A stretch of DNA of 64,000 nt from an uncultured Desulfovibrio sp. (GTDB lineage: Bacteria; Desulfobacterota; Desulfovibrionia; Desulfovibrionales; Desulfovibrionaceae): the NCBI GenBank assembly GCA_900541395.1, contig UQJT01000004.1, positions 42,645 through 106,644 on the forward strand, written 5' to 3'. The translations under genes were made by a program, and so were the position numbers. A model generated the notes under the pieces. That model ran no database searches. It was not told the origin of the DNA and worked only from the letters and a program-made list of their open reading frames with translations. Every line of letters begins with the position of its first letter. Positions within the stretch are counted from its first letter, which is position 1. This document shows, in pieces, positions 1 through 64,000 of the stretch.

Positions 1-50
1 AGCCCATTAGCCCGAGATTTAAAAACAGAGCCGCAGCAAGGCGGAAGAAC

Positions 51-1547
51 ATGGAAAGTGATTTCTTTGAGGGAGGAGGATTCTCCTGCCGCATACTCTA
101 CCGGATGAACGGCCTGGAAAGCGCCATGCGCTTTCTGCTGAATCTCCTGCAGGAAAGTATGCCCGTGGAGCGCATCAACATCATGTGCGCAGCTACTGAC
201 CTCAGCGTCTTCGTGCCCATTTCCGATACAAACGCGGAGAAAATGGACGTGATACACCGGATGCCGGGGAGAACCGCGCCGCTCATTGAACCGGAGCGTC
301 TTTCCGAGCCCCTGCTCGTGGGGAATCTGGCACAATACAAGGAGCGGCTGTGCCGGGATATGCCCGATTGCCGTCTCCCTTTTTTTGAGCATACCTCTTT
401 GCTGCGGCTCCCCCTGTTCCGGCGCGGCGTCTATGTTTTTCTGATCAATTTCTGGAGCAACAGGCGGAACGCATTTACCCATGAAAACATAAAGCAACTG
501 AGAAAACTGATTCAGCCAATGAATGCCGAGCTCCAGGACAAGTTTTCTCATATCGAAAGCGTTGCCGTCCCTCTTTCCGAGTCCGGCACCGGGTACGAGG
601 GGCTGAAGCGCTGCGACGGGCTGGCGGCGGTGCGTGAAGCGGTGGCCAGAGTGGCACCTACGGAAAGTACGGTGCTGATTACGGGAGAGACGGGAGCCGG
701 CAAGGAAGGCGTGGCGGAAGCCGTGCATGAGCTTTCGCCGCGCAGCAAGGGGCCCTTTGTGCGCGTGAACTGCGGAGCGATAGCGGAAAACCTTGTGGAC
801 AGCGAACTGTTCGGGCATGAAAAAGGCGCGTTTACGGGAGCGCATGCCACGCGTGTGGGGTACTTTGAACTCGCGGCGGGCGGCACGCTGTTTCTCGACG
901 AGGTGGGAGAACTGCCTCTGTCGGCCCAGGTGAAGCTGCTGCGTGTGCTGGACAGCAGGACCATCATGCGCGTGGGCAATCCCCGGCAGATTTCCGTGGA
1001 TCTGCGTTTTGTGGCCGCTACCAATCGGGATCTGGAACGGATGGTCGACGAGGGGAGCTTTCGGCGGGATCTGTATTACCGTCTGGCCGTGTACCCCATT
1101 TCCGTGCCTCCGCTCCGCCAGCGCAGGACGGATATCAAAACGCTCACGGAATACTTCATCAGCACCAAGACAAAAAAGATGAAGCTCCACCTACCGCCAA
1201 AACTCTCGCATGACGAGGAGGACAGGCTGTATCTGTACCACTGGCCGGGCAATGTGCGCGAACTTGAACATGTGGTGGAGAGGGCGCTCATCAATTCCCG
1301 TTCCGGCAGTACCGCAGGCGAACTGCACTTTGATTTGCCGGAATCAGGCTCAAGGAAGCACAGCCCTATCGAGCCGTTTCAGGGCTGGCCCACGCTGGAG
1401 GAACTCAACTCGCGCTATATCGACGCCGTTCTGGAAAAGACGGGCGGCCGCCTGACCGGGCCGAAAGGCGCCGCGGCGCTTCTCGGCATTCATTACACCA
1501 CCCTGCGCGCGCATCTGAAACGCAGATCGGTTTCAGGGCAGCCGTGA
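51..1547 (+). CDS. Sigma-54-dependent transcriptional activator with N-terminal sensor domain
   Basis: 498 aa. Residues 1 to about 170 form a GAF-like sensor region with no receiver-domain signature. The AAA+ domain follows, with Walker A GETGAGKE (212-219), the sigma-54 contact loop GAFTGA (259-264) and Walker B GGTLFLDE (277-284). A Fis-type helix-turn-helix lies in the last 50 residues. Family knowledge: such proteins bind upstream sites and use ATP to open RNA polymerase-sigma-54 promoters. The sensor resembles that of the activator at 10148-11827, including a shared LLRLPLF / LLRLPVF segment and an NFWS motif, so the two are paralogs. No obvious target lies beside it: the next gene is convergent. 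The ligand is unknown. Confidence 0.9.
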
Positions 1548-1930
1548 TTCAAGAGTATTTCGTGATTGAAACGCTCCGCGAGCCGAACAAAACGTTTTGA
1601 GGAAATGCAAAGCGTTTCCCTGCGGGATCGCGGAGCAAGATCGTCTGCAAGCTGCAAGGAAGGAAAATTCGTCAAAGCGGAGACATCTGTCAGCTCAAGT
1701 CTGAACTACTGCACTTCATTGAAGCCCCCTTCTACCCCGTTCTCACGCTGTTTCGTCCGTCTCCCTCTTTTTCCTGATTATCCGGAGACATCCTGCCTCG
1801 TCAGATACCCCCCCGAATTTTCGGGGTATCTTGCGGGGTAAAATTTTTTCAAAATATTTTTTATCCTATTTTTTCAATATGATAACTCTCAAAAACAACT
1901 GAGCTACGAATATGCCGCCAGGCTCGGCGC
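1548..1930. other. Intergenic region between convergent genes
   Basis: 383 bp, AT-rich towards the right end, with no open frame resembling a protein family. It holds the hairpin at 1804-1830 followed by an A/T-rich tract, as expected between convergent genes. Confidence 0.6.
1804..1830 (+). terminator. Probable intrinsic terminator
   Basis: GATACCCC (1804-1811) pairs with GGGGTATC (1823-1830), with inner CGAA/TTCG pairing possible. A run of T follows shortly after on the plus strand. It could end transcription of the sigma-54 activator gene and, read the other way, of the DmsC-like gene. Confidence 0.6.
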
Positions 1931-2665
1931 TTACAGAAAAAGATCGGCTCCGCCCACAAACATGGTCGCCCGCACGCAAAACGCGGCGACCAGCACCAGA
2001 GCGGCCTGAACGGGGGCGGTGGCCCGCCCCATATAGGACAGCCCGATCGCCACGCCCGTGGCCATGACCGCCGCCCAGTAGGGCAAAAATTCCATCCAGG
2101 CCACGGACAAAAGGCGCATCAAGGTATCGACGAACGTCCCCCCCAGGCAGGGCACCAGGACCAGCGTCACCAGCAAAAGCCATAAGCCGAGGCGCAGGGG
2201 CCGGGCAAACCCCTGTTCGCTCCCCCGCCCCAGTTGCGCAAAGGAGGCGCCCAGCGTCCAGGCGCCGAGGGCAAACATCCAAAGGAACAGCACGCCCACC
2301 GGAGACGGCGCGGGCAAGGGCGCGCAGCGCAGCCCCTGGAGCAGAACGCCGACTACGCCGGCCGAGGCGGCCAAAACGCTCAATATCTTGCCGCCCCGCA
2401 GATGCCAGGCCATGAAGGCCACGGCCAACAACACGGTAAAAGCCAAACCTTCGAGACCGGGCAAGAGCTCGCCGGGATGCCACTGCCCGAACAGCGACAT
2501 GACCAGGCCCAGAGCCGCGGCCGCCGTCACCGGCGCCCAGGCGGGCCCGGACGGCCGTTCTCCGGCCCGCAGAGCCCGTCGCGTCTTCCAGGCCGTGAAC
2601 ACGGCCAGACCGGCCGCCCATTGCGTCAGCAGGGTATACAATACCAAAGACCATTGTGCTGTCAT
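1931..2665 (-). CDS. DmsC-like membrane anchor protein (orphan)
   Basis: 244 aa, very hydrophobic, about eight predicted membrane segments. The N-terminus (MTAQWSLVLYTLL) and the MSLFGQWHPGELL region resemble the DmsC anchor of DMSO reductase-type molybdoenzymes, which holds the catalytic and iron-sulfur subunits on the membrane and oxidises menaquinol. The chosen ATG has a GGAGG 5 nt upstream; a longer frame adds 34 unsupported residues. No DmsA-like or DmsB-like gene is next to it, so it is either an orphan or works with subunits encoded elsewhere. Assignment rests on hydropathy and short motifs. Confidence 0.6.
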   Translation of the reverse strand: MTAQWSLVLYTLLTQWAAGLAVFTAWKTRRALRAGERPSGPAWAPVTAAAALGLVMSLFGQWHPGELLPGLEGLAFTVLLAVAFMAWHLRGGKILSVLAASAGVVGVLLQGLRCAPLPAPSPVGVLFLWMFALGAWTLGASFAQLGRGSEQGFARPLRLGLWLLLVTLVLVPCLGGTFVDTLMRLLSVAWMEFLPYWAAVMATGVAIGLSYMGRATAPVQAALVLVAAFCVRATMFVGGADLFL

Positions 2666-2809
2666 ACATCCTCCGAAGGGCCGCCCCTTGCTTTTTTCAC
2701 CCGCAACGCAAAGCGGCCGCAGAAATCCGGCTGCCCGGCGGCCGGGCGCCGCCGGAAAAATCCCCACTATGTCGGAACAAAAAAGACTGTGCGGACGCCC
2801 GTCCCCGCC

Positions 2810-4312
2810 TCAGCGCCGTTCCCTCAGCGCCTTTTTCAGCGCGTCGCGGTACAGGCGCAGCACTTCCAGGCGGGCGCATTTCTTGTCTTCCGCGGCCACG
2901 ATGTGCCAAGGGGCGTAGTCCGTGCTGGTGCGGGCGAACATTTCGTCCGCCGCGACCAGGTAATCCCGGCGCTTGTCACGGTTGCGCCAGTCTTCGGGCG
3001 TGATCTTGTACTTTTTCCAGGGCACGGTTTCCCGCTCGCGGAAGCGCCGGAGCTGCTCGTCCTCCGAGATGTGCAGCCAGAACTTGAGCAGAATATTGCC
3101 GCCCTCGCGCAACTGCTCCTCAAAATCGTTGATTTCGGCATAGGCCCGCCGCCAGTCGTCCGGCGCGGTCAGATGCTCCACCCGTTCCACCAGGACCCGG
3201 CCGTACCACGAGCGATCGTACACCGTGACGAAACCCGCCATAGGCACATGCCGCCAGAAACGCCACAGGTAATGGTGCGCCAGTTCCTCGTCCGTGGGCG
3301 CCCCGACGGGAATGACCCGGGTGATGCGCGCGTCCACGCCCGCCGTCAGACGGCGTATGGTTCCGCCTTTGCCCGCCGCGTCCCAGCCCTCGAACACCAG
3401 AGTGCTGGAAATGCCCTTGCGGTACGCCCGGTAGCTGAGATCGAACAAATCGGCCTGAAGCTCCGCCAACTCCTTGCCATAGGCCTCGTGAGCGCAGGCG
3501 GCGGACAGGTCGAATGCATCCAGAGCCGAAACAACAGCGGGCCGGGCCGCCTCCCGCAAATCCTCCGCGGGGGCCGCCGCGTCCGGCGGTGGCGGCCCGG
3601 CCTTGCGGGCGGCCAGGGCGCGCTCCACGGCTTCGGTCACGGCGCGGACCACCGTAATGTCCCGAAAGTGCGGGTTTTTGGCATCCACCAGAGTCCAGGG
3701 CGCGTCCACCCGATCGGTCAGGGTAACGGCGCGGGAGGCGGCCCGGATCAAAGCCTCGTACTCCTCGCCGCTCTGTTTGTCATAAGGGGCGAAGTGGTGA
3801 ATCTCCTTGTGCTTTTTTCGTTCTTTCCGGCGTTCTTTAAAAGTTGCGCGGTCGAGGTGCAGCCATAACTTGACCAACACCATGCCCGAGGCGGCCAGCG
3901 CCCGCTCCAGACGCACCCGGCGTTGCATACGGGCCTCAAAATCCTTTTCCTCCATGCCGCCGCAGCAGAAGGTGCGAATGGCTCCCCCGTACCAGCCTCC
4001 GAAAAACACGCCTATTTCCCCGGCTCCCGGCAAGCTGCGCCAGTAGCGCCAGGCCTCAGGCCGGGCGCGTTCCTCATCCGTTTCCAACCAGAAGGTATGG
4101 TTGTGGATTCCCTTGGCGTCCATCCACTCCGACAACAGGTTGGCGACCTGGCCCCGGCCGGAGCCGTCCACGCCCGCCACCGTGATCAGCACGGGCACTC
4201 CCGCCGCTCGGGCGTCCTGTTGCGCCTGAAACAGCCTCATGCGCCATTCCTCGGCCAATCTTTTGTATTCCTCGGCGGCATACGCCCGGCCCAACGAGGC
4301 TGATTCAAACAT
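2810..4312 (-). CDS. pap: Polyphosphate:AMP phosphotransferase (tandem PPK2 domains)
   Basis: 500 aa with two PPK2-family kinase domains. The N-terminal domain has a degenerate P-loop region (GVDGSGRGQ). The C-terminal domain has an intact one (FEGWDAAGKGGT) followed by YDRSWYGRVLVERVE. This double-domain architecture is typical of enzymes that phosphorylate AMP to ADP with polyphosphate as donor, in the cytoplasm; usually only the C-terminal domain is active. The ATG at 4312 has AAGGAG upstream. It lies just downstream of the ABC-F gene on the same strand (57 nt gap), so the two may be co-transcribed. Other PPK2 specificities cannot be excluded by eye. Confidence 0.88.
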   Translation of the reverse strand: MFESASLGRAYAAEEYKRLAEEWRMRLFQAQQDARAAGVPVLITVAGVDGSGRGQVANLLSEWMDAKGIHNHTFWLETDEERARPEAWRYWRSLPGAGEIGVFFGGWYGGAIRTFCCGGMEEKDFEARMQRRVRLERALAASGMVLVKLWLHLDRATFKERRKERKKHKEIHHFAPYDKQSGEEYEALIRAASRAVTLTDRVDAPWTLVDAKNPHFRDITVVRAVTEAVERALAARKAGPPPPDAAAPAEDLREAARPAVVSALDAFDLSAACAHEAYGKELAELQADLFDLSYRAYRKGISSTLVFEGWDAAGKGGTIRRLTAGVDARITRVIPVGAPTDEELAHHYLWRFWRHVPMAGFVTVYDRSWYGRVLVERVEHLTAPDDWRRAYAEINDFEEQLREGGNILLKFWLHISEDEQLRRFRERETVPWKKYKITPEDWRNRDKRRDYLVAADEMFARTSTDYAPWHIVAAEDKKCARLEVLRLYRDALKKALRERR

Positions 4313-4369
4313 GGTGCGGCTCCTTATGGACGATGATTTTCCGTATATTCCGGCCAAGCCCGAAACGAG

Positions 4370-5920
4370 TCAATGAAAAACGGAGCGCGGCCCGGTGCAG
4401 GGCCGGGAAAAAAAGGCCTGCAAATCCAGTTTATCCGTGGCGACGCGCTCCGTAAAGGCCCGATCGTGTTCCACGAAAACCAGAGTGGGTCCGGCGGCCA
4501 GCAATGCGTTTTCGATCTGCTCGCGCGCCTCGATATCCAGAAAGTTGAGAGGTTCGTCCCACACGTACAGATGAGCCTCGGCGCACAGACCGGCCGCCAG
4601 CAACATTTTTTTCTTCTGCCCGTCGCTGTACAGACGCATATCCCTGTTCCACAGAGATTTGTCCGCCTTGCCGCCCATGCCCAAGCGATCCAGCACGGCC
4701 CGGAAGCGCGCGGGGTCCAGCCCCCGCAGGATCGGGAAGTTCGCCGGATCGCCTTGCAGAAAACCGCAATCCTGGGCGACATAGGATACTTTGAGCCCGG
4801 AAGCGCGGCGCAGATGTCCGGAAAAGCCCGCTCCGACCGTTTCTTCTCCGGCCAGCAGCCGCAACAGCGTGGATTTGCCCGAGCCGTTGCCGCCGCTTAT
4901 CGCCAGTCGTTGCCCGGGCTCCACTACCAGGTTCAGCCCCCGGCACAAAGGTCGCTCCGCTTGATACCAAAGGCTGAGGTCCGCTGCTTCGAGCAGTCGC
5001 CCCGGCCGGGACGGCAGCGGGCACAAGACCGGCGGTTCGCGCTCCTCCACGTGGCGCAGCAACGAGGCGGCCTCTTCGGCGGCCTTGTCGCGCCGAACCT
5101 CCAATGCCTTGGCCCGCTTCATCATCTTGGCGGCCTTGTGACCGACAAAGCCCCGGTCGGGCACGTGCGCGCCTATTTTGGAGCGTTCCACGGCCTCCGA
5201 CCAGCCCGCGCTGCGCCGGGCCGCTTCGGTCAGCCGCCGGGCGTCTTTGCGCAGTTTGTCGTGCCGCGCCCGCTCGCAGGCCTCGGCATATTCCCTGTTG
5301 CGTTTCCAGTCGCTGTAACGACCCTGTTGCAGTTGCGGTCCGTCGCCGGTCAGAGCCAGAACGTGATCCACGCAAGCGTCGAGCAGCGCCCGGTCGTGGG
5401 AGACCAGCACGAAGCCCCGTTTGCGGGCCAGGTAGCGGCCCAGAGCGGCGCGACCCGCGGCGTCCAGATGGTTGGTGGGTTCGTCGATGAGAGGAAAGCC
5501 CGTATCGTGGGCGAACAGAGCCGCCAACAGGGCTTTGGTCTGTTCGCCCCCGCTCAGGCGGGCAAAGGGTCGCGCTTCCCAGGCCGACGCCTCAAGCTCG
5601 GCCACGCCGAGCAAGGCCAGTTCCCGCCGCCAGCGCCAAGGGGCGAAATCCGGAACCAGCAGGCGCGCCAACGCCCCGACGGGTAGTTCCGGATCGGGAA
5701 CGGCGGGAGGGAAACGGTGCGTGGGCAAAGGCATGTCGATATTTCCGGCATGGGGCAAAGTCCCGTCCAGCAGATGCAGCAGAGTGGTTTTGCCCCTGCC
5801 GTTGCGGCCGATAAGGCCCAATTTCCAGTCTGTGTCCAGACGCAGGGAAAGGTCGTCGAACAGGGGACGAGGAGCCCCTTCGTGGGCAAATGTCACATGA
5901 TTCAAAGCAATAAGAGCCAT
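4370..5920 (-). CDS. ABC-F ATPase, Lsa-like (possible ribosome protection protein)
   Basis: 516 aa, two ABC cassettes, no membrane segments. Cassette 1 has Walker A GRNGRGKTT, signature LSGGEQTK and Walker B with DEPTNHLD. Cassette 2 has GGNGSGKST, the altered signature YSDGQKKK and DEPLNFLD. The inter-domain linker contains GFVGHKAAKMMKRAK, which resembles Lsa/Vga-type ABC-F proteins. Those bind the ribosomal E site and can displace lincosamide, streptogramin A and pleuromutilin drugs; other ABC-F members are translation factors. Start chosen at MALIALNHV because the 43-residue extension upstream is low-complexity and shadow-like. Resistance function is inference only. Confidence 0.82.
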   Translation of the reverse strand: MALIALNHVTFAHEGAPRPLFDDLSLRLDTDWKLGLIGRNGRGKTTLLHLLDGTLPHAGNIDMPLPTHRFPPAVPDPELPVGALARLLVPDFAPWRWRRELALLGVAELEASAWEARPFARLSGGEQTKALLAALFAHDTGFPLIDEPTNHLDAAGRAALGRYLARKRGFVLVSHDRALLDACVDHVLALTGDGPQLQQGRYSDWKRNREYAEACERARHDKLRKDARRLTEAARRSAGWSEAVERSKIGAHVPDRGFVGHKAAKMMKRAKALEVRRDKAAEEAASLLRHVEEREPPVLCPLPSRPGRLLEAADLSLWYQAERPLCRGLNLVVEPGQRLAISGGNGSGKSTLLRLLAGEETVGAGFSGHLRRASGLKVSYVAQDCGFLQGDPANFPILRGLDPARFRAVLDRLGMGGKADKSLWNRDMRLYSDGQKKKMLLAAGLCAEAHLYVWDEPLNFLDIEAREQIENALLAAGPTLVFVEHDRAFTERVATDKLDLQAFFSRPCTGPRSVFH

Positions 5921-6499
5921 ACGCGCCTTTGCGGACTCCCCACGCCGCCCGGTCGCTCCGGGCCAGGCCCCTCGCGGGGGTCGCCGCCGCGCCCCGGTTT
6001 CGACCGAACAGGCCGCAAACACAAGACGCAAAAAAAGAGGAAGCGGCACGATTGCCGTTTCCTCTCCCGCGTCATGCTATCCTTGCGGCGAACAACGCTC
6101 CGGACCCGAAATCCGGGGCGCGCGCGTCGGAACATACGCTGCCGCGAAAGGCGTCGCTTCGCCCGTGGAGGCGGACGGCGACCGTTTCCGCCCTGACGGC
6201 GGAAACGCGACGAAAACGGCTGTCGCTGCTGTCTTCAAGCACAAGACGCCGCGCGTCAGCGCTTGAAGCGGCTGCCGAAGCGGGACGCGGCCGGAGCCGT
6301 CCACGCCTCATCACTGATATGGGAAGATCAGATTCAGCAGGAAAGCATGCGCATTATCGTCGACCCTCGGTTAACGTTCTGTCACCCGGACCTATAACCG
6401 ACTTTGTTCACTCACGCAAGGAGAAGAACGCCACCATCGGGGCGGACGCATACGATGCGTCCGCCCTGCCCCTCACGCGGAATGCCGACGCCGGAGGCC
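5921..6499. other. Intergenic region, GC-rich, with hairpins
   Basis: 579 bp upstream of the ABC-F gene and downstream of pdxST. No convincing gene: open frames are arginine/proline-rich shadows. A perfect 9-bp inverted repeat (GTTTCCGCC / GGCGGAAAC, 6184-6206, 5-nt loop) is visible, besides the terminator candidate at 6440-6466. The promoter of the ABC-F/pap unit must lie here; no clear box stands out. Confidence 0.5.
6440..6466 (-). terminator. Hairpin terminator downstream of pdxST
   Basis: Perfect 12-bp stem GGGCGGACGCAT / ATGCGTCCGCCC with a 3-nt loop, 34 bp past the pdxT stop. The minus-strand tail is only moderately T-rich, so efficiency is uncertain. Confidence 0.55.
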
Positions 6500-7852
6500 T
6501 CAGCGGATCAAGGACAGAAAATACGCATGCAAGCGCAGATCGTCGGTCAATTCGGGATGAAAGGATGCCCCCAGCACCCGGCCCTGGCGCACGGCCGCGG
6601 GCTGTCCGCTCTCTTCGTCCCGGCCGGGCGCGCGGGCCAGAATGTCCACATCCGGCCCGCAATCCAGCAGCAGAGGAGCGCGGATAAACACGGCGCGCAT
6701 CGGACGATGCGGTGAACTTTCCCGCCTCGCGTCCGTTACCCCGCGCACCTCCAGATCGCATTCAAAGCTGTCCGTCTGTCGCCCGAAGGCATTGCGCAGC
6801 ACCGTGGCGTCCAACAAGCCCAGGCGAGGCTGGTCCGAAGGCCGGAGTTCGGGCGGACGCGGCCCGGCCTCTTCCGCGGATGAGGCTTGAACCGCGCTTG
6901 TCATGATCCGCCGACAGAGCAAAATCAATCCGGCGCAGGTGCCGAACAGCGGCATGCCGTCCAGGCCGCAGCGGCGGATGGGGTCCAGCAGTCGCCAGTC
7001 CGTCAGCAGGCGGCCCATAGAGGTGCTCTCTCCGCCGGGCAGGATCAATCCGTCCAAACCGTCCAGCCCCCCGTGAGGCCCGCCCCCCAAAGGCTTGCGG
7101 ATCAACACCGCCTCGGCTCCGCAGCGTTCGAGGGCGCGGACGTGTTCCCGAAAGGCCCCCTGCAGGGCCAGCACGCCTATGCGCGGCATCACCAGCCCCT
7201 TTCCTGCATACGTTGTTCCGGCGGCAAAGTTGACCACGGGCAGGCGGCCTTCCGCGCGGACGCGCTCCACCAGCTCCAAGGGAGCGCCTATTTCCTTGGC
7301 GAAGCCCGGCACTTCTTCTCCGGGCAGGGCGCACAAGGCGCGGATTTCGCCCAGGACCACACGGCAGTGGCGCACCGCCTCCACCACGTTGCCCGTACCC
7401 GGCTCGCCTTTGGTGCGGATCATGGCCGCACCCTCGGCTATGCGACGCAGGGCCTCGCCCAGATTGCGCGCCCCGCACACGAAGGGCGTCTCGAAATCGT
7501 GCTTGGCGATATGAAAGCGCTCGTCGGCGGGGGTCAAAACCTCGCTCTCGTCGATGTAGTCCACGCCCAGGTGTTCCAGAATGCGGGCCTCCACAAAATG
7601 CCCGATGCGCACCTTGGCCATGACCGGGATGCTCACCGCGTCCATAATGCGGCGCACCAGCCCCGGATCGGCCATGCGGGCCACGCCGCCCTCGCGCCGG
7701 ATGTCGGCGGGCACGCGCTCCAGAGCCATGACCGCGCAGGCCCCGGCCTCCTGGGCGATTTCGGCCTGTTCGGGGCTGGTCACGTCCATGATCGCTCCGC
7801 CTTTGAGCATATCCGCCAGGCCGGTTTTCAGTCGCAAGGTGCCGTGTTCCAT
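6500..7852 (-). CDS. pdxS-pdxT: PdxS-PdxT fusion with truncated PdxS (PLP synthase)
   Basis: 450 aa in one frame. Residues 1-212 are PdxS, which builds pyridoxal 5-phosphate from ribose 5-phosphate, glyceraldehyde 3-phosphate and ammonia. [20 protein letters not shown] and [11 protein letters not shown] carry the expected Asp and two catalytic Lys. The PdxS match stops at VVNFAAG. The usual last ~80 residues, including the GVATPADA and GSGIFKS phosphate-binding segments, are absent. A 9-residue linker encoded by ribosome-binding-site-like DNA leads into PdxT at [13 protein letters not shown]. PdxT is complete: GGESTS, nucleophile in FGTCAGLIL, and FHPEL. The PdxT glutaminase may still be made from its own ATG at 7189. 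The locus is divergent from pdxR. Confidence 0.85.
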
Positions 7853-8010
7853 GTCGTTCTCCTTTATGGTAAACAGGACCCGCGTCGCCTGCGGCAAGGC
7901 CGCCCACGACGCGGGAACGATCCGCTTTTCTTGTAGCGCGTCCGGCGCGCCGTGCCGAGCGTCCGGCCCGGCGCGGGGACAATAAACATTGTCGCGGTGA
8001 CAAAACGTCC

Positions 8011-9462
8011 ATGAAGCTGGCCGATCTGTACGTACCCTCCTCGCCCAAATATCTGGCCCTGGCCGACGCCGTGGAACGGGGCGTGGCCGGGGGGCTGCTT
8101 GCGCCCGGCGAGGCCCTGCCGACCCAGCGCGAACTGGCCGGGGCGCTGGGCGTCACTGTGGGCACCGTCACCCGGGCCTACGCCGAAACCGCCCGCCGCG
8201 GCCTGACCGTGGGCATTACCGGACGCGGCACCTTTATTGCCGAAGCGCGGCCCGATGTAGACATTCTGACCGAAGACGCCGTCCTGGGCGGACCTGACCT
8301 GCCGGGCCCGGCGGACGGCGCGGCCGGACGCGGCGGAACCGGTCCGGTCCGCAACCTGGGCTTCATCGCTCCCTTCGAACGGCTCAACCCCTCCCTGGGC
8401 GAAGCCCTGGCCCGCCTGGCCGGGACGGCGAAAGGCCGCGCGGCCCGCGACCTGTGCGAGCTGCAGCGCTACCAGCGCCCCGGCGGCCTGGAGAGGCACC
8501 GTGCGGCCGGGGCGCGCTGGGCCCGGCGCTACGGCGCGGCCGTGGACCCGGACGATCTGTTGATCTGCGCGGGGTCCCAGCACGCTCTGGTGACCATCCT
8601 CACCTCGTTGTGCAAGCCCGGCGACCGCATCGCGACGGAAATACTCGGCTATCCCCTGCTTAAACAACTGGCCCGACGCCTGCGCCTGCACGTGGTCCCC
8701 GTCCGCTCCGACGAAAGCGGCATGTTGCCCGACGCTCTGGACGCCGCCTGCCGCAGCGGGGGCGTGGCCGCCGTATACCTCATGCCCACCTGCCGCAACC
8801 CCACCACCGGGGCCGTGCCCGCCGCGCGGCGGCGCGAACTGACGGAGGTCTGCCGCCGCCACGACGCGCTGATTATCGAGGACGACGTGTTCGCCCTGTC
8901 GCTGCTGCCCGAAAAAGGCGCGCCGGACGCCCCGCCCTTTTCGGCCCTGGCCCCGGAACGCACCTGCCTGATCGCCGCCACCAGCGAAATTCTGGGCGGC
9001 GGCCTGCGCGTGGCCTACCTGTGCCCGCCCCAGCACCTGCTGCCGGAACTGGAGCGGACCATTGCCTACACTATTTCCATGGTGCCGCCGCTTATGGCCG
9101 AACTGGCCGCTCTGTGGATCGAGGACGGCACGGCCGACCGCGTATTGGCCGCCAAACGGGCGGAAGCCGCCGCGCGCAACCGCCTGGCCCGTTCCGTTCT
9201 GGACGGTTTCGGCCTGGAATCGCGCGACACGGGCTTTTTCTGCTGGCTGCGGCTGCCCCGGCCCTGGACGGGCGCGGCTTTTGCCGACGCGGCCCGGCGG
9301 CGGGGCGTGCTGGTGGCCGAGGGCGAACATTTCCTTATGGGCCACACCACGCCCGAACATGGCGTACGCCTGGCCCTGGGCGGCGTGGACGAGCGCGACG
9401 AACTGAGCGCCGCCCTGACCGAACTGGCGGCCCTGCTGCACGGCCCGGCCCCCCGCACCTGA
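8011..9462 (+). CDS. pdxR: MocR/PdxR-type regulator (GntR HTH fused to aminotransferase-like domain)
   Basis: 483 aa. The N-terminal ~70 residues are a GntR winged helix ([20 protein letters not shown]). The remainder is a fold-type I aminotransferase-like domain with [14 protein letters not shown] and IIEDDVF. The usual PLP-lysine region reads [10 protein letters not shown] rather than the common SFSK, so the PLP-binding Lys is not obvious. PdxR proteins sense PLP and control pdxST, and this gene is divergent from pdxST with 158 bp between starts, which supports the assignment. It could instead be another MocR subfamily member. Confidence 0.82.
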
Positions 9463-9542
9463 GCCCGCGCGGATTATCGAGGGCTTGCGCCCAAAGCCCG
9501 AACGCGGGACAATACACGCATATTCCCAACAGGAGATTCGAC

Positions 9543-10046
9543 ATGTCGGAATTCAAGCCGATCAACCCCGAGGCCCTGCAAGACAACCCTTTTTCCCTCA
9601 TCGGCAAGGGCTGGATGCTGATCACGGCGGGCCGCGACAAGTGCAACGCCATGACCGCCTCGTGGGGCGGACTGGGCGTGATGTGGAGCAAAAACGTGGC
9701 CTTCGTGGTCGTGCGGCCCCAGCGCTACACCAAGGAATTTCTGGACGCGGAACCCGCCTTTTCCCTGTCCTTTCTGGGCGACGAGCATCGCAAGGCCCTG
9801 TCCTATCTGGGCTCGGTATCCGGCCGGAACGAGGATAAAATGGCCCGCTGCGGCCTGACCCCGGCCCGCGAGGACGGCATTCCCTACTTCGCCGAAGCCC
9901 ACACGGCCCTGTTCTGCAGGAAACTCTTTGCCCAGCCCTACGATCCGGCCGCCTTTCTGGACAAAAGCATCATAGACCGGCAGTACCCCGAACGGGATTT
10001 CCACACTCTGTACATCGCGGAAATCGTCAAAGCCCTGGCGAAATAA
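9543..10046 (+). CDS. Flavin reductase-like / flavoredoxin family protein
   Basis: 167 aa. Contains the flavin reductase-like split-barrel signature: CNAMTASWGGLGVMW near the start, then VVVRPQRYTKEFLD and FSLSFLG. Such proteins bind FMN and act as flavoredoxins or small flavin reductases in anaerobes. The start at ATG 9543 has AACAGGAG upstream; the much longer frame begins inside pdxR. It follows pdxR by 80 bp and may be co-transcribed. The partner and substrate are unknown. Confidence 0.85.
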   Translation: MSEFKPINPEALQDNPFSLIGKGWMLITAGRDKCNAMTASWGGLGVMWSKNVAFVVVRPQRYTKEFLDAEPAFSLSFLGDEHRKALSYLGSVSGRNEDKMARCGLTPAREDGIPYFAEAHTALFCRKLFAQPYDPAAFLDKSIIDRQYPERDFHTLYIAEIVKALAK

Positions 10047-10067
10047 AAAGGCCGTGTCGGTATAGGG

Positions 10068-10087
10068 CGCGCTTGACGGCAAGCGCG
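10068..10087. terminator. Hairpin between convergent genes
   Basis: CGCGCTT (10068-10074) pairs with AAGCGCG (10081-10087). It sits in the 101-bp gap between convergent genes. No clean T-run follows, so it is only a candidate. Confidence 0.35.
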
Positions 10088-10147
10088 GCGGGGCGTCGCT
10101 CAAGGAGCGCTGCGCTTACTGACGATGGGGCTACTTCATGCATAGCG

Positions 10148-11827
10148 TCACGAAGAAAAATTTTTTCTCTGCGCCTCACGCGGCAGAGGTAGCCCCATAT
10201 TCTGCATTTTTGCGCGAAGGGTGCTGTAATGAATGCCTAAAAGCGTGGAGGCGCCGTCAACCCCAAGCATTTTGCCCTTAGTCTTTTTCAACGTTTCTCT
10301 GATATGCCTTTCTTCCACTTCTTTCAGTGTGGGCCAATGCCCGCCCTCTGACGGATTCAAGACAAATTCGTTTGTTTTGTCGTTGCGTTCCGCGGCGGAC
10401 GACAAAGGGAAAGAAATCATTTCCCCCATCGACTCGCCGGGCAGCACAAAATGGAGAATTCCCTTGTCGTTGTCGTGGATGATGAGGGAGCGCTCCACCA
10501 CATGTTCCAGTTCTCGGACGTTGCCCGGCCAGTCATAATCGTAGAGACGACGGATTTCCTTTTCCGAAACGCTTCCTCGAAAATTCAATTTCAGGCTCTG
10601 AGCTTTTGAGAGCAAAAATTCTTTGACCAGATGGGGAATATCGTCCCGGCGTTCCCGCAAAGGAGGAATGCTCATAGGAAATACCGCCAGACGGTACCAT
10701 AAATCCCGTCGAAAAAGCCCTTTTCGCATTTTTGCGTCGAGATCGACATTAGTGGCGGCGATGATGCGGACATCAAGGCTCATGGCTCTGTCGCCGCCTA
10801 CCCGTACGAAATGACCTTTTTCCAGCACACGCAAAAGCTTGACTTGAGCAGAAAGCGGAAGATCCCCAATTTCATCAAGAAAAATGGTGCCTCCCTGCGC
10901 CTGCTCAAAATAGCCTTTATGGGTGCTTACGGCCCCTGTGAAGGCTCCTCTTTCATGGCCGAAAAGTTCGCTCTCTATAAGCGTGGAAGGAATAGCGCCA
11001 CAGTTGACGACGACAAACGGCTTCTCTCGGCGGGGCGACTGTTCATGAACGGCGCAGGCGACAAATTCCTTGCCTGTGCCCGTTTCTCCCTGAATGATGA
11101 CGGTGGCGTCGGTCCGGGCCACCTTTCGTATCAGCCCGCATACATCCCGCAGCCCCGGGCAGTGTTCAAGCTGTCTTACGTAAAAGTCGAGAAAAGGCTC
11201 CGACTTTTCTGAAAGCTCCATTTCCTCCTGTTCCCGATACTGCTCCGGGTCGGACAAAGCAAAATTTGCCTCCAGTTCTTTTCCCAGCGGACCGATCAAC
11301 TCCTGCATAAGGGGCATATGTTCCGGCGTGAACGCGCCAACCATGTCCGACCAGAAATTAAAGACAAATACAAACGGCTCCATTGTAAAAACGGGCAGGC
11401 GCAGCAGTGCATTATGCCTCAGAAAAGGAATGCCGTTGTACAGAGAATTATTGAGAAGCGCATGTTCTTTATAGCTGGATAAGTCATTAATAAGGGTAGG
11501 TTTATTGATGTCTTCCAGTCTGACGGCGATCTTTTTTTTCCATAGAGTCTGTTTCGCGGCTATGGACGCTGTCTGCTCGGGCGACAGATAATAGGACACC
11601 ATGCGATCATTGGGCTGTGTGTCGAAAATATTGAGGATAGAATTTCCGTCCCTGGAAATGAATACGCCGTTGATACGACTGACAGGGCTGAACTGACGCG
11701 TGATTTCAAGCAACACCTTCAAAGCGCGGCCCATGCCCTGCCTGCGCAATTCGGCAAGACACAACTGAGCCAAGGGCTGAATATGTTCTTTTGTGATGTG
11801 CGTGAAAGCGAATCCGGGGTCAGTCAT
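10148..11827 (-). CDS. Sigma-54-dependent activator of the flavoprotein/SLC13 cluster
   Basis: 559 aa from the ATG at 11827, which has GGAGG 5 nt upstream. The sensor region covers residues 1 to about 200. AAA+ motifs follow: GETGTGKE (247-254), GAFTGA (294-299), GGTIFLDE (312-319). A C-terminal Fis-type HTH ends the protein ([17 protein letters not shown]). It is a paralog of the activator at 51-1547. The gene is divergent from the ferredoxin/flavoprotein genes, which have a good sigma-54 promoter at about 11956, so direct control of that cluster is the simplest reading. The inducer is probably the substrate imported by the SLC13 carrier (inference). Confidence 0.92.
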
Positions 11828-11955
11828 GGCGCCTCCGCGGATATGAGCAATATCAACATACATTTGCATAATACAAATTGAGAAAATAGTCACATCCCCA
11901 TGTCCGAGACTGCTTATTTTTAAATAACATATTAAATTAATTAATAATAATTAAA

Positions 11956-11972
11956 AGGCATAAGGCTTGCAT
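11956..11972 (+). promoter_or_regulatory. Sigma-54 promoter upstream of the first ferredoxin gene
   Basis: AGGCATAAGGCTTGCAT places GG at 11957-11958 and GC at 11969-11970 with exactly 10 nt between, matching the -24/-12 rule; the -12 element TTGCA is consensus-like. It lies 75 bp upstream of the ferredoxin ATG, with AT-rich DNA suitable for bending upstream and a divergent sigma-54 activator gene. Confidence 0.7.
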
Positions 11973-12046
11973 ACTCAGAGCATTCCAAGGGCTGAACAGC
12001 AATACATGAGAAGCCCAAAGGCTTTCGCAAGCAAAGGAGCAAACTT

Positions 12047-12289
12047 ATGCCGCCTCTGATTGATCAGACAAAGTGTATAGGATGTGGCGTTTGCATGGAA
12101 ATTTGTCCCATGCAAGTATTTCGTCCTCATAAGGAAACCCATAAACCTCAGGTCGTTTATGGCGATGAATGCTGGCATTGCAATTCATGCGTTCTGGATT
12201 GCCGTCAAAATGCAATTTCTCTTCGTATTCCTGCTCCGTTTATGATGCTCCATATTGATGCATCCGAGCTTAATCCTAACGGGAGATAA
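12047..12289 (+). CDS. Two-cluster [4Fe-4S] ferredoxin, AprB-like
   Basis: 80 aa. Two cysteine sets: C10, C13, C16, C20 and C42, C45, C48, C52, giving two [4Fe-4S] clusters. The ECWHCNSCVLDC segment closely resembles the beta subunit of adenylylsulfate reductase. The C-terminal tail of AprB is shortened. It precedes the flavoprotein gene by 2 nt, so the pair is translationally coupled and probably forms an electron-transfer complex. A GGAG lies upstream of the start. Confidence 0.9.
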   Translation: MPPLIDQTKCIGCGVCMEICPMQVFRPHKETHKPQVVYGDECWHCNSCVLDCRQNAISLRIPAPFMMLHIDASELNPNGR

Positions 12290-12291
12290 TT

Positions 12292-13974
12292 ATGCTGAAT
12301 ATACATAAGACGGTGGATACCGATATTCTTATTGTGGGCGGAGGCATCGGCGGTCTGATGGCGTCGATATGCGCCGGAGAACAGGGGCTTTCAACAATTG
12401 TGGCGGAAAAGGCCCATGTGCGTCGCAGCGGTTCCGGGGCGACGGGAAACGATCATTTTTTGTGTTTTATGCCGGAGATTCAAAACATAACGCTCAAGGA
12501 AATGATCAACGAGATGCTGGCGGGGCAGGTTGGCCCGTGGCATGACACTCAGCTTACCAAAGTTTTTTTGGAGCGGACCGCGGAAATGGTTCACCGCTGG
12601 CACTCGTGGGGCATCGACATGAAGCCCTTCGGGCCGGACTATGTATATATGGGGCATGCTTTTCCGGATCGTCCGCGTATGTACATCAAATACGACGGAC
12701 ATAATCAAAAGGAAATTCTGGTAAAAAAGGCCAAAGAAGTCGGCGTCGCCTTTCTCAACCATCACCCCGCAACGGATCTTTTGGCCGAAAACGGGCGTGT
12801 AAGCGGCGCCGTGCTCATGAATGTAAAAGAAGACGAGCCCTCCTTTGTTCTGGTGCGGGCGAAGGCCGTCATCATGGCCACGGGCTGTTCCACCCGGCTG
12901 TATCCCAGCTCCATGACTCCGGCAATGCTGTTTAACAGCGGTTTTTGCCCGAGTTGCGCGGGGGGCATGGCTTCCGCATATCGCATCGGCGCAAAGCTGG
13001 TAAATATGGAATATCCTTATACTCATGCGGGCACCAAATATTTCGCGCGCTGCGGCAAAGCCACATGGATAGGCGTATACAAGTACCCCGACGGGCGTCC
13101 CATAGGGCCTTTTGTTCGCAAACCTACCCGTGAACTCGGCGATAATACTTCCGACGTGTGGAAATCCGTTTTTCTTGACGTCATGAACAACGGCACAGGA
13201 CCGGCTTATCTGGACTGCTCCGAGGCCTCTCCGGAAGATTTGCAGTTCATGCGCCAGGGCATGGTGAGCGAAGGGCTGACCTCTCAGTTGGACTATATGG
13301 ACAAGGAAGGCATAGACCCCGCGCATCATGCCGTTGAGTTCGGGCGCTACGAACCCCTGCTTTTCGGGCGAGGCCTGGAAATCGACGAAACCGGCTCCAC
13401 AAATATCAGGGGCCTTTATGTCGCGGGCGATCCCATAGGCAACTTCCGGTCCGGCATTGCCGGGGCGGTGACGTGGGGGTGGATAAGCGCGGAGCACGCC
13501 TCGGCGTATGCCCGCGATGTTCAACTTTCCGACAAAACGCTTTCGGACGCTTCGATTGAGCAGCGCCTGGCCTTGTATGACAAGCTGCTGCGTCGCGAAA
13601 ACGGCGCGCCCTGGCAGGAGTTCAACATCGCTCTGCAGCAGCTCATGAACGATTACTGCCCCGCGGCTCCGCGTGCGCGCTCCGAAACCCTGCTCCGGGC
13701 CGGTCTGAAGTATATGGCGGATCTGCGCGCCCATGCCCTGCGCGACATGGCTGTTCCCAACTCGCACATGCTGATGCGTGGACTGGAAGTGCTCGATCTC
13801 ATCGATCTTGGCGAGGCGGTCATGACGGCGGCCCGTGAAAGACGGGAAACCAGGGTGCAGCATATCCGCTCCGACTGTCCCTTTACCAATATTTCCGACG
13901 GCGAGAAGTTCATCACTGTAGAACTGAAGGAGGGAAAGCCTGTTACGGCATGGCGCAAGCGCCGGATGCTATAG
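12292..13974 (+). CDS. AprA/fumarate-reductase-type FAD flavoprotein, copy 1
   Basis: 560 aa. The FAD-binding GGGIGG is at residues 16-21, with the ribose-binding Glu at about 39 (VAEKA). RRSGSGATGNDHF covers the isoalloxazine loop. A second FAD segment (GLYVAGDPIGNFRSGIAGA) follows, and a C-terminal helical domain ends with ETRVQHIRSDCPFTN, which resembles the HxREDYP region of succinate dehydrogenase and AprA. Family members move two electrons to or from a small anionic substrate and pass them to the ferredoxin. Residues that would define APS reductase were not verified, and the protein is about 100 aa shorter than AprA, so the substrate is open. Confidence 0.85.
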   Translation: MLNIHKTVDTDILIVGGGIGGLMASICAGEQGLSTIVAEKAHVRRSGSGATGNDHFLCFMPEIQNITLKEMINEMLAGQVGPWHDTQLTKVFLERTAEMVHRWHSWGIDMKPFGPDYVYMGHAFPDRPRMYIKYDGHNQKEILVKKAKEVGVAFLNHHPATDLLAENGRVSGAVLMNVKEDEPSFVLVRAKAVIMATGCSTRLYPSSMTPAMLFNSGFCPSCAGGMASAYRIGAKLVNMEYPYTHAGTKYFARCGKATWIGVYKYPDGRPIGPFVRKPTRELGDNTSDVWKSVFLDVMNNGTGPAYLDCSEASPEDLQFMRQGMVSEGLTSQLDYMDKEGIDPAHHAVEFGRYEPLLFGRGLEIDETGSTNIRGLYVAGDPIGNFRSGIAGAVTWGWISAEHASAYARDVQLSDKTLSDASIEQRLALYDKLLRRENGAPWQEFNIALQQLMNDYCPAAPRARSETLLRAGLKYMADLRAHALRDMAVPNSHMLMRGLEVLDLIDLGEAVMTAARERRETRVQHIRSDCPFTNISDGEKFITVELKEGKPVTAWRKRRML

Positions 13975-13983
13975 ACGTTCCGC

Positions 13984-14013
13984 CCGGGCCCTTCCGCTTT
14001 GGGAAGGGCCCGG
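13984..14013 (+). terminator. Strong hairpin between flavoprotein 1 and the transporter
   Basis: Perfect 12-bp stem CCGGGCCCTTCC / GGAAGGGCCCGG with a 6-nt loop, 10 bp past the flavoprotein stop. Without a strong T-run it may act as a partial terminator or an mRNA-stabilising structure rather than a full stop. Confidence 0.5.
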
Positions 14014-14128
14014 CCAGACGACTGCTTCTTTGAGAAAATGGAGACTCAAATTCTGCTGAAGACGGAATGTTTCATTTTCGCGCTGATACAGCGTTGTCAC
14101 ATGAGGGGAAACCTCATAAGGAGCACTG

Positions 14129-15622
14129 ATGAAAGACATCCTCTATCGCAACAGGCAGATCATATTTTTTCTGCTCGGTCCGATACTTTGCTTGCTTATC
14201 CTGCAATGCCCGGCCCCGGAAGGGCTCGGCCATAAGGGCATGAAGCATCTTGCCGCGGCGGCATGGATTCTCGTGTGGTGGATCACGGAACTTTTTCCGC
14301 TTGGCGCGGTCTCCCTCCTCAGCATTCTTATTTACGGCATCGTGGATGTCATGCCTCCGGTCAAGGCCTACGCCATTTTCGCCAATTCCAATCTCATGCT
14401 GATGGTCGGCGCCATGATGATTCTCGGGGCCTGGAAGGACAGCGGACTCATCACCAGATATGCTTACTGGGTGTTGAGTCTGCCGTGGATCAAGGGACGA
14501 CCCAGACGTCTTATGTTGGTGTTCGCCTTTGCTACCGGGCTTGTTTCCACCATTGTTCCCAATATCCCGGTCGCCATTCTGTTTGTGTCGTTGGCTGTGG
14601 CTATGGGTAAAGGCATTAACGCCGAACCGGGCAAAAGCAATACCATTCGCGGTTTATGCGTCATGTCCGGCGTCGGTTCCGCCCTTGGAGGGGCCGGAAC
14701 GCCCATAGGCGGAGCCCCCAATCTGGTGGTGATAGGCGTCATAGCTTCTTCGCTGAACTACAACGTTACGTTTGCGGAGTGGACCGCTCTCGGGATGCCC
14801 GTATGTCTGCTTATGTTGCTTGCGATGGTGCTTCTGGCCTATGTGTTCTTTCCCTCCCGCAAAGACGGCCTGATAAGCAACTCCAGCGAATATATTCAAA
14901 AAAAGCGGGAAGAACTCGGATCGGTCACGGCGTTTGAGCATGCTTCCATGTTTGTCATGGGGCTGGCGATGCTGCTTTGGGTGTTTGGTCAACCCATATC
15001 CAAAATGCTGAACTGGGAAATGGGGACCGCGCTTTTCGCACCGGCGTCCACAGCTCTGCTTATGGGATGCAGTCTGCTCTTTCTGCCGATCAAAAGGGAC
15101 AAATACAGCGGCACATTCCAATTCGCCATGTCTTGGAAGTCTTGTGTAAATTCTGTGGACTGGGGCATCATCATTTTTATGGCAGGCGCCATTTTGTTCG
15201 GCGAAAACCTGGTCGCCGGCGGAGTGGACAAGTGGCTGGGCAATATTCTTATCCATGCCATCGGCGATATGCCGCCGCTGCTGGTATGGTTCGTCATCAT
15301 GCTCATCGGCGCCATGCTCTCTCAGGTCATCGTGAATCTTGCCGTCGTGGGACTGTTCATTCCCGTAACGGCTACCCTGGCCGCGCACTACGGGCTGAAC
15401 CCGGTGGTTGTTTGTCTTACTGTCGGCATGCTGTGCAATGTGGGCATTATGTTTTCCGTGTCGTCCGTTCCCATTGCCGCCGCCATGCTTGGCTCGGAAG
15501 GATATTCTTCGCCGCGTGACTATATCGTCTACGGGTTCTCCGTGCTGATAGTCTGTTCCATGATAGCTTTGTTCTGCGGGATACTGCTCGGCAACACCAT
15601 TTTCCCCATGCCTTCAGTATAA
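14129..15622 (+). CDS. SLC13/DASS-family sodium:anion symporter
   Basis: 497 aa, about 12 membrane segments. GGAGTPIGGAPNLVVIG matches the first substrate/sodium motif of divalent-anion sodium symporters; the second region reads SQVIVNLAVVGLFIPV. The family carries dicarboxylates, citrate, tartrate, sulfate and sulfonates into the cell with sodium. AAGGAG lies upstream of the ATG. It sits between two ferredoxin-flavoprotein pairs, so it probably imports their substrate; specificity cannot be read from sequence. Confidence 0.9.
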   Translation: MKDILYRNRQIIFFLLGPILCLLILQCPAPEGLGHKGMKHLAAAAWILVWWITELFPLGAVSLLSILIYGIVDVMPPVKAYAIFANSNLMLMVGAMMILGAWKDSGLITRYAYWVLSLPWIKGRPRRLMLVFAFATGLVSTIVPNIPVAILFVSLAVAMGKGINAEPGKSNTIRGLCVMSGVGSALGGAGTPIGGAPNLVVIGVIASSLNYNVTFAEWTALGMPVCLLMLLAMVLLAYVFFPSRKDGLISNSSEYIQKKREELGSVTAFEHASMFVMGLAMLLWVFGQPISKMLNWEMGTALFAPASTALLMGCSLLFLPIKRDKYSGTFQFAMSWKSCVNSVDWGIIIFMAGAILFGENLVAGGVDKWLGNILIHAIGDMPPLLVWFVIMLIGAMLSQVIVNLAVVGLFIPVTATLAAHYGLNPVVVCLTVGMLCNVGIMFSVSSVPIAAAMLGSEGYSSPRDYIVYGFSVLIVCSMIALFCGILLGNTIFPMPSV

Positions 15623-15711
15623 ATAATACACGATGTCCATTCACAAAGTCATGCCGGTCATTTTTCCATTCATAACTTTATACGGGGTATACCCTTATTC
15701 AGGAGATTGTC

Positions 15712-15942
15712 ATGCCTCCCATCATTCATACCGAACAGTGCACCCACTGCGGCATGTGCGCAACCATTTGTCCCATGAACATATTTAAACATAAAAAAGG
15801 AGAGATTCCCCAGGTAGCCTACCCTGAAGAATGTTGGCACTGCAACGCCTGCGTTCTCGACTGCCCGGCCGAAGCCGTGGAACTTCGCCTTCCCCTCAAC
15901 TATATGGTGCTGCATGTCGATGCGAACACCCTTCACGCATAG
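15712..15942 (+). CDS. Two-cluster [4Fe-4S] ferredoxin, AprB-like, copy 2
   Basis: 76 aa. Cysteines C10, C13, C16, C20 and C41, C44, C47, C51 ligate two [4Fe-4S] clusters. ECWHCNACVLDCP again matches the AprB core. It is a clear paralog of the ferredoxin at 12047. GGAG precedes the start, and the following flavoprotein gene begins 9 nt after the stop. Its basic stretch KHKKG between the cluster motifs differs from copy 1. Confidence 0.9.
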   Translation: MPPIIHTEQCTHCGMCATICPMNIFKHKKGEIPQVAYPEECWHCNACVLDCPAEAVELRLPLNYMVLHVDANTLHA

Positions 15943-15951
15943 GAGATAGAC

Positions 15952-17634
15952 ATGCTTGAATTCAACGCTCCCATTTCCACCGATGTTCTGGTCGTCGGCG
16001 GCGGCATAGGCGGTCTCTGCGCGGCTATAGCTTCAGCCCGTGCAGGCGCCAAAACACTGGTGGCCGAAAAAGCCGATACCCGGCGTTCCGGCTCCGGCGC
16101 CACGGGAAACGACCATTTCGCTTGTTATTATCCTAAAGCCCACGGCAATGATATCCGTGTTATTCTCAAAGAACTCCGTCAGAGCATGGTCGGAGCTTAT
16201 CATGATGAAACGCTTTCTCTGCGCTTTCTTGAAGAAAGCCTGCATGTAGCGAATCTCTGGCACGAATGGGGCATCAATATGAAGCCCTTCGGCAATGACT
16301 ACGAATTCATGGGGCACGCGTATCCTGAGCGTCCGCGTATATGGCTCAAGTACGACGGCCACAATCAAAAGCAGGTTCTCACTCGTCAAGCCAAACAGGA
16401 AGGCGTTGCGCTCATCAACCATACGCCCATTGTGGACCTTATAGAAGTAGGCGGCGAAATCGCCGGAGCGCTGGCTCTTGACGTCTCTAAAGACACCCCC
16501 GCTTTCACCGTCATCAAAGCTAAAAAGGTGGTTCTTTCCACAGGCACGGCAAATCGCCTGTATCCTGCCGCCGGAAGCCCCGGCTGGCCTTTCAATACGG
16601 CTTTCTGCCCCGCCTGCACGGGCGCTGCGCAAGCGCAGGCATGGCGTATCGGCGCGAAGACGGTCAATATGGAAATGCCCAACCGTCACGCGGGGCCCAA
16701 GTTCTTTGCCCGTGCCGGAAAGTCCACATGGATCGGCGTGTATAAATATCCCGACGGCAAACTGCTCGGCCCCTTTGTGGACAGGGCGACCCGTTATGTG
16801 GGCGATATCACCTGTGATGTGTGGAATTCAGCCTATACCGACGTCCTCATGAACGGCACCGGTCCTGCCTATATCGACTGCACTCAAAGCACGCCTGAAG
16901 ATCTCGCCTTCATGCGCGAAGGCATGATCAGTGAGGGGCTGACGACTCTTGTCGACTACATGGATCGTACTGGTCTTGACGTTTCCAAGCACGCGGTGGA
17001 ATTCATGCAGTATGAACCGCATGTCATCGGACGAGGCCTTGAAATAGATATCGACGGCCAGACTTCCATTCCCGGCCTCTATGCCGCCGGCGATATGGTG
17101 GGAAACTTCCGCGCCGATATTGCCGGAGCGGCCGTTTACGGCTGGATTGCCGGCGGTCATGCCGGAGCGGCTGCATCCGCCGCGAAAATCAAGGAAGCAG
17201 AAAAGTCTCCCTGGGTTATGGAGCGAGCTTCGTTGTACAGCAGCTTCATTGAACGGAAAAAGGGCGCGGCATGGAAGGAAGCCAATCTGGCTGTACAGCA
17301 GATTATGGATTCCTACGCCGCCGCAGGCCCGCACCGTCTTCGCTCGGCCACGTTGCTCACCGCCGGATTGAAGTATATGGCCGACCTGCGGAAAAACGCC
17401 GTCAGCGAGATCGCCGTGCCCGACGCCCACAGTCTTATGAGGGCAATTGAAACCCTGGACCTCATGGACAACGGCGAAATCATCATGCACGCGGCCCTGG
17501 AACGCAAGGAAACCAGAGGGATGCATCTGCGCTCCGACTACACTTTTACCAATCCTCTGCTCTCCGACAAGTTCCTGAATGTGTGGCAGGAAAACGGCAC
17601 GGTTCGCAAAAAATGGCGTCAGTGCCGGAACTGA
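15952..17634 (+). CDS. AprA/fumarate-reductase-type FAD flavoprotein, copy 2
   Basis: 560 aa, the same length as copy 1 and alignable throughout: GGGIGG at 16-21, RRSGSGATGNDHF, KYDGHNQK, RAGKSTWIGVYKYPDG, and the C-terminal ETRGMHLRSDYTFTN, which is closer to the classical H-R-x-D-Y form than copy 1. The pair with its ferredoxin probably makes a second, related oxidoreductase. Differences in the central region (PNRHAGPKFF here, PYTHAGTKYF in copy 1) suggest different substrates or directions of catalysis. It is downstream of the SLC13 gene in the same sigma-54-controlled series. Confidence 0.85.
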   Translation: MLEFNAPISTDVLVVGGGIGGLCAAIASARAGAKTLVAEKADTRRSGSGATGNDHFACYYPKAHGNDIRVILKELRQSMVGAYHDETLSLRFLEESLHVANLWHEWGINMKPFGNDYEFMGHAYPERPRIWLKYDGHNQKQVLTRQAKQEGVALINHTPIVDLIEVGGEIAGALALDVSKDTPAFTVIKAKKVVLSTGTANRLYPAAGSPGWPFNTAFCPACTGAAQAQAWRIGAKTVNMEMPNRHAGPKFFARAGKSTWIGVYKYPDGKLLGPFVDRATRYVGDITCDVWNSAYTDVLMNGTGPAYIDCTQSTPEDLAFMREGMISEGLTTLVDYMDRTGLDVSKHAVEFMQYEPHVIGRGLEIDIDGQTSIPGLYAAGDMVGNFRADIAGAAVYGWIAGGHAGAAASAAKIKEAEKSPWVMERASLYSSFIERKKGAAWKEANLAVQQIMDSYAAAGPHRLRSATLLTAGLKYMADLRKNAVSEIAVPDAHSLMRAIETLDLMDNGEIIMHAALERKETRGMHLRSDYTFTNPLLSDKFLNVWQENGTVRKKWRQCRN

Positions 17635-17655
17635 CGCATACAGAGCCATTAATAA

Positions 17656-17709
17656 GGTCATGCCTGGCCAGCATAGTCTGAAATGACTATATACCAACCA
17701 GGCATGACC
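17656..17709 (+). terminator. Two-tier inverted repeat at the end of the flavoprotein cluster
   Basis: GGTCATGCCTGG (17656-17667) pairs perfectly with CCAGGCATGACC (17698-17709). Inside, TAGTC and GACTA can form a second short stem. It starts 21 bp after the flavoprotein stop. It may be a terminator or 3' stabiliser; the exact palindromy also fits a protein-binding site. Confidence 0.5.
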
Positions 17710-18173
17710 GTTAATACAAACGTAATACGGTTAAAGCATTTTCAGCTTGAAAATACTCCAGGAGTCGAGCGAAGCGGGGCTCGTCTCTGCTCTCCTTATC
17801 CGTAACGCGCTTCGCGCGGACGGCTAAGGGCGCCGCGACATCGGAGCCGCCGCAATTCATGGGCGGCCGATAGCTCCGATGGAGGCGTGAAATCTGCGGG
17901 CCGGAACACAGGGCCCTGGCCGACAGGTATTTTCAAGGGCAAAACGCTCTTGGGAACCGATCTGAAAACCTTGTGTTCCACCCGGCAGATAACGACCTTG
18001 ACCCGCTTCCGCTCCATTTGGCCTTTTCCCGTACCTCTCCGGCCGTTGCGACACGCTTCCCGCACGTCTTGTCGCGTTGTCTTTCCCAAGGCGTCGTCAG
18101 TCAACGGCACCCGGCCGCTTCCTCAAAAACGCCGGGAGCCGAAATCGGCGCCAAGGGTCCTGATTGCGGTCAT
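17710..18173. other. Intergenic region between convergent clusters
   Basis: 464 bp without a convincing gene. A small perfect hairpin ATTTTCA / TGAAAAT lies at 17738-17754. Open frames here run through arginine/serine-rich shadow sequence. Confidence 0.5.
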
Positions 18174-19286
18174 TCATACGCGGGCGTCGATATCCGCGAT
18201 GACGTCCAGCACACCGGCCATATCCCCGGCGGCGGGCACGCGAAAGCGTACCGAGTTTTTGCCGATGCCGGAAAAATCCGAGCCCGATATGACCAGCACC
18301 CGCCGTTTGGCGAACTCGCGGGCCAGGTCCACGGCGGGGTCGGCGTGGGTCAGCAGAGAAATGGACACCGTGGGTTCGGTGCATGCCACGGCGATGCGCT
18401 TCCAGGGCCGCAGCAATTCCCGCTTGATGGCCGCCGTCCTGTCCCGCAACGCGGTCAGAAAGGCCGCGTCGGTCACGGCCCTGGCGGCCACATGCCGGGA
18501 CAGGGCGGACACGGTATAGGGGTTTGTGATGTTGCCCGCGGCGCGGGCCAGTTCATCCGGCAGCACCAGATAGCCCGCCCGAAGTCCGGCCAGCCCGAAG
18601 CCCTTGGAAAAAGTCTTGGCCACCAGCAGGTTTTCGTGCCCGCCCCACAGGGTCAGGGCCGAGCATTCCGGAGCCATATAGTCGCCGTAAGCCTCGTCCA
18701 CCAGCACGGCCACATTCAGGGCGGCCGCCGCCCGCAGAATTTTCTCGATGGCCGCCAGAGGGATGACCTGTCCGGTGGGATTGTTGGGATTGTCCAGGTA
18801 GGCCAGCTTGTGTTCCGGCCGCAGGGCGGCGATAAAGGCGTCGGGATCGAAGCGGTACCCGTCTTCCGCCCGCAAAGGCACGGCGTCGAACAGGCAGCCG
18901 CGCATCTTCACGTCGGTTTCATATTCCGAAAACTGGGGCACATAGCCCAGCACCCGATCGCCGGGTTCCAGAAACAGACGGTTGACCAGATACAGCCCGG
19001 CCACGGAGCCGTCGCACAGAACGATGTTGTTCCGTTCCGGCCCCTTCTGCCCGGAGGACCTGGGCGCGTGGGCCACGACGGCGTCCTTGAGAGCGGGGGA
19101 ATGAGGGTACGGCCCGGCCATGGCGAAATTCAGCCCGGCGAACGCCTCTCGCGCCCGCTCCGAGGCCATGACCGTATTGATGCCTTCGCCGCAGTCCACG
19201 TCGAAGTCGGCGAAAAGGTCTTCGGATTCGATGGCGTAACTCTTTTTCAGATGACGGCGTATGCCGTCCGCGATGCGAAATTCCAT
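18174..19286 (-). CDS. Class I/II PLP aminotransferase (HisC/aromatic-type)
   Basis: 370 aa from the ATG at 19286, preceded by GAGGGGAG. PLP-fold landmarks: DNPNNPTGQ at about 165, VDEAYGDY at about 196, PLP lysine K228 in TFSKGFGLAG, and R236 for the phosphate. It resembles histidinol-phosphate and aromatic aminotransferases, cytosolic enzymes that swap amino and keto groups. It is the last gene of the minus-strand series that starts with the hpd genes. A tyrosine aminotransferase feeding 4-hydroxyphenylpyruvate to that pathway would fit, but HisC or alanine/aspartate specificity is equally possible from sequence. Confidence 0.85.
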   Translation of the reverse strand: MEFRIADGIRRHLKKSYAIESEDLFADFDVDCGEGINTVMASERAREAFAGLNFAMAGPYPHSPALKDAVVAHAPRSSGQKGPERNNIVLCDGSVAGLYLVNRLFLEPGDRVLGYVPQFSEYETDVKMRGCLFDAVPLRAEDGYRFDPDAFIAALRPEHKLAYLDNPNNPTGQVIPLAAIEKILRAAAALNVAVLVDEAYGDYMAPECSALTLWGGHENLLVAKTFSKGFGLAGLRAGYLVLPDELARAAGNITNPYTVSALSRHVAARAVTDAAFLTALRDRTAAIKRELLRPWKRIAVACTEPTVSISLLTHADPAVDLAREFAKRRVLVISGSDFSGIGKNSVRFRVPAAGDMAGVLDVIADIDARV

Positions 19287-19351
19287 ATTGCTGCTCCCCT
19301 CCGGACGCCGCGCGGCGATCCGGACCGATAACAAAGCGTCCGCAGTCTCAA

Positions 19352-19380
19352 GCGCCCCGCCGGTTTGTCCGGCGGGGCGC
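19352..19380 (-). terminator. GC-rich hairpin between ykvI-like and aminotransferase genes
   Basis: Perfect 12-bp stem GCGCCCCGCCGG / CCGGCGGGGCGC with a 5-nt loop, 23 bp past the stop of the transporter gene. The T-tract is weak on both strands. It suggests at least partial separation of the aminotransferase from the upstream genes. Confidence 0.55.
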
Positions 19381-19403
19381 TTGCATGTCGGGTTTACGAC
19401 CGT

Positions 19404-20597
19404 TCAGCGCAGCGCCTTGCCCGCCGCCGGATCGGTTTGGGCCGGAGCCTGCCCGCCCGTCACCGAACCGTACTTGACGACCTTGTACAGGCCCACGGTC
19501 ACCAGAGGAATGAGATAAACCAGAATAAAACCGTAAGACATGAGCTGATACCCCATGCCGATGAGGTCGATAATGCCGAATTTGGCGAAAATGGTGGCCA
19601 GCAAAAAGATGATCACCGTCACGCCGCCCCGGCTGAAACCGCTCATGTAGGGTTTGCCCGCGTCGGCCAGACCTTTGTCGATACGCTCCAGAAGGGCGTG
19701 GATCATGCCGGTGGCGGTTTCGATGAGGGTCCAGCCCACCACGACGCCGAACACGATAACCAGCAAAGGACTGCCGGATACGGCCCCAAGCATGGTCAGC
19801 CACGGCACGGAGGCGCCCAGCACCTGGGGATCGGGATAAAAGGCCATGACCGCGAAGTAGGTGAAAAACCACGGAATGGTCATCAGAGCCGCGCCGATAA
19901 CGCCGGAAATGACGGCCTCTTTACGGGTGGTCTGACGACGCAGGGTAAACAGCCCGGCGGGGATGGCGGACAGATTGTAGCTGGCGTACAAAATGCCCCA
20001 GCCCGCCGCGGTCAATACGCCCGCGCCGGGCACGTAGCTGGTGTCGTGGGTGGCGAATACCTGGCCGATCTGCGTATGGCGGCCGGCAATGACCAGAACC
20101 GTAAAGACGATATAGGCCGCGTACAGGATGATGGTGCCGAAGGTTTCGAATTTTTCCACCACCCGGCTGCCGTAAAAATTGAGCAGCCCGGCGATGATAA
20201 TCAGCGCGATGACGCCTATCCAGTAGTTGAGACCTATGGTCTGCTGCAATATTTCGCCCGTGGCCGAGGCCATGACCGAAATGATAAGAAACAGCAGGAT
20301 GAAATAGATGACGTCGTAGACGATCCACAACGGTCCCGCAATGGTCCGCACGATGGATTTATAGTCGTAAATTTTATAAATGCGGGCCAGCTCGAAGGTG
20401 AGCACGGCGATGATGCCGAAGGCCAGAAAGATGAACAGGCCGGAAATCCAGCCGTTGGCGCCGAATTTGGCCCCGTATTCGATGATTTCACGCCCCGTCG
20501 CGTAACCGCCCCCGATAAGCACCGACTGGAGGACGATGCCGGGCAGCAGGTATTTGGCCCAGCCCCTGTTGAAAAAACCCCGCTTGTTCTCTGCCAT
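19404..20597 (-). CDS. YkvI-family membrane protein (amino-acid-transporter-like)
   Basis: 397 aa, about 10-11 membrane segments. The opening LLPGIVLQSVLIGGGYATG and the ATGEILQQTIGLNYW region match the uncharacterised YkvI family within the APC-type superfamily. Members are thought to be amino-acid or related transporters; substrates are not established. Start chosen at MAENKRGFF, with GGGAAG just upstream. Its place between the aminotransferase and the hpd genes makes an amino-acid role plausible (inference). Confidence 0.8.
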   Translation of the reverse strand: MAENKRGFFNRGWAKYLLPGIVLQSVLIGGGYATGREIIEYGAKFGANGWISGLFIFLAFGIIAVLTFELARIYKIYDYKSIVRTIAGPLWIVYDVIYFILLFLIISVMASATGEILQQTIGLNYWIGVIALIIIAGLLNFYGSRVVEKFETFGTIILYAAYIVFTVLVIAGRHTQIGQVFATHDTSYVPGAGVLTAAGWGILYASYNLSAIPAGLFTLRRQTTRKEAVISGVIGAALMTIPWFFTYFAVMAFYPDPQVLGASVPWLTMLGAVSGSPLLVIVFGVVVGWTLIETATGMIHALLERIDKGLADAGKPYMSGFSRGGVTVIIFLLATIFAKFGIIDLIGMGYQLMSYGFILVYLIPLVTVGLYKVVKYGSVTGGQAPAQTDPAAGKALR

Positions 20598-21201
20598 CTT
20601 CCCTTTCCGCCTGCATGGGACGGCGCGCCGCCCCTGGTTACAAAAAAAGCAGACCACAGCCGCCTTGTCGTGGCGGCGCGGCGTGCTTGCCCTTGCTTCC
20701 GTATCGCACGGGGGTATATTTTTTTGCCAAAAATGTCAAACAATGGCATTATTCTGCCCGATAATCCGATACGGTCGGAACAGCCCCGCCCGACGCGACG
20801 CCCCGCATCCGACGACAGAGCGGGCGACGGCGGCCCGTGGATACCGTGGATGCCGTGAATGCAGCGGATGCCGCAGAGGCCTTGAACGCGCAAAGGCCGC
20901 GCTTCCTTACAAAGGAAATGCGGCCCCATAAGCAAGCCCCCGCGGCTCCCGGCATCATGCCACGCTGTTACCGTCGCCGAAAGCCTGAAGGTCGCAAAAC
21001 AAAAAACACGGTTTTGCCTTGCTCACACGCCTGCGGCGGCGCGCGCCTCCTTCAGGGGCGCGCCTGGTGCCGCGTCAAGCGACGCCAGAGTATTTTGCTT
21101 TTGAAATTAGCGGCGCTGCCGTCATTTCGCCTGAAAAGCGTAGTTTTCAGGCGGGCGCGGGCGGCCGCCGGAGCACTCGCCGTTTTCAACGGCAAACCGC
21201 T
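20598..21201. other. Intergenic region without a recognisable gene
   Basis: 604 bp between the YkvI-like and DUF4125 genes. Open frames look like shadows. The short inverted repeat CTGAAAA / TTTTCAG near 21130 is too weak to assign. A promoter for the YkvI-like gene may be here. Confidence 0.45.
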
Positions 21202-21768
21202 CTAAGCCCCCTCCCGCAGTCGGGCGGCCTCCTCTCGCTCATCCAGCGAGGCGTACCCCAACCGGCGCCACAGGCGCTCGTAGCGCTCCAGGGCCAGGTT
21301 GCGGCCCTCGTTCCGCGCCCGTAGAATTTCCGTCCCATACAGGGCCAGGGTGACATCGGACCAGGTTTCCAGTTCGCAACGCATATAGTGACGGAAGGCG
21401 TCTCCGCCCCTCCCCGGCACCGCGTGGGGATACAACCGGGACGCCTCGGCCAGAAAATCCGCCTCTTCGCCGGTGATGACGTCAACCAGCGGATTGTCCG
21501 TCAGCGGGGGCAAGCTGTCCTCCATGCGGGCGTATTTCTCCACCATGAGGTTGCGTCCCTGCATCCCGGCCTGCTTCAGATCGTTCAGGTACGAGGTCAG
21601 GGTGGAGTCGTCGTGCACCGACAGACTCATCCAGCGCATGAGGCGGAAAGTTTTGGGCCGTTTCTGACAGGTCGAGGGACCGTCCGCGTCGGGCACGGCC
21701 AGAAACATGGCCAGTTCGCAATCTATGATTTCATGCAGCAGCGCCTCATGGGCATCGTTATCAGGCAT
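21202..21768 (-). CDS. DUF4125 family protein
   Basis: 188 aa from the ATG at 21768, chosen because ACGGAGG lies 6 nt upstream; the longer frame adds arginine-rich leader. The protein is built of two similar halves: CELAMFLAVP ... GRNLMVEKYARMED, then ADFLAEASRLYPH ... GRNLALERYERLWR. This agrees with the DUF4125 family, small cytosolic helical proteins of unknown function common in gut anaerobes. It lies 138 bp downstream of an MFS gene in the hpd series. No function is proposed. Confidence 0.75.
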   Translation of the reverse strand: MPDNDAHEALLHEIIDCELAMFLAVPDADGPSTCQKRPKTFRLMRWMSLSVHDDSTLTSYLNDLKQAGMQGRNLMVEKYARMEDSLPPLTDNPLVDVITGEEADFLAEASRLYPHAVPGRGGDAFRHYMRCELETWSDVTLALYGTEILRARNEGRNLALERYERLWRRLGYASLDEREEAARLREGA

Positions 21769-21906
21769 GATTTCCTCCGTCTCTGTTTGCAACATGGAAA
21801 TCCGGCGGCCGCGGGCCGTCCCAAGGTCGTTCGCGTTCCCTCCCCGGCGAACTCCGCCCGCCGGACGGCGAAAAAGCCTTGCGCGGACCGGCATGACTCG
21901 CCCCGG

Positions 21907-23193
21907 CTACGCTCGCTGTTCCGCGCGCGCGGAAACCGGGGCCGCGCTTTCCGCATTGGTTTCATACGCCTTATGATGCAGCAGGCGGGTGCCGATGAGG
22001 ACGCAGACAGCCAACAGGGCCATATAGAACAGAATGGCCGCCCGGTAGCCGCCGGTCAGATCGAACACCAAGCCCGACACAATGGGGCCGAGGGTGGCCC
22101 CCAGGTAAAAAAAGCTGGCCACGCGACTGTAAATGGCGGAAAAATCCTTCTGCCCCAGGGCGGCCATGGTGACCATAGGGGTAATGATGGTGGGGCAGGA
22201 CAAGCCGACTCCGAACAGCACGGCGGCGATGTAGCACATCACGATGCCCTCGCGCACGAAAAGCAGGGTCAGCATGCCGCAGAAGAGCACGCCCGTGGCC
22301 ACACAGAAGTTACCTCTGGTGCCGATTTTGTCGTCCAGCCAGCCGAACAGCATTTTGGCGAAACCGTTGCACAGACTGGCAATGCTCACTACCGAGGCGG
22401 CCAACACCACGGCGTACCCCACATCGGTCAGGTAAGCCTGCATTTGAGTATAGATGCCGATGCCGCAAGCGTTAAGCGCCATAGCAATGAAGCATACGGC
22501 CAGAAACGAGCCGGTTTTTTTGGCCTCGTCCCAGGTCAGGCCGCTCATCTCGCAGGTCCCGACTCCGATACATTCCCCGTCCGGCGCGCGTTCGGCCAGG
22601 CCCAGAGCCACCTGCCCCTTGTCTTCGGGCTTGAATGCGTAGCCCAGCAGATAGGGCGCCATGCCGCAAAGCAGAATGCCCGCCGTGATCCGGTAGGCGG
22701 CGCGAAAGCCGAAGCTCTGGATGAGAGCCGCGCACACCGGGTTATAGATCATGGCTCCCATCGCCGTGCCCAGCATGGCGATGCCCAGGGCCTTGCCCTT
22801 GTTCTTCACGAACCATTTGCCGGTGATCATGGCCACCATGGTGGTGCCGGTAAACGACAGCCCCACCCCGATAACGGCGGCGCACAGGTACAGGTGCCAC
22901 TTATTTTGAGCGAAAGACAGGCAAAACCAGCCTCCGGCCACGCAGAAAACGCCGAGAGTGGACCACACGCGCGGCCGCGCCGCCTTGAACAGTTTGGTAA
23001 GCTGCGGCACCAGCAGAATCATGACCACAGTCAGGCAGGAATTGTACAGGCTGGCTTCGGACCGGGCGATGCCCAGAGCCTCGGTCAGCGGTTTGAGAAA
23101 CTGCCCCGCGCTGTTGTTGACCAGTCCGGTGCCCGATGCCAGCACCAGCAGGTTGAACATCACCATATACCAGCCGTAAAACGCCTTGCCCAC
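21907..23193 (-). CDS. MFS transporter (OFA/monocarboxylate type), copy 1
   Basis: 428 aa, 12 membrane segments. GTG at 23193 is the preferred start: GGGAGAG lies just upstream, and the residues after it (GKAFYGWYMV) align with the start of the paralog at 28995 (KKFYGWYVV); an upstream ATG would add 13 residues. NNSAGQFLKPLTEAL, GKWFVKNKGKALGIAMLG and GWLDDKIGTRGNF are shared with that paralog. Family members exchange or symport organic acids. It may move the aryl acid or its product; specificity is not readable. Confidence 0.87.
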   Translation of the reverse strand: MGKAFYGWYMVMFNLLVLASGTGLVNNSAGQFLKPLTEALGIARSEASLYNSCLTVVMILLVPQLTKLFKAARPRVWSTLGVFCVAGGWFCLSFAQNKWHLYLCAAVIGVGLSFTGTTMVAMITGKWFVKNKGKALGIAMLGTAMGAMIYNPVCAALIQSFGFRAAYRITAGILLCGMAPYLLGYAFKPEDKGQVALGLAERAPDGECIGVGTCEMSGLTWDEAKKTGSFLAVCFIAMALNACGIGIYTQMQAYLTDVGYAVVLAASVVSIASLCNGFAKMLFGWLDDKIGTRGNFCVATGVLFCGMLTLLFVREGIVMCYIAAVLFGVGLSCPTIITPMVTMAALGQKDFSAIYSRVASFFYLGATLGPIVSGLVFDLTGGYRAAILFYMALLAVCVLIGTRLLHHKAYETNAESAAPVSARAEQRA

Positions 23194-23401
23194 GGCTTCT
23201 CTCCCGTTATGGCGCGCCGCTGTGGTCCGCAAGCGCCCGCCCCGGCGATCACGGGGCGCAAACCGTGACCCCGGTCATGCGCGCGCCATGCCCCGGATGT
23301 CGGAAGAAGAAACGGTACCGCCGCCCCGCCGGGTCTCTCCGGTCCCGAACCGGGCGGACAGGCTACGGTATTTCAACGTGTGCTTTCAAAACAACCATGC
23401 G

Positions 23402-24352
23402 TTAATAATACACATCGTCGCCCACGTAACAGGCTATCCGCCGATCGAGGTAGACGTTTTGCAGACGTTCCATAAGCTCGGGCGGCGTCCCCTCGCAGTC
23501 CGCGTAGGCGTAGGTCATCCCCATCTGCTCCCACTTGGACGTGCCCAGCCGGTGGAAGGGCAGCAAATTGATTTCGAACAGGCCCAGCGACTCCATAAAA
23601 CGCGCGGTTTCAGCGGCGTTTTCCAGGCTGTCGTTGAAGTCCGGAACCACGGGCATGCGCAGAATGAGCCGCCCCTTCCAGCCGGACGACGCCAGCCGGG
23701 CAATATTGGCCAGGATTCGTTCGTTGCCCACGCCGGTTTTGGCCCTGTGCCGCTCGCTGTCCATGTGTTTGACATCGATGAATGCGAAGTCTATGAGGCG
23801 CATGATCTCCTCAAACGTCTCCGTCCGGGCGCAGGCCGTGGTTTCGATGGCTGTATGAATGCCCTCCTTTTTGCACTCGCGCAGGATGTCGAGCAGAAAG
23901 TCGCTCTGCAGCATGGGTTCTCCGCCCGAAAAGGACGCCCCCCCATCTTTGCTCCAGTACTGCCGATCGCGACGAAACACGTTCATAATTTCGCTCACGC
24001 TGCGATATACGCCGGAAACGCGCGCCCCCTCCTGACTGCACACGCGGGCGCAATCGTAGGTCTCGCAACTGCGGCACACGGCGTGATCGAACGTCGGTTC
24101 ACCGCCCTCCACGGTCGGAAGGGCAACGGCCCCGTGGGGACAGACCTGGAGACAACGACGGCAGTTGTTTTTGACGAACCGGCATTTCTGCCGACTGAAC
24201 AGCAACTGACGCTTCAGCTCACGCCCTTCCGGATTGGCGCACCACTCGCAGCGCAGGGGGCAGCCCGACAAAAAGATTTGCGTGCGGCTCCCCGGCCCGT
24301 CGTGCACGGAAAAGCCCTGGATATCGAAAACCAAGCCCTCTCGTTCCGCCAT
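23402..24352 (-). CDS. hpdA: 4-hydroxyphenylacetate decarboxylase activating enzyme (radical SAM)
   Basis: 316 aa. The radical-SAM motif CPLRCEWC (C31, C35, C38) binds the catalytic [4Fe-4S]; SGGEPMLQ is the SAM-contact GGE segment. An inserted ferredoxin-like domain carries two more cysteine groups (C57, C64, C67, C71 and C93, C96, C101, C105). This layout is standard for glycyl radical enzyme activases, which use SAM to place the radical on the partner glycine. It is downstream of hpdB and hpdC on the same strand, with a 349-nt gap after hpdC. The ATG at 24352 follows GGAGGAAAAGGG. Confidence 0.92.
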   Translation of the reverse strand: MAEREGLVFDIQGFSVHDGPGSRTQIFLSGCPLRCEWCANPEGRELKRQLLFSRQKCRFVKNNCRRCLQVCPHGAVALPTVEGGEPTFDHAVCRSCETYDCARVCSQEGARVSGVYRSVSEIMNVFRRDRQYWSKDGGASFSGGEPMLQSDFLLDILRECKKEGIHTAIETTACARTETFEEIMRLIDFAFIDVKHMDSERHRAKTGVGNERILANIARLASSGWKGRLILRMPVVPDFNDSLENAAETARFMESLGLFEINLLPFHRLGTSKWEQMGMTYAYADCEGTPPELMERLQNVYLDRRIACYVGDDVYY

Positions 24353-24701
24353 AAGCCCTTTTCCTCCGGCGAGACGCTTCGTCCCGTTCAAGACTGGTGG
24401 TTGACCCCGTGACGGGGGGGGGAACGCCGCCTTCCCGCCCCCCTCGGCACGGGCATAATGCCCCTTGTCCCCATACGGGCCGCCCCGCCGGAATGACGCA
24501 ACAGCCTGAACTCCGTCGCCGGAGAGTCAAGGCGGGACGGTCCCGATACGAGGAATGGGGTTGATTGTCTCCCTGCGAGGTCTTCAGTCGTCGAGGCCAA
24601 GCGCCTTACGGATGAAGAGAACGCAAGACGGGCGGGAGGGGCCCCGACCCGGGGCGCCATGCGCCCCGGTCCATCCGGACTCCCCCCGCGCTTTGCGGGG
24701 C
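24353..24701. other. Intergenic region between hpdC and hpdA
   Basis: 349 bp, GC-rich with long G and C runs near 24411-24445. A short hairpin (CCCCGC / GCGGGG) lies at about 24684-24700, directly after the hpdC stop. No gene seen. The gap may lower hpdA expression relative to hpdBC. Confidence 0.5.
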
Positions 24702-24959
24702 TCAGGCCCTGGCGTAGCCTTCGCAGTTGAGGGCGACGCGCTCGCCCAGAGCCCAGTAATCACGGTCTTCCAGGCCGTCGCAGCGGCCTATGCCCTGCTC
24801 GTCCGCCCGGCTGAAGTGGGAGCAGTTTTTGCATTTGGCCTTCTGCCGGAAGCATTCGCAGGCTTCGCCGTCAAAGGGCACCAGACCATTTTTATTCACG
24901 CAGTAGCCCTTGGCCACGTCAAAGAACTCGAAGTTCTCACAATCATTATGTTTGCTCAT
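24702..24959 (-). CDS. hpdC: 4-hydroxyphenylacetate decarboxylase small subunit
   Basis: 85 aa, the size of known HpdC (85-86 aa). His4, Cys7, Cys20 and Cys34 or Cys36 fit the ligand set of one [4Fe-4S] cluster; Cys43, Cys46, Cys60 and Cys79 fit the second. KCKNCSHF and DEQGIGRCDGLED match the HpdC core. In the characterised enzyme the small subunit binds HpdB and tunes its radical state. The start at MSKHNDC is 4 nt after the hpdB stop, with GGAG at 9 nt. A small subunit of this kind is a hallmark of true 4-hydroxyphenylacetate decarboxylases. Confidence 0.93.
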   Translation of the reverse strand: MSKHNDCENFEFFDVAKGYCVNKNGLVPFDGEACECFRQKAKCKNCSHFSRADEQGIGRCDGLEDRDYWALGERVALNCEGYARA

Positions 24960-24963
24960 ATTC

Positions 24964-27687
24964 TTATACTCCTTCATATTCCGTGCGGGCTACCAGTTCG
25001 TCCTGAATGGGTTTGCCGATTTCCACCCAATACTGGGTGAAACCGGCCACGCGGACCATAAGGTCGCGATAGTTTTCCGGATTGGACTGGGCCTTTTTGA
25101 GCAGCTTGCTGTCCACCACGTTGAACTGGATGTGGAAGCCGCCCTTCTTCATATACGCGCCCACCAGGTCGGCCAGGCGTTCGGTGCCCGCCTCGCCGCG
25201 CACGGCGGTGGGGTGCAGCTTCATGTTCATCTGCGAATTCTGCGAATCGCTGTGGTCCCACACCGTGGCCGAATTGAACAGGGCGTAAGGGCCGTTGCGG
25301 TCCGTGCCCGGATAGGCGGACATGGAGGCGTCGGCAAAGGTGGTGCCTTCCAGACGTCCGTCCGGAGTGGCCATGCAGCCCTGGCCCAGCAGGCCGTGCG
25401 TGGACACGGAAATCTGGCAGGCGTACATGGGCTTGCCGAAGGGCGATTCGAATTCGGCGCAGGTGGGGATCAGCCAGTCTTCATACTGCTTGAGGATGGC
25501 TTCGCAGTACCCTTCATCGTTGCCGTACTTGGGCGCCAGCAGACAGTCGGAATGGATGTCGTCGTACCGCTCCATGTTTTCCTTTTTGATCTGCTCGCCC
25601 ATGGAATAGTTTTTGGTTTCCGACGCGGTGTAAAAGCCGAAGTTGTTGTGGATGGCGTCCCGCATCTGATCCAGGGTGTACTTCTTGTCTTCGTAGACCA
25701 GTTTTTTCAGGGCGGCCAGAGCGTTGACCATGCTGATGGTGCCCGAGGTCTCGATGTTATAGGTGGCGTTGTACCGGAAACCCATATTCGCGTGTTCGTA
25801 GCCCTTTTCCAGGCAGTCGGGCTTCAGCGTGGACTGCCACACCGGCACGTCGATCTTGCGGTGGATGTCGTGCTGAATGTTGCAGCAGCGCTGCTGCACG
25901 CGGATGCAGTACTTATAGTATTCGCAATAGGTTTCCCACAGTTCCTCGTAGGTTTCGAGCTTCTTGTCGTGGGGCGGGAAAAGCTGAACCTTGTACTTGT
26001 GGTCGTAGCCGTTATCCAGCACCAGGCTGAGGATTTTGGGATTGGAGATGAAATGCACGCCGATGGACGTAGAGTTGCCCGCGCCCACCGGGATTTCATA
26101 AGTTTTGCCGTTGAGGGTAAGTTCCTTCCAGCAACAGGGCGAGGTTTCCAGGCAGCCGCCGATGGCCATGGCCCGCGCCTCTTCCTCGGTCATCCCTTCG
26201 GGGGCGTACTGCTTGCACAGGAACTTGATGCCCACCTGGTTGTTCATCCAGGCCGGGTACCCCGTGCCGGTCTTGACCACTTCGGCGCACTTGAGCACGA
26301 AATCGCGCGGCAGTTTTTCATCCCACAGCACGCTTAAGGTGGGCTGCGGCGACTGAAGCGTTTCGGCCGCATGCAGGATGAGCCATTCCAGTCGGTTGCA
26401 GGCGGGCTTGCCGTCACGGGTCAGGCCGCCCACGCTGACGTTGTTGAAGGTGTTGCCGGACAGCACGCTGGTGGAACTGCCGCTGACGAACAAGTCCATG
26501 CAGGTGAACTTGACGCGCATGCACTCCAGCATTTCCAGCACGTCGTGTTCGGTCAGGCGGCCCGCTTCCAGGTCCTGCTCAAACCAGGGATAGAGCACCT
26601 GGCCCAGACGCCCGGGAGAAATGCCGGAGGCAACCTCTTCATTGACCAGGCCCAGATGGGTGAACCAGCACAGTTGCATGGCCTCGAACAGGGTTCGGGG
26701 CTGGTTATGGGCCACCCAGTCGCAACGCTCGGCGATGGCCGCGTACTCGGCCTTCTGGGCGGCGTCCCGAGTCAGCCCGCTAAGGCGGCGGGCTTCCTTG
26801 GCGTAGTTCTGAATCCAGGTCTGGATGCCTTTGACCAGCACGATAACCGCTTCGTAGTAGTACAAACGGTCCATGCCGCGCAGACCGTCGCCGTCGGCAT
26901 ACCCCGCCACCTCGGCGGCCCGACGCCGGCAGAACTCGATCATGCCGTCCAGCCCCATCTGAAGCGGATAGTAATAGCTGACCACCTCGCGGCCGACGGG
27001 AATGGTGTAGGCCGAATCGGGCCGGGCGGTGAGTGTGCGCCCCAGTTCGTTCTTGGTATGGAATTCGGGCACGCGGGCGCTGTATTTTTCACCCAGGTCC
27101 AGAATGGTCTTGCCGTCCCAGTAATCGGTGATCCGGTTCAGACCGGGCAGCTCTTCGGTACGCACCCCGAACTTGCCCGCCAGCGAGACGATGCCGGGCA
27201 TGTCGTGGGTAACGTTGCCGCCGCCGGTGCCGAGCACGGCCTGGGCGTCGATGGCGTTGATGGTGGCCCCGGCCTTCTGGCTGAATTCTTCTTTCTTGGC
27301 CGCGAAAAAGGCCTGGATGAGCCAGGGCATGGGGAAAGACCCGCGCAGGTAGCACGCCTTGCCGCCCACGATGATTTCACCGGGATAAATGCTGGTGGTC
27401 ACCCGCGAAAAAGCGGCCGCCAGGGAATGGGCACGGCGCATAATCTGGATTTCGCCCTCCAGTTGCTCATACTTGCGGGTATACCAGTAGGTCCACTCGG
27501 TGGAGGTGGAAGCCAGGGTGTTGTAATACAGGTCCATGAGCTTTTTGGCGCGGGGCGTGGGCTCATAGGGGAAGGTCTCGCGGTCGGCTATTTCATTTTC
27601 GTTGCCGCCGGTGCCGCCGTATGTGCGGTTCAGGCCCATGCCTTTTTCCGCAAGGATATCCGCCAGTTTGCGACTGGTCGCCTGCAT
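24964..27687 (-). CDS. hpdB: 4-hydroxyphenylacetate decarboxylase glycyl radical subunit
   Basis: 907 aa. The thiyl Cys512 and Glu514 sit in GGCLETSPCC, and the radical Gly882 in VRVAGFTQYW. Compared with Clostridioides difficile HpdB (residues from memory: Cys503, Glu505, His536, Glu637, Gly873), all five align at a constant +9: C512, E514, H545 (IGVHFI), E646 (YNIETSGT), G882. The enzyme decarboxylates 4-hydroxyphenylacetate to p-cresol in the anaerobic cytoplasm. GGAG precedes the start. Choline TMA-lyase, isethionate lyase and glycerol dehydratase have different motif contexts and no HpdC partner. Activity on a close arylacetate remains possible. Confidence 0.92.
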   Translation of the reverse strand: MQATSRKLADILAEKGMGLNRTYGGTGGNENEIADRETFPYEPTPRAKKLMDLYYNTLASTSTEWTYWYTRKYEQLEGEIQIMRRAHSLAAAFSRVTTSIYPGEIIVGGKACYLRGSFPMPWLIQAFFAAKKEEFSQKAGATINAIDAQAVLGTGGGNVTHDMPGIVSLAGKFGVRTEELPGLNRITDYWDGKTILDLGEKYSARVPEFHTKNELGRTLTARPDSAYTIPVGREVVSYYYPLQMGLDGMIEFCRRRAAEVAGYADGDGLRGMDRLYYYEAVIVLVKGIQTWIQNYAKEARRLSGLTRDAAQKAEYAAIAERCDWVAHNQPRTLFEAMQLCWFTHLGLVNEEVASGISPGRLGQVLYPWFEQDLEAGRLTEHDVLEMLECMRVKFTCMDLFVSGSSTSVLSGNTFNNVSVGGLTRDGKPACNRLEWLILHAAETLQSPQPTLSVLWDEKLPRDFVLKCAEVVKTGTGYPAWMNNQVGIKFLCKQYAPEGMTEEEARAMAIGGCLETSPCCWKELTLNGKTYEIPVGAGNSTSIGVHFISNPKILSLVLDNGYDHKYKVQLFPPHDKKLETYEELWETYCEYYKYCIRVQQRCCNIQHDIHRKIDVPVWQSTLKPDCLEKGYEHANMGFRYNATYNIETSGTISMVNALAALKKLVYEDKKYTLDQMRDAIHNNFGFYTASETKNYSMGEQIKKENMERYDDIHSDCLLAPKYGNDEGYCEAILKQYEDWLIPTCAEFESPFGKPMYACQISVSTHGLLGQGCMATPDGRLEGTTFADASMSAYPGTDRNGPYALFNSATVWDHSDSQNSQMNMKLHPTAVRGEAGTERLADLVGAYMKKGGFHIQFNVVDSKLLKKAQSNPENYRDLMVRVAGFTQYWVEIGKPIQDELVARTEYEGV

Positions 27688-27738
27688 AGTTCGACTCCTT
27701 TTTTAGGATGATGGATATGAATGCCCGCGTCTTGCCGC

Positions 27739-28995
27739 CTAAGCGGCTTTGGCCGGTTCAGGGGCCTTCTTGCGGAGCAAATTGGTGCCGATGACGATGG
27801 ATATGACCAAGAGCGCGATATAAAACAGAATAGCCGACCGGTAGCTGCCGGTGTAGTCGAACACCACCCCGGAAATGATGGGCCCGATGGTGGACCCCAG
27901 GAAGAAAAACGAGGCCACCCGACTGTAAATGGCGGCGAAGTCCTTCTGGCCCAGGGCGGCCATGGTCACCATAGGAGTGATGATCGACGGGCAGGCCAGG
28001 CCGAAGCCGAACAGCACGGCCGCCACGTAGCACACCGCGATGCCCTGCTGTACGAAGAGCATGGCCGTCAGCCCGCACAGGAACACCGCCATGGCCACCA
28101 TGTAGTTGCCGCGAGTGCCGATTTTATCGTCCAGCCACCCGAAGAACATTTTGGCGAAGGCGTTGCACAGGCTGATGATGCTGACCACGGTAGCCGCCAG
28201 CACGGCGGCGTATCCGACGTCGGTAAGGTAGGCCTGAACCTGGGTATAGATGCCGATGGTGCAGGCGTTGAGCGCGATGGCGATGAAGCACACGGCCCAG
28301 AAGGCCGGAGTTTTGCGGGCCTCGGCGTAGGTAAGGCCGGTCATTTCCTTACGCGGCGCGGCGGGACCGCCCGCGGAGGCGGCGTTGTCTTCCAGCCCCA
28401 GCGCCACCTGCCCCTTGTCCTCCGGTTTGAAGGCGTAGCCCAACAGATACGGGATCATACCGACGAACAGGATGCCCGCGGTGATCTGATAGGCCGTACG
28501 GAACCCGAAATGCTGAATGAGAGCCGCGCAGGCCGGATTGTAAACAAAGGCGCCGATGCCGGACCCCAGAAGGGCGATGCCCAGCGCTTTACCCTTGTTC
28601 TTCACGAACCACTTGCCGATGATCATGGTGACCATGGACGTGGCGGTGAAAGACAGACCGATACCGATAATGATGGCGCATATATAAATGTGCCACTTGC
28701 TTTGGGCGAAGGACAGACTGAACCAGCCTCCGGCCACGCAGAACACGCCGATGGTGGAGATGACGCGGGGCTTGACCACCTTGAAAAGCTTGGTGACCTG
28801 CGGAATGACGAAAATCATGGCGATCGTCATGCAGGAACTGTACAAGTTGGCTTCCGACCGGGTGATGTCGAGAGCCGCCGTGAGAGGTTTCAAAAACTGA
28901 CCCGAGCTGTTGTTGACAAGCCCCGTGCCGAAAGCCAACACCAGCATATTGATGAAAACGACATACCAACCATAGAATTTTTTTTGCTCAGCCAT
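27739..28995 (-). CDS. MFS transporter (OFA/monocarboxylate type), copy 2
   Basis: 418 aa, 12 membrane segments, MAEQKKFYGWYVVF at the start. It is the first gene of the hpd series, 51 nt before hpdB, so co-transcription is likely. It shares long blocks with the MFS at 21907-23193 (GKWFVKNKGKALGIA, VASFFFLGSTIGPIISG). Probable role: import of 4-hydroxyphenylacetate or a related acid (inference from position). The loop after helix 6 differs between the two copies. Confidence 0.88.
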   Translation of the reverse strand: MAEQKKFYGWYVVFINMLVLAFGTGLVNNSSGQFLKPLTAALDITRSEANLYSSCMTIAMIFVIPQVTKLFKVVKPRVISTIGVFCVAGGWFSLSFAQSKWHIYICAIIIGIGLSFTATSMVTMIIGKWFVKNKGKALGIALLGSGIGAFVYNPACAALIQHFGFRTAYQITAGILFVGMIPYLLGYAFKPEDKGQVALGLEDNAASAGGPAAPRKEMTGLTYAEARKTPAFWAVCFIAIALNACTIGIYTQVQAYLTDVGYAAVLAATVVSIISLCNAFAKMFFGWLDDKIGTRGNYMVAMAVFLCGLTAMLFVQQGIAVCYVAAVLFGFGLACPSIITPMVTMAALGQKDFAAIYSRVASFFFLGSTIGPIISGVVFDYTGSYRSAILFYIALLVISIVIGTNLLRKKAPEPAKAA

Positions 28996-29629
28996 AATGT
29001 AAAGCTTCCTCGGTTAAGAAATATTCCTTTAACGTACCAAGAAGCCGGCGGTATCTGAATGCGTGCCACCTCCCCATCCGGCGTCGATCGCTTCTCTCTC
29101 TTTTTCGTCGCGCCAGGTTTGCGTCCGGCCTGAGCCGAAACCTTTAAAGAAAACCGCTCTCGTGAAATTCTCCACTTTTTCTTCCACACCACGTCCGTCC
29201 TCAAAAAGGACGAAGATATGTAAGAAAAAAATTTCCGGTCGCGGCCTCCGCCCGGTGTTCAAAAACCACGGAGCGGAGACCCGACAGGCCGGTCCATCAC
29301 GGAAGCGGGCCGGAAACCGAACGTCCGCGGAGCAGGAAGACCAACCGGAGCAATCCCCTTGAACCCTCATGAGAACAAGGTTCCGCCTCCGATCGCAGAA
29401 GCCCGGACGTTGACCCCTGCCAGGGGGCGCTGATAAAGTTGATGTGTCGCATTACTCGTCAGTCCCCGTGAGACGGATATAGGAAAATTACTGCTCAAAA
29501 TCAAGCATATTTTTGCACAATGAGCATCATTCCTTTTAAAGCAGGACTTTCTTCCATTATTTCCGATTATTTTCCGCCTTGCGATGGTTGGGACCGACTT
29601 TATCTCCAACCCAGGAATCATCACATCTT
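28996..29629. other. Divergent regulatory region of the hpd cluster
   Basis: 634 bp between the first hpd-series gene and the XRE regulator gene. It contains the candidate minus-strand promoter at 29476-29504, which would give a leader of about 470 nt, and a small CGTCC / GGACG hairpin at about 29200-29216. No riboswitch class could be matched. Open frames here lack a ribosome-binding site and family resemblance. Confidence 0.5.
29476..29504 (-). promoter_or_regulatory. Candidate sigma-70 promoter for the hpd series
   Basis: On the minus strand, TTGATT (29504-29499) and TATATC (29481-29476) are separated by 17 nt. It is the best -35/-10 pair in the divergent region, but the -10 is imperfect and the start codon is about 480 bp away. 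Confidence 0.35.
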
Positions 29630-30115
29630 ATGGACATCGCAGGACGGATCAGGATGGTCCGGGGGAATTTGTCCCAGGTGAAGTTTGCTGAAAAAATCGG
29701 CTTATCCCAGCGGACAATTGCTAACTATGAAAACGGCGACAACATCCCGAACGCCGAGGTGGTGACCCGCATCTCCGACATATTCGGCGTATCGCTGGAC
29801 TGGCTGCTTAAGGGGCAAGGAGCGATTCATCCGGAACTCGCATCTTCCGAGCAGTCCGACAAAGACGAAGACGGGGATGCGGCGATCCGCTTCCAGTGCC
29901 CGCGCTGTCGCAAGCTTTCGGCCGAACTGTGGGCCGAACGCCGGGAAGCGCGGTTGCAAACCGCCGAGTTGCGGGAGGTAAACGCCGAAAACCGCCGTTT
30001 ATGGCAGGAAAACGCCGGCCTGCGCGAACGTCTGGCCCGCCTGGAACCGAGGGGGCAGGAGCCTCTGAACTCCGGCGACCCGCCGATTCCGTCCCTCTCT
30101 GACCGGCGGGGTTGA
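29630..30115 (+). CDS. XRE-family regulator with CxxC and coiled-coil C-terminus
   Basis: 161 aa from the ATG at 29630. The N-terminal HTH (LSQVKFAEKIGLSQRTIANYENG) is Cro/CI type and ends in DIFGVSLDWLLKGQG. The C-terminal half has CPRC followed by about 50 residues of heptad-like Glu/Leu/Arg repeats, probably a coiled coil. It is divergent from the hpd series and the only regulator beside it, so it may control hpd expression. One CPRC alone is not enough to claim a metal site. Confidence 0.8.
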   Translation: MDIAGRIRMVRGNLSQVKFAEKIGLSQRTIANYENGDNIPNAEVVTRISDIFGVSLDWLLKGQGAIHPELASSEQSDKDEDGDAAIRFQCPRCRKLSAELWAERREARLQTAELREVNAENRRLWQENAGLRERLARLEPRGQEPLNSGDPPIPSLSDRRG

Positions 30116-30128
30116 CGCCGCCCTCCAC

Positions 30129-30170
30129 AAAAAAACGGGCGACGCGCCCCAGCGGCGCGCGCCCACCCGT
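30129..30170 (-). terminator. Intrinsic terminator for the aldo-keto reductase operon
   Basis: On the minus strand the stem CGCGCC / GGCGCG (30143-30159), extended by outer ACGGG / CCCGT pairing, runs into seven T residues (complement of 30129-30135). It lies about 270 bp past the aldo-keto reductase stop, in the 319-bp gap that otherwise holds no gene. Confidence 0.55.
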
Positions 30171-30434
30171 TCCCGGCCCGGCGGTTCTTCCATTCCGTTT
30201 CCCCGACGCCGCGCATACTCGCGCGTTGTCGCCGCGTTTCTTCTCTCCGGCGTGGCCGCGGCGGCAGGTACAATGGGCATGCTTGCCGCCGCACTGTTTT
30301 TGAGGCCGGGACGCGAACGACGGCCGTCGCCCGGCGGCGTCCCCCCTGTTTGTCGCGGGACATGAAGCGCCCGACGGACCGCCGGAAAGCCCTTTTCTCC
30401 ATTGAAACACAGAGGGCTTATCCCGTCCCCGGCC

Positions 30435-31289
30435 TCAGCTCCGGTCTTCGATGGCGTAGAGCCGTTCAACCTCGGACGGAGCGAGCGTGTCCAGGATCAG
30501 GCCGCGTCCCTCATCCAGACGGGCGATGGCTTCCCGATCCGCGTTGTCCAGGGTGAAATCCCAGATGCGGAAATTTTCCTCGATGCGCTCTTTATGGACG
30601 GATTTGGGAATCACGGCCACCCCGCGTTCGATGTTCCAGCGCAACATGACCTGTGCCGCCGTCTTGCCGTATTTACGGCCGATGGCGACCAAGGTTTCGT
30701 TGTGGAAAATGCCGCGCATCCCCTCGGCGAAAGGCGCCCAGGCCTGGGCCCGGACGTCGTGCTTGCGCATGAGTTCCAGGGCTGTCACCTGCTGGCAGAA
30801 GGGGTGCATTTCCACCTGATTGACCAGAGGGGGAACGGCCGCATTGCGGCATAAATCCAGCAGCCGATCGGGCAGGAAATTGCACACGCCGATGGCGCGG
30901 ACACGGCCTTCGGCATAGGCTTCCTCCATGTCTCTCCAGGCGCCGTAATAATCGCCGAAGGGCATGTGAACCAGATACAAATCCAGGTAGTCCAAGCCCA
31001 GACGCCGCAGCGACGCCTCCAACGCCCTGCGCGTTTTGCCGCGGCCCGCCGCCGGAATCCACACTTTGGTGGTGATGAACAAATCCCGGCGGGGAATGCC
31101 GCTTTGCCGGACGGCCGCGCCCACAGCTTCCTCATTGCCGTATACCGACGCCGTGTCGATAAGCCGGTACCCGACCGCCAACGCCTCGGAGACCGCCCGC
31201 TCGCACAGGGCGGCGTCCGGCACCTGAAAGACGCCGAAGCCCTGCAAGGGCATATCTACCCCGTTTTTCAAAGTCACAGTCTGCATCAT
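30435..31289 (-). CDS. Aldo-keto reductase
   Basis: 284 aa TIM barrel. Catalytic Asp and Tyr occur in LIDTASVYGNE, the Lys in FITTKVW, and the His in DLYLVHMPFG. VIPKSVHKERIEEN is the NADPH-binding segment. The family reduces aldehydes and ketones with NADPH in the cytosol; this one resembles the 2,5-diketogluconate reductase / YvgN group. It is the last gene of the operon controlled by the divergent LysR regulator. The physiological substrate is unknown. Confidence 0.9.
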   Translation of the reverse strand: MMQTVTLKNGVDMPLQGFGVFQVPDAALCERAVSEALAVGYRLIDTASVYGNEEAVGAAVRQSGIPRRDLFITTKVWIPAAGRGKTRRALEASLRRLGLDYLDLYLVHMPFGDYYGAWRDMEEAYAEGRVRAIGVCNFLPDRLLDLCRNAAVPPLVNQVEMHPFCQQVTALELMRKHDVRAQAWAPFAEGMRGIFHNETLVAIGRKYGKTAAQVMLRWNIERGVAVIPKSVHKERIEENFRIWDFTLDNADREAIARLDEGRGLILDTLAPSEVERLYAIEDRS

Positions 31290-31312
31290 GGTTTCCTCAT
31301 CATAATGATTGG

Positions 31313-31855
31313 TCAGGCGTTCCGGCCCATATCGCGGGCCGCCCCGAGAACGGCGGACAGAGCGCGCACGGCTCCCGCCCGGTCCGCCCCCACACCCCGG
31401 ACCACACCCTTCAGGGACGTTTTTTCAAAACAGTCAATCCAGCCCTGTATTTCCTTGACGGCTCCGTCCACGGCCCGCTCGTCTCCGTCGGCCGCCGTCG
31501 CCAGCAGATAGACGTCGCGAAACGCGTAATCCGACGGGAACAAGGGATTGGTGCGATCGAGCAGAGTCTTCAACTGGCCGCACACGGCATAAAAATAAAT
31601 GGGGGTGGCAAAGACCAGGACATCCGCGTCCTTCATCCGCTGCGCGATGGCGTCCGCGTCGTCGTGGATGACGCAGCGTCGGGTCCGCTGGCAGGCCAGA
31701 CAGCCCCGGCAAAACCCGATGGCCTTGTCGGCCAGGCGTATCGTGTCCACGTCGTGCCCGGCCTCACGGGCTCCCCGGGCGAACTCTCCGGCCAATATGG
31801 CGGAATTGCCGTCGGTACGAAGACTGGAGGAAATAATCAGAATTTTTTTTGCCAT
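31313..31855 (-). CDS. NADPH-dependent FMN reductase / flavodoxin-like protein
   Basis: 180 aa from MAKKILIISSSLRTDGNS, the FMN-phosphate loop of the family. GFCRGCLACQRTRRC carries a cysteine cluster typical of iron-sulfur-flavoprotein-like members, and VFATPIYFYAVCGQLKTLLDR is the flavin-contact region. It starts 97 bp after the MFS stop and ends 24 bp before the aldo-keto reductase start. Probably a cytosolic flavin oxidoreductase; partner unknown. Confidence 0.85.
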   Translation of the reverse strand: MAKKILIISSSLRTDGNSAILAGEFARGAREAGHDVDTIRLADKAIGFCRGCLACQRTRRCVIHDDADAIAQRMKDADVLVFATPIYFYAVCGQLKTLLDRTNPLFPSDYAFRDVYLLATAADGDERAVDGAVKEIQGWIDCFEKTSLKGVVRGVGADRAGAVRALSAVLGAARDMGRNA

Positions 31856-31951
31856 GACAATCATGCTCCCACAGGTTGGAAAGACGACAACGCGCGTCGG
31901 CGTGGTCGTGCCGTCCGGTATTTCGCTGTCTTTTCACACTCCGGCCGGGTT

Positions 31952-33145
31952 CTAGGGCAGTCGTCCGGTCTCCCGGGCGTACAGGGTAAAACTGATTCGC
32001 ACCCACAACGCGGCGACGACAAGAAACGCCGCGGCGATCAGGAAAATGCCCCGGATGCCGAAGGCATCGAAGGTCAGGCCGCCCACGGCGGCCACCAGCC
32101 CGATGGCGAACTGGGTGACCGCCACGGACAGACCGCCCGCCAGTTCGGCCTGGTCGGCCAGGGTGCGGGCGATCCACGCGGACCAGCCGACGGGAACGAA
32201 CCCGAACAACAATCCCCAGATCAACACCAGGAACAGGTTCAGGGCAAGCCCCGCGCCGAAGAAGAACAGGAGCGCCGCCCCCGCGAACGCGAGCAGCACC
32301 AGGGGCAGGGTCAGCCGAAACCAACGGCCCAGCACGGCCCCGGCGGCCACGGTGCCCGCGCAGTTGGCGACGCCGAAGGCCAGCAGCACCCCGGACAGGA
32401 CGTCGGGCCGCAAGGCCAGATTCTGCTCCAGAAACGGCCGTAGATAGGTGAAAAAAACGTGGTAGCCGCCGTAACTGAAAATGATGCCGCCCATGCCCGC
32501 CAGCACCCAGGAGCGCCGCGCCAGGGCGAACAGATTTCGAAAGCTGCTGCCCGGACGCGCAGGCAGGGACGGCATGGCCGCAAACTGCCAGGCAAACATG
32601 ATCACGCCCAGCATGGAGGCCAGAAGAAAGACGTTCCGCCACCCCATGAGGTGCCCCAGGTAGCTGGAGAGGGGCAAGGAAAGGATGGTCGCCACGGACA
32701 CCCCGGCGTATACGATGCTCAGGGCGCGGGGCAGCTCCTTCGCAGGCACGAGTTGCAGGGTGACCGCCGGTGCCAGGGACCAGAAGCCGCCCACGCAGAC
32801 GCCGAGCAGTCCCCGCCCCGCCAGAAGCACGCCGTAATTCGGCGCCAGGGCGACCAGCAGATTCGAGAGCACCAGCAGCAGGGAAAAGGCCAGCAGAATG
32901 TGTCTGCGGTCCACGCCCCTGGTCAGAGGAGCCAGAAGCAGACTGGAGAAGACCGAGAATACCCCGACGGCGGTGACGGTCTGTCCGGCCATGCCTTCGG
33001 TGACGGCCAGATCGCGGGCGATGGGAGTCAGCAGGCTGACGGGGATAAATTCGGCCGCGATGAGGCTGGTCACTCCCGCGAACAGAGAAAACACCGCCGC
33101 CCAGTGCGGCGCTTCGGTGGAAAAAATGGCTGTTTGCGCGTTCAT
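31952..33145 (-). CDS. MFS exporter (DHA1/AraJ-like)
   Basis: 397 aa, 12 membrane segments. LLAPLTRGVDRRHILL is the loop 2-3 signature region and GRGLLGVCVGGFWSL is motif C-like. It resembles AraJ/NepI-type drug or metabolite efflux carriers. The start at MNAQTAIFS was chosen over a 72-residue low-complexity extension; the ribosome-binding site is weak. It lies in the LysR-linked operon, so it may export the compound processed by its neighbours. Confidence 0.85.
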   Translation of the reverse strand: MNAQTAIFSTEAPHWAAVFSLFAGVTSLIAAEFIPVSLLTPIARDLAVTEGMAGQTVTAVGVFSVFSSLLLAPLTRGVDRRHILLAFSLLLVLSNLLVALAPNYGVLLAGRGLLGVCVGGFWSLAPAVTLQLVPAKELPRALSIVYAGVSVATILSLPLSSYLGHLMGWRNVFLLASMLGVIMFAWQFAAMPSLPARPGSSFRNLFALARRSWVLAGMGGIIFSYGGYHVFFTYLRPFLEQNLALRPDVLSGVLLAFGVANCAGTVAAGAVLGRWFRLTLPLVLLAFAGAALLFFFGAGLALNLFLVLIWGLLFGFVPVGWSAWIARTLADQAELAGGLSVAVTQFAIGLVAAVGGLTFDAFGIRGIFLIAAAFLVVAALWVRISFTLYARETGRLP

Positions 33146-33290
33146 GCGATTTTGTCTCGGAGGTAAGCGGCTCCGCAAGGGAGAGCCGGAGCCGCGATGG
33201 TTCTTGGCGTTGAGTCGTTCCCGGGGCTGACCACCGAAAGCAGGACGGGAGCCCGCCGGTCCGCGGGCTCCATCCTTTTCCGCTTGGGGC

Positions 33291-33425
33291 TTAGCTGTTC
33301 CAGGGGGTAAGCATGTGGTCCCGGGCGAGGGTCGAATGGATGCTGCTGCCGTCCGAGGCAAACGCGGAGGAGGTCAGGGTCAGGGCCATGACACAGAACA
33401 ACGCGGTCAGAAAGAACTTGAACAT
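33291..33425 (-). CDS. Small secreted peptide (44 aa)
   Basis: A 44-residue reading frame with a strong ribosome-binding site (AAGGAG, 6 nt before ATG). Residues 1 to about 24 are a textbook Sec signal peptide: MFKFF, a hydrophobic core, then SSAFA with cleavage before SDGSS. The mature part is only about 20 residues (DGSSIHSTLARDHML and a short tail). It lies 38 nt after the hydrolase gene and before the MFS gene, on the same strand. No family recognised. The signal and ribosome-binding site make it more credible than chance. Confidence 0.65.
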   Translation of the reverse strand: MFKFFLTALFCVMALTLTSSAFASDGSSIHSTLARDHMLTPWNS

Positions 33426-33463
33426 GATAGACTCCTTGGGAGATTATGTGGTGTTGAGCGGCG

Positions 33464-34507
33464 TTACTTCAAGTTTTCCGTAAAGAAGGACGTGAGCTTG
33501 GCAAAGGGGATCAAATTCACGCGGTCATACAGGTCCACGTGGCCCGCACCGGGCACGATATACAGTTCCTTCGGCTCGGCTGCGCGCTGGTAGGCGTCTT
33601 CGCTGAATTCGCGCGAATGGGCGTTTTCCCCGGTAATGAACAGCATGGGGCGGGGGGAAATGGTTTCGATGTCATTGAAGGGATAAAAGTTCATGAACTT
33701 GACGTTGCTTGTGAACGTGGGGTGTGTGGTGAGCAGGGGCGACGAGCCCGCGGGCGTAAATTCACCCCGGGGCGTACGGTAGAAGTCATAGAACTCGCGC
33801 TCGATGGGGGTGGAATTTTCGGTCAGCTTATGCACGGTTCCGCTGGTATACCTGGTCTCCCCGCCGTTGAATTCCACGTAACGCTGTTCCGCCGCTTCCG
33901 CGAGAATCCGCTTTCGCTGCTCCAGACTCAGCGAATGCCCCAGGGAATGGCGGTTGGCGGCGCCCATATCGTACATGCTGACGGTGGCCACGGCCTTCAG
34001 GCGCGGGTCGATTTTGGCGGCGCTGATGGAAAAGCTGCCGCTGCCGCAAATACCGATGACGCCGATTCGCTCCCGGTCGATAAAGGGCCGGGTGCCGAGA
34101 AAATCCACCGCCGCGCTGAAATCTTCGGCATAAAGGTCCGGCAATACGGCGTTGCGGGGCCGGCCGTCGCTTTCGCCCCAGAACGACAGATCCAGCGACA
34201 GGGTCACAAAGCCCTGTTCCGCCATTTTGGCGGCGTACAAATTGGCGCTCTGTTCCTTCACCGCGCCCATGGGATGGCCGACGATAATCGCCGGGTATGT
34301 CGCATTCCGATCAAAATCTTTGGGCGTGAAAAGATTGCCCGCCACGTTCATCTTGTACTGGTTGGGAAAGGATACCTTCTGCATGGTCGCATCCTTGCTG
34401 GTGTAAAAATTGGCGGCGCCGTCGGACATATCCTGCGCCAAAGCCGGTTCGCCCATCATGGACATCATGCCGCACACGGCGGCAACAGCCGTCAGCAACT
34501 TTTTCAT
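33464..34507 (-). CDS. Secreted alpha/beta hydrolase (dienelactone hydrolase-like)
   Basis: 347 aa. Residues 1-24 are a signal peptide ending ALAQ, so the enzyme is periplasmic or secreted. IIVGHPMGAVKEQS is the oxyanion region, and GVIGICGSGSFS is the nucleophile elbow, with Cys at the position used by dienelactone-type hydrolases and Ser two residues on. GENAHSREFS and GAGHVDLYD supply the acid/His end of the triad. The substrate is unknown. It is the first gene of the operon divergent from the LysR gene; AAGGAAGAG precedes the ATG. Confidence 0.85.
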   Translation of the reverse strand: MKKLLTAVAAVCGMMSMMGEPALAQDMSDGAANFYTSKDATMQKVSFPNQYKMNVAGNLFTPKDFDRNATYPAIIVGHPMGAVKEQSANLYAAKMAEQGFVTLSLDLSFWGESDGRPRNAVLPDLYAEDFSAAVDFLGTRPFIDRERIGVIGICGSGSFSISAAKIDPRLKAVATVSMYDMGAANRHSLGHSLSLEQRKRILAEAAEQRYVEFNGGETRYTSGTVHKLTENSTPIEREFYDFYRTPRGEFTPAGSSPLLTTHPTFTSNVKFMNFYPFNDIETISPRPMLFITGENAHSREFSEDAYQRAAEPKELYIVPGAGHVDLYDRVNLIPFAKLTSFFTENLK

Positions 34508-34683
34508 GGTCTCTTCCTTGTGGCTTTCCGAGCCCCGGGCTCGGGTTGAACATGAGCGGTTACGGCTCAAGCATCCTTCCCAGGAGAAATGCTCCGAGTT
34601 CCCCGTCCATGCTTGTTTCTCTTGTGATGTTTATGTAGGGTCCGGCCTCTGAAATAGCAAATACTTATATTGAATGGATACCC

Positions 34684-34698
34684 ATGCTTTACAAGCAT
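34684..34698. promoter_or_regulatory. Candidate LysR-type operator
   Basis: ATGCTT-TAC-AAGCAT is a perfect interrupted palindrome containing the T-N11-A pattern that LysR proteins favour. It lies between the divergent hydrolase and LysR genes, 94 bp before the LysR start. Confidence 0.5.
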
Positions 34699-34791
34699 AG
34701 CATTAACCGATAAGCTCCCAAGCGCATCCTTCATTGATGCGGGACATCATCATGGCGCACCGGGCCCGGCGCCCGGCAGAGAGAAGACACT

Positions 34792-35673
34792 ATGGAACTG
34801 AGGGTACTTCGCTATTTTCTGGCCGTGGCCCGGGAGGAAACCATTTCAGGGGCCGCCGAGTACCTGCATGTGACCCAGCCCACCCTTTCCCGTCAGATGA
34901 TGGAACTGGAAGAGGAATTGGGGAAAAAACTGTTCATCCGGGGCAACCGGAAAATTTCTCTGACGGAGGAAGGCATGTTTCTCCGCAAACGGGCGCAGGA
35001 AATTGTGGCTCTGGTGGACAGGACGGAATCGGAATTCAGCGTATCCGACGAAAACATCAGCGGCGACGTATCCATCGGCGGCGGCGAGACCGACGCCATG
35101 CGCCTGGTCGCCCGCACTGCCACCAGGCTTCAGGCCCGGTATCCCCACATCTCCTATCACCTGTTCAGCGGCAATGCCGACGACGTGGCGGAGAGGCTCG
35201 ACAGGGGGTTGGTGGATTTCGGCATCTTTATCGGAGCTGTGGAACTGTCGAAATATGATTTTCTCCAGTTGCCCGTACGGGACACCTGGGGCGTCCTGAT
35301 GCGCAAAGACAGCCCCCTGGCCGCCCAAGCAGCCATCCGGCCCGGCGATCTGGCGGGGGTTCCCCTCCTGTGCTCCCGGCAGAGCCTGGGGCGCAACGAA
35401 TTGTCCGGATGGATGGGGAGCGGGTATAGCACGCTGAATTTTGTGGCGACCTATAATCTTTTATACAACGCTTCTCTTATGGTGGAGGAAGGTCTGGGCT
35501 ATGCATTGGGGCTGGACCACATCATCCGGACCTCCGGCGACAGTCCGCTGTGCTTCCGACCTCTGGAACCCAAACTGGAAGTGGGGCTCAACCTCGTGTG
35601 GAAAAAATATCAGATTTTTTCCAAGGCCGCGGAAAAATTTCTGGAATATCTGCACCAGGAAATTGCGGAATAA
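34792..35673 (+). CDS. LysR-family transcriptional regulator
   Basis: 293 aa. The winged HTH covers residues 1-60 (MELRVLRYFLAVAREETISG, then AAEYLHVTQPTLSRQ). A two-lobed effector domain runs from about residue 90 (DVSIGGGETDAMRLVA) to the C-terminus. It is divergent from the hydrolase/peptide/MFS/flavodoxin/aldo-keto reductase operon and is the likely regulator, with a palindrome between the two. The effector is unknown. Confidence 0.92.
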   Translation: MELRVLRYFLAVAREETISGAAEYLHVTQPTLSRQMMELEEELGKKLFIRGNRKISLTEEGMFLRKRAQEIVALVDRTESEFSVSDENISGDVSIGGGETDAMRLVARTATRLQARYPHISYHLFSGNADDVAERLDRGLVDFGIFIGAVELSKYDFLQLPVRDTWGVLMRKDSPLAAQAAIRPGDLAGVPLLCSRQSLGRNELSGWMGSGYSTLNFVATYNLLYNASLMVEEGLGYALGLDHIIRTSGDSPLCFRPLEPKLEVGLNLVWKKYQIFSKAAEKFLEYLHQEIAE

Positions 35674-35778
35674 AAAGGGAGACAGGCAAAGTCCGGCCGG
35701 TGGGCGCGGCGCGCGTCCTGCTTTGCCTACCCCGCATTGTTGTCCGCAACCGCAAACAAACGGCGGACAGACAACAAA

Positions 35779-35809
35779 CAAGGGCTTGGGTGAACCACCC
35801 AAGCCCTTG
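35779..35809 (-). terminator. Terminator beside the left att repeat
   Basis: Perfect 14-bp stem CAAGGGCTTGGGTG / CACCCAAGCCCTTG, 3-nt loop. Read from the tRNA side (minus strand), a T-rich tract follows. It is probably the original chromosomal terminator of the tRNA before the island inserted, and also ends the LysR gene. Confidence 0.7.
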
Positions 35810-35813
35810 AAAA

Positions 35814-35858
35814 TGGTGGGCCCTGCAGGGGTCGAACCTGCGACCTGCCGGTTATGAG
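35814..35858 (-). repeat. Left direct repeat (attL), partial tRNA 3' end
   Basis: 45 bp identical to 45529-45573. It equals the 3' 45 nt of the CAT-anticodon tRNA, including CCA, the T-arm and most of the anticodon loop, but the rest of the tRNA is missing. This is the expected product of site-specific integration into a tRNA gene. Confidence 0.88.
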
Positions 35859-35887
35859 ACCATAGGTCGTATTTTTTATAGACTTGC

Positions 35888-36823
35888 ATGAAGCTGGCGC
35901 TGCACCTCCCGTTTGTCCGCCAACTGGAAATCGCTTGGGATGCGGACGCTTGTCCTGTCCGGGCGCATCTGGATTTTGTCCTGGCGTCCGCAGAGCTTCA
36001 TCCGACTGTCCGCATTCTGGAAGTGAAAAGCGCCTCCCGTCTGCCGGACAGCCTGTATGCTTCCCACGAAGCTCAAGTCTATGGTCAGATCGGTCTGCTG
36101 GATCGATGCTGGAATCTTCCGACGTTCAACCTCAATGACGAAACGGGAAATCCCGTCTTTTCCCATCTGACATTTCCGCAGGCAGCCAAGGCTCTGTGGG
36201 GCATGACGCTGCCCGACACGCTTTCTCAGGTGGATGTGGAGGCATGGGTACTCGTCCTGTCCATGACGGAGGGCAGGGCGTTTGGTCCCTATTTTGCCCA
36301 TGACGCCCTCCTGAACGCCTGCCTGAACGGAGCGCAGGAACTGTGGCGTCTGCTGGAACAGGGACGCCAAGGCACGCTGGACATTGGCGCTGTGCCCGTG
36401 GCCGTGGGTTTTCATCCTCTATGCTCATGCTGTGACGTTAGTTCGGACTGTCCGAAATTTGCCGGACAGACCCATCCTGAACTGGAAGAAGCCTTGGGGG
36501 AACTCGCCTTGTGGAAGGCGCAACGCTCCGCATTGGATGCAGAGATTAAGGAACGGGAGGCGCACATGAAGGAGTGGTACGCCCATGCGGGCGCTCAAGG
36601 TCAATGGATTGAAGCCGGGGGAAGACGGTTTCGTGTTTCTCAACAGTCCGGCAAGCGCACCCTGGATAGGGATAGTCTGGCAGAAGAGCTGGAATCTCTC
36701 TTTCAGGTTGAGGGCATTAAGGGAATAGACGTGCCTGCTTTCCTTGCCCGCCATGAAAAGATGGGAAAAGCATCCACGCGATTAATCGTTACCCATTTGA
36801 TTCCGTATGAGGCCGCTCTATAG
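35888..36823 (+). pseudogene. Truncated PD-(D/E)XK nuclease (YqaJ/phage exonuclease-like)
   Basis: 311 aa readable. AHLDFV (D29) and ILEVKS (E45, K47) form the nuclease core, and the C-terminal GRRFRVSQQSGKRTLD region resembles phage recombination exonucleases. The normal N-terminal part that should precede the Asp is missing. An in-frame TAG lies upstream and the att repeat is 29 bp away, so the 5' end was probably lost at the island boundary. No ribosome-binding site precedes the first ATG. An intact short form cannot be ruled out. Confidence 0.6.
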
Positions 36824-36892
36824 AATATCGCATGGAAATCATGGGAGGCTTCAAGGAGAATCCATTGGGTATAGCGCTGAATCAAAGCGTCA

Positions 36893-37194
36893 TTATGGAT
36901 GCGTCTGACTGTGTTTCCCAAGCGGAGGGTATTGTCGGGCGGAATGCAGCACTGCCACAATGGTGAGGTTTTGTTCCGTCATTTCATACACAAGTATATA
37001 GTGCTTGTGCAGGACAAGCTCTCGCGTTCCCTGCACCCTGCCATCCCGCCCCAAGGCGGGAAATTGTTTCAATCGTCGGGCTGCCTCGTCCAATGCGTTC
37101 AGCAGAGCGCAGGCGGCCTCCACATTGTCCTGGGCAACATACAAGGCGAGGTCGTCCTATCCTGTTTCGCGGACGAGGACCAGAGGACGTGCAT
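36893..37194 (-). pseudogene. Frameshifted RelE/ParE-type toxin gene
   Basis: The N-terminal piece starts at ATG 37194, overlapping the antitoxin stop (TGATG), and reads MHVLWSSSAKQD. About 35 nt in, the frame is lost. The rest of the fold continues in another frame: ALYVAQDNVEAACALL, then LGRDGRVQGTRELVLHKHY and IVAVLHSARQYPP, all typical ParE/RelE blocks. A single-base indel near 37155-37160 would restore one protein of about 100 aa. The toxin is therefore probably inactive, unless a TTG start rescues a shortened form. Confidence 0.7.
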
Positions 37195-37475
37195 CAGCGC
37201 TTTCCTTGCTCACGCAAGGATTGCCGCAGCAGAGCGCTTTCCTCCTCCATTTCCGCCATCGTGTAGACTTCGCCTCGGGCGGCTGCAAGACGGCCTTCCT
37301 CAACTTTGGCCCGGAACCACTGGTCATAGGTCACCTTGTCGGCGTGTTCCTGCACGTAGCGCCGCATGAAATCCCGCAGCACCTGCGCCCCGGAACGATC
37401 ATTGGCCTCGGCCACGGTGGCGAATGCCGCTTTGAGCTCTTCATCCACTCGAAAGGTAAACGTCGCCTGACTCAT
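37194..37475 (-). CDS. Ribbon-helix-helix antitoxin (RelB/ParD-like)
   Basis: 93 aa from the ATG at 37475, with AAAGGAGG at ideal distance. MSQATFTFRVDEELKAAF is the beta strand and start of an RHH DNA-binding domain. The acidic C-terminal half would wrap the toxin. It overlaps the start of the frameshifted ParE/RelE gene, the usual order of such modules. With its toxin broken it may persist only as an orphan antitoxin or repressor. Confidence 0.82.
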   Translation of the reverse strand: MSQATFTFRVDEELKAAFATVAEANDRSGAQVLRDFMRRYVQEHADKVTYDQWFRAKVEEGRLAAARGEVYTMAEMEEESALLRQSLREQGKR

Positions 37476-37670
37476 AGCTTCCTCCTTTGTTGTGTTTGTT
37501 TGTAACACATCAAAACACCCCATTCAAGCCCGGAGTCCGGCTCTGCTTCTGGGAAGCTGTTTTTTCCATCCAAAGAGGAGAACTACGACAAGTCCAACCT
37601 TGAATTTCACTTGACGGAAGCGGTTAGGCTTTTTTAAAATAATAATATTTTTATACAGGAGAATTCCCTT

Positions 37671-38393
37671 ATGTCTAAGCTTACCCCTTTTGATTTAGAA
37701 GAAACGGGGTTAGAAACCACACTCACGATCATTAAGTCAGCGAGTGACATTTTTGGCTCTTTAGTGCCTATTTTAGGCCCAACCCTCTCTAAAGCAATAG
37801 AATATAGATTATCAGATATTCAACACAGAAAATTTGTGGAATACATTCAAGCTCAAGCTGATTATTTAAAAAATATTCCTGAATCTCTCCTTAATTCTGA
37901 TGAATTTATGGATGAGCTTAGAAAAGAAATTGGAATCTACTTAAATGAAAGTTCTTTAGAAAAGAGAAAACTTTTAATTAATCTTAATCGATCCTTTTTT
38001 ACTATTTTAAGGACTTCTGATAAAAATATATTTAATATAAATAGGGCTTTTAATGATTTATTTTCTCAGCTTTCAATCCCTGCCTTAGATTGTTTATTGA
38101 ACTTTCAAGATAAATTTCCTTTGAATGCAACACGCTATGACATTATACAATATTTTAATGAAAGACAGGGAATTCTTGGTAGGCATTGTTTTTTAGAATT
38201 AGAGACACATGCTCTTCTAGAAGAAAAAGATGTGTTTGAAATGCCTCCTACATTTTGTCTTGACAAAAACCAAAAAAGGCTTGGTGAACCCGCTAATGAT
38301 ATACCTTTGGGTCAAAGGTGTTATAAAATAACACCCCTTGCTGGTGTATTTATTGATTGGCTTAAAATGGATATCTCAAAAATAAAGGAATAA
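37671..38393 (+). CDS. AT-rich orphan gene, unknown function
   Basis: 240 aa, not recognised. Codon use is strongly AT-biased (many AAA, TTA, ATT), unlike the surrounding chromosome, so it is recently acquired cargo. Residues 18-45 form a moderately hydrophobic helix (SDIFGSLVPILGPTLS). The rest is helical and charged, with no catalytic motif seen. AGGAG lies upstream of the ATG. Position among toxin-antitoxin genes in a tRNA island suggests defence or accessory cargo, but no function is assigned. Confidence 0.6.
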   Translation: MSKLTPFDLEETGLETTLTIIKSASDIFGSLVPILGPTLSKAIEYRLSDIQHRKFVEYIQAQADYLKNIPESLLNSDEFMDELRKEIGIYLNESSLEKRKLLINLNRSFFTILRTSDKNIFNINRAFNDLFSQLSIPALDCLLNFQDKFPLNATRYDIIQYFNERQGILGRHCFLELETHALLEEKDVFEMPPTFCLDKNQKRLGEPANDIPLGQRCYKITPLAGVFIDWLKMDISKIKE

Positions 38394-38815
38394 ATTTATT
38401 ATTGATGTAATTCTTGAAATGAGAGGTGTCAGTTATAAAACTTATAGTTATAAATGATGCACATGTGAGAGATGCATAGCTATCCTTTCTTTAGTATTTT
38501 AGTATCTATCTACTAAAAGGAAGCATAATAAATTAATTTTAATCCATGTAATTCATTTACATTATCAAAAAAATTGATTTTAGGATGGATTACGGTGCTT
38601 TTGCATATTCATATACTCAATCCCTGTGATCTGGATGAGGCATTGTTCTTATCGTGTTATCTTCATCGCGAGCAACACCAAGATGGAAGGCATACTACTC
38701 ACTCCATTTGAATCCGTAGGAGGGCGTTCGATAACCTCGTGAGTGACTCACCTTGACGAAAAACGAAAGGATACTTCATTTAACATAGAAAAAGATATTT
38801 TTTAAGGTGCTCTTT
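38394..38815. other. AT-rich intergenic region in the island
   Basis: 422 bp. Its first half shares the AT-rich composition of the orphan gene and its second half is closer to the chromosome average. No coding frame or strong hairpin found; it probably marks a junction between cargo segments. Confidence 0.5.
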
Positions 38816-39061
38816 ATGGAAACCATCCACGCCGACATGACAGTCAGCGTCACGGAATTAAAGCGCAATTTCGCCGCCATGCTCTCATCGGCGCAAAGCT
38901 CGCCCATAGCCGTGCTGAACCATAACAAGCTGGCGGCCTATTTGCTTTCCGCCCGACACTACGAACACCTGCTTGCGCAACTGGAAGACGTGCGAGATAG
39001 GGAAACGGTCATGGCACGAAAGGAAGGTCCGTTTGTCGAGGTAAGCCTTGATGAGCTATAG
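38816..39061 (+). CDS. Phd/YefM-family antitoxin
   Basis: 81 aa from METIHADMTVSVTELKRNF. The pattern SVTELKRNFAAMLSSAQSSP, then PIAVLNHNKLAAYLLS, is the Phd/YefM DNA-binding fold. The C-terminal ~25 residues (KEGPFVEVSLDEL) would neutralise a toxin. The reading frame downstream is a disrupted small gene rather than a recognisable toxin, so this is an orphan antitoxin or one with an unfamiliar partner. Confidence 0.8.
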   Translation: METIHADMTVSVTELKRNFAAMLSSAQSSPIAVLNHNKLAAYLLSARHYEHLLAQLEDVRDRETVMARKEGPFVEVSLDEL

Positions 39062-39075
39062 TCTGCGCTGAAAAA

Positions 39076-39390
39076 ATGAAAACCTTAATGAACAGTCCTG
39101 AATACGTATCGGAGAGATGTATGCTATTGGCGTTCGACGAACTGACCAAAGTCGCCATACAAAACCAGCACATCATTCTGGGCGAAGAACTGAAGAAGGG
39201 CGTTCCCCTGAACTACCGGGACGAGGAAGGCTGAAATGTGCTGAAGTTCTCTGACGGGCATGCTGAAGTGACGGAGGAAATCATGCCGCCTCTCTTTCGG
39301 CGGAACGGGCTTGCCGAGTTGGCCTCCCTCGAATCCGCTGATTTCGGCTTGGAGCCTCCTCAAGTTGGAAGGCGAACTTTTTCGGACTGA
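39076..39390 (+). pseudogene. Small gene interrupted by an in-frame TGA
   Basis: One frame runs from ATG 39076 to TGA 39388-39390 (104 codons), broken by a single TGA at 39232-39234. The first part ends LKKGVPLNYRDEEG and the part after the stop continues NVLKFSDGHAEVTEE, which reads as one small protein of a type often found beside antitoxin genes. No family name is certain. It starts 15 nt after the Phd gene. The 52-residue short form may be made. A stretch of ordinary non-coding DNA follows to 39410. Confidence 0.5.
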
Positions 39391-39410
39391 GAAATTCTGG
39401 TGCGATAGCC

Positions 39411-39752
39411 CTACGCCGGGGGCGTGTAGGAACCTGACGTGAGTACATTCCGCCAATCTCTGCGGGCGTAAAGGATGCGCAGGACGTAAACGCGTTTGGC
39501 ATCGGCGTACAGGGTATAGAATACGAGATAATTGTCCACAGGAATAAAGCGGATTCCCTGGCCCCGCAACACTTCATCAACAAGCAGGGCATGGCGTTCC
39601 GGCATAGTCTCCAGACTGAACACGGCAGCGCGAAGGCGCTCAATTTGCTGTGAGGCGGTTTCCGGCTCCAGTAAACGAAACCGGATATGCCGGTCAATTT
39701 CCCTTAAATCTTGTGCCGCACTTTCCGTAAGCTCTACAGCATAGACGTTCAC
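39411..39752 (-). CDS. RelE/ParE-family toxin
   Basis: 113 aa. YAVELTESAAQDLREIDRHI opens the family fold, with IRFIPVDNYLVFYTLY and YVLRILYARRDW near the end, matching RelE/ParE toxins (mRNA interferase or gyrase poison). The ATG overlaps the antitoxin stop by 4 nt (ATGA), the classic coupled arrangement. The C-terminus extends about 12 residues beyond the usual end. Appears intact. Confidence 0.85.
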   Translation of the reverse strand: MNVYAVELTESAAQDLREIDRHIRFRLLEPETASQQIERLRAAVFSLETMPERHALLVDEVLRGQGIRFIPVDNYLVFYTLYADAKRVYVLRILYARRDWRNVLTSGSYTPPA

Positions 39753-40006
39753 GCCTGTTCCCCAACAAGGCGAAAGGCGTCCGCCGCAGAAACTGTTCTG
39801 CCTTCGCGCACATCGCGCAGTCCCTGCTCCAGTTCCGTCCGCAAGCTGTGCATGCCCGCAAGGCGTTCATAGGTTTCCATGCTCATGACCGCCAAGTCTC
39901 CGACGCCATTTTTGGTGATGAAGACGGGTTCAGGTGCTTGATGGCAGTAGGCGGCAATCTCCGCGTATTTGTTTCTCAAGTCTGAGCTTGGTCTGATAAT
40001 AGGCAT
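39749..40006 (-). CDS. Phd/YefM-family antitoxin, partner of the RelE/ParE toxin
   Basis: 85 aa from the ATG at 40006, with GGGAGGG upstream; a longer frame adds 25 unsupported residues. MPIIRPSSDLRNKY, then PEPVFITKNGVGDLAVMS, is the YefM-type fold; a C-terminal tail neutralises the toxin. The complex usually represses its own promoter, which would lie just to the right of 40006. Confidence 0.88.
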   Translation of the reverse strand: MPIIRPSSDLRNKYAEIAAYCHQAPEPVFITKNGVGDLAVMSMETYERLAGMHSLRTELEQGLRDVREGRTVSAADAFRLVGEQA

Positions 40007-40138
40007 GATACCCTCCCTATTTGATATCATCATTTTATCACAATTACGATACAATTTCAAGCACTCTTTCCACCGATCCATTTCTATTTCCCGGTTCCCT
40101 TCGGAGCCGGGATTTTTTCATTTAAAGGAGGTTTCTTC

Positions 40139-41116
40139 ATGAGCACCGCATCACCTGCCACCCTCATCACTCTGGACGCCGGGCAAGTCTTCAGCGGTAA
40201 AAAGTCGGGCACGCCTGTCAGGGGGTATGCCCGGTCCTCACCTCATACTCCGACGCTCGATCCGGACTATGCCTTCCACGAATCCAGCCGCGACGTGATC
40301 GTCTGGCTTCTCATGGACAAGCCGGAGCCGCTGTATGTGTACGGTCCCACCGGCTGCGGCAAGACTTCGCTTGTCCGGCAGCTTGCAGCCCGCCTCAGGT
40401 ATCCCGTTTTGGACGCCACCGGCCACGAACGCTTGGAATTCTCGGATCTTGTGGGGCATCTCACCGTGCGGGACGGCACTATGGCCTTTGAGGACGGCCC
40501 GCTGACCCTTGCCATGCGTCAGGGAGCCATCTTCCTCTTTAATGAAATCGACCTTTGTTCTCCGGCCACCCTGGCCGGGCTTAACTCCATTCTGGACGGT
40601 TCTCCGCTGTGTATTGCGGAGAAGGGTGGAGAACTGGTCACGCCTCACCCCATGTTCCGTTTCGCCGCCACGGCCAACACCAATGGCGGCAGTGACGAAA
40701 CCGGGCTTTATCAAGGCGTCCTGCGTCAAAACCTGGCTTTCCTGGATCGCTTCATGGTGGTGGAAACCGGCTACCCGGCCCCGGAGATAGAACAAGGTTT
40801 GCTGGAAAAACGGTTTCCCGCGCTTTCCTCCGATTTGTGCAGAAAAATGGTGGAGTACGCCGGAGAAGTCCGCAAGCTGTTTATGGGCGAAACCTCACAG
40901 TATGCCGGAGCCATTGAAGTCACCTTCAGCACCCGGACCCTGCTCCGCTGGGCGGATTTGACCGTCCGGTTTCAACCTTTGGCGCGCCAGTGCATCGCGC
41001 CGATAACCTATGCGTTGGATCGGGCGTTGGGTTTTCGCGCCTCTCGCGAAACCAGGGCCATGCTCCACGAACTGGCCCAGCGCATCTTTCCCCGCGATAT
41101 ACCGGGGGAGTCATAA
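40139..41116 (+). CDS. MoxR/CobS-type AAA+ ATPase
   Basis: 325 aa. Walker A GPTGCGKT at 69-76, Walker B GAIFLFNEID at 129-138, and an AATANTNGGSDETGLYQG sensor segment, as in CobS/MoxR/NorQ ATPases. The family uses ATP to remodel or load metal into targets with a partner VWA protein. AAAGGAGG lies upstream. It is the first of four consecutive genes ending in a metal-binding VWA protein, a partnership known for MoxR-VWA and CobS-CobT systems. The target here is unknown. Confidence 0.9.
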   Translation: MSTASPATLITLDAGQVFSGKKSGTPVRGYARSSPHTPTLDPDYAFHESSRDVIVWLLMDKPEPLYVYGPTGCGKTSLVRQLAARLRYPVLDATGHERLEFSDLVGHLTVRDGTMAFEDGPLTLAMRQGAIFLFNEIDLCSPATLAGLNSILDGSPLCIAEKGGELVTPHPMFRFAATANTNGGSDETGLYQGVLRQNLAFLDRFMVVETGYPAPEIEQGLLEKRFPALSSDLCRKMVEYAGEVRKLFMGETSQYAGAIEVTFSTRTLLRWADLTVRFQPLARQCIAPITYALDRALGFRASRETRAMLHELAQRIFPRDIPGES

Positions 41117-41163
41117 GGGACGAGGCTTCCGCCCCGTCCCGTCTTTCTCGCCTGTTTGAAGGT

Positions 41164-41451
41164 GTGTTGAACCGAGTGGCCGTCATGGGGCCCTCGTACC
41201 TGCAAGGACGTTCGCTCCTTCCGCAAATACGCCTCGACGCGCCTGGGACCGTTTCCGGCACTCGTAAATTCTGGGAAGCCACGGCCGGGCCGGATGGCCT
41301 GCGCCTGCGCTGGGGGCCGGACGGACGGCAGGGCCAAACCACGCTTATTGCCCCGGACCGGTGCGCCGAGGGAAATCCCGTTCGAGAACTTGTCCATCGC
41401 AGTGAAAGCAAACTGGCGGAAGGCTACCATCTGAAAAAAGCCTGCTGCTGA
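41164..41451 (+). CDS. WGR-domain-like small protein
   Basis: About 95 aa; GTG 41164 or ATG 41185 are possible starts, neither with a strong ribosome-binding site. RKFWEATAGPDGLRLRWGPD is the core of the WGR fold, followed by GQTTLIAP and LVHRSESKLAEGYHLKK. WGR domains bind nucleic acid ends or act as protein modules. It lies between the AAA+ and DUF3150 genes, 12 nt before the latter. The frame is open back into the AAA+ gene, so an overlapping start is also possible. Confidence 0.6.
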   Translation: MLNRVAVMGPSYLQGRSLLPQIRLDAPGTVSGTRKFWEATAGPDGLRLRWGPDGRQGQTTLIAPDRCAEGNPVRELVHRSESKLAEGYHLKKACC

Positions 41452-41462
41452 GGAGATTCCGT

Positions 41463-42530
41463 ATGAATATTCCCGTCACATCCGACATCACGGTACTCGA
41501 TCACCTCTTGGCCCTTAACCTTAATATCTCCCTCTGGTCAGCCCGGCGAAAACTGGTGCTGGAGGACTTCGGCAACGTGGAACTGCCCCCGGAGGACATC
41601 GCCTCTCTGGGCTCGAAGCGCGTGTGCGATCCGGCAAGACTGTGCATCTTCAACACGCTCAAGGCCAGAGCCGTCAGTCTTCTGGACCGGCATGGCATCC
41701 GTTTTTTAGGCGGTTGGGGCATTCCCGAAGACAAGGCAGGGGCCATCATCACGGAACTTGGCGTCATCCGCGACGAATTCAACCTTGAAAAGGAAAAATT
41801 CCTGACGGGCTATGATCAGGCCATTTCGGACTGGCTCGCCAAGCATCCCCGCTGGGCGAACATACTCGCCGGTTCGACGGTAAGCGGCGATTATGTCCGA
41901 GCCCGCATGAACTTTTCCTGGCAGTTATACAGGGTGACGCCGCCCGTGGAGTTGGGCGACGAGGGAACCATGCGTGAATGCGGCCTTCATGAGGAAGTAG
42001 AGGGGATTGCCAAAACTCTGTTCGGAGAGATCGCCAAAGACGCGGAGGACATCTGGAAGAAAGTGTATTCCGGCAAAAACTCCGTGACCCACAAGGCCTT
42101 ATCGCCACTACGGGTTTTGCAGCAAAAACTGACCGGACTGACCTTTGTGGAACCCCACGTCGCGCCGGTGGCCGATCTGGTGGATACGGCCCTGGCCCGC
42201 ACGCCCCGCCGGGGGAATATCGTGGGAGCCGACCTGCTCATGTTGCAGGGCCTGGTCTGCCTGCTGCGCGAGCCTGACGCCCTGGTGGAGCACGCCCATA
42301 AACTGCTGGAAGGATATGGAGCGACAAACGTTCTGGATGGCATTCTTCAGGAAACCTGCCCTGTGGAAACAGGAGATACACTCCAAGTGGAAGCAGAGTA
42401 TGAGGACGAGATGCCTTATCCTCAAGTTTCTCCCTGTCCTGTTTTTTCGCCGCCCACAGACGGCTCCGGCAGCGATATTCCTCCCTTCGGCAATCCTCTG
42501 GCATTTCCCGACAGCTTGGGATTATGGTGA
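41463..42530 (+). CDS. DUF3150 family protein
   Basis: 355 aa, soluble and largely helical, starting MNIPVTSDITVLDHLLALNL. The SLWSARRKL opening and the SWQLYRVTPP and GKNSVTHKAL segments resemble DUF3150 proteins, which occur beside MoxR ATPases and VWA proteins on mobile elements. The C-terminal ~60 residues are acidic and proline-rich. Function is unknown. AGGAG precedes the start, and the VWA gene begins 4 nt after the stop. Confidence 0.72.
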   Translation: MNIPVTSDITVLDHLLALNLNISLWSARRKLVLEDFGNVELPPEDIASLGSKRVCDPARLCIFNTLKARAVSLLDRHGIRFLGGWGIPEDKAGAIITELGVIRDEFNLEKEKFLTGYDQAISDWLAKHPRWANILAGSTVSGDYVRARMNFSWQLYRVTPPVELGDEGTMRECGLHEEVEGIAKTLFGEIAKDAEDIWKKVYSGKNSVTHKALSPLRVLQQKLTGLTFVEPHVAPVADLVDTALARTPRRGNIVGADLLMLQGLVCLLREPDALVEHAHKLLEGYGATNVLDGILQETCPVETGDTLQVEAEYEDEMPYPQVSPCPVFSPPTDGSGSDIPPFGNPLAFPDSLGLW

Positions 42531-42534
42531 AAAT

Positions 42535-44109
42535 ATGATTCGCACCAAAGACATTATGCGCTGCCTCCCCTTGGTGGCTTCGGTCCTGGGGCGACGCTAC
42601 GGCGTCACGGTCCATATCGGAGGCGATTCCGCATACACGGATGGAACCGTCATTCATCTGCCCCGCCTGCCGCTGGACGGCGGGGAAAATCTGATCGCAT
42701 TGGCACGCGGATTTTTGGATCACGAAGCCGCCCACATCCGCCATACGGATTTCAAGGCGTTGAAGGCGGCCGAACTGACCAACATGGAAAGGTATGTATG
42801 GAACTGCATCGAAGATTGGCGGGTGGAACACGCTCTGGCAGCTATCTACCCTGGGTGCGGGCATAACTTCCGATGGCTGATACGCCATGAATTTTTGGAG
42901 AACGCGGAGGCCGGACCTGAAAATCCGGCCTCCTCCATATTAAATTGGATACTGCTCACCATCCGTTCTTGGGACGTACCGGAATTGAAGGGACATTGCG
43001 CTCAGGAAGCCCAGGTGGTGAACCGCGTGTTTCCTGGTCTGTTGCCCAAAATAAGCTCGATTCTGAATCAGGCGGCAGGACATTGCACAAGCGTCGAGGA
43101 CGGCATCGTCTACGCCCGGCAGATTGTCGAGTTACTTCAACAAGAAAAGGATGCGTATCCTCAGCAAAAAGGAGCATCACGCTCTTCCTTTGATCCGCAC
43201 GCAGGAGAAGAAACGGAACAGGCGAAAGAAATTTTGGAGCAGCTGTTGTCGGCTACGGGCGATTTCTTTCCCCCCGGCATGGGAGAGCGCCTGGCCCACG
43301 CGCTGGAAGAGCAAAGAAACACAGGGGGGAACGACGGTCTGCGCGTTGCGGTTCAGGGACATCTGCCCGTCTATCCGCTGAAGGAAGAAGAGTTGAGGAG
43401 CAGCGGACAAAGCTGCCGGGCCTTGCGGACAAGGCTGCAAGGGCTCCTTCAGGCCCAGACTCTGGAACGTTGCGTTGCCGCACGTCATGGTCGCCTGGAC
43501 ACGCGACGGCTCTACCGCCTGGCGGTCAAAAATCCTTACGTGTTCGAGAACCTGGGGCGTCGGCAATCTCTGGACACAGCCGTCCATATCCTGCTGGACG
43601 CTTCAGGTTCCATGTGCGGCGACCGCATCCGGCTGGCGACGGCCTCCTGTCACGCCGTGGCCTCCGCGCTGCAATCCATCCCCGGCGTCAACGTGGGGGT
43701 GAGCGTTTTCCCCGCCCACGTGACCCATGGAGAAGTGGGCGTGTATCCCCTGGTGCGGCACGGCCAGCGGGTTCATCAGATTTTCAGTGTGGACGCGGGC
43801 GGCGGCACGCCTTTGGCAGAAAGCCTGTGGTGGATCATACAAAGGATGTTGCCGCTGAAAGAGGCAAGAAAGCTGATTCTGGTCATCACGGACGGCGAAC
43901 CGGACAATGGACCGTCCGCTCAAAAAACAATGGCGACAGCGGACAAAATCGGCATGGAAATCTACGGGGTCGGCATTGACGCGCCGACTGTGGGGACCCT
44001 GTTCCCACACTGGACCAATATCACACGCATGGAAGACTTGGCGTCAACCCTGTTTCACACTCTGCAAGGAGCTTTGCTATGGAAAAGGAGAACAAAAGAA
44101 TGCGGTTGA
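42535..44109 (+). CDS. CobT-like VWA protein with HExxH metal site
   Basis: 524 aa from MIRTKDIMR. HEAAHIRH at 63-70 gives an HExxH zinc motif, followed by a helical middle. The C-terminal VWA domain has MIDAS residues D355-A-S357-G-S359 (LLDASGSM), GGGTPLAES and VITDGEPD. This architecture matches CobT-like partners of MoxR/CobS ATPases, where AAA+ and VWA work together on chelation or remodelling. A possible protease role of HExxH is inference. It is the last large gene of the operon. Confidence 0.85.
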   Translation: MIRTKDIMRCLPLVASVLGRRYGVTVHIGGDSAYTDGTVIHLPRLPLDGGENLIALARGFLDHEAAHIRHTDFKALKAAELTNMERYVWNCIEDWRVEHALAAIYPGCGHNFRWLIRHEFLENAEAGPENPASSILNWILLTIRSWDVPELKGHCAQEAQVVNRVFPGLLPKISSILNQAAGHCTSVEDGIVYARQIVELLQQEKDAYPQQKGASRSSFDPHAGEETEQAKEILEQLLSATGDFFPPGMGERLAHALEEQRNTGGNDGLRVAVQGHLPVYPLKEEELRSSGQSCRALRTRLQGLLQAQTLERCVAARHGRLDTRRLYRLAVKNPYVFENLGRRQSLDTAVHILLDASGSMCGDRIRLATASCHAVASALQSIPGVNVGVSVFPAHVTHGEVGVYPLVRHGQRVHQIFSVDAGGGTPLAESLWWIIQRMLPLKEARKLILVITDGEPDNGPSAQKTMATADKIGMEIYGVGIDAPTVGTLFPHWTNITRMEDLASTLFHTLQGALLWKRRTKECG

Positions 44110-44177
44110 AAACAACAAGCTGGTTGGCACTGGCAATCGCCATTCTGAAAGTCGTTCAACAGGAAATGAAGGATTGA
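44100..44177 (+). CDS. Tiny overlapping reading frame (25 aa)
   Basis: MRLKTTSWLALAIAILK and eight more residues, overlapping the VWA gene end by 10 nt. A short hydrophobic helix with a basic N-terminus. AAAAGGAG lies about 10 nt upstream. It may be a leader-like or lysis-like peptide, or chance. Confidence 0.25.
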   Translation: MRLKTTSWLALAIAILKVVQQEMKD

Positions 44178-44232
44178 GGCATGCCGTGCTTCAGAATGGA
44201 TATTATGCAACCTTCAACATACGGGGACCACA

Positions 44233-44313
44233 ATGAGATATGTAACGATATTTTTGTTGGGTTTTACCTCGGCTGCTGTGACTATTTTGGGCGTCATCAT
44301 CTGGTATGACTAG
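44233..44313 (+). CDS. Tiny single-helix membrane peptide (26 aa)
   Basis: MRYVTIFLLGFTSAAVTILG plus a short tail ending IIWYD: one predicted membrane helix, weak GGGG upstream. Similar in style to the preceding tiny frame. Could be a type I-like peptide or chance; the following 231 bp hold no other gene. Confidence 0.3.
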   Translation: MRYVTIFLLGFTSAAVTILGVIIWYD

Positions 44314-44544
44314 TATCGGTAGTAAATTCAATATAAAAAAACACAGAATACCTCATATGGCTAAATTAAACATATGCGGCATTCTGTGTTTTACAATTTT
44401 TATTATTATACTATTTATATATTACTACAAATAAAACGATAAAGGTATATTTCTAATGTTTAGAGAATACATGGTAGAGTCTAATTGAATATATTGCATG
44501 GTAATATGATGACAATCTACCTGTGACCATAGCTCTTGGCAACA

Positions 44545-45330
44545 CTAACGGATGGTATCCTGACTAAGTTTAGCACCAAAAATAATACTTTTAACGGCTT
44601 GCTTTGGAATATCACATACTCCTCTTTTTTTATTATCATACCAAAGATATCTCTCATTATCAGTAAGCGGTGTCACTAGTCTATATTCATTCTCATACGC
44701 CCAAATATTACTTTTTATGTATAAAAAATCATTTATATCCAATTCATTTATATTTTTATTAGGTCTGGTAGACGCATACATAACAGGACGTAAAGTAAAG
44801 TTTATATCCTCTCCTCTGTGAAAAAATTCGTTTTTAGCATCATATTCCACCACAAAACCTTTATAGGAATTCCCATAATGTGACCACATGAGCAAATTAT
44901 CATTCTGTGTTGTAAGACACAAAACTCCTACGAGTGATTTAATTTTTTGGGGAAGAAGAGATGCAAATCTAGGAGTTGCCATTTGTACGAGATCTAAAAA
45001 ATTTTTATATAAAATATTTTTATTAAGATTAAAAGGAAGTTCCAGTACTTTCATGGAAAATATTTCTCTTAAATTGCTATCAAGTCCTTTCCATACTTCC
45101 TCAGCTCCTTTTGTGACCTGCATCGAGAAATTGCTTTCAAAAAGCTCATATAAATTGTCATCACAAGCTAATCCCGTTATGGCTGGTAAAAATTCAAACG
45201 GATCATTGAAATCATCCGGAGGAGTGAAGCGTATAGTCCAATCTCTGCACATATATTGCCAGCTTTCTATGGGATAATATTTATAAAACCTTTTAGGCTG
45301 GTCAATTTGATTATTATCATTCATTACCAT
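44545..45330 (-). CDS. DUF2971 family protein
   Basis: 261 aa, AT-rich gene. RFYKYYPIESWQY, RFTPPDDFNDPFEF and LLMWSHYGNSYKGFVVEYD are the recurrent blocks of DUF2971, a soluble family of unknown function frequent in genomic and defence islands. It ends at IIFGAKLSQDTIR, where relatives usually continue some residues further, so a slight C-terminal truncation is possible. It lies next to the tRNA attachment site, the usual place for an integrase. Confidence 0.72.
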   Translation of the reverse strand: MVMNDNNQIDQPKRFYKYYPIESWQYMCRDWTIRFTPPDDFNDPFEFLPAITGLACDDNLYELFESNFSMQVTKGAEEVWKGLDSNLREIFSMKVLELPFNLNKNILYKNFLDLVQMATPRFASLLPQKIKSLVGVLCLTTQNDNLLMWSHYGNSYKGFVVEYDAKNEFFHRGEDINFTLRPVMYASTRPNKNINELDINDFLYIKSNIWAYENEYRLVTPLTDNERYLWYDNKKRGVCDIPKQAVKSIIFGAKLSQDTIR

Positions 45331-45489
45331 ATTCCCAAATAATTTCAGTATGTTTTGGTGAATTCTTCGTAACGAAAGAGATTTGCCTGAGAATCTCAGA
45401 CTATTATTTTTTAACTGGCAGTATTACTTTTTTACCAGCTTTCTTTTTAAAGGTTGGAAATAGGGTTGGAAAAATTTTTGATTAAACAC

Positions 45490-45521
45490 CAAGGGTTTGG
45501 ATTTTTACATCCAAACCCTTG
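45490..45521 (-). terminator. Island-borne terminator beside the tRNA
   Basis: Perfect 11-bp stem CAAGGGTTTGG / CCAAACCCTTG with a 10-nt loop, 8 bp beyond the tRNA CCA end. It mirrors the hairpin at 35779-35809 in position and partly in sequence, so the island restores a terminator to the tRNA it entered. Confidence 0.65.
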
Positions 45522-45528
45522 AAATAAT

Positions 45529-45573
45529 TGGTGGGCCCTGCAGGGGTCGAACCTGCGACCTGCCGGTTATGAG
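45529..45573 (-). repeat. Right direct repeat (attR) within the tRNA
   Basis: 45 bp identical to 35814-35858; it forms the intact 3' half of the tRNA. Confidence 0.88.
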
Positions 45574-45604
45574 CCGGAGGCTCTACCAACTGAGCTAAGG
45601 GCCC
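45529..45604 (-). tRNA. tRNA with CAT anticodon (Met, or Ile2)
   Basis: 76 nt including encoded CCA. Acceptor GGGCCCT/AGGGCCC, D-arm TAGCTCAGTTGGTAGAGC, anticodon loop CTCATAA, T-arm GCAGG-TTCGACC-CCTGC. CAT reads Met, or Ile (AUA) if lysidine-modified. Some features (GGGCCCTTAGCTCAG) resemble tRNA-Ile2, so the amino acid is not settled. Its 3' 45 nt are the island attachment site. Confidence 0.92.
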
Positions 45605-45678
45605 GCTCGGGTTTTATGGCCCGAAATCCGTCTTTTCGCAAGTCCCGAAAAAACTCCGCCTGCCCGGCGGCGCGACGG

Positions 45679-46458
45679 TTACAGCCCGAACTGGGCCAAC
45701 AGAGCGTCGATATCGTTCTGATTGGCGTCGCTGGCGGGGCCCTTCAGTTCCGAACCTTCCACTTTCTGCTTCAAGTCCAGCACGGCGGCCTTGGTCTGCT
45801 CTTCCAGGCTGGATATATCCCGGTCGGGCTGTTCCTCATAGGCCTTCATCATCAGCCCCGACGACAGATACAGTTCCAGCACCGTGGATTCGAGCTGCTT
45901 GATGGCCGCCACCACTTTTTTGATACGCTGGCCGGTGAGATCCTGAAAGCTCATAGCCGTCATCAGAGTGACCAGATCGTCTCCCAACACCTGGTTGATT
46001 TCGTTGAGGCGCTGCCATTCGGCGGGCGTGATGCGCCCCAAGCGGGCCTTTTCCAGCAGTTCCGCCGACTCGGCCTGCCAGTCCATGTGTTTTTCCACCA
46101 CGCCCATGATGGTATTGGCGGCGTCCTCGGTTTGGCGCAGCACCGCGGAAAGCTGTTCCGAAGCGTCGTGGAACAATTTGTCGGCGGCAGCCTTTTCCGC
46201 CGCGGCGTCCATAATGTCGGGCTCGCTCCCCGGCGCGGCCGCGTTGCGGGCCTCGCTCATTTCCTTATAGATACGGCGCAGGCCGCTGCGCATGTCGGTG
46301 CTGATCCGGCGGTAAAACTCGCTTTCCAAAAGAGATTTGGTCAGCGATTCGGTCAACTGTTTTTCCAGGGTGGTGGACAGCACCTCCCGCAGATTGGCCG
46401 TCAGCGTTTCCGTCACATCCTCCATAACCTGCCGGAAAAGATCGTCGTCTTTCGCCAT
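45679..46458 (-). CDS. cheZ: Chemotaxis protein phosphatase CheZ
   Basis: 259 aa, mostly helical. MSFQDLTGQRIKKVV holds the Asp/Gln active site that dephosphorylates CheY-P, and the C-terminal tail QNDIDALLAQFGL is the CheY-binding helix. Long N-terminal helices (residues 1-60) include repeated ESLTKSLLESEF-type sequence. CheZ resets the flagellar motor signal, so the organism is motile by inference. It lies alone, 74 bp upstream of the tRNA, with no other che genes here. Confidence 0.9.
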   Translation of the reverse strand: MAKDDDLFRQVMEDVTETLTANLREVLSTTLEKQLTESLTKSLLESEFYRRISTDMRSGLRRIYKEMSEARNAAAPGSEPDIMDAAAEKAAADKLFHDASEQLSAVLRQTEDAANTIMGVVEKHMDWQAESAELLEKARLGRITPAEWQRLNEINQVLGDDLVTLMTAMSFQDLTGQRIKKVVAAIKQLESTVLELYLSSGLMMKAYEEQPDRDISSLEEQTKAAVLDLKQKVEGSELKGPASDANQNDIDALLAQFGL

Positions 46459-46562
46459 GCCGCTTTCCTTTACGCGCCGCGCGTTCCCGGTCGATGCAAC
46501 AGCAGCGCGCCGCCGTGCCGGGAGACGGCGCGCGCCCGAATGGTCACCCTATATGCCCGTCC

Positions 46563-46970
46563 TCAAGCGTCGCTGTCCACCTGCAGGGCGTGCACGGGAC
46601 AGACGCGGGTGCACAGCGTGCACACGGTACACTTTTCCGTATCGAAGCGCAGACGCCGTTCCGACGTCATACGCAGAGCCGAGGTAGGGCAAATGGCCGT
46701 GCACACCCCGCACTCCACGCATTTCATTTCATCCCGCCGGATGCGCTGGGCCACGGGCGTCACTTCCACCCCGCGCCCGCGCAGATAGTCTGCGGCCTTG
46801 GCGCACTGTTCCGCCGACCCCAGCAGTTCGAGGATGAGAAAGCCCTCGCGCCGGGCGGAAATCTGAGCCGTGGTAATGTTGAAATCGAGATCGAAAAGGC
46901 GGACCAGGTTGCACACCACCGGTTCGGTGCTGATGCCCGAGGGAAAACGAAGATGAATGTTGGTACCCAT
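46563..46970 (-). CDS. NIL-domain [4Fe-4S] ferredoxin
   Basis: 135 aa. Residues 1 to about 75 are a NIL domain (MGTNIHLRFPSGISTEPVVC, then ARREGFLILELLGS). The rest is a two-cluster ferredoxin with CVECGVCTAICP and CTVCTLCTRVCP. Such fusions occur in methanogens and sulfate reducers and are thought to act in sulfur or homocysteine metabolism; the partner is unknown. Start at 46970 chosen over a 55-residue shadow extension that runs into the repeat element. Confidence 0.87.
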   Translation of the reverse strand: MGTNIHLRFPSGISTEPVVCNLVRLFDLDFNITTAQISARREGFLILELLGSAEQCAKAADYLRGRGVEVTPVAQRIRRDEMKCVECGVCTAICPTSALRMTSERRLRFDTEKCTVCTLCTRVCPVHALQVDSDA

Positions 46971-47033
46971 AGCTGTCCGCCCTGCTGGACTGTCGCAAAT
47001 TTTCGAGGGGGCTGCTCGCCCCCTCGTACTTCT

Positions 47034-47170
47034 CCCGGCAGGAAACCGCGTCCCCTGCCCCCCATTCGGGCCGCGCCGGTTTTGAACAAAAAGATGGATC
47101 GTCATCCAGGCCGACGTGACGTTCAAAGCCGACACGGCCCCTGATGAGGAGGGGGGGCATGATGCCCCCC
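47034..47170 (+). repeat. Multi-hairpin intergenic element, copy A
   Basis: Shares CCCGGCAGG, CCCCATTCGGGCCGCG, CTGATGAGG and a final GGGGGG...CCCCCC hairpin (47152-47170), in the same order, with the element at 62256-62398. A long internal stem GGGCCG / CGGCCC (47068-47073 / 47135-47140) and a preceding hairpin (CGAGGGGGC / GCCCCCTCG) are also present. Confidence 0.65.
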
Positions 47171-47210
47171 CCCGGCGGGTCCGGAACGGCCCCCGGTTCT
47201 TACCAGTCTG

Positions 47211-48095
47211 CTACAGCTTGTTATTCTGGATTTCCTGACGGGCGCGGGTGGCCTCGGGCGCCTTGGGGTACTTCGCGATCAACTGGTTCAGACGTTCACG
47301 CGCGGCGTCCTTCTTGCCCAGTTGCAAAAAGCTCATGCCCTGCTTGAGATAAGAGGCCGGGGCCTTATTGCTGTTGGGAAAACCGGAGATGACCTTTTCG
47401 TAGGCCAGGGCCGCGGCCGCATAGTTTTTCATCTGATAATTGCACTCGCCCTGCCAGAACCAGGCGTTGGACACCAGTTTGTGCTGGGGGTAAGCGCCGG
47501 TAAAATCGGTAAAAGCCTTGAGGGCCTGGTCGTAACGACGGTCGTTGAAAGCGGTCATGCCTGAATCGTACAGGGCCTGAGCCATGTCCACCTTGCCCGG
47601 GTCGACGGGCGCGGAAGGCGGCGTGGTCACTGTGGTCGAAGCGGGCGTTGAGGGCGCCGTCGCCGCCGGGATCGTCGAGCCCGGCAGAACGGTTCCCGGC
47701 GTTCCGGCGGGCGAGGTCGCGGGCAACCCGGCCGCCGCGTCGTCCAGTTGGAGATCCATGGCCAACTGGGTTTCGATGAGGCGCAGGGCGCGATCGTGCC
47801 GGGCCAGCATGTCGGCCATAGCCTGGGCTCCGCCCGCCTGAGTGAAGGAGTGGGACATGGTGTCCACCTCCCCGCGCAGGGAGGCGATTTCCTGGCGCAT
47901 GGACTGTACCTGGGACCAGGTGTCGGCCTGGGCGGGCTGCACGCCCGAAAGCTGCATATTGAGTTGTTGCAGGGCCTGTTCGTGCTGGGTCACCTGAGCT
48001 TTGAGCACGTCATAATCGCCGGTCATGCCCGTGCACCCGGCCAGGACCAGGGACGCCAGGGCCAGAATCGGGCCGCGTTTCCAGTATCCGTTCAT
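47211..48095 (-). CDS. cpoB: Tol-Pal system protein CpoB/YbgF-like lipoprotein
   Basis: 294 aa. Signal peptide with lipobox LAGC (Cys21), so probably lipid-anchored rather than soluble. A coiled coil (about 28-80) is followed by a Pro/Thr/Ala-rich linker, then TPR repeats from about 168 (MAQALYDSGMTAFNDRRYDQ, AAALAYEKVISGFPNSNKAP). CpoB coordinates outer-membrane constriction with peptidoglycan synthesis. No tol genes are nearby; it follows the PLDc_N gene by 9 nt. Confidence 0.85.
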   Translation of the reverse strand: MNGYWKRGPILALASLVLAGCTGMTGDYDVLKAQVTQHEQALQQLNMQLSGVQPAQADTWSQVQSMRQEIASLRGEVDTMSHSFTQAGGAQAMADMLARHDRALRLIETQLAMDLQLDDAAAGLPATSPAGTPGTVLPGSTIPAATAPSTPASTTVTTPPSAPVDPGKVDMAQALYDSGMTAFNDRRYDQALKAFTDFTGAYPQHKLVSNAWFWQGECNYQMKNYAAAALAYEKVISGFPNSNKAPASYLKQGMSFLQLGKKDAARERLNQLIAKYPKAPEATRARQEIQNNKL

Positions 48096-48104
48096 GGCAA
48101 AACC

Positions 48105-48362
48105 TCATTGTTTTTCCGGTGTATCGTCGCCTCCGCCGGTCAGGGCGCATCCGCCGCGCATGGGGCGGCTGCGCCGCCACCCGAACAACAGATAAAGCAT
48201 TCCCCCGAGCAGGGGCAGAAAGACGGCAGCCAGCGTCCACAGATATTTTTCCCGCTCGCCGGGAAAGTCGTGCCGCATGGCATGCCAAATAGACCACAGG
48301 TTGGGCAGAATGGGAAGTAGCAGCAGGGCCGCCTGGCCCCCGGTCAAATCGGTCAGCAGCAT
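48105..48362 (-). CDS. PLDc_N domain small membrane protein
   Basis: 85 aa, two membrane helices, with WTLAAVFLPLLGGMLYLLFGW as the conserved PLDc_N-type second helix and arginines after it. This domain is found at the N-terminus of cardiolipin synthases and as free small proteins. Only the membrane part is present, so it is not a phospholipase. It lies 18 nt after lspA; function unknown. Confidence 0.8.
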   Translation of the reverse strand: MLLTDLTGGQAALLLLPILPNLWSIWHAMRHDFPGEREKYLWTLAAVFLPLLGGMLYLLFGWRRSRPMRGGCALTGGGDDTPEKQ

Positions 48363-48380
48363 GGCGTCTTCGCCTCGGGT

Positions 48381-48896
48381 TCAATGTCCGGCCGCGGCGT
48401 CCGAGCGGCGCCACAAAGCGATGGCGGCCAGCAAAGCCCCTATGCAGATGGCTGCGTCCGCCACGTTGAAAGCGGGCCAGTGCCACGCGCCCACGTAAAA
48501 ATCCAGAAAATCTATCACGGCTCTCAGCCGTATGCGGTCGATGAGATTGCCCACGGCCCCGCCCAGAATAAGCCCGAACCCCACAAACAGCGCGCGGCTG
48601 TAGCGGGCCGTCCGGGCCATGCCGAGAATAAGACCGCAAGCCAGCAATGTGGCCAGCAGAAACAACCAGAACTGCCAGTCGATGTCCGGCCGATTCAAAA
48701 AACCGAAGGCAGCCCCCCGGTTGCGGACGTGGACCACATCGAACAAGCCCGGCACCACGCGCACGCTTCCGTACAGAGGCAACGAAGCCGTCACCGCGGC
48801 CTTGGTCAGTTGGTCAAGCGCCACACAGCCCGCCGCCAGACCGAAGATGACGCGGTAACGGCCGTCGCCGCTCCGCGTCGTTCGGGCCACATTCAC
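48381..48896 (-). CDS. lspA: Signal peptidase II (lipoprotein signal peptidase)
   Basis: 171 aa, four membrane helices. [22 protein letters not shown] and AFNVADAAI hold the conserved residues, with the two catalytic Asp in NLIDR and NVADA. It cleaves signal peptides of prolipoproteins in the inner membrane. It overlaps the ileS stop by 4 nt, the widespread ileS-lspA arrangement. Confidence 0.95.
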
Positions 48897-51742
48897 CGGG
48901 CGCCCTCTTCCCGCGCCGCCAATTCACGCAGCACAGCCGCGCAGCGGGGGCATACCGTGGGATAAGCGGGGTCCGTGCCCAGTTCCTCGGAGTACATCCA
49001 GCAGCGTTCGCACTTGTCGCCGCCCGCCTTGCGCACCTCCACGGCCAGGCCGGGCAGTTCGCCGAGGACGGCATCCACCGGCGCGTCCCCGAGGGCGGCC
49101 GTGTCGAGCCGAGACACGATGGATACGGCCCGCAGGTCGGCCCCGGCCAGGCTGACGGCCTTGCGCAGTTCATCATCCATGTACAGGATGACGTGGGTAT
49201 CCAACGGATGTCCCACGATCCCGGCCTTGCGCAGGGGTTCGATGGCCCTGGTCACTTCGGCCCGTATGGCCAGCACGCTTTCCCAGGCCCGACGGCGGGC
49301 GTCGTCCAGGGCGAAGGCCGCCATGTCGCGCGAGGGCATGGCGAACACCGTGGGAACGTCGACGCCGTCGGCGTATTTGGGCTTCAGCGCCTCGGGAATA
49401 TAGCGGAACACCTCTTCGGCCGTGAAGCTGAGCACCGGGGCCATATCCCGCAAGACGAGCAATAGAATCTCATACAGGGCCGTCTGGGCCGAACGCCGTT
49501 CGCGGCTGTCGGGCAGGGAGGAATACAGACGATCCTTGAGCACGTCCAGATAAAAGGCCGACAAATCCGTGGCGCACAGTCCGTGCAGGGTATGGAACAC
49601 TTTGTGGAATTCAAACTCCACATAGGCTTCTTCCACCCGCCGGTGGGCGGCCAGGACCATATCCAGGGCGTAGCGATCCAGAGGCTCCAGATCGGCGACG
49701 GGCACCAGCTCCGCCGGGGTCAGATCGTGGATGCTGCCCAGCAGATAACGGCAGGTGTTGCGGATGCGTCGGTAGGCGTCCACCAGGCGACTCATGATTT
49801 CTTCCGAGTAGCGGATGTCCTCGCGGTAGTCCACGCTGGACACCCACAGGCGCAGCAGTTCCGCCCCGTACTTGTCGATGACCTCCTGCGGGGCCACCAC
49901 GTTGCCCAAGGACTTGGACTGCTTGCGGCCCTCGCCGTCCACCACGTAACCGTGGGTCAGCACGCTGCGGTAGGGAGCGCCGCCCCGGGTGCCCACCGAC
50001 ACCAGCAGCGAACTGTGGAACCAGCCGCGATGCTGGTCCGAACCTTCAAGGTACAGGTCCACCGGATAGCCGCCCTCGGGTCGCCGTTCCATGACGGCGG
50101 CGAAGCTGGTGCCCGAGTCGAACCACACGTCGAGGATGTCGCGCTCTTTTTTCCAGTGCTCGCCCCCGCAGTGCGGGCATTTGAGGCCCCGGGGCGCGAT
50201 TTCGGCGATGTCGGCCTCGTACCAGTAGTCGCATCCCGTGGGATGGGCGGCGAAGCGGGAGGCGATGTCGCGCATCCAGTCCGGGTCGTTCCACGCCTCG
50301 CCGCAGTCTTCGCACAACAGGGCCAGGATGGGCACGCCCCACATGCGTTGACGCGAGATGCACCAGTCGGGTCGGGACTCGATCATGTTATAGATGCGTT
50401 CCTCGCCCCACGAGGGCACCCACTTCACGTCGTCGCGGATGGCCTTGAGGGCGTGCTGGCGCAGGTCGTCGGTATCCATAGTGATGAACCACTGGGTGGT
50501 GGCCCGGAAGATGACGGGCTTTTTGCAGCGCCAACAGTGGGGATAGGAATGGGTGATTTTCTTTTCGGCCAGCAGATTGCCCACTTCACGCAGCTTGGCG
50601 ATAACCTCGGGGTTGGCCTCGAATACGTTGAGGCCGTGGAAAAATTCCACGGAGGGCAGGAAACGGCCTTCGTCGTCCAGGGGCGAATACACGTCAAGCC
50701 CGTATTTAAGCCCGACTTCGTAGTCCTCGCGGCCGTGGCCGGGCGCGGTGTGCACGCAGCCCGTACCCGCGTCCAGGGTAACGTGTTCGCCCAGAATCAC
50801 CAAGGAAGCGCGGTCGTAGAAGGGATGCCGGGCTTCCAGACGTTCCAGGGCGGCGCCGGGCGCTTCGCCCAGCACGGTGTATTCTGTCCACCCGAACAGG
50901 GAGGCGCAGGCGGGCAGCAGTTCTTTGGCCAACACGTACTGCGCCCCGTCCACGTCAGCCAGGACATAAACAAACTCGGGATGCACGGCTACGCCCATGT
51001 TGTCCGGCAGGGTCCAGGGCGTGGTGGTCCAGATGGCCACGTAGGCGCGGGAGGGGTCGGCCTGGGGGAAAACTTCCTTCAGGCGCGGATCGGGCAGAGG
51101 AAAACGCACATAAATGGAGGGCGAGGTGTGATCGGCATACTCCACCTCGGCCTCGGCCAGCGCGGTGCCGCACGAACAGCACCAGTAGATGGGCTTTTTG
51201 CTGCGGACTACCCCGCCCTTTTCCACAAAACCGGCCAGTTCGGCGGCGGTGACGGCCTCGTAGGTCGGGGCCATGGACATATAGGGCTTGTCCCACGAAC
51301 CGAACACGCCCAAACGCTTGAATTCCCTGCGCTGGATGTCCAAAAACTTTTCCGCGTACTGGCGGCAGCGCTTGCGGATGACATGGGCGGGCAATTCCTT
51401 CTTTTTATCGCCCAGCTCCAACTCCACATTGTGCTCGATGGGCAGGCCGTGGCAGTCCCAGCCGGGCACATAGGGCGTGCGCCAGCCGAGCAGATTGCGG
51501 GACTTGACCACCATGTCCTTGAGAATTTTATTCAGCGCCGTGCCCAGATGGATGTGGCCGTTGGCATAGGGCGGGCCGTCGTGCAGCAGGTAACGGCCGC
51601 GCGAGCCGGAGGCGGCCTGCATCAGGCTGAAGGCGTCCACCTCTTCCCAAAATTTCAGCGTATCCGGCTCCTTGTGCACCAGGTCCGCCTTCATGGGGAA
51701 CTTGGTCACCGGCAAATTAAGCGTCTTTTTATATTCGGCCAT
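48893..51742 (-). CDS. ileS: Isoleucyl-tRNA synthetase
   Basis: 949 aa, full length. HIGH motif as HIHLG at 63-67 ([11 protein letters not shown]), KMSKS as KQSKS at about 607, editing domain with TTPWTLPDN, anticodon-binding domain, and a C-terminal zinc site [11 protein letters not shown] ... CPRC. It charges tRNA-Ile with ATP. It heads the ileS-lspA-PLDc_N-cpoB series. The zinc-tailed form is the common bacterial type. Confidence 0.97.
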
Positions 51743-51973
51743 GAGATTCCTCCGGACATACTTCGAAAAGAGAAATATCTTGTGCCAGCAATCAAGCCAT
51801 TGTCAAGTTTTCAGCCCGATTCGACCGGCGCGAAAGCCGGGGACGGAACTCCGGCGGAGGCGCTCCTTCCGGCTGGTCTTTGCCTCAGCCTCCTGATACC
51901 ATATCTGAACGCGCGCACTTTGCGTCGCGGGCTCTTTCAAGCTTCGCCGCACAGCGACTTCAGGAGGCTGCCC

Positions 51974-53185
51974 ATGAAAACCGTCGCCATTGTGGGGACG
52001 TTCGATTCCAAAGGTCGAGAATTCCAGTTCGTCAAAGAGATTATCGAAGGCCAGGGGCTGAACACCCTGATGATCCACTCCGGGGTGTTCGAACCGTCGT
52101 TCACGCCCGACGTTTCCAACGAAGAGGTGGCCCGTGCCGCCGGTTCGGACATCCGCGACATCGCGGCCCGCAAAGATCGGGCCTACGCTACGGAAATTCT
52201 GGCCCGGGGCATGGAAAAGCTGCTGCCCCGTCTATACGCCGAGGGACGCTTCGACGGAGTAATCTCCTTCGGAGGGTCAGGCGGGACCTCGCTGGTGACG
52301 CCGGGTATGCGGGCTCTGCCCGTGGGCGTGCCCAAGGTCATGGTGTCCACCATGGCCGCCGGGGACGTATCCGTCTACGTGGGGTCCAGCGACATTGTCA
52401 TGGTCCCCTCGGTGGTGGATGTGGCCGGACTCAACTCCATTTCGGTCAAAATTTTCACCAACGCCGCTTTCGCCGTGGCGGGCATGGTCAAATTCGAGCA
52501 CGATGTCAAACTGGAGCACAAGCCCCTTATCGCGGCCACCATGTTCGGGGTGACCACTCCCTGCGTGGATACGGCCCGTGCCTATCTGGAGAAGCGAGGA
52601 TATGAAGTGCTCATTTTCCACGCCACGGGCGCGGGCGGCAAAGCCATGGAAAGCCTGGCGGCTTCAGGGCTCATCAAAGGAGTGCTCGACCTGACCACCA
52701 CCGAATGGTGCGACGAACTGTTCGGCGGCGTACTGACGGCCGGGCCCCATCGTCTGGAGGCCGCCGGCAGCCACGGCGTCCCCCAGGTGGTGTCCGTGGG
52801 AGCACTGGACATGGTCAACTTCGGCGAATACGACTCGGTGCCCGCTCGTTACGCGGAACGCAACTTGTATCGCCATAACCCTACCGTGACCCTGATGCGT
52901 ACCACTGTGGAGGAAAACCGCAAACTCGGCGAAGTTATCGCCGACAAGCTCAACCGTGCCGAATCGCCCACCGCCCTCATGCTGCCCCTCAGGGGCGTAT
53001 CCATGATCGACGCCGAAGGCCAGGCATTCTATGGGCCTGAGGAAGACGCGGCACTGTTCGATACCCTGCGTCGCCGCGTCGACACCGGCCATGTGGACCT
53101 GATCGAAATGGACAACAACATCAACGACCCGGCATTTGCCGAGGCCGCCGCCCAAAAGCTGCTGGACCTCATGGCGAAAAAGTAA
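51974..53185 (+). CDS. Tm-1-like ATP-binding domain protein (UPF0261)
   Basis: 403 aa. KTVAIVGTFDSKGREFQF at the start and ISFGGSGGTSLVTPGMRALP match the UPF0261 / Tm-1 N-terminal family, which binds ATP in the plant Tm-1 resistance protein. VYVGSSDIVMVPSVVDVAGL and LPLRGVSMID are further conserved blocks. AGGAGG precedes the ATG. It is followed by a PEP-hydrolase-like TIM barrel, the same two domains fused in plant Tm-1. The bacterial function is not established. Confidence 0.88.
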   Translation: MKTVAIVGTFDSKGREFQFVKEIIEGQGLNTLMIHSGVFEPSFTPDVSNEEVARAAGSDIRDIAARKDRAYATEILARGMEKLLPRLYAEGRFDGVISFGGSGGTSLVTPGMRALPVGVPKVMVSTMAAGDVSVYVGSSDIVMVPSVVDVAGLNSISVKIFTNAAFAVAGMVKFEHDVKLEHKPLIAATMFGVTTPCVDTARAYLEKRGYEVLIFHATGAGGKAMESLAASGLIKGVLDLTTTEWCDELFGGVLTAGPHRLEAAGSHGVPQVVSVGALDMVNFGEYDSVPARYAERNLYRHNPTVTLMRTTVEENRKLGEVIADKLNRAESPTALMLPLRGVSMIDAEGQAFYGPEEDAALFDTLRRRVDTGHVDLIEMDNNINDPAFAEAAAQKLLDLMAKK

Positions 53186-53378
53186 GATTGGCTCTTAAAG
53201 ACCGGTTGAAAGTATGGGGTAAAAAACCTTTAACCTGCGGAGCAACGCGCGTCAGCGCGTCTGGAGCGACGCTCCCCCGCCGTGTGGAACACGGGCTGTC
53301 TTCGGGCTGCCGAGGCTCCCGCGTACGCGTTGCGACAAGCTTTGTTCAGTCTTGCAATAAAAATTCAGGAGACCTACC

Positions 53379-54203
53379 ATGATGACAAGACAGGAAATTT
53401 TGAAAAATTTTAAGGACCGGCGGGCGCAGGGAGAAATACTGCTCGGCGTGGGCGCGGGCACGGGCATCACGGCCAAAAGCAGCGAGGCGGGCGGGGCCGA
53501 TATGCTGATCATCTACAATTCGGGCCGCTATCGTATGGCGGGCCGGGGTTCGCTGGCCGGGCTGCTGTCCTACGGCGACGCCAACCAGATTGTAGTGGAA
53601 ATGGGCGCGGAAGTGTTGCCCGTGGTCAAACACACCCCGGTGCTGGCGGGCGTATGCGGTACCGACCCCTTCCGGCTGATGGATAAATTTCTGAAACAGC
53701 TCAAAGAAATGGGCTTCGCGGGGGTGCAGAACTTTCCCACTGTAGGCCTCATCGACGGCGTCTTCCGCCAAAACCTGGAAGAAACCGGCATGGGCTACGG
53801 CCTGGAAGTGGACATGATCCGCACGGCCCACGAACTCGACATGCTGACCACGCCCTACGTGTTCGACACCACCCAGGCCCAGGAGATGGCCCAAGCCGGG
53901 GCGGACATCGTGGTGGCCCACATGGGCCTGACCACCAAGGGCACTATCGGCGCCACCACGGCCCTGACTCTGGACGACAGCGTGAAGCGCGTGCAGGACA
54001 TCTGCGACGCGGTCAAGGCCGTCAACTCCGAGGCCATGGTCATCTGCCACGGCGGCCCCATAGCCGAGCCCGAAGACGCCCGCTACGTCATCGAGCACAC
54101 CCGCAACGTGGACGGCTTCTTCGGCGCGTCCAGCATTGAACGCCTGGCCGCCGAACGCGGCATCAAAGCTCAGACCGAAGCCTTCAAGAGTATCCGCAAG
54201 TAA
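53379..54203 (+). CDS. Phosphoenolpyruvate hydrolase-like TIM-barrel protein
   Basis: 274 aa. [32 protein letters not shown] and [15 protein letters not shown] are typical of the PEP-hydrolase / Tm-1 C-terminal TIM-barrel family, related to the PEP mutase/isocitrate lyase superfamily. AGGAG precedes the ATG. It lies 193 bp after the Tm-1-like gene on the same strand. Whether it hydrolyses PEP is unproven. Confidence 0.85.
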
Positions 54204-54213
54204 AACGTTCCAC

Positions 54214-54246
54214 GCGGGGACGGCTTTTTGGAAAAGCCGCCCCCGC
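54214..54246. terminator. Bidirectional terminator
   Basis: A 15-bp stem with one mismatch (GCGGGGACGGCTTTT against its complement) and a 3-nt loop, between convergent genes; the stem ends in T4/A4 at the loop side. Confidence 0.65.
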
Positions 54247-54250
54247 CCCT

Positions 54251-56275
54251 TCAGCTCGCCCCCTCTTCCTTTTGTCCGTCTGCGCTCAAAGCCGCCACCG
54301 CCGCGCCATGTTCGGCGGGAGGCACGAACAGGGCGTTGTATATCTCGGAATGACCGCGCAGTTTGCCGTCCAGGGTTTCCGCGTCCATAAGCTCCAGCAG
54401 AGTGGGTTCGCCGGAATACAAAGAAACTCCCAGCCCCATACGGCCGCCCGGCACGGTACCGCCCAGAGCCTCCAGCATGGTGGGAAGCATGTCCAAATGA
54501 GAGACACGCCGCTCCGCATCGGGCAGCGGGCGGGCCGGATTGATGAACAGATTGAAATTGCGGCGTTCATCCTGGTGAGCGGCAAGGAGGTCATAAAGAG
54601 GGTTGACCATAGCCAGATGATCCCCCATTACCACGACCATCGTATCGTCCGCAAAAGGCTGAGCCGCGATCCATTCCAGAAAATCGGCCGCCATGTCGTC
54701 GGCACAGACTACCACATCCCGAAAATCTCCATATACGGCAGGGCAGAGAGGATCGAGATATCCGTCGGGTTGATGCGTATCCACGGACAGCACAATGGCG
54801 GCGAACGGCTTGCCTTCGCGCGCCAGGGCCTCTATTTCCTCCCGCGCGTGCCGGTAGGTTTCCCTGTCCCGCAGGCCCCATCCCGTTCCCCGTCGTTGGG
54901 CCGATTCCGGATCGCGAGCCACCAGAGACTGATAATCCAGCACATCTTCAGGCGGCACATGGTGGGAAGTGAAAAACTTATCCTTGCCGGCAAACGTCCG
55001 ATCGCTGCCTTGGATGAATCGCAACTCGTACCCGTGCTCATCCAGCACGTCCGTCAAGCAGACGGCTCCGGGTAAAAATTCGCCGAACCGGCCCATGCTG
55101 TTGCGTTCAACGGGGGCGCTCAGCGGCACGGCGCATAGAGAACTGAGCATACCGGCGATGGTCCAGGAAGAAGCGGCGAGCTGACGAGCGTCACGAATTC
55201 CCGCTTCCCGCTCGCGCAGGGCCGACAGTCGGGGCAACAGATTGGCCCCGAACACGTCCGCCCGCGCGTAAAGAGACTCCACGGATTCCAAATAGAGCAA
55301 AACAAGATTGCGGGGCCGGTCCAAGCCGACGGCGGACGGCTCGACCCGAGCGTAGCGTCCCTCATAAAAATCCGGCACGTCGGTGTGCAAGCGAGCCCAT
55401 ACGTAATCGTATCCGTAAAACGCCGTCCCCAAATACGCCATCCCTCCTATCCCTAAAACAAGCCCGACCACAGGCAATACCCCACGGCGCCCCTCCAGCG
55501 GGCTCAAACTGCCTATGACGGTTCCGGCTAGGACAGCAGGTAAAATTAAGGCAAAAATAATAAATACTTCTAGAATATACTGGTCCATCCCCGCCCGCGA
55601 CATCATGATATGGAAAAGCGCCTGCTCCACGCTGCAAGGCCCGAAATACAGTCGTACCCAGGCCCCGACGGTCAGGAAAAGCGCCGATATATAAATCAGA
55701 AAACTCCACGTTTTGTGGGCGAGAACAAAGGTCTTTATCCGAGGCAGAAGCAGCAGCGTCCCCCACGAAAAGAAAGCAAACAGGCAAAAGCACGGAATCG
55801 GCCTGATTTTCTGCCCGTATAATGCCAGATAAAAATACGCTCCCGACAGCACCGCCACCGGCAGAGCGGACAACCACCCCAAGCGGACGGCCCGCGGCAG
55901 ACGGCGCAGGATGCACAGGGCCACAAACGCCATCAAAAACGGCGTGAACACGACGTCTTTGACAAACCTGCGTATCCCCCACCAGGTAGGAGCGTCGAAC
56001 GCATGCAGAATATGCCGGTACATGGAAGCCGGATCGCCGGGCCCGAATACACGCCGGAGCGTAAAGCCGCCCATCACCATCACGGCGCACAGGAAAAACA
56101 CGGTAAACAAGGTTTTGTTGTCCCGACAAAACAACGCGCCCTCTTTCCCGTACCGTTTGACGGCTTCGGGCGAACAATAGCGGCGCGCAGCCGCTTTCAG
56201 CCGTTTGCCGTCAGCGCACAATGCTTCTTTTCCGGCTTGCCATCCGGCATTGACGCATATATCCGATCTATCCAT
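54251..56275 (-). CDS. LTA-synthase/OpgB-like membrane sulfatase (phosphoglycerol transferase family)
   Basis: 674 aa. About five N-terminal membrane helices (residues 55-270), then an extracytoplasmic sulfatase domain: LVLLYLESVES supplies the metal Glu, ASSWTIAGM the Thr nucleophile region, and VLSVDTHQPDGY and VMGDHL the remaining metal ligands. Relatives move phosphoglycerol or phosphoethanolamine onto glucans, lipoteichoic acid or lipid A. In a Gram-negative, modification of periplasmic glucan or lipopolysaccharide is likely. The substrate is unknown. Confidence 0.85.
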   Translation of the reverse strand: MDRSDICVNAGWQAGKEALCADGKRLKAAARRYCSPEAVKRYGKEGALFCRDNKTLFTVFFLCAVMVMGGFTLRRVFGPGDPASMYRHILHAFDAPTWWGIRRFVKDVVFTPFLMAFVALCILRRLPRAVRLGWLSALPVAVLSGAYFYLALYGQKIRPIPCFCLFAFFSWGTLLLLPRIKTFVLAHKTWSFLIYISALFLTVGAWVRLYFGPCSVEQALFHIMMSRAGMDQYILEVFIIFALILPAVLAGTVIGSLSPLEGRRGVLPVVGLVLGIGGMAYLGTAFYGYDYVWARLHTDVPDFYEGRYARVEPSAVGLDRPRNLVLLYLESVESLYARADVFGANLLPRLSALREREAGIRDARQLAASSWTIAGMLSSLCAVPLSAPVERNSMGRFGEFLPGAVCLTDVLDEHGYELRFIQGSDRTFAGKDKFFTSHHVPPEDVLDYQSLVARDPESAQRRGTGWGLRDRETYRHAREEIEALAREGKPFAAIVLSVDTHQPDGYLDPLCPAVYGDFRDVVVCADDMAADFLEWIAAQPFADDTMVVVMGDHLAMVNPLYDLLAAHQDERRNFNLFINPARPLPDAERRVSHLDMLPTMLEALGGTVPGGRMGLGVSLYSGEPTLLELMDAETLDGKLRGHSEIYNALFVPPAEHGAAVAALSADGQKEEGAS

Positions 56276-56317
56276 CCGTGCTTTCTCTCCCCCCCAAAAA
56301 AAACGCTCCGCTTTCCT

Positions 56318-57688
56318 TTACCGGAACTTCGCCACATAGCCCTGCACAAAGATAACAAATATGATGATGGGTGCCACGTACGTCAGGTAACCGCGCACAA
56401 AGCGCGGAAAGCGCAGGCCCGTCCCCTTGTCGGCCTCGGCCGTAAACTTGTCCCATCCCCAGCCGTAACGGGTGGTGCAGAACAGGACGAACAGAATGGC
56501 TCCGGCGGGCAGCATGTTGCTGCTGATAAGAAAATCCTCCAAATCCAGCACGGTGGAGCCTTCTCCCAACGGTTGGAACCCGGCCAGCTTGTTGAAACCC
56601 AGGATGCAGGGCAAGGTCAGCAGAGCCAGAAGCACGCCGTGGACCAACACGGACTTGCGCCGGGTCCAGCCCCATACGTCCATGCCGTAGGAAACAATGT
56701 TCTCGACCACGGTGATTACTGTGGTCAGAGCGGCGCAGCTCATGAACACGAAAAAGAGTGTGCCCCACACCCGGCCGCCGGGCATGGAATTGAAAATATT
56801 GGGCAAGGTGACGAATACCAGCCCCGGCCCGTTGTCCGGCTGCACGCCGAAGGCGAAACAAGCCGGAAAGATGATGAGCCCCGCCGTGAGGGCCACAAAA
56901 GTATCCAGTCCCACGATAAGAGCGGATTCGCCGGTGAGGGAACGCCTGTCGTCCAGATAACTGCCGAAGATGAGCATGGACCCCACGCCCAGGCCCAGGG
57001 TGAAAAAAGCCTGTCCCATAGCCGCGTTGAGCAGGCCCCACAGCCCGGCGGCCACGGCGCGGTCCCAGTCCGGGGCCAGATAAAAGGCAATGCCCGCCCC
57101 GCCACCGGGCAAGGTGACGGCGCGCAGCGCAAGCCCCACAAGAATGACAAGCAGGCCGACCATAAGCAGCTTGACCACCCGTTCCACGCCCCGACGCACG
57201 CCCAGGACGCACACCCCGAAGCTGACGACAACGACCGGCAACGTCCAGGCCAGCATAGCGACGGGATTGCCCAAAAGTCCCCCGAAAAACGCGCCCACGC
57301 CTTCGGGCGACAAAGCCAGATCGCCGCGCGCCGTATACCAGCAATAGCTCAGCATCCAACCCGCCACCGGAATATAGAACATCATGAGCAGGTAACTGCC
57401 GATCAAACTGAACCAGCCGAACTTGTGCCACCATGTGCCCGCAGGTTCCAGATCGCGCAGGGCGCGGCCCATGTTGGCGCGCGCGGCGCGCCCCACGGCG
57501 AACTCCATGATAAGCAGAGGCAACCCCAGGCAGACCAGGCAGAGCAGGTAGACGACCACAAACACCGCGCCGCCGTATTGGCCCGTAATATAAGGAAAAC
57601 GCCATACGTTGCCGAGGCCTATGGCGCATCCGGCGGACAACAGAAGAAAACCGAGTCGGGTGGCCAACGTCTCACGAGGGGCTTGCAT
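56318..57688 (-). CDS. Sodium:neurotransmitter symporter-family transporter
   Basis: 456 aa, 11-12 membrane helices. GCAIGLGNVWRFPYI is the family hallmark in helix 1 with sodium ligands; MAFF-type helix 8 residues appear as GLDTFVALTAGL. LeuT-fold SNF transporters take up amino acids or indole-type compounds with sodium. AAGGAG lies before the ATG. It is separated from the sulfatase gene by 42 bp and may be co-transcribed. Substrate unknown. Confidence 0.92.
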   Translation of the reverse strand: MQAPRETLATRLGFLLLSAGCAIGLGNVWRFPYITGQYGGAVFVVVYLLCLVCLGLPLLIMEFAVGRAARANMGRALRDLEPAGTWWHKFGWFSLIGSYLLMMFYIPVAGWMLSYCWYTARGDLALSPEGVGAFFGGLLGNPVAMLAWTLPVVVVSFGVCVLGVRRGVERVVKLLMVGLLVILVGLALRAVTLPGGGAGIAFYLAPDWDRAVAAGLWGLLNAAMGQAFFTLGLGVGSMLIFGSYLDDRRSLTGESALIVGLDTFVALTAGLIIFPACFAFGVQPDNGPGLVFVTLPNIFNSMPGGRVWGTLFFVFMSCAALTTVITVVENIVSYGMDVWGWTRRKSVLVHGVLLALLTLPCILGFNKLAGFQPLGEGSTVLDLEDFLISSNMLPAGAILFVLFCTTRYGWGWDKFTAEADKGTGLRFPRFVRGYLTYVAPIIIFVIFVQGYVAKFR

Positions 57689-57950
57689 GGAAACTCCTTG
57701 TCCAGTTGAAACGCCCCGGCAGGGGGCCACGCCACTATCAGCAATTCTCACGCCTCTGACAAGCCCGGTGTGGAGCTTTCCGACGGGCGCCTCCCCACTC
57801 TTCGGACATTCATTACCTTTCGCGTTTACCTAACCTCACCGGCGCGGGGATTGCCGAACAGCGGACGCGACCGGAGAAGTCCCGGCATCACGCCGGACCG
57901 CAAGACCGAAGGCGACCGAGACAACACGGTCAACCGCGCTTAAAAATGAA

Positions 57951-57978
57951 GCGGCCGGAAGGTTTCCCCTCCGGCCGC
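57951..57978 (-). terminator. Intrinsic terminator of the rpoBC operon
   Basis: 9-bp stem GCGGCCGGA / TCCGGCCGC, 10-nt loop, 8 bp after the rpoC stop. On the minus strand a TTCATTTTT tract follows. The rest of the spacer up to 57688 holds no gene. Confidence 0.8.
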
Positions 57979-57986
57979 CTGATTAG

Positions 57987-62168
<4,182 letters not shown>

Positions 62169-62255
62169 CTATGTCTCCCTACATGCTAGGGTTGGCTTTC
62201 GTTCGGTTCAGGGCTGCGCCCTGTCCCGGACTCGATCCGGGGCTCCGCCCCGGAT

Positions 62256-62398
62256 CCCGGCAGGGAGCACTGCTCCCTGCACCCCCATTCGGGCCGCGTC
62301 CGCGTTGAGCGACCTTCCGGGGACCTCAGCGGGGCCGTACCGCCCGCACAACGCGGACGCGGCCCTGATGAGGGGGTGTGGGGGGAATCATTCCCCCC
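62256..62398 (+). repeat. Multi-hairpin intergenic element, copy B (rpoB-rpoC spacer)
   Basis: Same ordered blocks as copy A. It contains a perfect 16-bp stem GGGCCGCGTCCGCGTT (62291-62306) / 62350-62365 and a terminal 9-bp hairpin GGGGGGAAT / ATTCCCCCC (62380-62398). A perfect 10-bp hairpin (GATCCGGGGC / GCCCCGGATC) sits at its left edge. Confidence 0.65.
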
Positions 62399-62404
62399 AC
62401 GCTC

Positions 62405-64000
<1,596 letters not shown>

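Follow-up and report, generated by a model that had tools for sequence, protein, structure and literature searches.

The 64,000-nucleotide stretch of DNA analysed here (the window) carries a locus that, judged from its sequence, is very probably a working 4-hydroxyphenylacetate decarboxylase (HPAD) in a Mailhella-related member of the sulfate-reducer family Desulfovibrionaceae, acquired through horizontal exchange inside an HPAD lineage to which Blautia, Anaerovoracaceae and Eggerthellaceae belong. The enzyme, an oxygen-sensitive radical decarboxylase, is already known; it is the host that is unexpected. An ORF reading of the window places hpdB, hpdC and hpdA on the minus strand at 23402-27687 as three intact frames (Table 1). 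The complete three-part HPAD proposed in the initial annotation is borne out, all three proteins scoring above the NCBI equivalog cut-offs and all eight HpdC ligands and five catalytic residues being present.

Table 1 Features of the hpd region, in window coordinates
Feature	Position	Strand	Description
hpdB	24964..27687	-	Large subunit of HPAD, a 907-aa glycyl radical protein; thiyl C512, E514, H545, E646, radical G882
hpdC	24702..24959	-	85-aa small subunit of HPAD with both sets of Fe-S ligands; Pfam 4HPAD_g_N and HPIP_like
hpdA	23402..24352	-	Radical-SAM activase, 316 aa from the likelier ATG start
MFS carrier 1	27739..28995	-	Oxalate/formate- and monocarboxylate-type; PF07690; 51 bp upstream of hpdB
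MFS carrier 2	21907..23232	-	PF07690; 72% identical to carrier 1
DUF4125 protein	21202..21795	-	PF13526; ORF from 21894; final gene of the cluster
Non-coding gap hpdC/hpdA	24353..24701	-	349 bp, strong RNA folding
Variable stretch with the hpd cluster	9444..32031		22.6 kb; absent in sister genome G190

Identity of the three subunits

HpdB passes the equivalog model for the HPAD large subunit by 212 bits (NF033715, 1362.6 bits against a cut-off of 1150), and its best solved relative is 2y8n_A (E 1.1e-277), 2y8n/2yaj being the closest solved structure for both subunits. Residues C512, E514, H545, E646 and G882 align with C503, E505, H536, E637 and G873 of 2y8n, the HPAD of C. scatologenes. The constant offset of +9 reported in the initial annotation thus holds against C. 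scatologenes but not against the C. difficile protein named there, whose equivalents (L051; C507, E509, H540, E641 and G877, counted from Met, four residues after the beginning of the extracted ORF) give +5. G882 is the radical glycine, C512 the thiyl cysteine, E514 Glu1, E646 Glu2 and H545 the histidine on the phenol side; some of these roles are given in PMC6181972. Both C512 and E514 are invariant across the 108 aligned relatives, and G882 is retained in 106, the gaps being L070, which is ended by a contig end, and P0005, a protein of 854 aa without the glycyl radical domain. The histidine and glutamate whose conservation the initial annotation had proposed as a check, H545 and E646, are retained in 105 of the 108. 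The AlphaFold model has its closest structure in 2y8n (TM 0.86/0.90; 47% identity in the structural alignment), but its mean pLDDT is 74.3 and the radical loop (870-907) is poorly modelled, so that active-site geometry is not taken from the model and the residue assignments rest on alignment.

The phylogeny agrees with the assignment of HpdB as an HPAD large subunit. In a 108-row tree, HpdB groups with C. difficile, Romboutsia and Tractidigestivibacter in the HPAD clade, with SH-aLRT values of 98-100 at the seven nearest forks containing it. This is a quick tree with SH-aLRT support only; it includes 17 of 120 listed database proteins and omits same-gene duplicates (L088, L089, L098-L103, L114), other glycyl radical enzymes (L104-L108) and ORFs shorter than 700 aa.

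The two partner proteins likewise match what had been described from the sequence, namely a small subunit with the His/Cys ligand pattern of HpdC and a radical-SAM activase. HpdC passes the small-subunit model (NF033716, 79.4 bits against 50), and its sole match among solved structures at E<=10 is 2y8n_B (E 3.2e-14). Within the aligned stretch, H2, C5, C18 and C32 and then C41, C44, C58 and C77 are all present, one set for each of the two [4Fe-4S] clusters. HpdA passes the HPAD activase model (NF033717, 465.1 bits against 420) and fails that of the indoleacetate decarboxylase activase (308.2 bits against 425); its sequence shows the CxxxCxxC motif (CPLRCEWC) together with two sets of ferredoxin-like Cys. 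Its ORF extends to 24391 with a TTG start, and the likelier start is the ATG at 24352, which is preceded by GGAGGAAAAGGGCTT with a Shine-Dalgarno-like GGAGG. Of 80 HpdB relatives, 78 are adjoined by an hpdC-like ORF and 76 have an hpdA-like ORF within 9 kb; the search of genome contigs covered the best 80 of 205 related stretches. The neighbouring genes were recognised with HpdC, HpdA, MFS and DUF4125 profiles for which the proteins of the window, plus what they matched in these same loci, served as seeds.

A separate observation concerns the ligands of HpdC, since 11 of 87 HpdC relatives are devoid of any ligand of one cluster. Five HpdC from Desulfovibrionaceae (one each in G003, G026, G153, G235 and G243) lack all first-cluster ligands. 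The function of the small subunit is described as still unknown in PMC12358834, and such natural HpdC variants, devoid of one cluster's ligands, could be used to probe what the two clusters do.

Characterised HPADs accept 3,4-dihydroxyphenylacetate as well. One might ask whether the window enzyme keeps an HPAD-like mechanism and has another para-hydroxylated arylacetate as its main substrate; a candidate would be 3,4-dihydroxyphenylacetate derived from plant polyphenols or from catecholamines, which would yield 4-methylcatechol. We regard this as improbable, for Glu2, the histidine and the other catalytic residues match those of characterised HPADs (the pocket was mapped at the catalytic residues only) and the margin over the HPAD equivalog cut-off is large.

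Host and horizontal exchange

The RpoC encoded in the same window (57987-62168), 30 kb from the hpd genes, is 96% identical to that of genome G190 and 84-90% identical to those of the next-ranked genomes; its named matches are a Desulfovibrionaceae bacterium (97%) and an uncultured Mailhella (88%). On this marker, the host is a member of the Desulfovibrionaceae near Mailhella, and its initial description as Desulfovibrio-like stands at the family level. The variable stretch of Table 1 is missing from G190, where its flanks lie 238 bp apart (blastn of the window against contig C33). Exact direct repeats of 12-30 bases were not found between the segment ends (9301-9800 and 31501-32300), and we therefore speak of a variable segment and not of a proven mobile element. 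A flavoprotein gene within the segment (15952-17634) has relatives of 79-82% DNA identity elsewhere in genomes of the host clade.

Among the matches listed, the nearest host-placed relatives of HpdB are those of Blautia L002 and of a genome of the same genus, G306 (81-82% identity); the latter carries hpdB on a contig of 3.59 Mb and is hardly a binning error. The nearest relative of all, P0005, carries no host name, nor do P0002 and P0004, and two Desulfovibrionaceae sequences (L028 and L029) form the sister group of the entire 19-row clade in the tree, so that the exchange could have run in either direction. A relative of HpdB (E<=1e-150) occurs in six of 288 Desulfovibrionaceae genomes, RpoC being recovered in 257 of the 288, which means that genomes free of matches may be incomplete or missed. 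These HPADs (G002, G003, G026, G153, G235 and G243) resemble the window in having hpdB with hpdC, and two of them (G153 and G243) also have MFS, hpdA and DUF4125 genes in one run with hpdB; their HPAD-type HpdB are, however, 54-59% identical to that of the window and sit on other branches of the tree. A single Desulfovibrionaceae HpdB clade was rejected (AU p 1.8e-49), as was a grouping of the window HpdB with L028 and L029 (AU p 1.7e-4), in tests that used 38 of the 108 tree rows and groups chosen after the first tree was viewed. The most likely reading of these sequence relationships is that the hpd genes have been shared horizontally with Blautia-like bacteria, in one direction or the other. 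No vehicle of transfer was found: 72,556 plasmid records gave no tblastn match at E<=1e-100, and the five pattern matches in viral contigs included no relative.

The GC content of hpdBCA (0.58-0.60) and its GC3 (0.74-0.81, against 0.83 for rpoC) are near those of host genes, from which it follows that the acquisition does not look recent. The same values bear on whether the cluster is a chimeric assembly in which DNA of Clostridial origin was attached to a Desulfovibrionaceae contig, as might be suspected from an HpdB nearer to Blautia than to its relatives found in Desulfovibrionaceae. This is very improbable, given that the Blautia L002 locus has a GC content of 45%, that protein cluster P0001 comprises 56 member sequences on 99 contigs of up to 285,796 bp, and that the DUF4125 protein of the cluster groups with the DUF4125 of host relatives G190 and G197-G200 (support 100/99).

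Comparison with known systems

The C. scatologenes HPAD (HpdBCA; 2Y8N, 2YAJ) shares with the window the subunit set, the fold, the catalytic residues at +9 and the HpdC ligand pattern, and differs in host phylum and in an HpdB of 47% identity. It also has HpdDEFG/JK genes beside it, according to PMC13285125, where the window has two MFS carriers and a DUF4125 gene; no PFOR-type subunit like C. scatologenes HpdDEFG was found among the scanned window proteins, a subset of the ORFs. The Blautia HPADs (L002, G306) have the same order hpdB-hpdC-hpdA, with HpdC 69-70% and HpdA 63-66% identical to those of the window, but no MFS or DUF4125 gene was found near their hpdB.

The glycyl radical enzyme indoleacetate decarboxylase (Tractidigestivibacter G294, L097) likewise has an MFS neighbour. 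That HpdB is itself an indoleacetate or phenylacetate decarboxylase is scarcely credible on comparison with the indoleacetate enzyme: superfamily and overall fold are shared and indoleacetate decarboxylase is its second best NCBIfam model, yet HpdB reaches only 687.6 bits against the cut-off of 1100 (NF033718), it lies far from that enzyme in the tree, across a branch of 2.71, and L097 lacks both an HpdC within 1.5 kb on either side and equivalents of H545 and E646 (missing too in L096 and the odd paralogue L095), all of which the window has. PMC6181972 gives the loss of Glu2 as a mark of indoleacetate decarboxylase and describes its neighbourhoods as missing the small subunit.

Neighbouring genes and non-coding sequence

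Two MFS carriers bracket hpdBCA and are 72.1% identical over 409 aa (blastp). An MFS gene lies directly upstream of hpdB in L001 and L004 as well, and MFS carriers beside HPAD have been proposed for arylacetate uptake (PMC6181972). Carriers 1 and 2 remain below all listed NCBIfam cut-offs (best 135.6 and 126.9 bits against 320), so that their substrate is a guess. By these curated cut-offs the carriers belong to the same superfamily as the oxalate/formate and lactate transporters but do not classify as either.

The DUF4125 protein passes PF13526 (148.3 bits against 25) and is predicted to be all-helical (model pLDDT 90); Foldseek gave no clear PDB fold match for the model, a search that may miss a fold. 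As a side observation, a DUF4125 gene is located no more than 10 kb from hpdB in 8 of the 13 Coriobacteriia and 4 of the 6 Desulfovibrionaceae having hpdB. In the searched literature, the passages found on DUF4125 bear no relation to HPAD. It is tempting to suggest, tentatively and with rather less than even confidence, that DUF4125 is an unrecognised partner of HPAD, with a part for example in assembly, protection or product handling, recruited separately in different bacterial lineages, and that here a host-lineage DUF4125 was joined to a horizontally shared hpdBCA. It is in any case a concrete candidate for an extra HPAD component.

The gap between hpdC and hpdA has a predicted RNA folding energy of -190.3 kcal/mol (z -4.08), with no Rfam match and nothing resembling it elsewhere in the window or among the compared loci; a tRNA is the sole match of an Rfam scan of the window. 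Between 20600 and 29700 there are 4 sigma-70 promoter-like sites (2.9 expected) and 18 terminator-like sites (9.1 expected). The sigma-54 -24/-12 pattern (up to 2 mismatches) is uninformative: it occurs 57 times in the window, where chance alone would give 82.

Discussion

By analogy with characterised relatives, HpdA would use SAM and a [4Fe-4S] cluster to raise a radical on G882 of HpdB, from which it would pass to C512; E514 (Glu1) and E646 (Glu2) would flank the substrate, and 4-hydroxyphenylacetate would be oxidised, CO2 lost and p-cresol released. HpdC, with its two [4Fe-4S] clusters, would keep HpdB soluble and may aid in storing or quenching the radical. The two MFS carriers would most likely import 4-hydroxyphenylacetate produced by neighbours, and uptake of the anion coupled to loss of neutral p-cresol could contribute to the proton gradient because the reaction consumes an intracellular proton. 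On the same analogy, we infer that the organism forms p-cresol.

The initial annotation had held p-cresol to be mainly associated with Clostridia. This agrees with the producers named in papers (PMC8588808) but not with the spread of the genes, which by record titles reach at least eight phyla besides Bacillota. No report of HPAD in Desulfovibrionaceae was found in the searched literature, whose scope leaves out most subscription papers, and passages of PMC6453916, PMC8397734, PMC8745165, PMC12358834, PMC6181972, PMC10571392, PMC6620236 and PMC4979209 make no mention of one.

The uremic solute p-cresyl sulfate derives from p-cresol (PMC10571392), few high-level producers are recognised in the gut, three beside C. 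difficile (PMC8588808), and Blautia hydrogenotrophica is a reported producer (Saito 2018, cited in PMC8588808). A Gram-negative p-cresol producer from a hydrogen sulfide-forming family would alter which organisms count as sources. The compound is more inhibitory to Gram-negative than to Gram-positive gut bacteria (PMC6135563), and a Gram-negative producer would raise the question of how it tolerates its own p-cresol.

The enzyme and its catalytic residues

The three open reading frames that the initial annotation took for hpdBCA are present in the window as described, and the identity proposed for them, a 4-hydroxyphenylacetate decarboxylase (HPAD), holds: HpdB, HpdC and HpdA exceed the NCBIfam equivalog cut-offs for the HPAD subunits, while HpdB fails the cut-off for indoleacetate decarboxylase and HpdA that for its activase. 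The closest solved structure for both HpdB and HpdC is HPAD 2y8n, which we take to be the C. scatologenes enzyme. The AlphaFold model of HpdB, of moderate quality (mean pLDDT 74.3), matches 2y8n best (TM 0.86/0.90), other glycyl radical enzymes reaching at most 0.78/0.88 among the 50 matches listed. The residue offset of +9 is right against 2y8n but becomes +5 against C. difficile, to which it had been referred. The active-site assignment stands: among 108 aligned HpdB relatives, the thiyl Cys (C512) and Glu1 (E514) are kept in all, His545 and Glu646 (Glu2) in 105 (missing from L095, L096 and L097) and Gly882 in 106, the exceptions being L070, which meets a contig end, and the database protein P0005. 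The latter, nearest relative of the window HpdB, has 854 aa and no glycyl radical domain, is encoded on a 127,538-bp contig, and is possibly a broken or misread copy. In the tree proposed as a check, the window HpdB lies within the HPAD clade with C. difficile, Romboutsia and Tractidigestivibacter, and its HpdC carries, as annotated, the full H-C-C-C and C-C-C-C ligands of both clusters.

According to Liu et al. 2018 (PMC6181972), indoleacetate decarboxylase has Glu1, lacks Glu2 and has no small subunit nearby, a description that L097 matches within 1.5 kb on each side. The HPAD-like glycyl radical enzyme at L095 (45% identical) has Gly in place of His545 and Trp in place of Glu646, with an HpdC-like neighbour bearing both Cys sets; it may perhaps be a decarboxylase acting on another substrate.

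Probable horizontal history of the locus

The window also carries ileS, rpoC and part of rpoB. RpoC bears out a Desulfovibrio-like host at family level, sharing 96% identity with that of the sister genome G190 and 84-90% with those ranking next (named matches: Desulfovibrionaceae bacterium, 97%; uncultured Mailhella, 88%). An HpdB relative (E<=1e-150) was found in 6/288 Desulfovibrionaceae genomes, HPAD-type matches being 54-59% identical, and none of these six is among the ten genomes closest to the window by RpoC; G002 holds two weaker matches (45% and 35%). On contig C33 of G190, DNA matching window positions 9443 and 32032 is separated by 238 bp.

The closest HpdB relatives with a placed host are from Blautia, namely L002 (81%) and G306 of the same genus (82%), where hpdB sits on a 3.59-Mb contig; the gene was found in two of the 64 genomes of this genus (E<=1e-200). 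The database proteins P0005 (85%) and P0002 (83%) are slightly nearer, and P0002, P0003, P0004, P0005, L002 and L113 form a clade with the window HpdB (SH-aLRT 99). In AU tests on 38 rows, with groups chosen after the first tree had been seen, a single clade of all eight Desulfovibrionaceae HPADs cost 965 log-likelihood units and was rejected (p 1.8e-49), and forcing the window together with L028 and L029 cost 322 units (p 1.7e-4). Since the GC3 of hpdBCA (0.74-0.81) is near that of the host (rpoC, 0.83), the exchange does not look recent. We are dealing with a genuine and complete HPAD locus, the enzyme being ordinary, the host family unexpected and the history horizontal.

Accompanied by HpdC and HpdA, a second HpdB of G306 (L115, 48% identical) falls with L078 and L079 in a divergent clade.

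Coordinates of features in the window and of two divergent HpdB loci
Feature	Position	Strand
hpdBCA	23402-27687	minus
DUF4125 gene, last of the hpd cluster	21202-21894	minus
hpdC-hpdA gap, 349 nt	24353-24701	minus
Apparent fused vitamin B6 synthase	6500-7897	minus
Genes of low GC3	10148-17634	
Dispersed repeat	17735-17956	
Copy of tRNA-Met 3' part, 45 bp, exact	35814-35858	
tRNA-Met gene	45529-45604	
L095	G002:C72:4568-7213	
L115	G306:C1:3268136-3270742	

Distribution and gene neighbours

Judged by record titles, the best 80 of 205 loci span Bacillota, Actinomycetota, Chloroflexota, Acidobacteriota, Bacteroidota, Pseudomonadota, Desulfobacterota, Spirochaetota and Coprothermobacterota as well as archaeal MAGs, many being MAGs open to misbinning or mislabelling. 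Among these 80, several of which end early at contig ends, an HpdC-like frame starts no more than 400 bases from the HpdB end in 78, and within 9 kb of hpdB lie an HpdA-like frame in 76, an MFS gene in 47 (one weak) and DUF4125 in 10 (Coriobacteriia, Phascolarctobacterium and one Bacteroidota MAG), Phascolarctobacterium L037 being the sole Bacillota locus of the latter kind. Several phyla have a DUF4125 gene within or close to an hpd cluster (L007, L009, L037, L046, L060, L063-L065, L068, L071, L151-L153 and the window); it immediately follows hpdA in G153 and G243, and G003 has two copies 7.6-8.2 kb from hpdB on the opposite strand.

In 296 Coriobacteriia genomes, a sample chosen independently of DUF4125, 13 encode HpdB (E<=1e-230); DUF4125 is present in 11 of these against 2/50 from the 283 HpdB-free genomes (the first 50 in handle order), although the Fisher p of 9e-9 is too small because the species counted are related. 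It lies within 10 kb of hpdB in 8/13 Coriobacteriia (expected 0.18) and in four of the six HpdB-bearing Desulfovibrionaceae (expected 0.05). What speaks against a strict bond with HPAD is that DUF4125 is missing or far from hpdB in the other five and two genomes, respectively, and present in 7/8 searched host-clade genomes without HpdB. It is also reported from a limonene ring-cleavage operon (PMC12583861) and from Gardnerella (PMC11410844). The window copy groups with G190 and G197-G200 (support 100/99), thus following the lineage of its host, as hpdBCA does not. The protein is predicted to fold entirely into helices (pLDDT 90) and has no clear counterpart in the PDB; the motif S/T-L-x-x-Y ... 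G-R-N-L-x-x-E-K/R-Y, seen twice by eye, suggests an internal duplication.

Other features of the window

The hpdC-hpdA gap is predicted to fold much more stably than shuffled sequences (z -4.08), and neither Rfam nor the hpd loci compared gave a match to it. The low-GC3 genes (0.56-0.67, below the other genes measured) encode a sigma-54 activator, two fumarate-reductase-like flavoproteins and a CitMHS carrier, and were possibly acquired more recently than hpd. The tRNA-Met gene and its partial copy, 9.7 kb apart, flank AAA ATPase, DUF3150 and VWA/CobT-like genes, in what looks like an integrated element; G190 lacks this DNA at the tRNA in question, inside which its contig stops. The apparent vitamin B6 synthase is a single frame matching PdxS (SOR_SNZ) and PdxT (SNO), and the dispersed repeat, of the host's lineage, recurs many times in G183 (e.g., 87% over 119 bp).

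Implications

According to PMC12358834, it is not yet known what the small subunit of HPAD does, and its proposed part in radical reduction awaits confirmation. The four second-cluster Cys are conserved throughout a set of 87 distinct HpdC sequences; the first-cluster ligands are H-C-C-C in 70, C-C-C-C in three, one Cys in three and none in 11 (L046, L054, L058, L066, L067, L080 and L090-L094). These 11, of which five are Desulfovibrionaceae genes, belong to one HpdB clade of 12 members, and their HpdB partners keep all five catalytic residues; they offer a natural test of the small-subunit clusters.

Uptake of arylacetates by MFS carriers of the kind found here is a hypothesis put forward in PMC6181972. 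The window holds two such carriers, mutually 72% identical, one before hpdB and the other after hpdA, unlike the Blautia hpd loci, where no MFS gene was found nearby; among the loci compared, the nearest relatives of both are hpd-cluster MFS proteins of Eggerthella, Rubneribacter, Bacilliculturomica and Emergencia (34-40%). With oxalate, anion uptake coupled to proton-consuming decarboxylation generates a proton-motive force. By analogy, it is tempting to propose that anion uptake and proton-consuming decarboxylation by HPAD would likewise yield a proton-motive force. The organism is predicted as a likely producer of p-cresol.
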